Below, piece after piece: positions 1 through 64,000 of a stretch of DNA of 64,000 nt. Every line of letters starts with the position of its first letter. Positions within the stretch are counted from its first letter, which is position 1. The position numbers and the translations under genes were made by a program. Under the pieces are notes generated by a model. That model searched no databases, was not told the origin of the DNA, and was given only the letters and a program-made list of their open reading frames with translations. Source of the DNA: Crambe crambe (lineage: Eukaryota; Porifera; Demospongiae; Poecilosclerida; Crambeidae); NCBI GenBank assembly GCA_963924555.1, contig OZ004583.1:5861501-5925500 (forward strand), given 5' to 3'.

Positions 1-133
1 TGGGAGGAGTTGGGCCCTGAGGGTGTGGTGGAAGGGACGGGTGTTGAGTGGAGAATGAGGAAGGTGGTGAGGTGAGTAGGGAGGAGTGTGAAGGAGGCAT
101 ACGTCCAGTGAAGTGAGTAGGTCGGAGGGAGAT
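1..133 (-). CDS. Unit D Pro-rich exon (partial, runs off left edge)
   Basis: On the minus strand a clean acceptor (gttacag) at 134-135 opens a phase-0 frame that stays open to the window edge. It is rich in Pro, Ser, Thr and His (for example MPPSHSSLL and SLPPHPQGPTPP). Its position, starting phase and composition match the Pro-rich exon of unit A at 23113-23341, so I read it as the same exon of a fourth unit continuing to the left. The sequence is too divergent for certainty. Donor and downstream death-fold exons are outside the window. Confidence 0.5.
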   Translation of the reverse strand, partial: MSLRPTHFTGRMPPSHSSLLTSPPSSFSTQHPSLPPHPQGPTPP

Positions 134-663
134 CTGTAACAAGTTTAAAGTCATGTGACATACATAGACAGTATGTCACATGCTACCCCCCCCCCCCTGC
201 TACTATGAAATTTTAGGCTCTTACCAGGTTCCCATTTGATTAAGGGTGAAAGTAGTGGTCATTTCAATTACTTTGGAATGGAATATTCTAATGGCCCATA
301 TTTTGCATGCAATTATTATTATGAGGTTACATTAGCTTTTCATCTGCTTTGCAAGGCAAAGGTGTTGCTGTTGTACACCAGAAATGTCCGGTACAGTTGA
401 TTTAGTAAAACTTGCAAAAGAGTTTGTAGCCAATGGACTCTGGTTACATGTAGGATGCTAAAAAATAGTTTTTACTGGTCCCATTTTAGTATGCAACTAT
501 TTTGAGGTTAAGTAACCGTTACATTGCACTGGGGGTAGCATCATGAAGGTATGGATGGAAATAAAAGTATGGAGATTGGATGGAAGTTTAAGGATCTCAT
601 CCTCCCAGGCTGGAAATCCAAATTTATTCTATTACTTTCAAGTACTACTTACAGTTATCTGGC
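134..663. other. Intron of unit D, no gene seen
   Basis: AT-rich non-coding sequence with a C run at 186-197. No splice-consistent exon or long frame recognised. Confidence 0.5.
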
Positions 664-1603
664 CACCCTTGGGACCTGTCCAGATTAGAGGGGTGGTCTC
701 ATTTTGTGGGTAGATTTGTGTTGGAAATAGCTACTTAAATATTGGGACATTTACAAGTGACCTTATAGGGTGGTCTAATTTCCGTGGTCCAGATTAGAGG
801 GAGTTCACTCATGCTACAAAAACCTTTGTAACATGAACATGATGAGTATGAAAATACATGTACTTACAAAGACTCAGTCATGGCCAACACGATGTATGGG
901 ACTTCAGAATGTTACCTTATCTATATCTAAGCATACATAGCATAGAATTACCACCATTGTCTGTCTTTAAGTCATCGTTTTTGCTACATGAATATGATCT
1001 GATTACTGGGAGTGTGTCAAGCAAATGCAAATATGAGCAGAACTCTACCATTTAAAAGTTTAGTCACACACAGTCATAAGGTGGTCTGACATAATAAATG
1101 ACTACCTCATTTCCATACACTGAGAAGCTTATCAATCCCACAGGTATGCAGTTGGTCATATTGGTCAGATTGAAGTGGGTAGAACATGAAATCAGGCTTT
1201 GCACATTAAAAGCCTATTATGTGCTTTTCAAATCTCCCTGTTATGCTCCAGATTATGCTCCCACACTTCACTTAATTTATAACACAATAACAAAATCACA
1301 ATAATAATAAAAAACATATTTAGTGCCTCATTGTAATCCTTTAAAGGTCAAAGGTGCTTATTCAACCAACAAGTTGGACATTATTATCACTCACATCACT
1401 AGCTGATTTTCATGCACAAATTTTTCCTCATGCACACAAAAACAACAAAAACAACAAACAAAACAACAAATACCCTATCATTCCAGCATTATGCTTAATG
1501 CTTCAGCATACCTATTATGCTCAAGTTATGTCGACATATTGTGCAAAGTTCTAGCTATAACTGCAGGATGTGGTTATAAAGGGTATCACCTTGTCCACAA
1601 GGT
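664..1603. repeat. Family-specific intronic repeat, left copy
   Basis: This stretch, from 'cccttgggacctgtcc' to 'caccttgtccacaagg', is closely similar to 24444-25438 and 62184-63116. It is part of the duplicated intron 3 of the tandem gene family rather than a gene. It includes a CAA/AAC-rich simple tract near 1440. Short open frames here are not coding. Confidence 0.8.
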
Positions 1604-2371
1604 TGGTTTAAAGGGATCTGGTAGTGAGAGACCAGGTGGGTGTGGCTGGCGCCTATGAGCATAGATACTACTAGGGCAATGTACAACATTTGAGTAGCAG
1701 CGAGCAAGCGAGCAAGTATTCCTATAGGCTGTCTGATAGCTATTCATTTGTGTTTTCAACTCCTTAGAAGATTTTGATATGAGTTTTATATGTAAGTGGC
1801 AAGCAGCTGCATACATGAAAAACTGTAATGCTTACCTCAAAGCACCTAGTGCTTACAAGCCGCTTAGATAAGCCTCCCAGCCTGCTACTGTAGAAATGTT
1901 GAGCTGATAGTTCATTTGTGCTTTGCTATTGAGTTATGTGTAAGTGGCAGGCAGCTGCCATGCATAGAAAGCTAAGTACTTACCACAAAGCACTTATAGT
2001 CAAGTGGCTTAGGAGCATATTTCAGGGAAATGGGGACGAAGGGGATAAAAGCACCAAATTTATTTTGGCAACTCCTTTGATAATAAACTTCACTTTTGAG
2101 GTAGGAGCCACCCCTGTATGTGAATAGAACCCAGGATTTTTACTGATGAAACATTTTTCATCCTTATAATACGATATCCGCAAAAATAAATATTTTCGCG
2201 ACACATAATAAATCTATTGCGAAATTTAAAAACGCGAAAATATAATTTGCTACTCTGATCTAAAATTTCATGAAGGTGCAAATTCTGGTGAGTAATACCT
2301 GCATACTTAGCATGTGCTTGCCTATGCAAGTTTGTGCATGTGCCTAGCTGTAGTGTAGTGCATTATATGGA
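1604..2371. repeat. Repeat-rich insertion flank
   Basis: Sequence absent from the equivalent place in unit A (between 25438 and 25604). It holds two inverted copies (about 1675-1870 and 1905-2010) of a small repeat that recurs in direct orientation at about 6130-6300 and 7385-7565; shared words include 'caaagcact' / 'agtgctttg' and 'gtagctgcc'. An A/T-rich 'gcgaaaatat' segment near 2235 is also repeat-like. Confidence 0.5.
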
Positions 2372-3301
2372 GTGTTTATGAGCAGCTGTCACAGATTCTG
2401 TTTGGTGCTCACTACAGTGATGGATTGGACACTGTGTATAGTCTGTCAGCAGAAATCTCATGAGATACTCAAGTGTCCCTTGAATGCAGAGGGTCCTGGA
2501 GACAAATCAGAACCTTACAGAACATTCCTGACAAATGTCAAACAATTCAAAGAACTAAATCAGCTGCCTGTACCACTCAAATTCGGACTAGACATAGATA
2601 TGGATCAACTGGTAAGGAATCAAGCTAAGTGGCACAAATCTTGCCACTTGAAATTCTGTGCAAGCAAGCTGCAAAGAGCAATTAGGAAGAGAGAAAGAGA
2701 CGAAATCACTGACAACAGTAGTGCTACAGGCAAGAGGCGACATTTACATCGCCAGCTTCTGGACAAGAGCAACTGTATATTCTGTGGAAAGCAAGATGGA
2801 CATCTCCATGAGTTCAGGACTCTTGATGCAGATGATAATGTAAGAAGAATGGCCAGAGATCTGCAAGATACAACATTACTGACCAGGATTGAGGGTGGTG
2901 ACCTAACAGCACTAGAGGCGAAATATCATCTCGCTAGCTTAGCTGGAATCAGAAATAGGCATCGCTATTTTCTCAGGCAAAGGCAGGGCTCCCAAAGCAA
3001 TCCAGAAGAAGGTGAAACTGAAGTAAGAGCCTTTGTTGAACTGATAAATCATGTGGAAAATGCTGTGATCAGTGGTACTTTCTACTTTAAATTTTCATCA
3101 TTGCGCCAAATGTATGAAAACCGCTTGCATGATCTTGGCATCAGTAAAAAAATCAACAAAGTTCGATTTAAAGAACGAGTTCTGGAATACTTTCCCAATG
3201 CCCAAGAGCAAAATGATGGAAAGAATGTGATATTTGTTTTTGAACAGGGAATGCAGAAAATGCTCAAGAGGTCTGCAGAATGTGACTCTAAGCATACATA
3301 G
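2372..3301 (+). CDS. Cys/His-rich ORF of a mobile-element-like family, truncated
   Basis: This is a 309-codon uninterrupted frame, antisense to the host gene and inside an intron of unit D. In-frame ATGs are at 2372 and 2420; the second starts directly before the first Cys motif (MDWTLCIVCQQK) and is preferred. Visible features are CxxC near residue 21, a WHKSCHLKFCASKL segment near 95, a second CxxC (CIFCGK) near 135 followed by an LQDTTLLTRI...GDLTALEAKYH stretch, and a basic region around residue 105. I remember this layout from multicopy uncharacterised proteins of sponges and cnidarians, probably transposon-derived; no catalytic domain is visible. The last codons (SKHT, stop) are supplied by the intronic repeat itself (gcatacatagcataaaatt), so the natural C-terminus is missing. 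It may be the DNA-binding N-terminal part of an Academ-like transposase; this is inference. Confidence 0.6.
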   Translation: MFMSSCHRFCLVLTTVMDWTLCIVCQQKSHEILKCPLNAEGPGDKSEPYRTFLTNVKQFKELNQLPVPLKFGLDIDMDQLVRNQAKWHKSCHLKFCASKLQRAIRKRERDEITDNSSATGKRRHLHRQLLDKSNCIFCGKQDGHLHEFRTLDADDNVRRMARDLQDTTLLTRIEGGDLTALEAKYHLASLAGIRNRHRYFLRQRQGSQSNPEEGETEVRAFVELINHVENAVISGTFYFKFSSLRQMYENRLHDLGISKKINKVRFKERVLEYFPNAQEQNDGKNVIFVFEQGMQKMLKRSAECDSKHT

Positions 3302-3923
3302 CATAAAATTAACCCAATTACTGGGAGTGTGCAAAGCAAATATAATATAAGCAGAACTTTACAAAAGTTTAGTATAATATATAGCAAAACTACCATTCCT
3401 ACTTCACTCCCAAGGAGGCCTAGGAGTGAAGAAGGAATAGTAGTTTTGTAATACTATTGCCGTGATTCTTGAGGGTACGGGTAAGGGGTTACTAGACTCA
3501 CTTATTGCTGAAGGGGGAGTGAAGAGTAGGGATTTAAGTTGATATATATAGGCGTGGTTATTGAAATTAGGAGGGCTAGTAGTGATAGGAATGCAGCTAC
3601 TTATTTAGAAGAAATTTTTTGTGCTCACTTGTGAAAATACATGTACTTACACAAAGGCTTGGTCATGGTCACCACAATGTATGGGACTTCAGAATGCTAT
3701 ATCTAAGCAATGCATAGAATTAACCACCATTGTCTGTCTTTAAGCAAATATAAGCTGAACTCTATCAAAGTTTAGCCACACAGTAAATTTTCCCACTTCC
3801 ACATGGTCACACTGAGAAGCTTATCAATCCCACAAGTATGCAGTTGGTCAGATTGAACATGAAATCAGGGCTATAGCTGCAGAGACCATATGGATGACCA
3901 ATGAAGTGGGGCGTGTGACCTAC
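3302..3923. other. Intron of unit D with repeat pieces
   Basis: Resumes the intronic repeat of the family (compare 25675-25740), then carries a short inverted pair (ctactt...ggagtgaag, about 3388-3450) related to elements at 23400 and 61330, and a second repeat piece at 3620-3790. No exon is recognised. Confidence 0.5.
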
Positions 3924-4042
3924 CTGAGGTGGGTGTGGTTGGTGTGAAGCATTAGGAGGACATGGAGGAGGAGGAGGAGGTTGTAATGTAGGATAGAGTG
4001 TCGGAGGAAAACCAGAAGGAGTAAGAAGTCCTGGAGGAGGGT
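3924..4042 (-). CDS. Unit D small Pro-rich exon (homologue of unit A exon 3)
   Basis: Acceptor (cttccag) and donor (CAG|gtaggt) are both clean. The 119-nt exon enters in phase 1 and leaves in phase 0, exactly like the 56-nt exons at 25927-25982 and 63600-63655. It encodes DPPPGLLTPSGFPP and then a six-Pro run, ending in SHQPHPPQ, the ending shared by all three copies. It is longer than its paralogues by 21 codons, in frame. It is a low-complexity linker with no enzymatic content. Confidence 0.7.
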
Positions 4043-4329
4043 CTGGAAGGAAAAAGAGTAAACAAAAGAGGTTATTATTCATTTAATAAGGTGGCAGTAC
4101 AACTTTTATTGTTGACATAGTAATAGCTCCATAGAACAATCCCTATACTTTGTTTAGCTACATTTTGCTCAATCTTAGACCAGGCAAAGTTGATTCCTTG
4201 TTCCTCATCAGTCAATTTCAGTTCATTATTTCTCACCAGATACTTTCTTAACATTCAGTGAGTGAGTGAGGGAGGTCACAAATTGAGCCAAATAAAAGGT
4301 GTATTTTGTGGGGGTGTGGCTCATTTAGT

Positions 4330-4403
4330 GAAGGAGGTGTCCAGAAATATATTTTGAAGCTTCAGCCGTTTAGTATGAGGTAGGTCTTCACTCGCATCAG
4401 TTT
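4330..4403 (-). pseudogene. Unit D remnant of the 48-nt exon 2, donor lost
   Basis: The acceptor (cctgatttag) at 4404-4405 and the following codons (ETDASEDLPHTKRLKL) parallel unit A exon 2 (EVDQTEGPHTKQLKLE). The GAAG|gtgag donor of unit A is deleted here, and sequence runs directly into intron-like DNA. The exon is therefore probably dead or spliced differently. Confidence 0.55.
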
Positions 4404-4480
4404 CTAAATCAGGAAATGATTATTGGTAACTAGGTATGAACAGCAGAGACACAATCAGAGCAAACCGAAAGAATATGCTA
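4404..4480 (-). pseudogene. Remnant of a unit A-type exon 1 start
   Basis: The words ttctttcggtttgctctgatt and gtctctgctg (minus strand, about 4443-4475) align with the first codons of unit A exon 1 (FFRFALIGLCVSLL). The rest of that exon, including the 2A motif, is missing; the text jumps to the exon 2 acceptor region. A deletion has removed the original 2A exon of this unit. Confidence 0.5.
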
Positions 4481-5724
4481 CCAGAACAAGATGACATGCT
4501 CGTGGCATTAGAATTAGAATATGCTTGCAGTAACTGTGAAATGGCGGAAATTAAAAAATAAAGTTGATGTGTAGTAATAATTAAAAAATGACCGATGTCC
4601 GCCTGTTATTTTTAGCTCTGCATACCACTCAGGTTACAGGTATTATGGGGAAGAGTCTTGACTAGTGAGACTATTTGCCTGACTAATGCACAAAACACTG
4701 CTACAGTGAGAGGTGCCGGTAAGCACTACTGGCAGCCCGCAACAATGACGTATGAGCAGAGATGCATATGGAACAAGGACACTTGAAATGAAATGACAAT
4801 GGGTCATCTGATGAGAAGTTCAAAAAGAAGTAAGACCAGAGAACAGATTTTTTCCTAATGGTGACTAGATTCACATAGGTAGTTGTACAAAACATTATCC
4901 TCGCTTCATGAAACTCGTGTTGCAATGTTTAATCACAATCGAGAATTTAGTGAGACTACTAAAGCACAGCTGTTCTTGATCAGAACGCTAGCTTTCATTT
5001 CTAAATAATGAACACCTCACGGGCAGATCATGAACTTGAGCATTATTTACCATTCAAAGTGTACCAGCCGTCCATAGCTAATAGGTATCTAGACTAGCTT
5101 AGTTCTGACCTCTGAAGAAATGCTTTTTGTTGAGAACTTGAAGAATTCGAGAGTCATAATAACTTTTTTTTACACATGCGCGTGTTATGCTTAATAGCTA
5201 CTTTGTAGAGCTGACTCTACTGAGGAAGCAGCTTTTTATCTGAGTGAATTAGATGCTAAAGCGATGTCACACTGCACAAAATGCTACACGTTCAATCATG
5301 ACATGGAACAAAGCTATAGTGTGGCCCAATTATGAGAACAAGAAACCATGAAAAAGTGTGTGCTTCCGTGTTGAGTCAAAATCCAAAATTCTCCTGCATG
5401 ATAAGAATTACATGTTTTGTTAGAAAATCCAACTTTATTTTATATTAGTCCTATGGAAGGTCATAGGTCATCCCTACATACGTAGAGAGTGCTATCGCGC
5501 TCTCTGATATCAGTTACATATACGTTTGCATAATGAGGGTGAAAAGTCATTATATCACTAGTGTGGGGGGCTTGCTTCACTCCCCCCAATAATAGTCGGT
5601 AAGTTATCATACCATAATACAGATTCCATTCCACATTGATTATAATCATATAACTAGCTCAATGAGGTAGCAAAAAATTTAAAAAGTGCCCTTCTGGGCT
5701 TCTCTACATGTACATTAGACTCAC
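4481..5724. other. Intron of unit D, no gene seen
   Basis: No exon with consistent splice sites, no recognisable protein and no strong repeat were seen here. Confidence 0.4.
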
Positions 5725-6045
5725 CAGGACCAGGGTTAGTTTCAACGTCACCAGCCAATATCAATAACAAGGAAGTCACCACCTGATGATCAGAATAATG
5801 AACAGTGTGGAGAACTCTTCTCCTTCGATAACACTTCCAGTTATCTCTAAGAGGTAATATCACAATGGAAACATTTCCATTTCTGATAGTGCAGCCATAT
5901 CGGTGATTAGTACACATGGTACATGAGCAGTGCGGACCATTACGAAAGCGAGTCTTGGTCGTCCCTTCAGATTCAGTCACTGCAAGCTTCCACCACAATA
6001 CTGTCAGCAAGTAGTTCAAATAAAGCACGTATCTCAGAAGTTCAC
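5725..6045 (-). CDS. Unit D exon with 2A-like recoding motif
   Basis: The minus-strand acceptor (actgtgtag) and donor (CCTG|gtgagt) define a 321-nt exon, phase 1 at both ends, like the rest of this gene family. The peptide begins ELLRYVLYLNYLLTVLWW, has a Cys/Arg-rich middle (GPHCSCTMCTNHRYGC), then VVTSLLLILAGDVETNPGPG right at the donor. DxExNPGP after a hydrophobic run is the 2A signature, at which ribosomes release the chain before the last Pro and continue. 2A-like motifs are known from animal non-LTR elements and from N-termini of sea urchin NLR proteins. Here phase and position argue for a host exon of unit D; a retroelement remnant is the alternative. Confidence 0.65.
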
Positions 6046-6129
6046 CTACACAGTGTAAAAAATGATCAATCAGATCCTCTGCTTTTCCACTTCTGTTTGT
6101 TCAAATTAATCTCCCACAAGGAGGACTAT

Positions 6130-6310
6130 GACCTTCTAGCCTCAGCCAAGTGCTTTGTGGTGCACATTACACCTTCCTATGTATGTAGCTGCCTGGTTGG
6201 AACTTCCAACAGCAAAATTTTTAAGGGGTAGTGAAAATAAGTTGGAGTCTATCAACTCTAAAAGTAAAAGCTTCACTTGCAGTCAAATATTGCACATGAC
6301 CCTAGTATAA
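6130..6310. repeat. Dispersed small repeat copy
   Basis: Shares 'ccaagtgctttgtgg', 'tgtatgtagctgcctg' and 'caacagcaaaat' with 7385-7565, and matches 1675-2010 in inverse orientation. It is not coding. Confidence 0.5.
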
Positions 6311-6450
6311 TAAATAGCTAGGGACTGGTACATTCTGCCAGCATAGTTTTGGGAATAATAGGTCTATCAAAGCAGGAAGCATAATGCTGGCATAATAGGC
6401 TATGGAAAGTGAACTCCATGGATGTTTTTATCATGTGTGCCTATACTATA

Positions 6451-6570
6451 CACTGTAAAAATGAAAGTGTGTACTGCACACTAAATTGTCCCAATACACA
6501 CACCAAAAACAAAAACAGTGTGTGTATTGGGACAAAATGGTGTGCAGTAAACACTTTTGTTTTTACAGTG
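6451..6570. mobile_element. 120-bp MITE with long TIRs, TATA target duplication
   Basis: The element starts 'cactgtaaaaatgaaagtgtg' and ends with the near-complement 'cacttttgtttttacagtg', with an inner inverted pair 'gtcccaatacacacac' / 'gtgtgtattgggac'. 'tata' flanks both sides (6447-6450 and 6571-6574). It is almost entirely foldable and non-coding. TIR sequence and TA-type site suggest a Tc1/mariner-related MITE. Confidence 0.75.
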
Positions 6571-7587
6571 TATAGCTAGCCTAGTTTGACCAATAGCTAT
6601 TTACATAGTCTTCAATACATATGACATCAGCTATGAGCATAATCAAAGAATAAAAAAAGAATAATGACTTTATACAGCTGGAATTAAAGAATAGAATAAT
6701 AGGGAAGCAAAAAAGCATAATGTGCCAGTCCCTATAAATAGCCTGCCTCCCTAGATAAACAACCATAATTATAACTGACCACCATGCTGGACACTCAGCT
6801 AAATAAACATAAATGAGTAGGTGGGTGGTATGTGGACAGGAAGCGATGACATTGGCCTGCATGAGTAAGTAGGTGGTCCATAATAGACAGGAAGAAATGC
6901 CTCATCAGAATTCACTGAATGAGGGAGGTTTGCTCAGCCTTATATTCACCTCTAGCTTTATAGCATTATTCTCATGCAGTCGCATTAAAAAATTTAGAGC
7001 TAGATAAGAGTGAACTAAAAGTAATAATTTCAGTGAGCAAGCGGAGCAAGCGAGCTGACTCTCAGGTCATGACTCATTGAAATTGTAAATATATATCAAG
7101 GTCTAGACTCCAAAATGTCCCAGGCATTAGTATATGTGTCTATAGCCCCGTTTACACGGGGGTTCTAACCCGGATTCGCTTAGTGTGCGAACGGTACCAA
7201 CCCGGATTCCAATCCGGGTAGCCCAACCCATATCAATTAGGTGGATTGGAATCCAGATTGAATCTCAACCCGGGTTAGGCGCGTGTGGCTTATGTGGTAT
7301 GTGTCCATGTGTCATGAATAGTGCCTTGATTGATTTCTACAGTCTTAGGGGGTAGTCTAGGTGATTGGATTGTAGGCACTAGGCTTTAGCTATCTATCCA
7401 AGTGCTTTGTGGAAAGCATTAGAGCTTTCATGTATGTAGCTGCCTGCCAATCAACAGCAAAATCTTCTCCTGGAGTTGAAGCACAAATGAATATCAGCTC
7501 AAAAAGCCTATAGGAATACTAGCTTGCTGGCTGTGACTCAAATGTTGCACATTGCCCTAGTCTTAAACACTAAACTGTAATTCATAC
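6571..7587. other. Non-coding stretch with small inverted repeats
   Basis: Holds inverted 'acccggatt' / 'aatccgggt' words at 7165-7285 (foldback relic) and a dispersed repeat copy at about 7385-7565. No exon was seen. Confidence 0.4.
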
Positions 7588-7809
7588 CTGAATTCAATAA
7601 ATGCTCCATCTTGAGAGCATACAAAAAGATGACTGCTATCAACAACCACCATAAGGTCAAAATGAAAGGAATGAACCAGACATGGCGGGAAATGGCCGAG
7701 TAGCTTCTCTGTTTTGGCTTGTGGCCTTGGAAGCAGTAATACTGCCTCAGATACCGGACTCGTGATTTCCACAAGTCCACCAATTCAGTCCTGATCATCT
7801 TCCCACGAT
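7588..7809 (-). CDS. Probable unit D upstream exon with a membrane segment
   Basis: The acceptor (tttttgtcag) and donor (TTCAG|gtatga) delimit 222 nt, open and phase 1 at both ends, the phase used throughout this family. The peptide starts DRGKMIRTELVDLWKSRVRY, is basic, and carries one hydrophobic stretch (VWFIPFILTLWWLLIAVIFL) followed by YALKMEHLLNS, which looks like a signal anchor or transmembrane helix. It lies upstream of the 2A exon at 5725-6045, which itself needs an upstream exon. A different frame from 7563 to 7772 also reads through but has a stop inside the exon. No first exon with ATG was found. Assignment to unit D is inference from phase and order. Confidence 0.45.
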
Positions 7810-7958
7810 CTGACAAAAAATAAAAGCTTGTAAATTTTAGCCTGAAGGAGTAAATAATTTGCCTACCTGAATCTCGCAACAAGCAAATGGTGGTATGTCA
7901 CATGACCCTTGAATTCTGACCTTTGACCCCATCTATGGGCGTGGCAGGAGTATAGCTA

Positions 7959-8270
7959 TCAGTGTGTGCAGTCGATGTGAGCCTCCTCTATGACAGATCT
8001 GGTGTTAATTTCAGATATTATGCTGTCATAGTGACAGCCTAAGTTGTGTAATAGTTCAAAGTGGTCTGGTCTGTTGAAGTCTTCTCCTTCAATGTCTATT
8101 TCAGGATACAGTTGGTACTTGAACAGTATTTTATTAATGTCAGTGAATGGCTTTTTCCCAGTTGATTGAGCATAGAATGTGTTGTTGTCTTCCTCTTCTT
8201 TTTCCTTCCACTTCAGGAATTCCTTAAATGACTGGCACTCAAAATCCCTTAGACCTAATGTAACCATGTT
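7959..8270 (-). CDS. Uncharacterised ORF with EFLKWKEKEEE motif
   Basis: An open minus-strand frame reads LGLRDFECQSFKEFLKWKEK, then a Glu/Asn-rich stretch and TGKKPFTDINKILFKYQLYP, ending in a stop after HIDCTH. It is charged and hydrophilic. A possible acceptor (acattag) precedes LRDFE at about 8258, but no donor is evident, so it may be a terminal exon or a decayed element. The F-x(2)-EFLxWKE pattern reminds me of regions next to zinc fingers in transposon-derived animal proteins, too weak to name. Confidence 0.3.
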   Translation of the reverse strand, partial: NMVTLGLRDFECQSFKEFLKWKEKEEEDNNTFYAQSTGKKPFTDINKILFKYQLYPEIDIEGEDFNRPDHFELLHNLGCHYDSIISEINTRSVIEEAHIDCTH

Positions 8271-8378
8271 GTAGAGGCTGAAAAATAATGAGACCCTACA
8301 GCCAATGTCCACAACATCTAATAACAACATATATCCCACCTAGTACATTTACTCCTATAGGAGGGCTGGACATTAACT

Positions 8379-8487
8379 GTAATAACGGCCTCCCCCAGGT
8401 GAAACTGTAATATTGGCCTCCCCCAGGTGAAACTGTAATATTGGCCTCCCCCAGGTGAAACTGTAATATTGGCCTCCCCCAGGCCAA
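8379..8487. repeat. 28-bp tandem repeat, about four copies
   Basis: The unit 'ggcctcccccaggtgaaact' + 'gtaatatt' repeats head to tail with almost no divergence; the first copy has 'gtaataac' and the last runs into 'ggccaagtg'. There are no spacers, so this is a minisatellite. Confidence 0.85.
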
Positions 8488-8953
8488 GTGAAATGCATCT
8501 CTATTATAATGGCCTCTTTTCTACAAATTGTCTTTTCTATAGTTAGTTATTCCTTGCGATAATAAAGAGACCATGATAGTGATGGAGCTCCCAGTATGGC
8601 AAAATCTAGTTCTGTGGAACTATCCCTTTGCTAGCTCTTTCTCAGAGGCACATTCGTGCATTTTTCATTTCTAACTCAGCTGTGGCTGTGGACTTGGGGC
8701 CGGGGAGCTGAAGAGCTCGTTGCTAGCAATACACGCACGCTCGCCAAGGAGGGCATCAACTTCGTCTATAAATGACTGCAGATGTGAGCGGAGACTTGCC
8801 AAAAGCCCTGAGACAGCCAGTCCACTCAGTACCTATCGTATGGGCATGCAAGGATACTCAGAGGTAGAAGTGGATTCTGCCATGATATTGCTACGGCTAT
8901 AGGTGTCTATGGTAATATTGCACTAGGATTCTAGCCAATCAGGTGGGATATAT

Positions 8954-9070
8954 AATAGCTATAGTACGGTTGCCTCGGAAATTATGGCTGTGAACGGCCG
9001 AGTCCGAGGGCGCAGCCCAAGGACAAGGCCGTTCACAGCCATAATTTCCTCGGCACCATACTATAACTAT
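8954..9070. mobile_element. 117-bp hairpin MITE
   Basis: Arms 'cggaaattatggctgtgaac' and 'gttcacagccataatttcct' are near-perfect inverted repeats around a short GC-rich loop, extended outward by 'aatagctatagta' / 'tactataactatt'. It is non-coding and foldable over almost its entire length. Confidence 0.75.
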
Positions 9071-9299
9071 TACTTAAGTACACCTACCCATTATGCAACA
9101 CCCTGTGATTGTAGCACCCTTCCTGCCTGACTTTACCAAATCCCTAAAAAAAATTTGAATAGAGCACTCTAGCAAGCAATTGCATGTATAACACCCCAAG
9201 CTATCTATTTCCTGATTGAATTTTTCTTCCTATGGTTATCCCTCCCACCCCTTCCTTGTCAAGTCCGGCAAGACAGTAGTAATGCACTCATGTCCAAGT

Positions 9300-9660
9300 T
9301 TGCCATCATAATCCCTTGTCTACATGGGATAGTGTCTATGTACCAAGGACAGAGAGAATTCCTATGAGCTCCATGTGACTTCCCTTGGAGTTGCATAGGA
9401 CTCCCAGTTGTCCTATGTGTCTGATAGTCCCATGTAGGATATATGAACTGTCCATCCTATCCTATGTACATATGATTGTCCATAGGACTCCCATGGCAGG
9501 CTACATCCCATGAGGATAGGGATTGTCCATAGGACTCCAAGCTCCATGTCCATCCTATCCTACAGTCCCATGTATATAGTATAAGGATTCTGATTCTTCA
9601 TAGGACTCCCATGGCAGTATCTACTGTCAGAATGTCCATACGACTCCCATAGGTACCTCA
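9300..9660. repeat. Degenerate minisatellite
   Basis: Irregular repetition of 'tgtccataggactcccatgg' and 'ccatcctatcctatgta' words, with unit length near 60-80 bp and many indels. Confidence 0.55.
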
Positions 9661-9669
9661 GTGCAGGTT

Positions 9670-9864
9670 CTATCCTATGTTTCCCTTTTTATTGCAGGAT
9701 GGTGGAGCAAGTGTGTCAAGAGAATGGTGGTGGATGCCTTTCCAGTGCCGATTGAGTCCTTGCTTGAATGCAAACGTGCTGTCACATTGTGGACATTTGA
9801 ACCGACTACTAGAATGTTCATTATCATTTTCTTGGTTTTCACTCTGAAATAAAAGTGATTGCAT
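9670..9864 (-). CDS. Small C2H2 zinc-finger ORF or terminal exon
   Basis: Sixty-four codons from a true ATG at 9862-9864 to TAG. One canonical C2H2 finger is seen: FKCPQCDSTFAFKQGLNRHW followed by KGIH, i.e. Cx2C-x12-Hx4H with the usual Phe and Leu positions, preceded by an acidic SENQENDNEHSSS linker. Alternatively the first seven codons are intron: 'ttttatttcag' just before SENQ is a good acceptor, making 9670-9843 the last exon of a spliced gene. A single finger suggests either a fragment or a small nucleic-acid-binding protein. The GC-rich patch at 9976-10054 lies about 110 bp upstream. Confidence 0.5.
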   Translation of the reverse strand: MQSLLFQSENQENDNEHSSSRFKCPQCDSTFAFKQGLNRHWKGIHHHSLDTLAPPSCNKKGNIG

Positions 9865-9975
9865 GTCTATTTAATAGCTATTATTCTTCAACTTGGTGGT
9901 ATACAATCCATCAAGAGGTCCTGAGTCTCACTGATCAGCTGTCACTAACTAAGGGAATACACTGATCAGCTGCGA

Positions 9976-10054
9976 AACGAATTTCCCGCGCGATCCAATT
10001 TCCCGCCAGGGTCAAAGGTTCGAATTTAAGGGCCTATGTTTGCGCATGCGCCAA
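9976..10054. promoter_or_regulatory. Promoter-like GC-rich patch
   Basis: Within 80 bp of AT-rich surroundings are two TTTCCCGC words (E2F-like), CCAAT, a DR1-like 'gggtcaaaggttcg' (nuclear-receptor half sites spaced by one base), and the palindrome 'tgcgcatgcgcc' (NRF1-like). The cluster suggests a CpG-type, possibly bidirectional promoter serving the zinc-finger ORF on the minus strand. Motif matches are by eye. Confidence 0.4.
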
Positions 10055-11448
10055 TTCTTGTAATGTTGGGAATGTGCTATAAGCTAGCCAAAGATTTCAG
10101 ATGAGTTCAATGTTCCATTTCCAAATGGAATCTCTTTCTTGCCTCCTCCCTGCATGATGTAATTTAGCTTGATAGCTAGTTGGGCGGGTAAATTATACCT
10201 CCTTCAATCTACGTAGCTAGCTAGCTATGAGTAGGTATTTGGGTATGGGAATCTTTACACCCTGGTTTTATAGCAGATGAAACTCAGGGAAACTGTAGCT
10301 AGCTATAAAGCTACCCAGGGCTGGATCCAGGGGTGGGGTTGAGGGGGTTGCAACCCCCCCCCCCCCCTTTTGTTCCCAAGTTAAGCCTGTAGATAAAATG
10401 CAATTTGACCATGCCTACTTGCTTAGCCGTATCTATTTTTCTTGTGTTTCTGCTCTAAAGTAGAGAGAAACATAATTATATGAACTAACTTAACTTTAGC
10501 CTTAGATGATGATGACTGTAGTAACCACATTAGTAAAGTTAGTTCATACAATAGCCTTAGATGATGATGACTGTAGTAACCACATTAGTATTGTCAAATA
10601 AGAACCGGTCTATGTATACATGACACATCCATTTTGGCTTGCACTTTCAAGGTCACACATGAACTTTTTTGAACTGTACACACAGCCATCCCTACTGGTC
10701 TATTTTATCTTTTTATAAAACAATATGCTGTCAAAATTCTTTTCATGTTCAAGATATGAACAACCCATTTCATGGCCATGCAAGATAGGCACATTTTGTG
10801 CTGTGTAGTCATACAATAGTTGATTTTTTCAGTAATGCAAACAACACAGAATTTGCTAGCTACAGTAGAACCTCCAATAAAAGATACTCGAAAAGAAGAT
10901 AACCTTCTTTCCCAATTTCCTAATAAAAAGAGAGTCCATGGGCCTAAAACTCCTGAGGTGTCCACAGCCATAGAGGTGAACTGCAGTAATTCTGTGTACT
11001 TCTCTTTGAGAGACTCAGCTATGGCAGCAACTTCACCAGGGCCAAGCACTGCCAGACTCCTGTAGCTATGAGGGGGCAAAGGTGTCTTTGCAAGCACTTA
11101 GCTATTTCCTCAAATCTGTTTCTCATATTCTCATCTGCAGTGGAACCTCCCATAATGGACACATAATTATGGGACCCAGCATGATTTTTTTTCGAGAGGT
11201 GGACCAGTTATTTGTATAGCTATGGTGTATTTGTGAGAGGTTGAGATGCTGGACAGGGGAGAAGGCCACCACCTACCTACCTACTGCAGCACATTTCAGT
11301 TAACTAGCTATAAACACTAGTATCATCAAATAATTATTATTAGTTAATAATTTAATTATAAAATAAAGATCATAATAAATAAAAACAACTAAATAAAAAT
11401 AACAACAATGAAAACATGTTCTTACATTGTCCATTTACATTGTCCATT
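10055..11448. other. Intergenic stretch with repeats
   Basis: Contains a C run (10359-10367 area), a 39-bp direct repeat at 10497-10535 and 10552-10590 ('tagccttagatgatgatgac' onward), and pieces of the 'cagtggaacctcc' element at 10863 and 11140. On the minus strand at 10930-11060 a frame reads EVAAIAESLKEKYTELLQ and AVDTSGVLGP, which may be the tail of a LINE ORF2; support is weak. Confidence 0.35.
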
Positions 11449-11462
11449 TCACCGGCCACCAG
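11449..11462 (-). CDS. Unit A exon 15 (tiny terminal exon, tentative)
   Basis: After the acceptor 'ttacatgtacag', CT GGT GGC CGG TGA completes the phase-1 codon and stops. The alternative is read-through of the preceding donor (AAAG gtaactag), giving GN then stop. Either way the Death domain is near the C-terminus. Confidence 0.35.
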
Positions 11463-14400
11463 CTGTACATGTAAAAGAATAAGATATAGCTACAGCTTGA
11501 GGCCCATAACATTATTAGTTTTAGTTCTTTAGGTACATCATTGTAATGATGTGGCGTGTAATTAACCAAGCTATATAATTTATTGGAATAGAATATGCAA
11601 TAGGAATTTACATCTGTTTCATTTACACAGTTAATAATGCACATGTAGTCCCTTGTATCTAGTTACCTTTGGGGTGATTTCTAGCGATTGTACGAGCAAG
11701 ATCATCATCTATACGTTGCACAGCATTTGCCAAAGTCCTCCAATTTGGTCTGCCAAATTTACGCACATTATAATTCTTCTTGAGCCAATCAGCTACAGCA
11801 TCATTAAGAGCCATTTCAACATTTCCCATACGGTTTGCTCTGAATCTTCCGATATTGCCAGGCTTGATCCCAAGTTTTTGTGCAAACACTTCCCACTGGC
11901 CAGCTAGGTCACCTACTTCATCCATTACATCTGCTATATCACTTCTTTCTGCATTATAAATATTACTTTTGACAGATATGTACAGTAATACATAGCTACA
12001 TTATTATTTCAAAAACAAACAAAACAACAACAAACAAAGACAACAATAAAAAAAACACCAACAAAAACTACACAGCTATTACATACTCACTTAATGTTCG
12101 AGTATCAATTTCTTTAACAACATCCTTCCAATCACGATCATCTGCAATAATTATTATTAAGGTGTCAGGGTGAACATAATTATGGAGACAGGCTGACATA
12201 AGAAACCACTTACCCTCTTCTTCTGAAGATTGTGCTTGGTCATCATCTAATAATGGGAACACAGTCAAAATAAGAATTTAGCCTAATTGTGGCCCCCTGC
12301 CCCTCCAGCGCACATGCACTTTATTAGAAGTTGATATACATTACTCCCTCTAGGCGATGAGCTTAGGGCAGAGCTATAATTAAGATGTTCAATTTGATTG
12401 GTCATAAGATTTGGTCAGTCATTTAGTATTCTGTAATACTTTAAAACTCTGAAATTTGGTTGGTCATTTCCAAGAAATGGTTGGAAAGCAGTTATTTTTA
12501 GCTTTGTTAGGGCATCTTTCTTTAGTGGGATGGAGTGCAGAATTAACCTCTGAATCAGACTGCTGACTATTGATAATAGCAGTTCTTCAATAGCACATAC
12601 AACTGTGACCCCATTATTATAATTACGGTTGAAGTCCTTGGATTACTGGACTGCAATCTGAAAGGTGAAATCATGGCTGTAAGCTATATTATTTAAAGAG
12701 ACATGGGGTAGGTGGGTCTATAGGTAAATCTCACATTAGGAAGAAGGGACAGTCCTTATTCATTACATCATGCAATAGTTATAATTACACTAGCTACTGA
12801 CATGCTCACCTTTCTTTGGTCTGAACCAGGATAAGCAATCCTCAGATAAAGCACAGCTCTTGTGCTTACTTTCACAGTACATGATGTAGTCGTCATCCTC
12901 GTAGTCTGGATCTTGGACTTTGTGGGTAGAGGAACATGAATCACACTTGATACAGAAGTAATGTTGGGTCTTCAGACTGTCGTAGTGCAGATCTTTTACT
13001 GAAGATTTGATACTTTTATCGACTATGTTGCGAATATCATTGCATAGATGGCTGATGTGAAGACGACGAGACTCGCAACGAGATGGATGCAAAACGATTT
13101 CTAGAAATGAAGACGAAAATTTGAAACTTACTCTGTCTTTAAAGCGACCAACACTGAAGGATACTTGGTCCCTGAAAATGGAGTCAGGAAGAAGTTCCCA
13201 CTTAAGCTTGCTCTGGACTGTTTTTGAAAGTAAGGTGTTTATTAAAACACCAAATATCCCCTTCGGGCAGTGATTGCATTTGAACCCAATGTAGAGTGCG
13301 GGGATCTTAGAAACTGGTTCAGGTCTTTGAGACGCCTGTACATGGTTAAGGACACATGGGATGAAATACTGGTCTTCTTCATTTTCCAATGAAGTGATTT
13401 GGGATATGATGCGGAGATGGACGAGTAATTTCAAGAATGAATTCGGATCGATGCCATCTTCTGCTGTTATCACTTGCTTGAAAATTGAAGCTGATATAAT
13501 GCCCCTATGCTTAAAATCTGAAAGTTCTTGTCGGTAAAGTCGCTTAGAGGAAAATGTCTCAACAATGAGGTCTGTGACCTTATTGAAAAGCACTTGAGGT
13601 TCTCGTATGACGATATCATCCAAGCCTTTTACAAGAAAATACTTGATCCTTCCAATTCGGGTATGAAGAAATCGCAATAGGTGCTTCACTTGGTCTTTAC
13701 TGATGTCATGCTGAGCAGCTAGAGACACACATTCATCAAAAGAAACAATGCTCTTCTTCAATTTTTCAAAATCAAGGCTGAACAACAAGTAGCTGATCGG
13801 ATAGTCAATGGCAAACTCATCTCGACCAATTACTATTTCACTGACTCGTGATCGGATGCATTCAAAGTCCTCTTCACTCTTGCTGTAATTATCAACAGTG
13901 AACATCAACCTGTTGGATTGCTGATCTGCATACTGAACCAAGTGCTGGTATCCATGCTTACAAACTAAATCGTTCAACTGTCGGTCAATCTCACTGATTT
14001 TCTCTTCAGCATTGGAATCAAGCAGATCCTTGTGTGTGCCTACTATGAAGACAAGAGGTTGGTGGGTCTTGACATCACTTTGGCCAGTTATATCCATGGC
14101 ATCGACACTAGCAAGGCACTGCAGCAGAGCATCCTCTGTGCTGATGGAAGATTCATATGAATTGATAACAGTTCTGTTTTTTTTTCGATATGATATCGTG
14201 AACTTGCTGCAGAGATCTTGATCGATGCGAAAGAGGAAGAAGAATATGGATGGTCCAGATATCAGGAGAGGCACCATCTCTTGGAACTCCACTTGACCAC
14301 CAGTATCAGTCAAGTAAATCGAAAAGGAGTTCTTTAAATACTTTTGAACTCTGTCGTAGCCATATTTACTTATTACCGATGAAATATTATGAATAAGTTT

Positions 14401-17400
14401 TGGTGGAGGCAAGAGTTGTCTCCTGGAGAGATCAGCTTTATCACTTGTTAGCATTTCTAAAGTGACAGAGTCACTGGTTTGACATGGAGTCGTAAAATGC
14501 GATACATGTGGAGATGTTACTGGTTGAAGTGGAACAGTGGATGGTGCAGGAGGAGGCACTGTTCTGGGTGTCATTGTTTTGGGTGTGATGGTTATGCTTT
14601 CCTTGTTCATTTGCCTCACAACAGACACCTCAAACTCGGCTTCGGACCACTCCCCAGCCTTTAGTAGAACTGTAACTGATGCATGTGTGGCAGAAGAATC
14701 TTCTATTCCAACGTCCACTATAATAACAGGCTCACAGACACCAGTGGAGGGAGAGAAGTCCTTTGGGACCTTGCGAACAAGGCGAGTGATTAACGAACTT
14801 TTTCCAGAACCAGGGGACCCTAGAAAGATAGAATGGACTAATTTTCGTTCTATGTCTCCAGATTTGTTGATGGCTTCTTGTACCACATTAAGAAATTCCT
14901 TTTCATCTTGATCAGAATCTACAAGTATAGCAAGAAACCATATCATTCATAATTATTGAGAAAAAACAACAACAAAGAAACAAAACAAAACAACAAACAA
15001 AAAACAAGAAGATGCACGTTAGAAAGCCATTCTCCAAATGCAGCAACAGCATGGAGAGATCATATTAGCTATGACACAGTGAGTCTACAGAATCTGATCT
15101 TTTTATTATCTTCTTCAAAGTTAAGGGGGGGGGGCCTATACCATTTTTAGGTGATCGGACATTTTGGTTCATAGCTCCTTCATACTACCCGCCATGACCT
15201 TGAAAATAGGCTCAAAAGAAAGCTTATTTCATACGCTTTCCAATGAGTATATTTTATACTACCATAGGACCCAACCATATAAGGTTACTGCTGATTAATC
15301 GATCAGCTCTCACTACATAGGCAGCAGGAGCCTAGATTAGTTGTGTGCTGGAATGTCGGCCGGCCTGGTGTATGCAGTAATAATTTTTATCGCTAGCTGA
15401 TTAGTGATTGGGTAAAGTGGGGTTCCACTTGAACCCCTACTTGGCCCGACATGTCACACCAAGAGTTAGGCATCTCTTGGTGGATGAGAAAGTTGGGAGG
15501 AGGGAGGGGAGAAAAGAATATCTTTCCCTGATGGGTCTGGCTATCTAGCTGAGGCTGACTGCTGGATGACCACGTGTCGCTAGTATATAAACCATGGAGC
15601 ATGCAGGATATCCTGCAGGTAGCCCCGCCTATCAATTAACTCCATTTGCTTAACTTTCATTTAAGTCAGACATGACCACGAAACAAGTTCACCACATATT
15701 TGTGGTGGACCTTTGATATTCATTTTATAGGCCTAGCTGCAGTACATGAACTTTTGAACTGAAACCCCCAAAAGAAAGAAAGAAAAAAAGTAAAACATTC
15801 ACGTACTGTAGCTAGGCCCATGGAAGCTATAAAATGAATATCAAAGGTCCACCACCTGCTAGCAAACTTTTATCTGATGAATTATGTTCTTCAGGGTCAA
15901 CAGTCTTTCTTCTTTTTTTCTGGTGACTTGATTTCAGGCTTCTTGATTGCAAGCAGCTTCTCCCACCTGAAAGTGAGCTGACATGGCAATTCTAATCCTC
16001 TAATTCTGCTCAAAAAAGTAAGGAAACAAGAAGGATGGAAATGGGATCAATCTTTGTTCTGTATATCCAGCCAACAATCCCTACATATACGTACATTACT
16101 ACACTATAATCTGAAGCTACCCGACATATATGTAGGGATTGTTAGCTGGATATACAGAACAAAGATTGATCCCATTTCCATCCTTCTTGTTTCCTTACTT
16201 TTTTGAGCAGTGGTCATCCCTACATCTTTTTTTCATTTCACGAAATGCTTTTTCCCTTACTTGTTCATATAATTACATGCTTCAAATAGTGAGGAGAATT
16301 ATATGAATTCCTCCAATGACAGTATTTAATTTGACAGTATCCGAAAGTGCGCAAAATAGTCATGCATGCCAGCTGCTAGATTTAGCATGACCATGAGTTC
16401 TCCAGTTGTGTGAGGAGCCATCATGTCTACAAAAGCGTATGGACTCCAATTCTTGGGAGTGCAAGAAGAGAGATTGATGTTGACAGCGATCCTTAATTAT
16501 GCTGTGAAGAATTTCAGCCGCTTGTTCTCTCTTTCGTATTAGCGATGGATGGCTCGTTCGTTCGTTGCACTATCACAAGCACTTTATCAATGAGGGTTAA
16601 TGGTACTCTATTAACCCAGGTTAATAGGCATGTGGGATGAGCATGTGCACAACTGGGAAGGCTCATGGTTGTGCAATAGGAGTGATACTCAAGCAGTGGT
16701 CAGACTGAGAAGCAGAAGGCAAGTGTAGGATAGCAGAGCCGAAAAATTCACCCACCCGCCCACTTCCTGTGTACCCTAACAAGGCTCGGGTCTTGTTAGG
16801 ACCAAGTGCTGGGCACAGCATGGGTATTCACCACCCAACATGTCTCATCCAAGGTGAACTTAAGTAGCATAAAACAGGACGGGGTGGGGCATGACCAAAT
16901 AATTATAGCAACCACATCAGTTGCTAAGGGGACAGGGACATTGAGCCCCGTGCCCAGCACAGGTCCCAATCCATATAATTAGATTAGAAAAATGGTATAC
17001 TATATCGTAGGCAAGTAACATGATATATTTTATAAAATCATACACCCTCATCTGGATGTTTTGAAGGAGACGTAGACCATGTTCTACATTGAAATTATAA
17101 GAACAGTAAACTTGCTTCATGACAAGTTCAGATTTGTACCCTTGAGCCTGGTATCCAAGCAATAGAAATGCAAACATTTTCTCCCAATAAGTTGAAGTTG
17201 ATTAGTGTGTTGACCTGCTTTGAAACATTAGTTAGCTTGTCCTTTAATCAACACTCTATCAGCTGTGTGGGTAGCATGATGCTTTCTTGATTTTTGACTT
17301 GTAGATTTAGAAATAAATGCTTTGTTCAAGAGTTACAGTACCTTATGCTTACCTCAAAGACTGCTGCGATAAATTAAGGAAGGGAAATCTGTGTGTAACT

Positions 17401-20400
17401 ACTAATGAAGTAAGCCAGTAGACTTCTAACTGACATGAGAGTGTGGCAAAGCTAAGAAGCAACTGTCTATACAGTGGCATAGGAAGACGATTTAGAGACC
17501 CCCAGGAAAGTTTAGGATTTTAGGACCTTTCAGATTTAACCTGATTTTAGTCATAAGAAGTGAAAATATGAAGAAGATGTAAATTAAGCTCTCAAATTAC
17601 CAAGTTGGACAGGCCCTTATGGGGTAGTAACTTGTTACCACATACACAATATTCACATACCATACAGCAGGATAATTTTGGTGGGGATAAAAATTCGGTA
17701 ATTTCGTATCTATCGAAATTTTTTCTATTTCCCACCGTTTAGATGTTCGTACATTCAACCATGGCACTATACGTAGAGCTAGCTAGATTCCATCAATTAA
17801 GAAGTTGCCACGATCATGAAGAGGGCTATACCTGAAGAAATGAAGGCCAAAAATTAGTGTGTAAGCCAAGTGAAAAAGAAAATTCAGCAGCTGTGAAGCG
17901 AATTCCGTAGATATTGTTGTACCGTACCAAATAAAAGACTACCATAATTCTTCATCTGTATTTATCCTTTGATGATTAACGAAATATTTTATCTCCGAAA
18001 ATAACCCGCTGTACGGTACAAAATTCATAAAACTTTCTGTACATAATATGCACAGTATGTGAAACGTAATGAAACCATGCATGACTGTAATAGCAGCAAC
18101 ATTACCCCTTTAAGTTTCAATGCTAATAGGCAGTTATTGGTGTGTGTAAGTCTCACCTTGTACATACTTGGTGGTCACATCCTCAGCAAGTGCATCATAA
18201 TCTGCATACCTGAGTGCACTGGCCAATCTCACCCAATCAATAGCAGGGTTAAGACGCACCATGATCTCAGCTAAGGCTTGCTTTGGTGTAGTACTCTCAC
18301 TGGACTTGATTCTTTCCATTAGCGATATAGATAGATATCGTGCCACTTCCTCCCAATCGTCCACTTCCTCCAACACCTTGTTTATTCTCTCAATGCTGAA
18401 GTTGGAATCTGTCAATGATGAAATGAAGATGTACAGGTATAATTATTCCAACATGATTACTCAAAAACTAAGTGACTATCCCATGCATTGTAGAATGAGA
18501 ATTAGAATAGTATTGTGCACATAGCTACACATCATACATGAGTCAATAAATTTCCCCTACAGCATGTGCACACCTGTACTGATCATTCTGGCTATAGCTG
18601 TAATGGATCACTAAAAACAACTAACTCACCTCTAGTACAATAATCACAAGCTTTAATGGCCACATCTATTTCCTTGATCTCAACTACATCTCCATAGAGA
18701 GCAATCGCCTTCCAAGTAGGCTGATCTGGATGGCTATTGATGTAACACATGGCAGCTACTTTCACTTGCTGCTCCTCACTGGGTATACAGGACTCAATAC
18801 GCTCCATTAGATAGTAGAATGGTTGGTTGTTATTGGAATCTTCCACATTGTATATAATGTGCAATGGTGACTCCTCTGCACTCATCAGTACAGTCGTCAG
18901 GTTCTCAACTGTCATTGTGGGGTCTGCAGGGGAAACTTGATTACAGCTAGAACTGAATGGAAATAATGACCTATGACACAATAGCTACTTTAATCACTTA
19001 AAGGGAATTGTCTATGGAAGGGATAGTTTGTGTCATGAAACCATAGAGTCATTTTGGATTCCACTGTATCCCATATGAACCATACACTGCAATTTAGTTG
19101 CTATGGCATGTACACATGCTATTGAGATCTTACAACTCTAACAAAGCATGGAAAGGGTTTTAATAGAGGGTACAAAGTTGAATTCAAGCGATCCATATAC
19201 ACTGTTTGAGAATAAGTGTGTTCTAATTGTATTGCAGCCATACAGCTAGCTGATGGGATGTAATAGTTGACAGAGTCAGTCACTATGAAATGGAAACAAG
19301 TTCCATCAGTTTACACTCAACACTTAATACAGTTCTTAAAATAGTCCAGCTATATGTACTATAATGGGAGGGGTTAAGTGAGAATCTGAGAATACAATCA
19401 TCTAATGTATCAATCTGGCTGAGCCAATTACAAAAACTCTGAGGAGTATGCCATGGGTAGAATCTTAATAAAGATATTAGCTAGCACACAGTCAGTCAAT
19501 TAGTCTAAAGTTAGGAGGAGAGGTATGTGTGTGATGGAATAGGGGATTTCCCCTAAATTACCTGTCACTAGCTCTGCAAAGTTTCTGATGCTGTCAGCAT
19601 ACTTGCAATGCCCATGTATATCCATTCTGCTTATGAGTTGTCTCCATGTAGTGATAGCTTCAGCAGTCAGGAATTCGTCCAAAGAGTAGTAGTAGTTTTC
19701 ATCATCCTCCAGGAGTACATATTTCTGCACATTCCCAACAGAGAAATCTGATCCTAAAAGAGAATAATAATATTACTTAGTCGGGATTCTAAGCATGCAA
19801 TGTACGTATGCAGGGCCTAACTTTTTAAAACTCCAGGAACTATAATTCTAAGTGTCAGTTCTGATATTAGATAAGTATGAATGCTATTAATGCTACTATT
19901 ATTATGCATATGAGAAATTTTATAGGAATCCCATTCCTTAGGTTATATAGGCTAATGAGATTCTAGTGGCCACATGGTCATACCAAAAAGTTAAGTCCTG
20001 ATATAGTCCAATTAGATTTCACTTGGTAAGTCAAAAGACAACTCAAGAGTTTCTAAACCATGATTCCTGGATCCTATATGGATCATGTCAATACTACTAG
20101 AATTTCTTACACTGTTAGCTTACAAAGTATCAACAAGAAATGTATCTCTCACCATTAGGAAGGTACTTTGATGCCTGTTCAGCTGCAATCTCCTCCCCAC
20201 AGTGAGACAGTGCTGTCACCACATTCCCCCAGGTCACATAGGGGCACACATGGACTAGGTGATGAACGAGGGCTCCTTTCTGATCGTGAGTAGACTTGAT
20301 CTGTGATATAGTATGGTCATCGATCCCCATGTACTTTGATATGGTCTCCCAGTCCTCCACCTCCTTTAATATCTCACTTAACAACTCAGCAGTAAATGTT

Positions 20401-23400
20401 GGATCTGCTAAGAGGAAAAGTAGTCTCAAGTGTATGCCCAGGAACAGTGATGACTACGTATGTCGTACTCATCACTTTATTTATATGTATCATATAGCAC
20501 TAAATTTTCATGGTTTTGCAATAGAAGTGTGAACCTCTAATTATTTTGCAATACCACCAAATCTGCAAAAAAATTACCCCATGAAAAATTTCTGCAATAT
20601 GGTAGCTTACTGTCCCCTGACCTTTTGAGAAGTTAGTCATGGCACTCTCAGCAGCCTTCATCTCTCCAACTTCATAGAGCAGTAGGGATAATAACTTCCA
20701 AGAGGGACAACCATGACTGGTTATGTAAAGAGAGGCAGCAGCTCGTATCTTCTCCTCTCCACTTAGGGATGAGATGCGGGAGCAAACTAACCAAGGACAG
20801 CCACCAATAGAATACTCCTGATTCTTCAGCACTGATGACACATCTCCCTCTATCTGCATGAGTACTGCTGCTACATTCTCTACACTCAAGGTGGATTCTA
20901 CAGGAGTAAACACAGCATGTTGCATGACATGGATCATAAAGTACAACCATGCAGGTTAGGTGCTATTCAGATGGCTGCATGTATGAATGAATCACACTCA
21001 TCAAGACTTAGTGAAGTCTGCATATGCTCATCCAGTCATCCTTGTATGTCTCATGCAAACATTTCTCATAAGATAATGCATGGAGGTAAAGTATAGAGCT
21101 CATAAAGTTCATTTTGTGTAGCATTTTATTTTTAAGGAGCAAAACTTTTTTAAAACAAATACTCAAATCTTCCTACCAGTGCCACCTGGCTGGATACTGA
21201 TACTAATTGTCAGTACTGAATCTGCAGTTGATTAATCTTGTCACTGTTAATTAATCAGCCTTGCCATTTTCATTCTGGGTGCACATTATTTAGAGTACTG
21301 TGCAGCAATTAGCTGGATTGATATTTGATACAAATCTGGCAGGCATAGAGGCTGAGTTTTAAGTATGGTGAGCATAAATTGACTATAGTCAGAGCGGCAA
21401 GAAAACCAGAACACACAAACACATATGTATGAATATAGCCTGCTGCATAAGGGGTAGGTGCCAAGATTTGTTAAAATACTAGATGGTCAATCTGCAAAAG
21501 TTGTACAGTGGAACCTCCAATAAAGGACCCTCCAAGAAAAGGACAACCTCCCAACAAAGGATGCTCTTTTGGGCCCCTTTCCCATAGCATTAGTACATTT
21601 TTAACCTCCGAGAAAAGGATGCAAAAACAAAGTGGCTGATCCCAAAGTGTCCTTTACTCGGAGGTTCCACTGTAATGAAAATTGAGCTCCTCCATTATAA
21701 ATTACTATGTAGTATCTATAGGTGGGCATTAATATAAGGGGCAAAATAAAGTTATCTTGGCAATGGACTCTTCCAGATGATCATCACCCTGACATACTTT
21801 AAACAATGTTCAAACTTATGCAACTTTCTCAGGACTTCAAGCTAAAGTCAGGTCACACACATCAGGTCACACACAGAGAGACCTGAACTCTGAGCTATAA
21901 TAATATCAGCTAACAATACAGTCATGCATGATGATCATACCTTGTGGTGGCTCAGCAAACTTTCTGATGTTATCAGCAACAATCTGTGGTCCTTTATATG
22001 AAATGTAGACTTCCATCTCATCAAGGGCCCAAATAAGTCTCCTCCATGAAGGAAGTACTCCCTTTCCTGCTAGCCAGGCTCTGAGAACCAATTCAACACT
22101 AGATGCAGGAGCATCTTCCACTGCTAATCGTTCTTCCAATGATGCTGTATCTATCTCCAGTATTTGTGGGATGTACTTGGTGATGTTAGGTAGAGTCAAC
22201 TGTGGGACTGCATGGGAACACAAAATAGTAGAACACATGATCACTACATGTGCCAGTCAGAACATAATACCAGACAGTTCACCATTGCAGTGCATACCAT
22301 GGTTAGTACATCACTGCTCACTAAACATAGGGATAGTACATTACTACACACTGTACTTCACTCCACACCATATAGGAATAGTACTTCAGGATTTTATGTG
22401 GGGGGAGGAATTATAGGGAGGTTTGTGAGGTTATAGGGGGGCAGGAAGTCTTGATGTCACTATTATTTTAGACCTTGGTTACATGTGATTTGTGTATGTA
22501 ATATTAGCAAGTTTAACTTTGATGTGTGTACACTGAAAGTATGTGCAACACATTTACATAGTTCTCTTGATACACACCCCTAAGGAAGATATGGGATCAT
22601 AACTGCATGACAAGGAGATGCTGAAGAACCTGAACACTTTAGCTAATATCAGTCTTCTATTGTTGTTGGAATAGAAAGACAGACCACAGATGAAGATAGA
22701 GAAAACTCATTTACTGAGAGAAAAAATCTTGATTGAACTTATTAATGAAAATAGCTAGTGATAGAACTAACAGATAATGATTTAGAATAAGATGTATGGA
22801 TGTATGGAATAAAAGGAAGACTAGTTGTGTGATTCTACAAGGGGACAACTGAGGGGAGAAACCCTCTTGAAAGAAACCCAGATCACTACACACCATATAG
22901 GGATAGTACATCACTGCACACCATATAGGGATAGTACATCACTGCACACCATATAGGGATAGTACACCATATAGGGAGACTCTCAGCTCTTCCAATTATG
23001 AGCATTTCAGGTGACTCTTAAATAACAAAGCTTTATAACTTTTAGGGAAGTCATGAACATAATTGGTAAAATACTTCAAAAAAATTAAGTGATAATTTTA
23101 TCAACCACTTACTTTGATCAGGATGGACTGGTGTCACCACTTGGAACACAGGACGAGGAGGAGGAGGAGAAGGAGGAGGAGAAGTAGGAGATTGAGGCTG
23201 AGGAGGAGGAGGAGGAGGAGGAAGAGTGGAAGTACGGGAGGTCTCAGGTGTCATATTTAGATGGGGTGTGGTTAGTGGAGTGATGTTTGGTGATGGTGAC
23301 ATCAGTGATGGAGTGACTGGAGGTCTTGGGACTGATAAAACCTACAAATAATTATGGTAAAACAGAAACTTGAATCTTCCTACTTGAATGAGGTAACTAT

Positions 23401-26400
23401 TCCTACTTCACTCCCTTTATATCTCATCATGGGAATGAAGTAGGCTTGTAGTTGGTGATGGGTAAGGGGTTACTTGACTGAAGTTCACTCTCTTGTTGCT
23501 GAACTTTTTTGAACCGCACACAGCCATCCCTACTTCTCTTTTTATTTAGAATAACTTCCTTTATATAGTATGGAATTAACCACCATGGCTCCACTACATG
23601 AATATGATCTGATTACTGGGAGTGTGCAAGCAAATATAAGTAGAACTCTACTAGTTTAGCACACACAAGCATGTACGTAGGTGGTCTGACAGATGTATCT
23701 ATTTCAAAAGTATTGAAGTGGGTTATAACTTTATACCCCTCCCTCCCGGACTTTTGTAAGGGGTTTAGTGAGAGACCAGGTAGGTGTGGTTGGCATCTGA
23801 TGCCTGTGGGTATATATGTAACTACTGGACATGAAGTCTATTCCCTATACATAGGTGGTGGAACAGGTCAGGCCAGTCAGGTATATATATTGGAATAATA
23901 TTATATTTTATAATGACCAATATTTTGAGTTAATTAATATATTATGTTAAATTCAGTCAATAACAAAAAAAAAAGTGTCTAATGATGCTTGAATATGACA
24001 AATTGTACTCTGACTATAGGAGCTAATATTGTGGAAAGCATTTTAGAACTAAAAATCATATGTCACAAAAATCACACATTGGTAAGCAATTGTACTTGTA
24101 AGAGAAGGTGAGCAGCCAATCTCCACAAAATAAAGAGAGGTGACACATTAAAACTGCATAATGTGTATAGACCAGTGAGCTAAATTCCTAATTAGAGCAC
24201 ACCAATATTTTAAATAAAAGGGGGGCTAAGGATTCTTATGCTCCCTAAGATGTGTTCAATTTTGGAACGCATTAACCAATTCCTTGCTTGAGTCATGCAA
24301 GTAATTTCCTTTGATCCTTATTGCATGGTGTGGGTCTGAAATTTGCTGTGGGGAATGAGAATCTTTGAGCATGCATAACTCATGAATGTAGTCTTATTAG
24401 CCCAAACTTGGATATTGTCAATATGCAAACTGTCATGCTTACCCTTGGGACCTGTTCTGATTAGAGGGGTGGTCTCATTTTGTGGGTAGATTTGTGTTGG
24501 AAATAACTACTTAAATATTGGGACATTTACAAGTGACCTTATAGGGTGGTCTAATTTCCATGGTCAGATTAGAGGGAGTTTACTCATGCTACAAAAACCT
24601 TTGTAACATGAACATGATCCAGTTTATTAGGAGTATAAAAATACATGTACTTACAAAGACTCGGTCATGGCCAACACAATGTATGGGACTTCAGAATGTT
24701 ACCTTATCTACATCTAAGCATACATAGCATAAAATTAACCACCATTGTCTGTCTTTAAGTCATCGTTTTTGCTACATGAATATGATCTGATTACTGGGAG
24801 TGTGTCAAGCAAATGCAAATATAAGCAGAACTCTACCATTTAAAAGTTTAGTCACACACAGTCATAAGGTGGTCTGACATTATATAAATGACTATCTTAT
24901 TTCCACACACTGAGAAGCTTATCTCCCACAGGTATGCAGTTGGTCAGATTGAAGTGGGTAGAACATGAAATCAGACTTTGCACATTAAAAGCCTATTATG
25001 CTATCCTCCAATGCTTTTCAAATCTCCCTGTTATGCTCCAGATTATGCTCCCACACTTCACATGTCATACTTAATTTATAACACAATAACAAAATCACAA
25101 TAAGAACAAAAAACATATTTAGTGCCTCATTATAGTAACATTGTTTCTATGGAATCCTCTAAAGGTCAAAGGTGCTTATTCAACCAACAAGTTGGACATC
25201 AGTATCACTCACATCACTAGCTGATTTTCATGCACAAAAAACAACAACAACAACAACAACAACAAACAAATGAAACAACAAAACAAACAAACAAACAAAC
25301 AAAAACACCCTATCATTGCAGCATTATGCTTAATGCTTCAGCATACTTATTATGCTCTAAGTTATGCCGGCATATTGTGCAAAGTTCTAGCTACAGCTGC
25401 AGGATTTGGTTATAAAGGGTATCACCTTGTCCACAAGGGACCTTATAGGGTGGTCTAATTTACCGTGGTCCAGATTAGAGGGAGTTCACTCATGCTACAA
25501 AAACATTCAGTTTATGAAGAGTATGAAAATAAATGTACTTACAAAGACTCAGTCATGGCCAACACAATGTATGGGACTTCAGAATGTTACCTTATCTACA
25601 TCTAAGCATACATAGCATAAAATTAAGTCTTTGTAGTAGTGTATGCTCCAAGAACCTTTGCTACATGAATATGATCTGATTACTGGGAGTGTGCAAAGCA
25701 AATATAAGCAGAACTCTATCAAAGTTTAGCCACACACAGTCATAATATAATAATTATGGGACTTAGGGAATTTCCCCACTTCCATATACATGGTCACACT
25801 GAGAAGCTTATCAATCCCACAAGTATGCAGGTCATATTGGTCAGATTGAAGTGGGTAGAACATGAAATCAGGGCTATAACTGCAGAGACCATATGGATGA
25901 CCAGTGAAGTGGGGTGCGTGACCTACCTGAGGTGGGTGTGGTTGGTGTGAAGGATGCATGTGAGCCGTAGGAGGACATGGGTCTGGAAGGATAAAGAGTA
26001 GACAAAAGAGGTTGTCTCTATGATAATAATAACAAAATTTGTGTCCCATTAAGCAAGAATTTCTCCAATTACTGTGGACTTTGACCTTACTAAGGCCCAG
26101 AGCCTCTTCTAATAAAGTAGTAAAAACCACACCCAATAGCTACACCCACCTGTTCATTTAAGTTTAATAAGGTGGCAGTACAACTTATTTTTGGCACAGT
26201 AATAGAATAATCCCTACACTTTGTTTAGCTACATTTTGCTCAATCTTAGGCCAGGCAAAGTCGTCATCAGACACTTTTTTTAAACCAAAATCTAACCCAA
26301 TAAAGCCCTATTTTGTGGACATGGCTCCTTTAGTCAGAGAAGTGTTGAGGAATACATTTTTTTTAGGTCTCACCTTCAAGCTTCAGTTGTTTAGTATGAG

Positions 26401-26953
26401 GTCCTTCAGTTTGATCAACCTCTAAATCAGGAAATGATAACAAATTGGTAACTAACGGTAGATATGAAGCCCTTCTAGTCCACCACACAGGAAGAAAGGA
26501 AGTGATTATTGATACTTATAGCATTGTCAGTAGATTCACTGTATAGTTAACTAATAAAAGGGATGAGGCTATGTGATCTCTCTGACTATCCATCATAGCC
26601 TATGGAGTATTGTAGTCACAAACAACATTCCACAAACAGCTAATACCTTTATCAGCTGCTCTAGTCTTAGTCTTGGGTCCAGGGTTCACTTCCACGTCCC
26701 CAGAGAGTAACAGGATACCCATCAGGAACCAAGTTGGCCTGCCTTTTCCTCTGGATCCTGATCTTTCTCCCACTACCCTCCTCCATAGTCTTGTCTTCCT
26801 AAAGTAGCCGTGCAAGAGGTGTTTGACAGCTACATCATAGCTTGTCTTGTTGTTGACCTGCCACTCCCCCTTCCATTCATCATCACACCACTGTCGCAGC
26901 AGAGACACACAGAGACCAATCAAAGCAAAACGAAAGAAGCAAGACTTAGACAT
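11449..26953 (-). CDS. Unit A: 2A - Pro-rich - six death-fold - Roc-COR - Death gene (15 exons)
   Basis: Fifteen exons with GT/AG ends join to 4662 nt, about 1553 codons plus stop, with no frame break. Order in the protein: hydrophobic N-terminus and 2A-like motif; short acidic and Pro/His linkers; Pro-rich exon; six death-fold-like modules; Roc GTPase plus COR plus Cys-rich tail in one 2.1-kb exon; two short acidic exons; a Death domain. Roc-COR domains bind GTP and dimerise; Death-fold modules make homotypic contacts in apoptosis and immune signalling. A role as intracellular receptor or signalling hub is inferred. If the 2A works, the ribosome releases the N-terminal peptide and makes the rest as a separate cytosolic chain, so two fates from one mRNA are possible. 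Exon joins are by eye; transcript data are needed. Confidence 0.75.
11667..11948 (-). CDS. Unit A exon 14: C-terminal Death domain
   Basis: A 282-nt exon, phase 1 to phase 1. The peptide begins RSDIADVMDEVGDLAGQWEV, then FAQKLGIKPGNIGRFRAN, ADWLKKN and GRPNWRTLANAVQRI. The W at helix 1-2, LGI, the helix-5 W, and the PxWRxLxxAL ending are the usual Death-domain landmarks. It is about 93 residues, the normal domain size. Equivalent exons are at 29778-30032 (B) and 39978-40253 (C), all after the Roc-COR exon. Confidence 0.8.
12091..12141 (-). CDS. Unit A exon 13: short linker
   Basis: 51-nt phase-1 exon between 'tattgcag' and 'gtgagt', encoding DDRDWKDVVKEIDTRTL. It may complete a helix preceding the Death domain. 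Confidence 0.6.
   Translation of the reverse strand: MIVIGRMLLKKLILEH
12214..12246 (-). CDS. Unit A exon 12: acidic micro-exon
   Basis: 33-nt phase-1 exon between 'tattag' and 'gtaagt', encoding DDDQAQSSEEE. Units B and C carry different short acidic micro-exons at this place (30623-30661, 30515-30553 and 40741-40767). A remnant of the exon at 30264-30326 is visible at about 12626-12659 but breaks phase. Confidence 0.6.
12810..14918 (-). CDS. Unit A exon 11: Roc-COR GTPase exon
   Basis: One 2109-nt exon, phase 1 to phase 1. Counting from 14946, the P-loop GSPGSGKS is at about residues 43-50, DTGGQ (G3) at 214-218 and THKD (G4, the form seen in Roc domains) at 304-307. A COR-like part follows: SIVSFDECVSLAAQ, then LLRFLHTRIGRIKYF, IREPQVLFNKVTDLI and HRGIISASIF. 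The tail has Cys pairs (FCIKCDSCSSTHK, CESKHKSC). Between G1 and G3 lie about 165 residues where Roc domains usually need 40-50; the excess is Pro/Thr/Ser-rich. GTP binding is expected from the intact motifs. No LRR is attached, unlike LRRK-type ROCO proteins. The acceptor 'acttgtag' is shared with unit C. Confidence 0.85.
15702..15855. mobile_element. 154-bp foldback MITE
   Basis: Left arm 'gtggtggacctttgatattc' onward to 'cagtacatga' and right arm 'tcacgtactg' to 'ggtccaccac' are inverted repeats with small mismatches. The loop is A-rich and there is no coding content. Confidence 0.7.
16006..16210. mobile_element. 205-bp MITE with ~85-bp inverted arms
   Basis: Left arm starts 'ctgctcaaaaaagtaaggaa' and the right arm ends 'ttccttacttttttgagcag'; the arms are nearly perfect complements in to 'tccctacata'. 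This is a recent-looking palindromic element with no ORF. Confidence 0.8.
18157..18408 (-). CDS. Unit A exon 10: death-fold module 6 (gamma type)
   Basis: 252 nt, phase 1 to phase 1. The peptide starts DSNFSIERINKVLEEVDDWE, then IDWVRLASALRYADYDALAE. Length and the W-x(2)-L-x(2)-AL ending fit a Death domain. Closest in-gene relative is exon 7 (DPTFTAELLSEILKEVEDWE). Near-identical copy in C at 48296-48553, degraded copy in B at 33427-33726. Confidence 0.75.
18630..18923 (-). CDS. Unit A exon 9: death-fold-like module 5 (beta type)
   Basis: 294 nt, phase 1 to phase 1. DPTMTVENLTTVLMSAEESP opens it, with MERIESCIPSEEQQ, PTWKAIALYG and AIKACDYCT later. It resembles exon 6 (ESTLSVENVAAVLMQIEGDV). 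The fold is inferred from the PTWK ending and helix-like spacing; it is the most divergent type. C copy at 48765-49067. Confidence 0.65.
19562..19753 (-). CDS. Unit A exon 8: short death-fold-like module 4 (alpha type)
   Basis: 192 nt, phase 1 to phase 1. Contains YSLDEFLTAEAITTWRQLIS and ADSIRNFAELVTG, the latter matching the end of exon 5 (DNIRKFAEPPQG). Shorter than a full Death domain (about 64 residues), so it may be a partial fold. C copy at 49716-49913. Confidence 0.65.
20153..20404 (-). CDS. Unit A exon 7: death-fold module 3 (gamma type)
   Basis: 252 nt, phase 1 to phase 1. DPTFTAELLSEILKEVEDWE, then ISKYMGI and VTWGNVVTALSHCGEEIAAE: W, LGI-like and W-x(2)-VxxAL landmarks of a Death domain. 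C copy at 50329-50580 differs by few residues; B copy at 37382-37640 carries a 22-nt deletion. Confidence 0.75.
20622..20897 (-). CDS. Unit A exon 6: death-fold-like module 2 (beta type)
   Basis: 276 nt, phase 1 to phase 1, donor AAAAG|gtcagg. It was chosen over the nearby gtaagc because only this donor keeps frame, and because the B copy preserves it. ESTLSVENVAAVLMQIEGDV, RISSLSGEEKIRAAASLYIT and CPSWKLLSLLLYEV are seen. C copy at 50798-51073. Confidence 0.7.
20898..21940 (-). other. Intron 5 of unit A
   Basis: Non-coding; contains the 'cagtggaacctcc' MITE at 21506-21672. Nearly the same sequence, MITE included, is at 51074-52093. Confidence 0.6.
21506..21672. mobile_element. 167-bp Tc1/mariner-type MITE, TA flanks
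   Basis: Ends 'cagtggaacctcc' and 'ggaggttccactg' are exact inverted repeats, flanked by TA on both sides (21504-21505, 21673-21674). It is internally foldable. The copy at 51640-51816 is at the same place of the duplicated intron, so insertion predates the duplication. Confidence 0.8.
21941..22207 (-). CDS. Unit A exon 5: death-fold module 1 (alpha type)
   Basis: 267 nt, phase 1 to phase 1. PQLTLPNITKYIPQILEID, VELVLRAWLAGKG, LPSWRRLIWALDEMEV and DNIRKFAEPPQ. W-x(n)-PSWRRLxxAL is Death-domain-like. C copy at 52094-52336 is eight codons shorter between WAL and DNIRKFAEPP. Confidence 0.7.
22208..23112 (-). other. Intron 4 of unit A
   Basis: Non-coding apart from a minisatellite (22883-22975). 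Collinear with 52337-53351 in unit C. Confidence 0.6.
22883..22975. repeat. 28-bp minisatellite, three copies plus a partial
   Basis: The unit 'acatcactgcacaccatata' + 'gggatagt' repeats head to tail. The paralogous intron in unit C (53003-53205) has seven copies plus a partial; degenerate single copies lie nearby at 22315-22385 and 38535-38590. Confidence 0.85.
23113..23341 (-). CDS. Unit A exon 4: Pro-rich linker
   Basis: 229 nt, phase 0 in and phase 1 out, donor gtaagt. VLSVPRPPVTPSLMSPSPN and several long Pro runs, closing with VFQVVTPVHPDQ. Low complexity; a likely flexible spacer or SH3/WW-type binding tract. The C copy (53352-53418) keeps both ends but lacks 54 codons in frame. Confidence 0.75.
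23342..25926 (-). other. Intron 3 of unit A
   Basis: Non-coding. An inverted element related to 61330-61470 lies at about 23400-23545. The segment 24057-25926 is collinear with 61797-63599 in unit C and partly with 664-1603 in unit D. A CAA/AAC tract is at 25238-25305. Confidence 0.6.
25927..25982 (-). CDS. Unit A exon 3: Pro/His linker
   Basis: 56 nt, phase 1 in and phase 0 out. DPCPPTAHMHPSHQPHPPQ. An identical exon is found at 63600-63655. Confidence 0.7.
26374..26421 (-). CDS. Unit A exon 2: 48-nt acidic/basic linker
   Basis: Acceptor 'tgatttag', donor GAAG|gtgaga, phase 1 at both ends, encoding EVDQTEGPHTKQLKLE. Its D counterpart (about 4355-4403) has lost the donor. Confidence 0.65.
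26647..26953 (-). CDS. Unit A exon 1: start codon, hydrophobic N-terminus, 2A-like motif
   Basis: ATG at 26951-26953; 102 codons plus one base, donor AAAG|gtatta. MSKSCFFRFALIGLCVSLLR gives a short hydrophobic segment behind a positive residue (signal-like). A basic region (RKTRLWRRVVGERSGSRGKG) follows, then TWFLMGILLLSGDVEVNPGP, the complete DxExNPGP 2A signature with its hydrophobic lead. Ribosome skipping would occur between the last Gly and Pro, releasing about 95 residues. Sea urchin NLR genes are known to use N-terminal 2A sequences as conditional signal peptides; the same use here is inferred. Confidence 0.75.
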
Positions 26954-29371
26954 GTCTACTTTTTAAATTGGGGTGGGGGGCGTATACTTGCAGAAACTGC
27001 GCACGCGCAGAACCTGCCAAAAATAGCGGGAATTTCAAAATAGACATAATACACATCCTCTTGCTAGCTAAAAAGTTAGTAGCCCAAGAGCTAATTCTTA
27101 CACTGATTAGGGTATTCCATAGGAGAATATTGCTGCAAAAGTACTTGCACTCATAGCCCTAGTCCCACAAAGTCTGTACTGACCTCTCTTCCTCAGAAAA
27201 TGTATTGCAACAATAGGAGAAATTTTTCTATGGTTACAATCCAGTCACCATCAAATCACTTACTTCACCAGCTCAAGAGCTAATTCTTACACTAATTAGG
27301 GTAGAAGGTCTTGAGCTGTGCTTTAGCTAGCTATATGACTGAACTTGAATTATAGAGGCTTTGGGGTAGCTATGGTTCGTTCCAGAAACCAGCCAAGGAA
27401 AGAAAATATCCTCACAAAGTGAATTTCAATGCAAGCAGTGACCAGTATATTCAAACTGCACATAATAATTATAACTACTCACATCTGTCCACAGGTCCAT
27501 AACTATTATCATGCAATATTACAATAACCAGCTAACTACTTTATTTCCACTAACATTACTTGCTCTGTAAAAACATTACCAAGGGAAGAAGACAAAGGAA
27601 AGTCTGAATGATGAGATCACCAGCTACTCTACAGTACCAAGGCCATGTTCTGGCAGATCATAACTATTATGCCGGCATACTTTCTGGCACATGACAACAT
27701 TTTCGAATTAGAAAATAATCAAAAAGTGCATGAGGCTATAAATGATGGTTTAACTATAACTACAATAACTGCAAGTGAGTGGATTCATTTTCTTGTATTA
27801 ACTATTCATTAGTTGAGTATCTAGACGAGTGACTCATAGCAGTGTAAGGTGTGATGGATTGTTTGGAGATCCAACAGCTAAAACAGTGCAGGAACTTAAA
27901 GCTATTCTAGTTAGATAATGTGAAATATTCATCTTCTATAACTCGCTATAGCATATCGCCAGAGAAAGATTGCTGTTGCATTATTCATGAAGAGCTGAGC
28001 TTGAGGCACAGTGAAAGTAGAGTCTTACTTCAGTTCAAGTGTGTTCATAGAAACTGAATACCAAAGAAATAAAAAACAGGGGAATTTAAAATAGATAATA
28101 CAAAAGTCACATTAATTAATTTTAATTTGAATTCTGTGCAAGTCAGCTTCCTCATCACACCACACCATAAGGAAAACAAAATCAATCAGAAAAAGTACAT
28201 GTTATAATAATTATTTGAAAGAGGGTGTGATACTGCGCACTTTCAAATCATTGAAATTAAGAAGCCCCATAATTATTAAACTCACAAAATTTTGATGCAT
28301 ATAGAACTGTGGAAGAGCTCAGAAGAATCAGTACTACCCTGTGATGTAGAACATTACTCCTTGTATTCGTGATAACCCTTACCTTGATTTTGTATAATCT
28401 CTTTAATAGCACTATTTTTCTAAGTGGATAAAAGTTTTGAGTTTACTGATATCTGCACACTATACCTCCCGAGAGCTGTGGTGCTTAACTTTTGAAACGG
28501 AGTAAGCAGAAATGGTCATTAAGACTGCAAGATCTCACAGTTCAGTGCAAGTTCTCAGATGTTTGCACCCTGGAGAATGATAACAAGGTTTGCTAATGCA
28601 TGGCCTTCCAGCAGGTCAGTTATCTTTCATTCTCCGTGCTGCCTCTGATACTCTCCCCACTCCACTGATCCTGAAATAGCTACCAGATGTGAGGTTTGTA
28701 GCTCATCTTCACCCACAACCCTACACATCCTCAATGGCTGTCTCCAGGCCCTGGCCCTTACCTGGAGACTAACAGTGTCCTTCCTTAAACTACTTCTTCC
28801 ACCAGGAGGGAAAATCTATGGAGACCTACCGGGTGTGAGAAAACCCCCTCAACACCGTACCTCCTGACATCATGATCATTCAGATAAAGGCATCTTCCTC
28901 ATTGAACTTATATACTGTCCCTTATAATTTACCAGACTCCATAATTATGGCCCATAGAGACTATTTTGGGGCACTGAACGCAATCTTCTCATTATGACTC
29001 ACCACTCAGTTATCACTTCTTTTGTTTTTATCTCACTTTACATGGTTTATTTTTTTGTTGTTGATAATATTATACAACTATTTTTCCTCTTTTTTTTTGT
29101 ATAATTATAATTTCTCCTTTACTCCATTATCAGTCAGATTTGACTTTGTAGCCTTGAGACCTAGGGTACCTTTTATTTTACATTGTTCACTTTGCTCATT
29201 AATCTCAATCCCATTCTGCCATTCCATTCATGAATAGACACCGATACAACTACAAGCTAGCTGGACTTCATTCTTTTTCATCATGGCATTCAAAGTGCAT
29301 AAAGATATTCACTGCTTGTAGATATTGAACAGAATTGTAACACAGTAACACAGAGTTAACTAATAATATAG
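26954..29371. other. Intergenic region between units A and B
   Basis: Upstream side of unit A and downstream side of unit B. It contains a LINE fragment (28622-28920) and 'gcgcacgcgcag' near 26999, about 45 bp upstream of the unit A ATG, a possible promoter element. No other gene was seen. Confidence 0.5.
28622..28920 (+). pseudogene. LINE ORF2 C-terminal fragment
   Basis: Two frames combine to the C-terminal zinc-knuckle-like tail of a non-LTR element. FILRAASDTLPTPLIL is in one frame. After a shift, TRCEVCSSSSPTTLHILNGC, LTWRLTVSFLKLLLPP and IYGDLPGVRKPPQ follow in another. CxxC...H...C and the W-R-x-x-V spacing are typical of this region in animal LINEs. Frameshift and stops show it is dead. 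Confidence 0.55.
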
Positions 29372-29431
29372 CTAGTCCAACTTCGTGATTTTAGCTGGAG
29401 GTGGTTGATCAGACTCTACATCTTCATCATG
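29372..29431 (-). CDS. Unit B terminal exon
   Basis: After 'ttgttatag', 20 codons HDEDVESDQPPPAKITKLD and TAG, phase 0. It fits the phase-0 end of the exon at 29491-29552. Confidence 0.6.
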   Translation of the reverse strand, partial: HDEDVESDQPPPAKITKLD

Positions 29432-29490
29432 CTATAACAAGAAGGAACTCAATAGAGTTTAAATCACAGCTCATTTAGAATAATACAAAC

Positions 29491-29552
29491 CTGGACATGT
29501 GTTGGTTGAAGAGAAAGTGCAGACTGATCAGCAGAACTGTTGCCTTGCAGTG
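29491..29552 (-). CDS. Unit B penultimate linker exon
   Basis: 62 nt, phase 1 in and phase 0 out, encoding LQGNSSADQSALSLQPTHVQ. No domain. Confidence 0.55.
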
Positions 29553-29777
29553 CTGGAATAATGCATTATGGCATGCAAGTGACATCAAAGAATCTTAGCT
29601 ATAATATTAGTTGAATTTTATAGTGCCATATAGCTATAAAAAAATTCTATAATAGTGCCCTATGAATTGTTTGGCTCTTCCATAATAGCTAATTATATTA
29701 TGAGTCTGATCCTCAAATTAAACTAAATGAGTAATATTTTTATGATTGCAGCCATATTCACTCCAGAAGATACTCAC

Positions 29778-30032
29778 ATTTCTCAATTTTTCCTGCTACT
29801 CCTTTGAGTTTGATTTTCTCGAGAGCATTTATCAAACTGGCCCAAGTGGGTTGACCACTGGTGGCAACAACATTGTCAGCGCCATTTAGCCATCCTTCCA
29901 CTAAATCCTCACAGAGCATAGTCATCTTCTTGAGATTCGACCAAAGCAATCCCAGAGCTGAACCAAGTTTAAGAAGCTCTTTGTTAGTCAGGTCAGATAG
30001 GTATTCAGTCACTTGAAAGTGGTCTTTCATGC
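29778..30032 (-). CDS. Unit B Death domain exon
   Basis: 255 nt, phase 1 to phase 1. MKDHFQVTEYLSDLTNKELL, LGSALGLLWSNL, LVEGWLNGADN and QPTWASLINALEKIKLKGVA: a Death domain with LG(xx)LG and PTWxxLxxAL landmarks. It is intact as an exon, although the unit upstream is broken. Confidence 0.75.
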
Positions 30033-30263
30033 CTACATACAAAACAATCAAAGCTACAGTAAAGAGTTTGAGGTACTAGAAGTCAATACTTTACTCCTCT
30101 AGGTGATGCATATAAAGTATCATCATGTGGTAGAAATGCAAGACTTAGACTGCACAACTCAATGACATAGAGTAGGTAAGGGATAGTCACACAACACACA
30201 AATCTGGTAAAGGGGTTCACCACACTGTATCTTGAAATAACATGGCTACACTATTATAATTAC

Positions 30264-30326
30264 CAAGAGTAGTATTCAGAACTGATGGTTGAAGTCCTTG
30301 GATTGCTGGACCTGGCTCACTGCAAT
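30264..30326 (-). CDS. Unit B linker exon
   Basis: 63 nt, phase 1 to phase 1, DCSEPGPAIQGLQPSVLNTT. The C homologue at 40476-40517 is 42 nt; the A homologue is decayed (about 12626-12659). Confidence 0.6.
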
Positions 30327-30514
30327 CTAAAGGTGAAATCATGGCTGTAAGCTAGCGTCCTTAAGTAAAATCATACTTAAAGAGACAAGGGGTGCGTGTA
30401 TAAGGCTCACGGATAACCTTTCTTATTTGATCCCTTAATCTGACTATACTAGCACATGGATGAAACATGCACCTTAGAATATTGAGTGAGGTATCTAGCT
30501 ATCCATAATGTTAC

Positions 30515-30553
30515 CTTTTAAGGAATCACTCTTTCCACACAATTTTTCATCCA
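30515..30553 (-). CDS. Unit B acidic micro-exon 2
   Basis: 39 nt, phase 1 to phase 1, VDEKLCGKSDSLK. Tandem duplicate of the next micro-exon. Confidence 0.6.
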
Positions 30554-30622
30554 CTGAGGAAAATAAACAGCATAGGTGTAACTATTATACCAAGCTATCG
30601 ATGGCTATTGTAAAAATAATAC

Positions 30623-30661
30623 CTTGAAACAAATCACTTTTTCCACACAGTTCTTCATCCT
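30623..30661 (-). CDS. Unit B acidic micro-exon 1
   Basis: 39 nt, phase 1 to phase 1, EDEELCGKSDLFQ. Paralogous with 30515-30553 and with the 27-nt C exon at 40741-40767 (ENEEICGEI). Confidence 0.6.
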
Positions 30662-30807
30662 CTGAAAATATAAATATTACAGATAATTATTCTTTGAAAA
30701 GGATAAAGAGGAAAGGAATATTTGGGATATAACTAGATGTCTTTCCAAAAAAAAAAAAAAAAAAAAGAAAGTTAGCTACGTACTGCATAGCCCTACACTA
30801 TACATAC

Positions 30808-32992
30808 CTTTTTGTTGGAACCAGACTAGATTGTCTTCAGATAAAATACAGATCTCGTGCTTTTTACTGTAGTACATGAAGTAGTCTGCTTGCACCCAGC
30901 CTCGATATTTGACACGATGATTCGATGAACACAGTTCACACTTGCAACAAAAGTAATGTTGGACCTTGCCACTGTCGTAGTGAAGATCTTTTACTGAAGA
31001 ATGGATGCTCTTCTTGATAACTTTACGAACATCGTTACATAAATAACTGATGTGAGCATGTCTTGATTTGTGTCCAGATGGATGTAGAATTACTTGCAAG
31101 TGGGATGCAAAGAATTTAAGAGTCACTCGATCTTCATAGCAACCGACACGGAACGATACTTGGTCCCTGAATATGAAATCTGGAAGAAGTTCCCATTTGA
31201 GCCAGCTTTTGAGAGTAGTAGTGAGCAAGGTGTTGATTAAAACACCGAATATTCCCTTAGGACTGTGATTACATTCGAACTCAATGTAGAGTGTGGGGAT
31301 ACTGGATACTTTGTCAGGAGTTTGTGACATCTGGACATGATTAAGGACACATGGGATGAAATACCGGTCTTCTTTATTTCTTGATGCGGTGATTTGGGAT
31401 ATGATGCGGAGATGTACCAGTAATTGCAAGAATGAATTTGGATCGATGCCATCTTCTGTTGTTACCACTTTCTTGAAAACTGAAGCTGAAATGATGCCCC
31501 TATGCTTAAAATCTGAAAGCTCTTGTCGATAAAGTCGCTTAGAGGAAAATGTCTCAACAATGAGGTCTGTAACTTTATTGAAAAGCACTTGAGGTTCTCG
31601 TACGACGATGTTATGCAAGCCTTTTACGGGAAAATACTTGATCCTTCCAATTCGGGTGTGAAGAAATCGCAATAGGTGCTTCAATTGGTCTTTACTGATG
31701 CCATATTGAGCAGCTAGAGACACACATTCATCAAAAGAAACAATGCTCTTCTTCATATTTTCTAAATCAAGGCTGAACTGCAAGTAGCTGATTGGATAGT
31801 CAATGCCAAATTCATCTCGACCAATTACTATTTCACTGACTCGTGATCGGATGCATTCAAAGTCCTCTTCACTCTTGCTGTAATTACCAACAGTGAACAT
31901 CAACCTGTTGGATTGCTGATCTGCATACTGAACCAAGTGCTGGTATCCATGCTTACAAACTAAATCGTTCAACTGTCGGTCAATCTCACTGATTTTCTCT
32001 TCAGCATTGGAACCAAACAGATCCTTGTGTGTGCATACGATGAAAACTAGAGGCTGATGGGTCTTGATTTCGCCTTGGCCAGTTATATCCATGGCATCGA
32101 CACTAGCAAGGCACTGCAGTAGAGCATCCTCTGTGCTGATGGAAGATACATACGAATTGATAATTGTTCTGTCTTTTTTTCGATACGATATTTTGAATTT
32201 GCTGCGGAGATCTTGATCGATGCGAAATAGGAAGAAAAATATGGATGGTCCAGATATCAGGAGAGGCACCATCTCTTGGAACTCCACTTGACTACCAGTA
32301 TCAGTCAAATAAATTGAATAGGAGTTCTTTAGATACCTTTGAACTCTGCTGTAGCCATATTTTCTTATTACAGATGAAATGTTCTGGATTGATGGTGGAG
32401 GTGGTGGTTGCAAAAGTTATCTCCTTGAGAGATCTACTCCATCACTTGTTAACATTTCTGAAGTTGCAAAGCCACTGGTTTGACATGGATTTGCAGACTG
32501 TGATACAAGTGGAGATGCTATTGGTTGAGGTGGAGCAATCGTAGTGGTGCTAGTCTGCACTGGTGATGCACTCTCACTAGCAGTGGATGGTGCAGGAGGA
32601 GGCACTGCTTTGGGTGTCATTGTTTTGGGTGTGATTGTTATGCTTTCCTTGTTCATTTGCCTCACAACAGACACCTCAAACTCGGCTTCAGACCACTCTC
32701 CAGCCTGCAGTAGAACTGTAACTGATGCATGTTTGGCAGAAGAATCTTCTATTCCAACATCCACTATAACGACAGGTTCACAGACACCAGTGGAGGGAGA
32801 GAAGTCCTTTAGTTCTTTGCGAAAAAGGCGAGTGATTAACGAACTCTTTCCAGAACCAGGAGAGCCTAGAAAGACAGAATGTACTAATTTTCGTTTTATC
32901 GCTCCAGATTTGTTGATGGCTTCTTGAATCACTTTGAGAAATTCTTTTTCATCTACTTCATCCTGACCAGAATCGTGGTCTCCGAAGGTGTA
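30808..32992 (-). pseudogene. Unit B Roc-COR exon, disrupted
   Basis: Very close to the unit C exon over its full length, but disabled. At 32417-32419 a CAA codon reads TAA (single change at 32419). The G3 motif is DTGSQ instead of DTGGQ (change at 32293). G4 is preceded by Cys (VCTHKD), and one tail Cys is Tyr (MYYSKKH). At the 5' end the similarity to C stops at the exon edge (around 32992) without an acceptor: 'accttcg' replaces 'cttgtag'. After the stop the frame stays open to the donor at 30807, so the decay is recent or the rest is under gene conversion. Confidence 0.8.
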
Positions 32993-33426
32993 GTGGATGT
33001 TCAGTAGCTAGGCAGGAATCCAGAGTCTGTATTCAATGTGTATAACTACTTACTCCACATGCTTCATACTAGAAAAAGGTGAACAAGCTACTCATTAACA
33101 GGTTTCCTCGGCCCATTTCTTGTTTCGTTTATATCAACAGGAATTAACTAGCTACATTCAGCAAGACTAGATCTTTGAGGGCGTGTCTCAACTAGCTATG
33201 GGCATGCATGCGCCAATGGCAGGAGTTTAAAATATTTTTTCTATTTCAGTGATAACTACTACTCTAATAATAAAGTCTATAGTTAATTTAAATTAGTTGC
33301 AGGTGGTTGATCAGCTCTGGGGAGGTCACACATCATGCTGTAACGAGAAAGGAATTATAATTATAGGACTATCATGACATCTGGGAAGCTTCCATAGGTA
33401 GCTATGCTCATTGGAGCATGGTTTGG
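32993..33426 (-). other. Rearranged junction with a terminal-exon remnant
   Basis: At 33272-33337, after a good acceptor (tcgttacag), CATGATGTGTGACC... GATCAACCACCTGCAACTAA resembles the unit B terminal exon but stops after HDV. It sits between the death exons and the Roc-COR exon, where no terminal exon is expected. Confidence 0.5.
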
Positions 33427-33720
33427 TCAACAATTAAAGTGTTGTATGTATATAGTCTCACCTTTCACATACTTGGTGGTCACATCCTCAGCAAGTGCAT
33501 GGTAACCTGCATCACTGAGTGCCCTGGCAAATCCATCCCAATCAAGAGCAGGGTTAAGGTGCACCATGATCTCAGCCAGGGTCTGCTTAGGTGCAGTATT
33601 CTCACTCGACTTGATTCTGTCTATTAGTGATTCAGGAAGAGAGAGAAATAGTGTAACTTGATCCCAATCTTCCACTTCCTCTAACACCTTGCTTATTCTC
33701 TCAATGCTGAAGTTAGAATC
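33427..33720 (-). pseudogene. Unit B death-fold exon, gamma type (copy of exon 10)
   Basis: DSNFSIERISKVLEEVEDWD and IDRIKSSENTAPKQTLAEIM, open and with matching splice signals. The exon itself is intact but lies in a broken unit. Confidence 0.6.
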
Positions 33721-33897
33721 TGTCAATGATGAATATGAAGATTACTCTCATCCTCTCATCTATTCGTACATACAGGTTTAGTTTTAGTAAAGTGAGCACT
33801 GTATTAATAGTGGGGGAATATTATAGTATTTTGCACATAGCTACATGAGCTGCACTGCTATGCATGCCTATTGTAATGGATCACTAACGATTAACTG

Positions 33898-34165
33898 ACT
33901 CACCTTTAGTACAATAATCACAAGCTTTAATGGTTGCCTCAACCTCTTGGGCTCCGAGTGCTTCTGTAGCAATATCCTTCCAAGTAGGTTGCTCCGGATG
34001 GCTACTGATGTAACACATGGCAGCTGCTTTTGCTTGCTGCTCCTTGCTGGGTATACAGGACTCAATACACTCCATTAGATTGAGAAATGGTTCAGTGTAA
34101 TTAATGACGACTCCTCTGCACTGGTCAGTACTGTTGTCAGGTTCTCAACTGTCATTGTGGGTCTA
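33898..34165 (-). pseudogene. Unit B death-fold exon, beta type (copy of exon 9), frameshifted
   Basis: The start has ACCCACAATG where units A and C have ACCCCACAATG, a one-base loss that brings TGA into frame. Part of the first helix region is also deleted. The C-terminal half (CIPSKEQQAKAAAMCYISSH) is recognisable. Confidence 0.65.
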
Positions 34166-34465
34166 CAAGGACACAATTCTAATAATGGTCTATGTGGTAA
34201 CTTGACTAATGCACGCAAAACACTTCATAACTTTCATAACTTTTAGTGAGTGACGAGAAGTAAAAAACTAGTTCACTATAGAATAGATAGTAATATTAAC
34301 TAGTTACTACAGTCTTTATAATAGGGGATGATGATTTGCTAAGACTGAACCAAATACACAAGCTCTGAGGAGGATGTAGTGCATATGTAGGTATCTATTA
34401 TATAGCACATGCATAGCTGGGAGAGGTCGAATAGTTATAGTATAAGGGGATTTCCCCTAAATTAT

Positions 34466-34624
34466 CTGTCACTGGCTCTGCAAATTTTCTGATGCTGTCA
34501 GCATACTTGCAATGCTCATCTGAATCTATGAGTTTTCTCCATGAAGTGATAGCTCTAGTGGTCAGGAATTCTTCCAAAGAGAAATGAGCACCCCAGTCAC
34601 CCCACATTCTCAAAAGAGAAATCT
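34466..34624 (-). pseudogene. Unit B death-fold exon, alpha type (copy of exon 8), frame broken
   Basis: SLEEFLTTRAITSWRKLIDS and ADSIRKFAEPVTDN match exon 8. From the acceptor at about 34625 the phase-1 frame meets TGA, so it cannot join in frame. Confidence 0.6.
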
Positions 34625-34728
34625 AGAATAATAATAATTGTAGTAACTAGCGAGTACCCGCAGAAACTCTGCGCACGCCTGCGCCCGCAAAAACTCTACA
34701 CACGAATGTGTGTCCATTCACTGGCATT

Positions 34729-35050
34729 GAGTGGCTTGCAATCTGGGATTGTAATCAGGAGACTATGAGATCAAGTCCTACCAGTGACATATGTGAAGGG
34801 TACAAGTTATCAAGTAAAGTTCTATTAATTTTGCAAGGGCATTATCATGTTAGATTCTACCAATTGTAATGTGCAAGATTTAAGCGAAATTTAATTGTGC
34901 GAATATTTTGATTTTAACTTGTACCCTTCACATTATGGTGTTTATTCTTCCTTTTCACATGCATTAATTTGTAGTGAGTCTGACCCACCCAACTGAAAAT
35001 AGGTACCTGGAGTCTAATCAAACTGGTTCAGTGGGACTTCAGGTGCCCAC
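34729..35050 (+). mobile_element. tRNA-derived SINE
   Basis: An A-box-like 'gtggcttgcaatctggga' at about 34731 and B-box-like 'agatcaagtcc' at 34768-34778 are spaced as in a tRNA, followed by a tail with 'aaaataggtacctgg', a word I know from sponge and other invertebrate SINEs. Non-autonomous, Pol III-type. Confidence 0.5.
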
Positions 35051-36440
<1,390 letters not shown>

Positions 36441-36869
36441 TTCTCCCCTTCTTCCTCACTCTGTGTCCACTACTCGAAATTGACTGCACTATAATCCTTT
36501 ACCTTTAACTCGACATGTTCAAAAATAGCATGTCATTTTCCAACTTGCTAGCTTTCAACCTACAACGTGGCAGATATTTTTATGCCCCACCCCATACACA
36601 TGATTCTTGGACCTTGACCTTGCAACTGACTATAATTATAGTGAGCATCCAGTTGCCTATAATAGAAATATCAATATTTGATTTTTTTTAAAGGTATTGC
36701 AAATCAGATATGCTATTGTTGTTTTTTTGGTTTAGTTTTTTGTTTTTGACTGAATTCTGATAAGATATGTCAGCCAGTGAGAAAGAGTATGAGGATAACT
36801 AGCAAGAGAGAGCAGAGAAATGAAATAGCATGCTTGACAGAAGATGAAAGAGCAAGAGAAGGAGAGAGC

Positions 36870-37075
36870 ATTGCCGTTGTAGTCGTGCGGTAGTGGGTTG
36901 GCCGGCGAGGTCCGAGGACTCGGGTTCGAGCCCCAAATCAATTAGGTTTTTTTTTCTTTTTCTTTCTCAATTATTAACTGTGATGCATACCTTGACTCGG
37001 GTTCGAGCCCCAAATCAATTAGGTTTTTTTTCTTTTTCTTTCTCAATTATTAACTGTGATGCATACCTTGACATA
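36870..37075 (+). mobile_element. tRNA-derived SINE with duplicated 3' part
   Basis: 'tagtcgtgcggtagtgg' (A-box-like) at 36880 and 'ggttcgagccc' (exact B box) at 36923-36933, followed by a T-rich tail. The segment from 'gactcgggttcgagcccc' on is repeated with a period of 77 bp (36917 and 36994), so the B box is present twice. Confidence 0.65.
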
Positions 37076-37381
37076 ATGTGATGTAGTGCGTATGTACGCA
37101 CTGACAAGCACATTATTATATAGATATAGATGGTAAGATCCTTTTCAAACTATACTATAGTACATCTGCTTAAGAAGTACACCTGCTGTAACCATGCAGG
37201 AGATATTCTATAGGGGGATACTAATAAAAGTCGCTAATGAGATTTTTAAAAAAAACTTTAAGTCTTAAAGACCAACTGAGAGTTATAGCTACTAGCTATG
37301 AAGATTATGGAGATGATGTCAATAGCACCAAAATTTCTTACACTATTGGCTTACACCTAGTACAATAAATCATCTCTCACC

Positions 37382-37620
37382 TTTAGGAAGGTACTTTGCT
37401 GCCTGTTCAGCTGCAATCTCCTCCCCACAGTCCCCCAGGTCACATAGGGGCACACATGGACTAGGTGATGAACGAGGGCTCCTTTCTGATCATGTGCAGA
37501 CTCAATCTGTGATATATAGCATGGTCAACGATCCCCATGTAGGTTGCAATAGTCTCCCAATCCTCCACCTCCTTCAATAATTCACTGAGCAATTCAGCAG
37601 TAAAATTAATGTTGGATCTG
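37382..37620 (-). pseudogene. Unit B death-fold exon, gamma type (copy of exon 7), deleted
   Basis: Relative to units A and C, 22 nt are missing after 'ctcctccccacag' (37420-37432), shifting the frame. The remainder is closely similar (LLSELLKEVEDWETIATYMG). Confidence 0.7.
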
Positions 37621-37682
37621 CTAGGAAGAAAATCAAGTGTTAACTTTAGATTCAACTACTCATTACTTTATATGTACCCTGA

Positions 37683-37957
37683 CCTTTTGAAAAGTTAGTC
37701 ATGGCTCTCTCAGCAGCCTTAAACTCTTCAACACCATAGAGCAATACTGCTAATGACTTCCAAGAGGGACAACCATGACTGGTTGTGTAAAGAGAGGCAG
37801 CAGCTCGTATCTTCTCCTCCCCACTTAGGGATGAATGTGGGAGTGAACACTTTGAGGACAGCGCCCAATAGTAAACTCGTGTTCATCCAGCACTGATAAG
37901 ACATCTCCCTCTATCTACTGCTGCTACATTCTCTACACTCAAGGTGGATTCTACAGG
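37683..37957 (-). pseudogene. Unit B death-fold exon, beta type (copy of exon 6), decayed
   Basis: The donor AAAAG|gtcagg is kept, but the middle is altered by several small indels; no single frame spans it. Confidence 0.6.
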
Positions 37958-38342
37958 AGTCATATGCCCCACCCAAGTGTCCCCTTGCATGTGACTATTG
38001 GCTTCGAAATGAATTGCTTGTGTACATCTTTCAACTTGAGACATGTTTTATAAAAGACTTGTTCAGTTTGTTTGTAATGATAAGATCAGCATACTGATCC
38101 ACTTAGCTACTGATCGCATTACTATTGTTGCTATCTGTTAGAGAGATAATGTGGCACAAGCTGCTAAGTTAGGCTGATTCAAAAGGATTTGTGTTAGAGA
38201 ACTTTGTCACATAATAATATGACATGGGGTAAGGTCTAGTCTCTCTATTATGATGCATCTAAGAAAGCAATGTCTCACAATAATACTGAGAGGTGGGTAG
38301 CCTATAATAATAATTATCAGCTAACAATTCATGTATGATGAT

Positions 38343-38500
38343 CATAACTTGTAGTGGCTCAGCAAACTTTCTGATGCTATCAGCAACACCCTTTGGTCCA
38401 TGTAGATTTCCACCTCATCAAGGGCCCAAATAAGTCTCCTCATGAAGGAGATGCTCCCTTTTGTGGGATGATGTTAGTTACAGTCAACTGTGAATACATG
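38343..38500 (-). pseudogene. Unit B death-fold exon, alpha type (copy of exon 5), donor lost
   Basis: The donor CAAG|gtatga of A and C reads CAAG|ttatga here, and about 100 nt of the 5' half are missing. No Pro-rich or 2A exon is found upstream, so unit B is truncated at its 5' end. Confidence 0.65.
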
Positions 38501-39711
38501 ATCACTGAGCCAGTCAGAACATATAACAGTTTACCACTACACACCACTGCACACCAAAATTATAGGGATAGTACATCACTGCACACTATATAGGGAAACT
38601 ATACTACATACTGTCAGCTCTTCAAATTATGCTATCATGAAATCAGACTATTGCATGACCTCAAAAGATACAAACTAGAAAAATAAATACTCTTACACTG
38701 AGGCAGTCTATATAGAGCTTTATTTTATAGATTCCTGTGAAAAATCTGAGCATGCGCAGGCTCTCTTTCTTCCCCTGGGGACCAGGTTACTGTGATATTA
38801 AAACTAGTTTACCTCTTCTTGTAGGTCATCCATCTGAGCCTTATTAAATCTCATGCCATACCACTTGACTTCCCCTGCCACCACTTACAACACATTATCA
38901 TTCCTACAGTACTGTACTGGCACCTCCACCTCCACCACAAGTCCAAAGATACTCTTACACCCTACCCTATAACTTATAATTATAATGAATAATCACAAAT
39001 GCTGCTCTACTTGGTTTGTCGGTTATGCTCGGAAAAAAAACAACTCATGCTGTTTCCATGGTGATATAACTGGTCAGTGCAGGTGAGACTATAGAGATTT
39101 CCTCCATTGAGAAAGCTTAAGAGAGAGGTTTCCACTTGCTTCCACTTCTTCACCATTAGCTGTGTAGCTACATACCTGGATGTATGCCTTCAGTTGTCAC
39201 CCGGCCACTATTTTTGCAGTGGATTTTAGTGAAGGATGGTTATTGATACTCAACCAATGAAATATGTAGTTGTACAAGAAAATGAATTCACTCACTTGGA
39301 AGTTATTGTAACCATCATGCATTATTTGCCTCATTCGCTTTTACAATTGTATACCAAACGCTGTCATATTAACTCTATAGTACATGCTCAAATGAAGTGT
39401 TTGGCCAACTGCTAAAACAGTGCAGTTACAGATTAAAATATGCACACATTAAAATAATTATAACTGAAAAAATTAAGTTGGTGGGTTATATTCTGAAGTT
39501 CAACTTTTACCAGGAGGTTCATGAATTCTGGGAGAGTCAACAATGATCAATCATGAAAACATTTGAAAGAATACTGTGGCCAAAGTATGTAGAAATAAAG
39601 AAGCTCCATAGCTATATTGAACAAATAAAATAACAAGAAACAGTAACAGCCACTAGTTACAGTAGGTGGAGGAGGTTCATGGATCCTGGGCAAGTCATCC
39701 TCGTCACACTA
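38501..39711. other. Spacer between units C and B
   Basis: No gene recognised. A possible unit C terminal exon (CDEDDLPRIHEPPPP, after 'cttcttatag' at 39713) begins at 39711 but does not match the phase of the preceding exon. Confidence 0.4.
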
Positions 39712-39977
39712 TAAGAAGAAGAAGAAGAAAAAAAGATCACTAAAGTCAAAATAGGTTAGCTATAACTAGTAGTTATACTAGTCTCGTCCCCATGCAGGCT
39801 CTAAAATTGTAGAGCCTGGGGACAAGGCTGGTTGTTATATACTTGAAAGAGGAGGTTAAGAAAATAAAAATGAATTAAGCAGTAGCTAGCTACCCTACTG
39901 TACTAAGATACAGCTGCTATCAATAGCTGCATGCACAGCTAGCTAGTGATGACAGTAGCTATGTTACTCATACGTAC

Positions 39978-40253
39978 TTTGATATTTATTGGCAATTTTT
40001 TCAAATAGTGCATGATCCAAGGGTTTCACAGCCTCTGCTAGTCTCCTCCAACTTGGCTTGCCATGCCTGTCATGGTCGTAGTTCAGTTTGAGCCACTCTA
40101 ACAGAGCATAGAAGAGACGCTTGATGACACCCTGATGATCACTCTCGATCCTCTCCAATACTGAATATCTGAGACCCAGCTTGGTAGCAAGAACCATCCA
40201 ACTAGAGGATAGACTTTCAACAGAGTCAAATACGTCACCATGATCATCAGTAC
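39978..40253 (-). CDS. Unit C Death domain exon
   Basis: 276 nt, phase 1 to phase 1. FDSVESLSSSWMVLATKLGL, LLEWLKLNYDHDRHGK, PSWRRLAEAVKPLDHALFEK. Classic Death-domain spacing. Confidence 0.8.
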
Positions 40254-43200
40254 CTACAAGGACAGATTAGCAATACTTAATATTAATCTTATCAATTATG
40301 TGTATCATTCTTGTTTGCTAGCTGTATTTCATTGAGTGCAAGGTTAACAGGAGGCTAACTCATGACAGGTCGTTTTGCTTCATGGCTCTCACGAATTATG
40401 AAAAAGTACATAATTTATTAGGCTTCATGGAATAATCACAAGCCACACTATATAGCTATTACAATAGTTATTTACCCAAAGTAGTATTCAGAGTGGATGG
40501 GATTGGTTCACTGCATTCTGAAAGGGTGAGAGTTCATTAAAACAAGCATACATGCATGTATAACTGTAGCTCCCTACACAAAGATCTTGGTGGGGGGGGG
40601 GGGGGGGGGATTTATAATTCTCCCTTCATTTTGAAGGGGTCGCAATCCTTTATATGATCCCAATTCCCTCTTGCTACAGCAAAAATTCGAGTGAGGTCGG
40701 TGTATAATACCTATGCATGGCTGGCTATTGTAAATATTACCTATTTCCCCACATATTTCTTCATTCTCTGCATGAGATAAATAAACAAGTAATAATAGTT
40801 TGAGTCTAAAATTTTCATGTTACAGCTTAGTTCTACTTGTACACTATTTTACATGTACAATTAATTTTCATGTAACTAATTAACCTTCATAAGATTCTCA
40901 ATCTAAAGGTAGCTAAATTTATAAAATATGTAACCAGTGCTGCAATATCAGATCTTGGTGAATGGAAATCATTTTTACTATGTCAGGTATATTCATAAAT
41001 AAGGCAGTTCCAAATAAATCACTTGTTTAACGGATTTTTTCTCCTTTCTTATAGGCAGGCAGGACGAAATAAACTTAAACATAAACTACCTCAGTATACT
41101 ATGCATCATGTTTATATGGTCATGTGTTCTAGTATACAAAGGAACAGGAGTATACTGGGATCTAGTATACAAAGATGAACAGCAGTATACTGAGGATAAC
41201 CAAGTTTAAATATATTTCAATTCTGTCAAAATAGGGCAGGGAAATCCGTTAAACAAGTAATTTATTTTGAACTGCCTAACTATGTACATACATAACTACT
41301 GCTCTACTCTATGCACACCTTTTTGTTGGAACCAGACCAGGTTGTCTTCTGATAGAATACAGATCTCGTGCTTTTTACTGCAGTACATGAAGTAGTCTGC
41401 TTGCACCCAGCCTCGATATTTGACACGATGATTTGACGAACACCATTTACACTTGCAACAAAAGTAATGTTGGGTCTTGGTACTGTCGTAATGAAGATCC
41501 TTTACTGAAGAATGGATGCTCTTCTCTATAACTTTACGAACATCGTTACATAGATAACTGATGTGAACATGTCTTGATTTGTGTCCAGGTGGATGTAGAA
41601 TTACTTGTAAATGGGATGCAAAGAATTTAAGAGTCACTCGATCTTCATAGCAACCGACACGGAATGATACTTGGTCCCTGAATATGAAATCTGGAAGAAG
41701 TTCCCATTTGAGCCAGCTTTTGAGAGTAGTAGTGAGCAAGGTGTTGATTAAAACACCGAATATCCCCTTAGGACTGTGATTACATTCGAACTCAATGTAG
41801 AGTGTGGGGATACTGGATACTTTGTCAGGAGTTTGTGACACCTGGACATGATTAAGGACACATGGGATGAAATATCGGTCTTCTTTATTTCTTGATGCAG
41901 TGATTTGGGATATGATGCGGAGATGTACCAGTAATTGCAAGAATGAATTTGGATCGATGCCATCTTCTGCTGTTATCACTTTCTTGAAAACTGAAGCTGA
42001 AATGATGCCCCTATGCTTAAAATCCGAAAGCTCTTGTCGATAAAGTCGCTTAGAGGAAAATGTCTCAACAATGAGGTCTGTAACTTTATTGAAAAGCACT
42101 TGAGGTTCTCGTACGACGATGTTATGCAAGCCTTTTACGGGAAAATACTTGATCCTTCCAATTCGGGTGTGAAGAAATCGCAATAGGTGCTTCACTTGGT
42201 CTTTACTGATGCCATACTGAGCAGCTAGAGACACACATTCATCAAAAGAAGCAATGCTCTTCTTCATATTTTCTAAATCAAGGCTGAACTGCAAGTAGCT
42301 GATTGGATAGTCAATGCCAAATTCATCTCGACCAATTACTATTTCACTGACTCGTGATCGGATGCATTCAAAGTCCTCTTCACTCTTGCTGTAATTATCA
42401 ACAGTGAACATCAACCTGTTGGATTGCTGATCTGCATACTGAACTAAGTGCTGATATCCATGCTTACAAACTAGATCATTCAACTGTTGGTCTATCTCAC
42501 TGATTTTCTCTTCAGCATTGGAACCAAGCAGATCCTTGTGTGTGCCTACGATGAAAACTAGAGGCTGATGGGTCTTGACTTCGCTTTGGCCAGTTACGTC
42601 CATGGCATCGACACTAGCAAGGCACTGCAGCAGAGCATCCTCTGTGCTGATGGAAGATACATATGAATTGATAACTGTTCTGTCTTTTTTTCGATACGAT
42701 ATTTTGAATTTGCTGCGGAGATCTTGATCGATGCGAAATAGGAAGAAAAATATGGATGGTCCAGATATCAGGAGAGGCACCATCTCTTGGAACTCCACTT
42801 GACCACCAGTATCAGTCAAATAAATTGAATAGGAGTTCTTTAGATACCTTTGAACTCTGCTGTAGCCATATTTTCTTATTACAGACGAAATGTTCTGGAT
42901 TGATGGTGGAGGTGGTGGTTGCAAAAGTTGTCTCCTTGAGAGATCTACTCCATCACTTGTTAACATTTCTGAAGTGGCAGAGCCACTGGTTTGACATGGA
43001 TTTGCAGACTGTGATACAAGTGGAGATGGTATTGGTTGAGGTGGAGCAATCGTAGTGGTGCTAGTCTGCACTGGTGATGCACTCTCACTAGCAGTGGATG
43101 GTGCAGGAGGAGGCACTGCTTTGGGTGTCATTGTTTTGGGTGTGATTGTTATGCTTTCCTTGTTCATTTGCCTCACAACAGACACCTCAAACTCGGCTTC

Positions 43201-46200
43201 GGACCACTCTCCAGCCTGCAGTAGAACTGTAACTGATGCATGTTTGGCAGAAGAATCTTCTATTCCAACATCCACTATAACGACAGGTTCACAGACACCA
43301 GTGGAGGGAGAGAAGTCCTTTAGTTCTTTGCGAACAAGGCGAGTGATTAACGAACTCTTTCCAGAACCAGGAGAGCCTAGAAAGACAGAATGTACTAATT
43401 TTCGTTTTATCACTCCAGATCTGTTGATGGCTTCTTGAATCACTTTGAGAAATTCTTTTTCATCTACTTCATCCTGACCAGAATCGTGGTCTCCTACAAG
43501 TATAGTAAGAAACCATTAATAAAATGTTTCTGGACAGATAACATACTCATGTGGTAACTATAATTAGTATCTTTTATATTGTAATCATTACTAGGCAACA
43601 TTTGACAGCAAACAAGAGAGCAAGCATTTCTATAGCTTTTAGAGCTGATAGGCTCCAATTAATTTGTACTGAAAGACTGTGGATGATACTGGGAAAAATC
43701 TTCTAAGTTCATCAGCAGTCTTATAGAGGCACCTGCTAAACTGAATGTGACAAGCTATCAAGCTAGCACTATGAACCCAAGCCATCAGTTCTACACTTGG
43801 GTCAGAGAACCCAGAGACACCAGAGGTTAGCAATGAAAGGAAAGTAGCTGTCTTTACACAACTCTAAAGTGGCCATGATTGATATGGACAGAGTCATAAT
43901 CTAAGCAACAGTTAGCCTTCAGACTTAGGATTTTCTACTGTTAGATAGCCCAAAGAATCCTCTATTGATATACTGCAAATGCAAAAAATTTCTTCTAAAT
44001 AATAATGCTAAATAGGGGTGGCCCCAAATTCAGCTGGACTATGACTGCAGCATCATATCAAACCAAGCCGTATGGCCCCAAAATCTATGCACTTTGACTG
44101 CAGCACATATCAAACTGGGTTTGGATTGATACGATGTTGAAGTCAAAGTAGTACATAATCTAGCTAGATTTTTTGGGGCCATACGGCTTGGTTTGATGAT
44201 TACATGGCCCAACTTTTACCAGTCAGATTTCATGACGCATAATGGAATCCCCATACGAGTGGGGTCCAGTAACCTTCCATTTTAAGTAAACCAGATCACC
44301 AACAGCAGACGTACAAAGAGGTTTCTTTGAATCATGCAATTGTTTCTGCATTAACTGTTGATTTTGAACTTTTGGTGTGAAATAGTAAATCAAGTCTGGA
44401 TCAAAGATGACGACCAATAAGAAGTTCAGCCGGATAGAACTGTCTTTGATACTTTTGATCCCCAATTTGAATGACTGGATTGTTAACAGGTAGAGGTAGC
44501 TACAGGTTTAGCCCTGGAAATATGCTAGCCAGTATGGTGGAGGTGCAGCTGCTTAGGGAGCTCAAGCAGAAAGTGACCGAGTCAACTGTTCACCCCATCA
44601 AGAAGGACTTCATTGAAGGATTAAAAAGAAAAAAAAGTACCAAGGATGGTGATGTGAAAGTCTTGCCATGGAGAAAGCAAGGCAGACCACTTCTCCTTGG
44701 AGAACATTTGTACCGTAGAGTTCAGTTATATTTGAAGAAGGTTAGGGATAAATCATTCAGTGAACCAATACAGCAGTTGCTAAAAGCGAGGTCAAAATGA
44801 AGTCCAATTTTGCCCCCCCCCCCCCCCCCAAAAAAAAAAAAAAAAAAAAAAAGAAAGCTCTTGATTCATTACAGTTCATTCAAACTGGCTGTTAGAAAAC
44901 AGCTGCTAAAATCGGTCAATTTTTTTGGCTGTATTATACCTATGGGGGACACATGTGGAGGAAGAAAATGTTTCCCATAGGCATAATACATGGAGCAAAA
45001 AAATATTTTCAATTCGATTTTGACTGGAGCAGTAGCTAGTTTCTGAAAATGAGGACAGTATTCCACTGACTCAGGCCAGTCTGCCAAATGTGACTAGATT
45101 TAAAATTTCTTGCAAGTTGTTAGAGCCTGTTAAAGTTTAAAAGCCACATACAAAATGTACATGAACTTACCAAATTGGTTTTGATCTTGATAGGATTGAT
45201 TCTGATAATTATTATGCTTATCTGCATGAAATTGTACCTTTCAGAACAGCGTATTTTATAAAATCAACACCTGCTTTGAAGAAGATAATATATATGTGTG
45301 TAGATCATGTTCTAATTGTAAGAACATTACTTGCTTCAAAACTTTTCAAAAAGTTTTCAGATTCATACCTTTGAGCCAGCAATAAAACATTTTAATATAA
45401 GTTGATTAGTGTGTTGACCTGCTTTGAAACATTAGTGTGTCTATTTGCTTGTCCTTTAATCAACACTCTATCAGCTGTGTGGGTAGCATGCTTTCTTGAT
45501 ATTTGACTTGTAGATTTAGAAATAGACTGCTGTGATGAATTAAGGAAGGGAAATCTGTGTGTAACTAATGAAATAAGCCAGTAGACTTCTAACTGGCATG
45601 AAAGTGTGGTAAAGCTAAGAAGCAACTGTCTATACAGTAGCATAGGAAGATGATTTAGAGACCTCCCAGGAATGTTCGGTGAAATCTGATGGGAATTTTA
45701 GCATATAAGATGATTTCTTAGAGAAATGAAATTTTAGCCCAGCTGGACTGGCCCTTATAAAGCAAACCAGTTCTTCTTGGAGAACGTTTAGACAGCAAAG
45801 TTCAGTTATACTTGAAGGTCAGGTAGGGAGCATCAGCTAGGATTGTAATGGCGGCTAGGCATGGAATTTTATAACAAAAACAAATTAGAGGAGTTCGGAG
45901 GTCACATCTCTCTATCTAAACATTGGGAACAGTCGCTCCTTAAGTTTGTTCTAGCTAATGGACCTATCGGTCCACAAACCAACCAGCTAAAGAATTTCAT
46001 AGGGGTAAGTTCCAGTGGCCCCATGGGGTGAGGAAAATATAGAGAAGGCTATGAAAATAATCAGTGCGGAAACTCTTTTGCTTCAAGAAGCAGTTGCTAA
46101 ACACCATGTGATGAATGTTAGAATACACACTTAGCTCATGTGCTCTAACTTGCAATATGAGAATTAATATCAGCTGACCAGAGGCAAACTAACAAAATAT

Positions 46201-49200
46201 TTCAGCTTGAAAATATTTCCTAACTATTCAATTCAATTTTGACTGGAGCAGTAGCTAGTTTCTGAAGATGAGGATAATATTCCACTGACACAGGCAGAAA
46301 TTGCCAGTCTGCCAAATGTTACTATCAAGCAAGATGTTGTAAGAGCTTGTTAAAGTTTACAAGCTACATACAAATTGTACATGAAGCCTAATTTTCAAAC
46401 CAAGATGATCAAATTAAGATCTTGATATCATTCTGAAATCCATATAATTACATGCTTCAAATATGTTATCTGAGTGAAGTAGTACCTTTAGAACAGTGAG
46501 TCACTTAATCAATGAGGGTCAATGGTATACTATTAACCCAGGTTAATAGGCATATGGAATGAGCGTGGGCAGGTTGCATAAGCACATGTAGGGGTGATAT
46601 TCAAGCAGTGGTCAGACTGAGAAGCAGAAGGCAAGCATATGATAGCAGAGCTGAAAAATTAACCCACCCGCCCACTTCCTGTGTAGCCTAACAAGGCTTG
46701 GGACCAAGTGCAGCATGGGTATTCACCATCCCAACAAGTCTCATCTAAGCTGACTAAGTAGCAGAGGTGGGGCATGACCTGATATAGCAACCACATTGGT
46801 TGCTAGGACTACACCCATCCTGTCCACTAGCCCAACAAGGCTTGGGTCTTGTTAAGACCAAGTGCTGGGCACAGCATGGGTATTCACCCAACATGTCTCA
46901 CCCAAGCTGAACTTGAGCAGCATAAAACAGGACAGGGTGGGACATAACCATATAGCTGGAAATATTGATGGGAATTATATTATACCATTTCCTCATAGAA
47001 ATACCAATGACAGTATTTAATTTGACAGAAGGAAACTGTGCAAAATAAATAATGCGCGTGCGTTGCACATGTGTGCTGTGTACAGCTAGCTATCATCGTT
47101 TAGCATGGATACTTTCAAGTTCTCTAGTTGTGTGAGGGGCCATCACGTCTAAGAAAGTCCAGAAGAATTAGAGCGTAGAAGAGCAATCCTTATGCTGTTG
47201 CTGTTCTTAAGACGGCTGCAATCGTTGGACACATCCCTTGAAGAATTTCAGCCGCTTGTTCTCTCTTTCTTTGCAGTGATGGCTTTGCAGGTTCAAGGCA
47301 GTACTGCTCTAATTTACCCCAGGGAAGGTCTATCAGTATGACTTTCTCTCCAGCAAGCACACGTCTTTATCAGGCAGGACTGGATTCTGGACTGGATTCT
47401 CCTTCTTCGGTAGAATATATTTCAGCAAAGACACACAGTATGGCAGCTGCATGTAGTGGTGTGCAATAAATGGCATGCAATATGTGCATGCGTACGTATC
47501 GCATGAACTTAATTAAACCATGTGACTTTTTGACGGTTTTATTTTTGGTGATATGATACTTAAACCACCAAAGCATCAAATTAAAATCTTTGTATACATT
47601 TCCGGCCACACAGTAGCAACCACATCGGTTGCTAAGGGGGAATTGCAGCAAAGCACTCAAGCCCCGTGCCCAGCACAGGTGTGTAGAAGGGTATTGTAGG
47701 CAAGATATTAAACAATCATACACCCTCATCTGGATGTTTTGAAGGAGATGTTCTAAATTGAACAGTACTTGCTTCATAACAATTAAGTTCAAACTTTCAA
47801 GTCTTGAACAAAGCATACAAGTCAAAAATCAAGAAAGCATCATGCTACCCACACAGCTGGTAGAGTGTTGATTAAAGGACACGCAAATAGACACACTAAC
47901 TAATATTTCAAAGCAGGTCAACACACTAATCAAAGTTATTGGGAGAAAATGTTTGCGTTTCTAAGAAGCAACTGTCTATAGGAAGATGATTTAGAGACTC
48001 CCCAGGAAAATTTAGGATTTTAGGATCTTTTAGATTTTAGACATAAGAAGCGCAAAATAAGAGAATGAAAATTAAGCTCTCAAATCACCAAGCTGGACTG
48101 GCCCCTATGTTTGCTAACTTGTTACCACATACACAATATTCACATACTTACAGATTCTAAATTCATAAAAACTTTCTGTACATAATATGCACAGTATGTG
48201 AAACGTAATGAAACCATGCATGACTGTAATAGCAGCAACATTACCCCTTTAAGTTTCAATGCTAATAGGCAGTTATTGGTGCGTGTAAGTCTCACCTTTG
48301 ACATACTTGGTGGTAACACCCTCAGCAAGTGCATCGTAACCTGTACGCCTGAGTGCCCTGGCCAATCTCTCCCAATCAATAGCAGGGTTAAGACGCACCA
48401 TGATCTCAGCTAAGGCTTGCTTTGGTGTAGTATTCTCACTTGACTCAATTCTTTCCATTAGCGAATCAGGAAGAGGTAGCTGTTGTGCCACTTCCTCCCA
48501 ATCTTCCACTTCCTCCAACACCTTGTTTATTCTCTCAATGCTGAAGTTGGAATCTGTCAATGATGAAATGAAGATGTACAGGTATAATTATTCCAACATG
48601 ATTACTCAAAAACTAAGTGACTATCCCATGCATTGTAGAATGAGAATTAGAATAGTATTGTGCACATCATACATGAATCAATAAATTTCCCCTACAGCAT
48701 GTGCACACCTGTACTGATCATTCTGGCTATAGCTGTAATGGATCACTAAAAACAACTAACTCACCTCTAGTACAATAATCACAAGCTTTAATGGCCACAT
48801 CGACTTCCTTGATCTCAAATACATCTCCATAGAGTGCAGCTGTAGCAATCTCCTTCCAAGTAGGTTGCTCTTGATGGCTACTGATGTAACACATGGCAGC
48901 TACTTTCACTTGCTGCTCCTCACTGGGTATACAGGACTCAATACGCTCCATTAGATAGTAGAATGGTTGGTCGTTATTGGAATCTTTCACATTGTATATA
49001 ATGTTCAATGGTGACTCCTCTGCACTCATCAGTACAGTCGTCAGGTTCTCAACTGTCATTGTGGGGTCTGCAGGGGAAACTTGATTACAGCTAGAACTGA
49101 ATGGAAATAATGACCTATGACACAATAGCTACTTTAATCACTTAAAGGGAATTGTCTATGGAAGGGATAGTTTGTGTCATGAAACCATAGAGTCATTTTG

Positions 49201-52200
49201 GATTCCACTGTATCCCATATGAACCATACACTGCAATTTAGTTGCTATGGCATGTACACATGCTATTGAGATCTTAAAACTTTAACAAAGCATAGAAAGG
49301 GTTTTTAAGAAAGTTTTAGATAGAGGGTACAAAGTTGAATTCAAGCGATCCATATACACTGTTTGAGAATAAGTGTGTTCTAATTGTATTGCAGCCATAC
49401 AGCTAGCTGATGGGATGTAATAGTTGACAGATTCAGTCACTATGAAATGGAAACAAGTTCCATCAGTTTACACTCAACACTTAATACAGTTCTTAAAATA
49501 GTCCAGCTATATGTACTATAATGGGAGGGGTTAAGTGAGAATCTGAGAATACAATCATCTAATGAATCAATCTGACTGAGCCAATTACAAAAACTCTGAG
49601 GAGTATGCCATGGGTAGAATCTTAATAAAGATATTAGCTAGCACACAGTCAGTCAATTAGTCTAAAGTTAGGAGAGGTATGTGTGTTACGGAATAGGGGA
49701 TTTCCCCTAAGTTACCTATCACTGGCTCTGCAAAGTTTCTGATGCCGTCAGCATACTTGTGTTCATCCATTTCATGCATTCTGCTTATGAGTTGTCTCCA
49801 TGTAGTGATAGCATAAGCAGTCAGGAATTCTTCCAAAGAGTAGTAGTAGTAGCTCGTATACTTTAGTAGAAATACAGTATATTTCTGCACATTCTCAACA
49901 GAGAAATCTGATCCTAAAAGAGAATAATAATATTACTTAGTCGGGATTCTAAGCATGCAATGTACGTATGCAGGGCCTAACTTTTTAAAACTCCAGGAAC
50001 TATAATTCTAAGTGTCAGTTCTGATATTAGATAAGTATGAATGCTATTAATGCTACTATTATTATGCATATGAGAAATTTTATAGGAATCCCATTCCTTA
50101 GGTTATATAGGCTAATGAGATTCTAGTGGCCACATGGTCATACCAAAAAGTTAAGTTCTGATTAGATTTCACTTGGTAAGTCAAAAGATAACTCAGAGTT
50201 TCTAAACTATAGCCAGCCACTCACATCAAGATCATTACATTCCTGGATCCTATATGGACCATGTCAACACTACTAGAATTTCTTACACTGTTAGCTTACA
50301 AAGTATCAACAAGAAATGCATCTCTCACCATTAGGAAGGTACTTTGATGCCTGTTCAGCTGCAATCTCCTCCCCACAGTGAGACAGTGCTGTCACCACAT
50401 TCCCCCAGGTCACATAGGGGCACACATGGACTAGGTGATGAACGAGGGCTCCTTTCTGATCGTGAGCAGACTTGATCTGTGATATAGTATGGTCAACGAT
50501 CCCCATGTACTTTGATATGGTCTCCCAGTCCTCCACCTCCTTTAATATCTCACTTAACAACTCAGCAGTAAATGTTGGATCTGCTAAGAGGAAAAGTAGT
50601 CTCAAGTGTATGCTCAGGAACAGCGATGACTACGTATGTCGTACTCATCACTTTATTTATATGTATCATATAGCACTAAATTTTCATGGTTTTGCAATAG
50701 AAGTGTGAACCTCTAATTATTTTGCAATACCACCAAATCTGCAAAAAAATTACCCCATGAAAAATTCCTGCAATATGGTAGCTTACTGTCCCCTGACCTT
50801 TTGAGAAGTTAGTCATGGCACTCTCAGCAGCCTTCATCTCTCCAACTTCATAGAGCAGTAGGGATAATAACTTCCAAGAGGGACAACCATGACTGGTTAT
50901 GTAAAGAGAGGCAGCAGCTCGTATCTTCTCCTCTCCACTTAGGGATGAGATGCGGGAGCAAACAGACAGAGGACAGCCACCAATAGAATCCTCCTGTTTC
51001 TTCAGCACTGATGACACATCTCCCTCTATCTGCATGAGTACTGCTGCTACATTCTCTACACTCAAGGTGGATTCTACAGGAGTAAACACAGCATGTTGCA
51101 TGACATGGATCATAAAGTACAACCATGCAGGTTAGGTGCTATTCAGATGGCTGCATGTATGAATGAATCACACTCATCAAGACTTAGTGAAGTCTGCATG
51201 TGCTCATGCAGTCATCCTTGTATGTCTCATGCAAACATTTCTCATAAGATAATGCATGGAGGCAAAGTATAGAGCTCATAAAGTTCATATTGTATCAAAA
51301 CTTTTAAAAAACAAATACTCAAATCTTCCTACCAGTGCCACCTGGCTACTGATTGTCAGTACTGAATCTGCAGTTGATTAAGTTTTTAGTTTTCTTGTGC
51401 CTATTAATTGCTCAGACTTGCCATTTTCATTCTGGGTGCACATTATTTAGAGTACTGTGCAGCAATTAGCTGGATTGGTATTTGATACAAATGTAGGCAT
51501 GCATAGAGGCCGAGTTTTAAGTATGGTGAGCATAAAGCTCAGCAACCAGAACACACGAATGAATATGCACAGCCTGCTGCATAAGGGGTAGGTGCCAAGA
51601 TTTGTTAAAATACTAGATGGTCAATCTGCAAAAGTTGTACAGTGGAACCTCCAATAAAGGACCCTCCAAGAAAAGGACAACCTCCCAACAAAGGATGCTC
51701 TTTTGGGCCCCATTTCCCATAGCATTAGTACATTTTTAATATCCGAGAAAAGGATAACCTCTCTGCAAAAACAAAGTGGCTGATCCCAAAGTGTCCTTTA
51801 CTCGGAGGTTCCACTGTAATGAAAATTGAGCTCCTCCATTACAAATTACTATGTAGTATCTATAGGTGGGCATTAATATAAGGGGTCATGATGGCAAAAT
51901 AAAGTTATCTTGGCAATGGACTCTTCCAGATGATCATCACCCTGACATGCTTCAAACAATGTTCAAACTTGTGCAACTTTCTCAGGACTTCAAGATAAAG
52001 TCAGGTCACACACATCAGGTCACACACAGAGAGACCTGAACTCTGGGCTATAATAATATCAGCTAACAATACAGTCATGCATGATGATCATACCTTGTGG
52101 TGGCTCAGCAAACTTTCGAATGTTATCAGCAAATCCATTTTTTGTGATATCAAGAGCCCAAATAAGTCTCCTCCAGGAAGAAGGTGCTCCCTTTCCTGCT

Positions 52201-55200
52201 AACCAGGCATTGAGAACCAATTCAACACTAGATGCAGGAGCATCTTCCACTGCTAGCAATCCTTTCAATGATGCTGCCTTTATCACCAATATTTGTGGGA
52301 TGTACTTGGTGATGTTAGGTAGTGTCAACTGTGGGACTGCATGGGAACACAAAATAGTAGAACACATGATCACTACATGTGCCAGTCAGAACATAATACC
52401 AGACAGTTCATCATTGCAGTGCATACCATGGTTAGTACATCACTGCTCACTAAACATAGGGATAGTACATTACTACACACTGTACTTCACTCCACACCAT
52501 ATAGGAATAGTACTTCAGGATTTTATGTGGGGGGAGGAATTATAGGGAGGTTTGTGAGGTTATAGGGGGGCAGGAAGTCTTGATGTCACTATTATTTTAG
52601 ACCTTGGTTACATGTGATTTGTGTATGCAATATTAGCAAGTTTAACTTTGATGTGTGTACACTGAAAGTATGTGCAACACATTTACATAGTTCTCTTGAT
52701 ACACACCCCTAAGGAAGATATGGGATCATAACTGCATGACAAGGAGATGCTGAACAACCTGAACACTTTAGCTAATATCTGTCTTCTATTGTTGTTGGAA
52801 TAGAAAGACAGACCACAGATGAAGATAGAGAAAACTCATTTACTGAGAGAAAAAATCTTGATTGAACTTATTAATGAAAATAGCTAATGATAGAACTGAT
52901 TTAGAATAAGATGTATGGATGTATGGAATAAAAGGAAGACTAGTTGTGGGATTTTACAAGGGGGCAGCTGAGGGGAGAAACCCTCTTGAAAGAAACCAAG
53001 ATCACTACACACCATATAGGGATAGTACATCACTGCACACCATATAGGGATAGTACATCACTGCACACCATATAGGGATAGTACATCACTGCACACCATA
53101 TAGGGATAGTACATCACTGCACACCATATAGGGATAGTACATCACTGCACACCATATAGGGATAGTACATCACTGCACACCATATAGGGATAGTACACTA
53201 TATAGGGAGACTCTCAGCTCTTCCAATTATGAGCATTTCAGGTGACTCTTAAATAATAAAGCTTTATAACTTTTAGGGAAGTCATGAACATAATTGGTAA
53301 AAGGTAATGATACTTCAAAAAAATTAAGTGATAATTTTATAAACCACTTACTCTGATCAGGATGGACTGGTGTCACCACTTGGAACACAGGAGGAGAAGG
53401 AGCAGGTGCTGATAAGACCTATAAATAATTATAATCCTACGTATCATGAAACATCAATTTATAACTTTATAACTTAAAGCTTTTCCGTTACAACTTGATT
53501 TACTATGTATAAGGATCTTCTCCTCCCCCCTCCCACCAACCTCGTCCTGGATTGAAAATAGGGTACTACTTCCAGTTATCTGGTGACCCTTGGGACTTGT
53601 CCTGGTTACAGGGGTGGCAAGTGACCCAAATTTCAGTGGTCCAGATTAGAGGGATATGGCCAAAAACATTTGTAACATGAAATCAGGATCCAGTTATTAA
53701 GAGCATGAAAGTATACGTGCTAAGTCATGGCCAACACACTGTTTGGGACTTCAGAATGCTACCTTATCTACATTATTAACCACCATTGTCTCTTTGTAGT
53801 AGTGTATGCTCTAAGAACCTTTGCTACATGAATATGATCTGATTACTGGGAGTGTGCAGCAAATATAAGCAGAACTCTACTAGCACACACAAGCATATAC
53901 GTAGGTGGTCTGCAGTATGCAGTTGGTGTCATAATTATATTGAAGTGGGTAGCATATGGAAGTGGTTATAACTTTATACCTCCCTCCCTCCCGCCTGGAC
54001 TTTTGTAGGTTTATCTGATGGGGCCTGGTCTCAGTTTAGAGACCAGGTAGGTGTGGTTTGCACCTGATGCCTGTGGGCATTTAACTACTGGACATGAAGT
54101 CTATTCCCTATTAATCTAGCTGCTAGGCCCTTTTTTCCCTTCTAAAAAAAATAACAAGGGAAAAAAGGGTCTAGCAGCAAATTCCTCTATCCTCACTTAT
54201 ATGGCATGGTAAGCCAAACCACAAGAACAGCTGATGTGGTTTACACCAGCATGTGTGTTATTAAACACATGGTAAATAATCACATCTCTGGTGTATTCTG
54301 TGGGCATGGAGCTAATATGCTCTCTTTTTTTTTTTTTTTTTTTTTTTGGCCTATTCTTCTATTCTGCAGTGCTCCCCCAGCAGACCCTTTATTCTTTTTA
54401 TAGTAGCCTATTATTCTCAACAATATATATCATGAAAGAGTACTTTTTAAGCTGTACAGCATTAAAGATGTACAGTTTTCTTGCTGATCACCAAAAGGAT
54501 GCTTTTAAAATAACAAGTTTGTCTTTAAGGTGGCGGGTAGGTATTTGCTCATGAATAATTCATGAGTTAATGAGGCGAGTAGTTGCACCGACTATGAGAT
54601 GCTACAGTTGAAAATTACAGTTTAATACTGACTAACACTTCCTACTCTATAACTGAGGGCAGACCAGACACTCGAGATCACTACCGTTGCAGAGAAACTC
54701 AACCACTAAGCAGCCATACCTCGATCGATTTTTTGACGTCAATTTTCTCAAACTGCAGCCATGTGCTGACCGTATTTTGTACTTTTTCTTATTATATGAA
54801 CCAGTGGGCAGGGCCAGACGGAGAGATTTTGAAAAGAAGCCACTGTACGCGAGAGCTATGGCCCATCGATCGTTCGATCGACGGCTAAAAGCGATCAAAA
54901 TTCAGGAGTGTTGGCTTTTCTGGCTAAAATCTCTCCGTGCCGCCCTGCATCTTGGTTTATACAACTGGAATAAGCACAAAAGACAGTCATCACAAGCCTG
55001 TAGTTTAAGAAAATTGACGTCAAAAAATCGATCGAGGTATGGCTGCTTAGCGGTTGAGTTTCTCTGCAACGGTAGTGTTCTCGAGTGTCTGGTTTGCCCT
55101 CAGATGTAGAGTAGGAAGTGCTAGTCAGTATGAAACTGTAATTTTCAACTATACCATCTCATAGTCGGTGCAACTACTCGCCTCATTAACTCATGAATTA

Positions 55201-58200
55201 TTCATGAACAAACGCATACCCGCCGCCTTAAAAAGACTTGATGCCTCGGCATGTAGTAGACTTAGCTATAATACATTATTATTTTGATTTTTACTGATTC
55301 TTTTGTGGTGTGTCTACCTATATAATTATACTGAAGAAGATCTTATTTTACATGTCATTATTCTATAATTATCACATCAATGACCTTCTATGCTGTAGCA
55401 AACTGATATAGTTAGTGGCTGCTATAGCTTGTTTGCTTAGCTTTGTTGGCTCTTTCTCAGGACTTTTAACCTACTTGTGACTTTGTAGCTTCTGTTCTTG
55501 ATTGGCTTTCTTGTAGGCTCTCTTGCTGCTTTTTTAGAATCTTGAGCTTTATACCCTCTACTCTTCCTGTTTCATGTTGGGTTTTCTTGCTCCCAGTACT
55601 GATCGTTTACTTGCCTGCCTCTGCTCTCGCTGCTTGGCTCTCTTTCTGCTTTCTCACGATTGTTAACTTGTCTTGCCTACTACTCTAGTGACTTTGTAGC
55701 TTCTGTTCTTGCTATTTAACTTTCTTGTAGGCTCTCTTGCTGCCTTTTCAGACGATCATAGCTTTGTATCTAGCTCTCGTTTAATAACCGCTGAGCTATG
55801 CATGTGACTGTAAGGTCAAAGTCACGTGGATTCGTTTGCGCGTGCTACTAATAGGACGTATGTACCACGCACACATAGTCGCCTCCAGCACTGTGCCTCG
55901 GCACTTTGGTGCCGAGGCCAAAAAATTCTCACTCAGAATGCACACACCAGTATCAATTTTGTGCCAAGTCAAGACGCCAGCACTGGACAATCAGACAAAG
56001 GCTAGGGAGGAGCGAGGTTATAGTAGCTATAATAATAACTGCAGCCTATTATTAGCCTATTATGCTGGGATTCCAGTGAGGCCCTATTATTCCATTATTA
56101 TGCTAGCATATTAGCCCCATGCCTAGCTGTAAGTCTTTGATTCATGATAATAGGCTAGTAGATGAAGTAAATACTAACAAGCTAACAACTCTAGGTTCTG
56201 AATTACAACTAATATTAGATATTGAACTAAATTTCACTTGTGAACACACACACATCTTGTAGTCTGTAAATCCTGTAGTTCTAAAATAAAACGTGCAGTT
56301 CACTGGATAAAAGAATTAGCTAATCTGAAGGAGCATATACTTACAAAACTTAGATTAGTCCACACACACAAAAAAAAAATTAGCTGAAAAAAGGTATTTA
56401 TCACCATCCTCTATACACACTGGTGCTTCACCAGCAGCTAAAAAACCATCTGTCAGTTGCAGAAAGGACCAGCACATCAAGGTAAAAATTTCAAATCTTT
56501 CCACACTAATTAATTATTTACAACTGTTTTAATATAGTATCAAACACAATACCCAGACCTTTTGAGGGAAGAGGAATTCAAAATCTAGTTAATCATTCCA
56601 CACCTCCGTTGTCGAACTACCCCCAAACCTTTGCAAACTATTTCACCCATTACTCTGGAAAGTTTAACATGGATTCCTGCACCAACTGAAGAAACCATAG
56701 CTGTTCCTGTGAAAATAGTTATTATGCATAAGAGGCCTGTTCAAAAGAGGTTGTCAGAATCACCGAGGGGAATTGGATTAGCCCTTAGCTCAGGTTGCCA
56801 GTGCAGTGATGAAATCGGAACCAGTGTCCAGATTGGTAATAGATATCGTGATGAAGCGTCTTGTGAAGGAGTGTGAGCATTTGTGTGAGCGTAAGGAATC
56901 CTACGCAAGCATAAGCCAGTTGATTTGGTGTCAGTGAAGTGGGAGAAGATCTTGAATGAATGGAAGTGTCAGTCACCTCTATTTCATTCAATGCTTCTTG
57001 CAGTGTCAAAATGTTCCGGTGATGTTGGTGACCAAAAACTTCCAGCAATTTGTATGGCAGGAGGAATTTTACTGAAGGAAAGAAACATGCATATGACACC
57101 ACTACACCATATATCTGGATTAGTTCTTTTTCATGGTGACATCAGCAAAATGGTTAGTTACAATTGCATTCTGTTGCAATCTTTATACATATCTTGTTTT
57201 CTACCATATAGGCACGCGTTCATCTGAACCATCTTGGTTTGATCGTACACCCAGACACTACTCTTAAAAAGGTAGACGAATTAGGTCATAATCATGGCGA
57301 AAAAGTTATAGAGTGGAGGGACCAGCTGACAGTTTCTAATTCCGACCCTATTTGAGGTATTGTTTGGATGCATTATAGCCAGTTATGATTTATGTGCAAA
57401 TCACTTTTATAGAATCCAATTTGGTCAGAGCACCATTCTATTCTTGTGTGGGTGATAATGTGGACCTTCATCAATATGCTTCTCATCAGACCATTCAGAG
57501 GAGAGACAAAGACTTACATTGGTTTCATATGTATGCCATCCAACACCGTGTTCTCGGATTACATTTGTCTGATCACCCGAGCACTACGAAAATCTAAGAT
57601 TTGCCTCTATCGTCATGGCTTCCTTCAGTAAATTACTACGCGTTGTTGAGAAAGAAGTTCATTAGTGTCCCACATTCTTACCAGCCATCTCTCTTTCCTA
57701 TCTCCACTGGCCACTGTTGTAGCAGAACACAAACCTCATAGGTACTCACCACTGATGTCAAAAAAGTCTGAAATAGTAAGAAATGAAATCCCCCTCCCCC
57801 CCAAACCCTTTCTTGTTTTTTAAGGTTCCATTTGGAGTGCTCACAAAGTGTGAAAAGATATGATTGATATTCTTCAGCACATACAACAGTATTCTCCAAA
57901 ATCTGAAGAAGGAAACATTTACCCTATATTCTTTGGAGGTGACCAGCTGATGAGGGAAAGAGCTTCTGCTGCTCAGCAAGCAAAACTGTAGTCATCAACT
58001 GATGTTGGCAAGCTGAAAGGAATCATTCCAAAGAGTGAAGATTGGCACACTGCAGTTTGCTCATATCAGGTAGGTATAGGTGAATTTTATTACACTCATC
58101 CTAATACAGGTTGTTTGGGATGCTCTCTATTATAATGCTTCTGCAACTGAAAAGGTACTCTCAAACACCTAAAAGTACTTATCAATCGTTAAAATGTTCC

Positions 58201-61200
58201 ATCAGTGGTGAAGAAGAATTTCAATGCAACACATGACTTTATGAATGTAGTTGATCCAAAAATGAAATGCTAGAGAGTGTATATATTCCACTCTATTAAT
58301 TCAGTTACAGTAGGGTTGGGGGAAATAGAGTGGGGGAGCACCACTCTTCTACTCTTTGGCTAGAACACTGATATGAGTTATTTGGATTGAAATCTAGTGA
58401 TGATCAAGTAAGCAGAAAATCCCCTACAGATGGAGAGTTGGAACCAGACGACAGTAAAAGGAAGTATCTTCTTTCTGTAGTTGGTGAGTTTGTGGACAAG
58501 TATATCCTGAATTACCGTACTCGCGTGTTATTAGGCGTATGTGCTTATATCTCCACAGGAAGCAAACCACCGCTTAACAGCGAGTATGCGCCTAACAGCG
58601 AGATGGATAATTTAATTTGGGTGGGCATTAATTAGAGTACCACATGAAGCGATCACGAAGAACCAGCAGTAAGTGGCAGTTCCATGCAGAAACACACTTT
58701 TAAGTGAGGTAAGCCTGGCAAAGAGTTGCTATACCAGTAAGAAAACCAAAATAATCAGAAATAGAGCTTATAAGTAAGGAGTGCTTAACAAAGGGTAATT
58801 AGTGCAGCAAGAACAATGAATACGCGCTTATTAACAAGATGCGCCTAATAACGCGTGAGTACGGTACACAATGGATGCTGAGTTGATAACACGTGGAAAA
58901 GATGCACAATCAACACAATCTGTGACTGAAAGCGTTCTCACATATGGAATGATGACACGTAACTTTCAGGATGCATCTAGGGAAGGTGACGGTGAGAGGT
59001 TACTCAGGTGTCACAAATTTCTACTTCTGCATTGGTAGCTCACATTCAAAATATGCACTTGAAGCATATCATTTTCTCACACAAGTAATGGCCCTTCAAT
59101 CACCACGATAAGCTCATCAATTAATGTGGAACAGAACATGCAATCCTAAAGGCGGTGCTGGAAATAATGTCGAGCTCGATCTTCATCAAGAGCATCTGAA
59201 TAGGGTTTTCAAAGACGACATAAACACATTCAGAGCCAACATAACAGAGGGCAGTATAAAAAGAAGTGGAAATGCTATCGGGGCCTATTTCATCATTCTT
59301 ACATTCCACGGACAAGCAGTTAAATGTGAGGTCACCATCAGGTCATCATTCCCTACCTTCCATCAAAGCAGACATGGAAGTGATACTGAAATGCTTGAGC
59401 AAGAATGAAGTCTTTACACGCAAGCCTAAAAGGTGTCATAACAATTTCAAAACATTTTCTAATAATCCTTTCAAGTCTCGTCTAAAAAATCCCAAAGGAT
59501 TACACACATGGTTAGAATAAAACTTACACAGTATTCAAGAAAACAAGATATCCACTTTATTGATGAAAAAAAGTTATACTAGCTATACAGAACAATTTCT
59601 AAATATATCCGACACATTACCCCACAGTAAACATTTTTCTTCCAAGTCTTCCTCCGATTCTATATAAGGGGCACTTTCTATGATAGAATCAATAATGTAA
59701 GCAAGTGTTGATCCACAGTAAAGAGGGAAAGTGCCTACACCACTGTACTGTCTTGACTTAACTTCATGGAAGTGCTATGAGCTTTTCACGGAGAGCTGTC
59801 GTTGATACCTCACGAACAAGTTTGGTATCAGATTCCTCAGCAGCTACTGAAGAACCAGTATCTGACAAACTTTCCTTTCCTAGGCTTTCCTGAAAAATGT
59901 TTCAAAAGTTCAGTTCTCTGGCACAAAACTTCGTTTCTGCAGTAAGCCTTCTAACATAGCCCAGAGTGCAACCACCATAGGTGTACAAAATGGCCTTGAA
60001 AGGTTCTCCATCTCGGCCGACACGACCCGACTGCTGACACTGATAAGTCAGCCAGAAGTGAAAGGCACAAATGCTGTGATACTGAATGAAGGCATGGACA
60101 CTTTGGTCCTAGAAAATGATGTCAAAGATAATAATGGCACGAGATGGTACTAATGATTGAATCTCAAACAGTCGTCCATACCAGGCTCTGAAGGTATCTC
60201 CAATACCCCTAAATTTGGGAGGGGGTGGGGGGAGGAGGAGGACAGTTAGGCTGTGTTCTATACTTCCTTCTATATAGAGAGCACTTACCACTTGACTATG
60301 TAATGTGCCTCATCAATACATATCGCAACCAGTTGCTCTCCAAAACTATCCACTACCATTGCTTTCCTCCATTTAGCAGAGGACAATATACACTCAGGAC
60401 TGCAAAACACATGACTGTTGTTTTCTAGGACCAAAATGTCCATGCATTCATTCAGCATCACAGCTTTCACTTCTAAGCTCGCGTTTATCTTCCATTAGCA
60501 AGATTAGCAGAGAAATCACTAAAATGAAGGGGGTGAGTGATGCACAGTGTTTTCACACACAGTTGTATATCACGGATTTCTCAAAGCCTGTTGGTAGGCT
60601 TACAAAAGCATCTTTTCCAGAAAGAACTGAAACGATGGCTTCATGCTGCTCTTTCTTGAGCTTAGATATACCTAGACTACTAGTACTAAGCTCCAAAGCT
60701 ACTTCTAAACTACCATCATCATAATTATAACTAAAACTCATGATGAAATTATTGCTGATTCAGCAATCTTGCCGGATTCCAGGACATCCACGGATTTTGG
60801 GTAGCACGATCTCATTGGTCAGATTTTTAAAATTAAAATGACATTTGCTAGACCCTTTTTTCCCCGCGTTTATTTTTTGAGAAGGGAAAAAAAGGGCCTA
60901 GCAGCTAGACTAATTCCCTATAGGAGCTAATACTGCGGGTGCATCACGATGCTTATTCACTTAAAAATCACACACTGGTCAGGAGTTTCACTACTCCAAC
61001 TCCATTGTACTTTTAATCTCCACAAAACAAAGAAGGTCATAGAGAGGTGATGACAAAACACATTAAAACTGCATAATGTGTATAGACCAGTGAGTAGCAT
61101 ATGCTATATTCCTAATTAGAGCACACCAATATTTTTTAAAAGGGCTAGGGACCCAATATTCAAGTCATAGCTATGATTCTTATACTCCCTAAGATGTGTT

Positions 61201-63655
61201 CAATTTTGGAACGCATTAACCAATTCCTTGCTTGAGTTATGCAAGCTTATTGCATGGTGTGGGTCTGAAATTTGCTATGGGGAATGAGAATCTTTGAGCG
61301 TGTATAACGGAAAAAATATTTTAAAAAGGAGAAGTAGGGATGGCTGTGTGCAGTTCAAAAAAGTTCAGCAACAAGAGAGTGAACTTCAGTCAAGTAACCC
61401 CTTACCCATCACCAACTACGAGCCAACTATTCCTACTTCACTCCCTTTCATCATCCCTACTTCTCTTTTTTATTTAGAATAAATAGTTTTTCCTTTACTT
61501 GTTCATCATCTTTTTTCTATTATTTTATTATAGGTAACTGGATGCTATCAAAGGTTAAAGTTCACGTATTGTAGCTATGTAGATAATCGGAGATTTCATC
61601 ATAATATTGTATGAGCCGAAATGAATCTGATCTGGAAGATCTGGAAGATCTATACAGTATATTGCCATTGATCTAATTTTGTATATAATTTTTTAGGCCT
61701 TTACTGATATGTACCTGATATACTGTTGCATCAAGGCTTGATTCATAACCAGACTAGTGCCTAGGGTTTACGCTCTGAGCATCGAGTGTATAGATGTATG
61801 TCACTAAAATCACACACTGGTAAGCAATTGTAAGAGAAGGGGAGCAGCCAATCTCCACAAAATAAAGAAGGTCATAGAGAGGTGGCACATTAAAACTGTA
61901 TAGACCAGTGAGCTAAATTCCTAATTAGAGCACACCAATATTTTGAAATGGGGGGCTAAGGGACCCAATATTCAAGTCATAGCTTATACTCCCTTTATAC
62001 TCCCTAAGATGTGTTCAATTTTGGAACGCATTAACCAATTCCTTGCTTGAGTTATGCAAGTAATTTCCTTCCTTATTGCATGGTGTCTGAAATGTGCTGT
62101 GGGTCTTTGAGCGTGCATAACTCATGAATGTAGTCTTATTAGCCCAAACTTGGATATTGTCAATATGCAAACTGTTATGCTTCCCCTTGGGACCTGTCCT
62201 GATTAGAGGGGTGACCTCATTTTGTGTAAGGGTGGTCTAATTTCCGTGGTCCAGATTAGAGGGAGTTCACTCATGCTACAAAAACCTTTGTAACATGAAC
62301 ATGATCCAGTTTATTAGAGTATGAAAATACATGTACTTACGAAGACTCAGTCATGGCCAACACAATGTATGGGACTTCAGAATGTTACCTATCTACATCT
62401 AAGCATACATAGCATAGAATTAGCCACCATTGTCTGTCTTTAAGTCATCGTTTTTGCTACATGAATATAATCTGATTACTGGGAGTGTGTCAAGCAAATG
62501 CAAATATAAGCAGAACTCTACCATTTAAAAAGTTTAGTCACACACAGTCATAAGGTGGTCTGACATGACTACCTCATTTCCATACACTGAGAAGCTTATC
62601 AATCCCACAGGTATGCAGTTGGTCAGATTGAAGTGGGTAGAACATGAAATCAGACTTTGCACATTAAAAGCCTATTATGCTATCCTCCAATGCTTTTCAA
62701 ATCTCCCTGTTATGCTCCAGATTATGCTCCCACACTTCACATATCATACTTAATTTATAACACAATAACAAAATCACAATAAGAACAAAAAACATATTTA
62801 GTGCCTCATTATATTGTAACATTGTTTCTATGGAATCCTCTAAAGGTCAAAGGTGCTTATTCAACCAACAAGTTGGACATCAGTATCACTCACATTACTA
62901 GCTGATTTTCATGCACAAAAAACAACAACAACAACAACAACAAACAAATGAAACAACAAAACAAACAAACAAACAAACAAAAACACCCTATCATTCCAGC
63001 ATTATGCTTAATGCTTCAGCATACTTATTATGCTCTAAGTTATGCCGGCATATTGTGCAAAGTTCTAGCTACAGCTGCAGGATGTGGTTATAAAGGGTAT
63101 CACCTTGTCCACAAGGGACCTTATAGGGTGGTCTAATTTACCGTGGTCCAGATTAGAGGGAGTTCACTCATGCTACAAAAACATTCAGTTTATGAAGAGT
63201 ATGAAAATAAATGTACTTACAAAGACTCAGTCATGGCCAACACACAATGTATGGGACTTCAGAATGTTACCTTATCTACATCTAAGCATACATAGCATAA
63301 AATTAAGTCTTTGTAGTAGTGTATGCTCCAAGAACCTTTGCTACATGAATATGATCTGATTACTGGGAGTGTGCAAAGCAAATATAAGCAGAACTCTATC
63401 AAAGTTTAGCCACACACAGTCATAATATATGGGACTTAGGGAATTTCCCCACTTCCATATACATGGTCACACTGAGAAGCTTATCAATCCCACAAGTATG
63501 CAGGTCATATTGGTCAGATTGAAGTGGGTAGAACATGAAATCAGGGCTATAACTGCAGAGACCATATGGATGACCAGTGAAGTGGGGTGCGTGACCTACC
63601 TGAGGTGGGTGTGGTTGGTGTGAAGGATGCATGTGAGCCGTAGGAGGACATGGGT
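39978..63655 (-). CDS. Unit C: paralogue of unit A (5' end outside window)
   Basis: Exons found: 63600-63655, 53352-53418, 52094-52336, 50798-51073, 50329-50580, 49716-49913, 48765-49067, 48296-48553, 41319-43493, 40741-40767, 40476-40517 and 39978-40253. All joins are in frame with the same phases as unit A. The 2A and first linker exons should lie just right of the window. The C-terminus is unclear: read-through of the last donor gives YQSTYE and stop. A 6.8-kb transposon lies in the intron between the first two visible exons and should be spliced out. Same predicted role as unit A. Confidence 0.75.
40476..40517 (-). CDS. Unit C linker exon
   Basis: 42 nt, phase 1 to phase 1, ECSEPIPSTLNTTL; the B homologue is 30264-30326. 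Confidence 0.6.
40592..40609. repeat. 18-bp G run
   Basis: Uninterrupted G homopolymer in a unit C intron. Confidence 0.9.
40741..40767 (-). CDS. Unit C acidic micro-exon
   Basis: 27 nt, phase 1 to phase 1, ENEEICGEI; homologous with the two B micro-exons. Confidence 0.55.
   Translation of the reverse strand, partial: RMKKYVGK
41003..41276. mobile_element. 274-bp TIR element, TAA flanks
   Basis: Ends 'ggcagttccaaataaatcac' and 'gtaatttattttgaactgcc' are inverted repeats continuing to 'aacggattt' / 'aaatccgtt'. TAA is on both sides. The centre has 'agtatac' repeats. No ORF. Confidence 0.75.
41319..43493 (-). CDS. Unit C Roc-COR exon
   Basis: 2175 nt, phase 1 to phase 1, acceptor 'cttgtag', donor AAAAG|gtgtgc. 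P-loop GSPGSGKS, G3 DTGGQ and G4 THKD are all intact, followed by COR-like LLRFLHTRIGRIKYFPV and the Cys-rich tail (FCCKCKWCSSNHR, MYCSKKHEIC). The Pro/Ser/Thr insert between G1 and G3 is longer than in A (extra SASESASPVQTSTTTIAPPQ segment). Closest copy is unit B, which is disrupted. Confidence 0.85.
44052..44200. mobile_element. 149-bp inverted-repeat element
   Basis: Arms 'atcatatcaaaccaagccgt' and 'acggcttggtttgatgat' with 'ggccccaaaatct' / 'agattttttggggcc' next to them. Confidence 0.65.
44223..44465 (-). pseudogene. Gypsy-type LTR retroelement integrase C-terminal fragment
   Basis: LIYYFTPKVQNQQLMQKQLH, then DSKKPLCTSAVGDLVYLKWK and VTGPHSY. The QxxxQKxxHD ... VGDxVY ... GPxSY pattern is typical of the tail of gypsy integrases. 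No pol upstream, so it is a fragment. Confidence 0.4.
44471..44812 (+). pseudogene. Pogo/Tigger-like transposase N-terminal fragment
   Basis: VLPWRKQGRPLLLGEHLYRR and VQLYLKKVRDKSF recall the K-x-GRPLLLGExLDxxVQxYL segment of sponge and cnidarian DDE transposon proteins, from memory. The ORF ends at 44800 directly before a C17-A23 homopolymer; no DDE core. Confidence 0.35.
44813..44852. repeat. C17-A23 homopolymer pair
   Basis: Seventeen C then twenty-three A, marking the edge of the transposase fragment. Confidence 0.9.
48296..48553 (-). CDS. Unit C death-fold module 6 (gamma)
   Basis: 258 nt, phase 1 to phase 1, DSNFSIERINKVLEEVEDWE, QQLPLPDSLMERIESSEN and WERLARALRRTGYDALAE. Two codons longer than its A copy, with the LPLPDS loop restored. 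Confidence 0.75.
48765..49067 (-). CDS. Unit C death-fold-like module 5 (beta)
   Basis: 303 nt, phase 1 to phase 1. DPTMTVENLTTVLMSAEESP, QPTWKEIATAALYGDVFEIK. Carries three codons (around IATAAL) absent from A. Confidence 0.65.
49716..49913 (-). CDS. Unit C death-fold-like module 4 (alpha)
   Basis: 198 nt, phase 1 to phase 1. YYSLEEFLTAYAITTWRQLI, ADGIRNFAEPVIG. Confidence 0.65.
50329..50580 (-). CDS. Unit C death-fold module 3 (gamma)
   Basis: 252 nt, phase 1 to phase 1, nearly identical with 20153-20404 (MGIVDHTISQIKSAHDQKGA versus MGIDDHTISQIKSTHDQKGA). Confidence 0.75.
50798..51073 (-). CDS. Unit C death-fold-like module 2 (beta)
   Basis: 276 nt, phase 1 to phase 1, nearly identical with 20622-20897 except around KKQEDSIGGCPLSVCSRISS. 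Confidence 0.7.
51640..51816. mobile_element. Tc1/mariner-type MITE, paralogous copy
   Basis: Same TIRs and TA flanks as 21506-21672, at the same place in the duplicated intron; 10 bp longer inside. Confidence 0.8.
52094..52336 (-). CDS. Unit C death-fold module 1 (alpha)
   Basis: 243 nt, phase 1 to phase 1. PQLTLPNITKYIPQILVIKA, SSWRRLIWALDITKNGFADN. In-frame loss of eight codons relative to A. Confidence 0.7.
53003..53205. repeat. 28-bp minisatellite, seven copies plus a partial
   Basis: Same unit as 22883-22975 but expanded from three to seven full copies; copies are virtually identical to one another. Confidence 0.9.
53352..53418 (-). CDS. Unit C Pro-rich exon (short form)
   Basis: 67 nt, phase 0 in and phase 1 out. 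VLSAPAPSPPVFQVVTPVHP then DQ. The 162-nt difference from A is exactly 54 codons, within the Pro-coding repeats. Confidence 0.7.
53419..54111 (-). other. Intron 3 of unit C, left part, ending in the 9-bp target duplication
   Basis: Non-coding, similar in pieces to 23560-23853. ATTCCCTAT at 54103-54111 is the left copy of the target duplication; unit A has the same word at about 23850 without the element. Confidence 0.6.
54325..54347. repeat. T homopolymer
   Basis: About 23 T in a row within the transposon's left part. Confidence 0.85.
54529..55227. mobile_element. 699-bp palindromic element with TTAA target sites
   Basis: TTAA lies on both sides (54525-54528, 55228-55231). Ends 'ggtggcgggta' and 'tacccgccgcc' begin arms of well over 200 bp that are near-complements ('catgaataattcatgagtta', 'tcgatcgattttttgacgtc'). 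A second inner inverted pair (cggagagattttgaaaagaa / tggctaaaatctctccg) makes almost the entire element one hairpin. TTAA sites fit piggyBac or Kolobok non-autonomous elements. The 140-codon open frame across it is a by-product of the palindrome. Confidence 0.8.
55440..55790. repeat. CT-rich imperfect direct repeat
   Basis: The word 'tgactttgtagcttctgttc' recurs after about 210 bp with surrounding similarity (ggctctcttgctgc). A 'gcctcggcac' / 'gtgccgaggc' hairpin follows at 55897-55920. Confidence 0.6.
56401..59520 (+). pseudogene. Decayed DUF6589/Academ-like transposase gene
   Basis: Recognisable pieces in order, in shifting frames: VMKSEPVSRLVIDIVMKRLV; WEKILNEWKCQSPLFHSMLL; ICMAGGILLKERNMHMTPLH; a 59-nt GT-AG intron at 57153-57211; ARVHLNHLGLIVHPDTTLKK; GDNVDLHQYASHQTIQRRDK and LHWFHMYAIQHRV; FGGDQLMRERASAAQQAKL followed by TAG (57989-57991) and GIIPKSEDWH; last, NVELDLHQEHLNRVFKDDIN. 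The GDQL and DNVD blocks with an LDLxxEHLNR block near the end are how I recognise this transposase family; Pfam naming is from memory. At least two frameshifts and one stop show it is inactive. Confidence 0.7.
59537..60741 (-). pseudogene. Decayed RecQ-like SF2 helicase gene
   Basis: ATG at 60739-60741. ISKLKKEQHEAIVSVLSGKD and FVSLPTGFEKS give motifs 0 and I, but the P-loop Gly is Glu (GFEKS for GxGKS). Further down are CSPECIL, then LVAICIDEAHYIVKW (motif II, DEAH) ending at a good donor (AAGTG|gtaagt). RAWYGRLFEIQSLVP follows in the next exon. CQQSGRVGRDGEPFKAILYT is motif VI. Motifs III-V are missing, so there is a large internal deletion. The tail has an acidic ESEEDLEEKCLLW stretch. 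In this element the helicase would have assisted transposition; inferred from co-occurrence. Confidence 0.7.
60913..63599 (-). other. Intron 3 of unit C, right part
   Basis: Starts with the right copy of the target duplication. Two similar segments, 60963-61290 and 61797-62170, both match 24057-24430 of unit A. An inverted element related to 23400-23545 is at 61330-61470. From 61797 on, the sequence is collinear with unit A intron 3, including the CAA/AAC tract (62918-62982). Confidence 0.6.
63600..63655 (-). CDS. Unit C exon 3: Pro/His linker
   Basis: 56 nt, phase 1 in and phase 0 out, identical in protein to 25927-25982 (DPCPPTAHMHPSHQPHPPQ). Indicates that the 5' exons of unit C continue to the right of the window. 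Confidence 0.7.
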
Positions 63656-63817
63656 CTGGAAGGATAAAGAGTAGACAAAAGAGGTTGTCTCTATGATAAT
63701 AATAATAAAATTTGTGTCCCATTAAGCAAGAATTTCTCCAATTACTGTGGACTTTGACCTTACTAAGGCCCAGAGCCTCTTCTAATAAGGGAAAAAACAT
63801 TTAAAAAAAATGAAAGG

Positions 63818-63915
63818 TGATGTAGGGATGACAAAAAACAGTGTACAAAAAAATAAAGAAACAAGGGAAGAAATTGTGGAAAGAAAAAGGTTTGACTTAT
63901 TATCATCCCTACATC
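63818..63915. mobile_element. 98-bp MITE
   Basis: Ends 'tgatgtagggatga' and 'tcatccctacatca' are exact inverted repeats; A-rich inside. The same end word occurs singly near 16134 and 16214. Confidence 0.7.
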
Positions 63916-64000
63916 AAGCCTATGAATGGAATTATTGTAGCTAATTGACATCTACCAAAATAGCTACTGGCATCTGACTATAATATTGAAACCTCCCTAA

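Follow-up and report, generated by a model that had tools for sequence, protein, structure and literature searches.

The window, the whole stretch of 64,000 nucleotides that was analysed (C5:5861501-5925500 in the 143-Mb genome of Crambe crambe), carries on its minus strand a predicted gene that runs from an ATG at 26953 to a TGA at 11449. In this sequence-based model, 13 exons join in one frame of 1515 codons, and all 12 introns are GT-AG and in phase 1. Read 5' to 3', the exons supply a 2A leader, a Pro-rich linker, six modules (d1-d6), a Roc-COR GTPase, a pair of short linkers and, lastly, a Death exon followed by one of 14 nt (Table 1). The preliminary description had counted fifteen exons and about 1553 codons: its end points fit our model, and no exons beyond the 13 were found. 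Both ends are the least secure parts of the model, because exon 1 lies 3.3 kb from exon 2, the last exon has 14 nt and the two small linkers are predicted from the sequence of this gene; the 14-nt terminal exon is the weakest predicted element. The Pro-rich exon has matching edges and no stop in three of seven copies (c2, c3 and g1), the count leaving out c1, c6, c7 and c8, which gave no clean alignment. Overall, the anatomy of the gene as modelled is very probably correct.

Table 1. Features of the ROCO gene and of two further copies in the window (window coordinates)
Feature	Coordinates	Strand	Remarks
Exon 1, leader	26647..26953	-	ATG, hydrophobic segment CFFRFALIGLCVSLL, basic middle, 2A motif SGDVEVNPGP, donor AAAG/GT, phase 1
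Exon 2, Pro-rich linker	23113..23331	-	Phase 1-1
d1, type A	21941..22207	-	Predicted helical, low confidence; hypervariable patches
d2, type B	20622..20897	-	Predicted six-helix death fold; patch 20820-20776
d3, type C	20153..20404	-	Death-like, 20.7 bits vs cut-off 22.6; nearly invariant among copies
d4, type A'	19562..19753	-	Short, 63 aa; hypervariable; hhalign to d1 95%
d5, type B'	18630..18923	-	Hypervariable; hhalign to d2 94%
d6, type C'	18157..18408	-	Death-like, 19.7 bits; hhalign to d3 96%
Roc-COR GTPase exon, 702 aa	12810..14918	-	G1 and G3 separated by an insert rich in P/S/T
Small acidic linker exon, 33 nt	12214..12246	-	Phase 1-1, predicted from a single gene's sequence
Small linker exon, 51 nt	12091..12141	-	Phase 1-1, predicted from a single gene's sequence
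Terminal Death exon, alpha type	11667..11948	-	Pfam Death 21.4 bits, cut-off 22.6
Last exon, 14 nt	11449..11462	-	Encodes AGGR, in part through a shared codon, then TGA; AG acceptor in phase; predicted from sequence
c6, second copy	39967..53412	-	Pro-rich 53.4, d1-d6 52.3-48.3, Roc-COR 43.5-41.3, Death 40.3 (kb)
c5, third copy	29761..38625	-	Stops in 5/6 aligned module exons, several splice sites lost

The six modules form an A-B-C triplet that is duplicated, d1, d2 and d3 pairing with d4, d5 and d6, respectively, by hhalign probability. All six had been described as death-fold modules, and the HMM searches and structure predictions bear this out unequally for the three types. Type C modules class as Death by Pfam through a paralog: d3 and d6 stay below the cut-off here, and d6 of c6 (window 48551-48297) passes it with 29.0 bits, d3 of the same copy scoring 17.9. 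Type B modules are predicted to adopt a death fold; by Foldseek alone, d2 gave no significant match. For type A, whose models are helical at low confidence, the putative death fold is unproven. Against solved structures, the d3/d6 profile retrieved THO complex subunit 1 (E 0.014), amid unrelated chains, and reached FADD with no better than E 0.2.

Within the Roc-COR exon, COR-A is matched at E 5e-9 (36.6 bits, cut-off 35.3), and Roc at 20.1 bits, under its cut-off of 27, with G1, G3 and G4 present in order. By the defining tandem, in which COR lies directly C-terminal of Roc, the gene as predicted is a ROCO gene. A sequence search of solved structures with this region returned no ROCO, the Rho-like and P-loop matches having E 0.37 or worse. 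When the spliced model was compared with a protein collection (7984 candidates scored), 22 proteins were matched, all labelled COR-A and covering 38-52% of the query; the leader was sought in five of these and found in none. Genome-wide, at least 150 COR-A matches were obtained (150 of 339 candidates scored), 149 of them over the cut-off, each match being a place and not a proven gene.

An alpha-type Death exon follows Roc-COR in this gene, in c6 and in c8, as well as at the related locus L030; the alpha HMM was built from these four, and their own scores with it are no test. Pfam Death exceeds its cut-off of 22.6 in the terminal exons of c6 (26.1) and L030 (24.9). Six other copies have a beta-type exon at the same place, which the alpha HMM matches at E 5e-4 to 0.019; the one beta-type exon scanned by Pfam had no Death match. 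A Death-like exon thus follows Roc-COR in nine of nine copies, with a secure assignment in only three of them.

The gene belongs to an expanded tandem family, as had been proposed: the 264 kb around the window hold nine Roc-COR copies, with modules alike in order upstream of eight, of which one (c5) is decayed; the ninth, c9, lies at the edge of these 264 kb, and its modules fall beyond them. The leader of c6 is situated just outside the window, at C5:5926589-5926888. In c5, the aligned Roc-COR exon contains one stop, and a weakly Death-like beta exon lies downstream. The Roc-COR exon has the acceptor TTGTAG in eight of the nine copies (not c5) and a GT donor in all nine; these edges were read directly, those placed by alignment having missed the AG/GT in several copies. 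Relict pieces of d6 are seen downstream of c3, where they are split over two frames, and of c9, where they contain two stops. In c8, modules and Roc-COR are about 12 kb apart.

Both Roc-COR and the leader are under purifying selection, strongly so in the case of Roc-COR: omega is ~0.31 for the former (seven sequences, c3 and c5 being left out; P 3e-46) and ~0.40 for the latter (five array copies, two pairs of them near-identical; P 2e-4). For the pooled modules it is ~1.03 (81 synonymous and 276 nonsynonymous changes; Fisher test versus Roc-COR, 2e-16). Variable positions are clustered in d1, d2, d4, d5 and d6 (permutation P 0.0002-0.049), borderline so in d5 (P 0.049) and d6 (P 0.044), and d3 shows no clustering (P 0.60). 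The resulting patches cover the second and third predicted helices of d2; in d1, d4, d5 and d6, one is early and one late. Positive selection on the modules was not established (pooled P 0.43; patch omega 1.21, P 0.11) and we therefore term them hypervariable only, selection for module diversity being possible from these sequences. Synonymous changes are also more frequent inside the patches (0.54 versus 0.11 per site), and the introns between modules differ by 0.01-0.08, below the synonymous distances of d1, d4 and d5 (0.14-0.17) but not below those of d2, d3 and d6 (0.015-0.067). We take the modules to carry hypervariable patches in which the frame is kept and which conversion or exchange perhaps feeds.

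Much of this could also be read as an array of a few working genes among decaying copies, in which module hypervariability stems from decay and gene conversion and has no role in recognition. The module omega of about 1, the raised synonymous changes in the patches, the broken c5 and the relict d6 pieces by c3 and c9 are all in keeping with such an account; drift, however, would leave stops and frameshifts, as it has in c5, whereas all 42 module exons of seven copies (this gene included; c5 and c9 left out) retain AG/GT, a length divisible by three and a frame without stops, and module lengths differ between copies by multiples of three throughout. Given also the strong purifying selection on Roc-COR, we consider decay a rather unlikely explanation of the array.

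One predicted gene with this order, in an expanded tandem family, is well supported by comparison of the copies, and the linkage is most evident at related loci. At L030, the leader, two PDZ matches (40.3 and 23.7 bits), COR-A (32.3, under the cut-off) and the terminal Death match lie within 4.5 kb. At L031, L032 and L037, the leader leads across a 52-nt GT-AG intron in phase 1 into a Death exon; at L029, leader and Death (E 6e-9) share one frame of 251 codons, and at L049 a single 1041-codon frame contains COR-A (32.2, under the cut-off), I-set and Death, the latter two over their cut-offs. In L033, two exons that resemble each other and match nothing in Pfam come after the leader, and COR is found 4.7 kb from the leader. 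Among 36 COR loci, on contigs chosen by the analyst, nine are followed by a scored Death match on their own strand at a distance of up to 5 kb, and none has one upstream or on the opposite strand. Since these parts stand near one another or share a frame in relatives, separate mRNAs for the death exons and for Roc-COR would be unlikely.

A related proposal is that transcription is divided: the leader, the module string and Roc-COR-Death would each be a unit of their own, or would be combined in alternative ways, and the complete 1515-aa chain would seldom or never arise. Introns of 3.2-3.3 kb do sit exactly at the leader/module/Roc-COR joints, many leader matches are without a scored COR, and the gap in c8 is wide; against this, L030 is compact, phase 1 is continuous over the 12 introns and leader and Death are joined over 52 nt in three loci, and we regard separate units as unlikely. 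The domain order that had been assigned to one gene holds in the model, and the observation as a whole is partly confirmed. Pfam Death stays under its cut-off in the gene itself, and the type A fold is unproven.

The leader exon contains DVEVNPGP, in agreement with the D(V/I)ExNPGP motif that defines 2A/StopGo leaders. The genome holds 36 matches to this exon, 28 of them on C5. D[VIM]ExNPGP is kept in 23 of the 25 copies inspected (one having DME); L047 and L048 are leader matches without the motif. Of the 23 motif-bearing copies, 22 keep the donor AAAG/GT and 22 have an in-frame ATG, the one without it being L037. The leader of L046 has an unrelated start. For 13 of the 36 leader matches, a scored COR follows downstream on that strand at no more than 25 kb, and for none when orientation was flipped; conversely, of the 17 array loci at which COR was scored, 10 have a leader closer to them than the next upstream COR, nine of them within 25 kb. 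A protein search with the leader as query gave 12 matches, at least four of which (P0026, P0028, P0029 and P0034) correspond, on visual comparison, to loci in the Crambe genome, so that the search revealed neither a second species nor a transcript. An origin of the 2A exon as the remnant of a retrotransposon, unlinked to the gene, is highly improbable: non-LTR retrotransposons can carry 2A sequences, some at their head (PMC4981915), and a second 2A type lies at window position 5749, beside which a recognised partner was looked for and none found, but a retrotransposon origin was judged unlikely from the low match count, mostly on C5, the kept motif and frame, and the Death or PDZ exons that follow downstream in phase, and the in-frame ATGs and purifying selection on the leader likewise speak against it.

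On balance, we incline towards a large tandem, exon-shuffled family of ROCO sensors or adaptors, in which the GTPase would gate death-fold assembly and the 2A leader would choose the compartment. The phase-1 modules vary among relatives, with two A-B-C triplets here and PDZ or Death elsewhere. Roc-COR proteins are controlled by GTP and dimerise; in this family, Roc-COR may serve as a nucleotide switch in the position that NACHT has in NLRs. Through its GTP or dimer state it would expose the death folds, and these might seed homotypic assemblies that signal cell death or defence. The 2A leader would yield two products per mRNA: one leaderless and released to the cytosol, the other unskipped and directed by its hydrophobic leader to a membrane or secretory route, by analogy with a sea-urchin NLR leader. 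The hypervariable patches could determine, copy by copy, which partner or ligand is bound. Taken as a whole, this mechanism is tentative, and we would put it forward as a possibility rather than an expectation. An immune or cell-death family is plausible in view of the domain content, the expansion and the hypervariability, and its members may be immune or self-recognition sensors peculiar to their lineage. A bolder version, in which the death-fold string would be a variable recognition barcode whose patches set co-assembly or ligand, with Roc-COR as gate and 2A dividing the product between cytosol and membrane, is doubtful indeed; if true, it would represent an animal immune or allorecognition repertoire made from ROCO GTPases and death folds, not from LRRs or Ig. 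With its many natural variants, the family would also allow the part that Roc-COR plays in signalling assemblies to be tested, and it forms a natural series in which to ask how the specificities of death folds are kept distinct.

The closest parallels are taken from portions of the papers cited. DAPK1 has the order kinase-ankyrin-Roc-COR-Death (PMC12365538) and shares with this gene a C-terminal Death domain after Roc-COR, whereas a 2A leader and six modules stand here in place of kinase and ankyrin; the gene is not a DAPK1 ortholog, since neither kinase nor ankyrin was matched in the 10 exon ORFs scanned. Trichoplax has at least 17 ROCO genes, and ROCOs with death and CARD domains (PMC4104024), and the actiniarian NG3 unites kinase, Roc/COR, Death and TIR in one gene (PMC5094078); both resemble the Crambe gene in combining Roc-COR with Death-superfamily domains in early animals, and the parts of these two papers used here mention neither a 2A leader nor a repeated string of death modules. 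The succession of Roc-COR and Death is therefore not in itself unusual, being represented already by DAPK1, Trichoplax and NG3. In the sponge Amphimedon, a large TRADD-N/Death expansion has N-terminal units of one to three Death-like domains with variable partners; its core domain is TRADD-N, and Roc-COR and 2A are not named in the portion consulted (PMC8195603). The ROCOs of brown algae are expanded, exon-shuffled and proposed to be immune receptors, but it is LRR exons that they shuffle, in contrast to the death-fold or PDZ modules of the Crambe family; they number 9-47 per species, and human has four (PMC11378527). If its matches are genes, Crambe, with at least 150, would have the largest ROCO expansion among these counts.

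The preliminary description knew of no gene with this combination. Roc-COR-Death and an N-terminal 2A are each known; among the open-licence papers listed by the literature searches, we found none that unites Roc-COR with 2A and repeated death modules, nor a description of such module swapping or of an expansion on this scale. The gene as predicted is not an NLR (NACHT-LRR): a P-loop fragment matched NACHT at E 0.063, and there was no LRR among the matches listed. Sea-urchin NLRs, as presented in part of PMC4981915, include members with N-terminal 2A leaders, for one of which skipping was shown and the unskipped product enters the exocytic pathway. Like the Crambe gene, they place a hydrophobic leader with D(V/I)ExNPGP before Death and an NTPase in an expanded family, although theirs is a 26-aa leader with NACHT-LRR, and here the leader runs 92 aa to the skip site and the core is Roc-COR. 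The design resembles that of some sea-urchin NLRs, with 2A leader, death fold and NTPase switch, rebuilt around Roc-COR.

Within the tandem array, copy c1 is almost the same as copy c7 across the leader and several modules, which marks a recent duplication inside the array. Length variation is seen in the P/S/T-rich insert between the G1 and G3 motifs of Roc (compared in the main gene exon, window 14918-12810, the database protein P0001 and copy c8): by eye, P0001 carries the insert as several repeats, and in c8 (C5:5980.7 kb) it is partially duplicated.

Coordinates of the features discussed
Feature	Location	Strand
Copy c1	arr 7324-22936	
Copy c7	arr 175515-191187	
Cluster of 2A leaders (loci L029, L031, L032, L037, L038)	C5:9012600-9050200	
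Second 2A type, LLLILAGDVETNPGPG	window 5306-5749; also C5:6012334	minus (window locus)
ROCO in a single 1041-codon frame	L049 230-3352 (C8:8141401-8144900)	

Elsewhere on the same contig, a Death exon is joined to the 2A leader in four of the five cluster loci read (L029, L031, L032 and L037), and the leader is also present in L038; no COR match was scored within 25 kb downstream of the leaders in this cluster, which is possibly a 2A-Death branch of the family. The second 2A type, which differs from that of the main gene's leader, sits in an open frame of 148 codons, in which no partner domain was recognised; it may represent another leader family or the N-terminus of a mobile element.

Genome-wide, the Death profile gave 965 first-look candidates, of which 150 were scored, all above the cut-off (at least 150 matches). 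Among the 150 scored, groups are found on contigs C15, C16, C17, C18 and C21, with some matches lying within open frames of more than 2000 codons.

In the ROCO at L049, COR is separated from Death by Ig I-set matches, an unusual domain mix, and the 1526-aa database protein P0002 appears, by eye, to hold a tandem pair of Roc-COR units in a single frame. Finally, the frame of locus L001 (C13:7355557 region) resembles LRRK in its LRR-Roc-COR-kinase order, as judged by eye, and the classical ROCO type, therefore, seems to coexist with the expanded ones in this genome.
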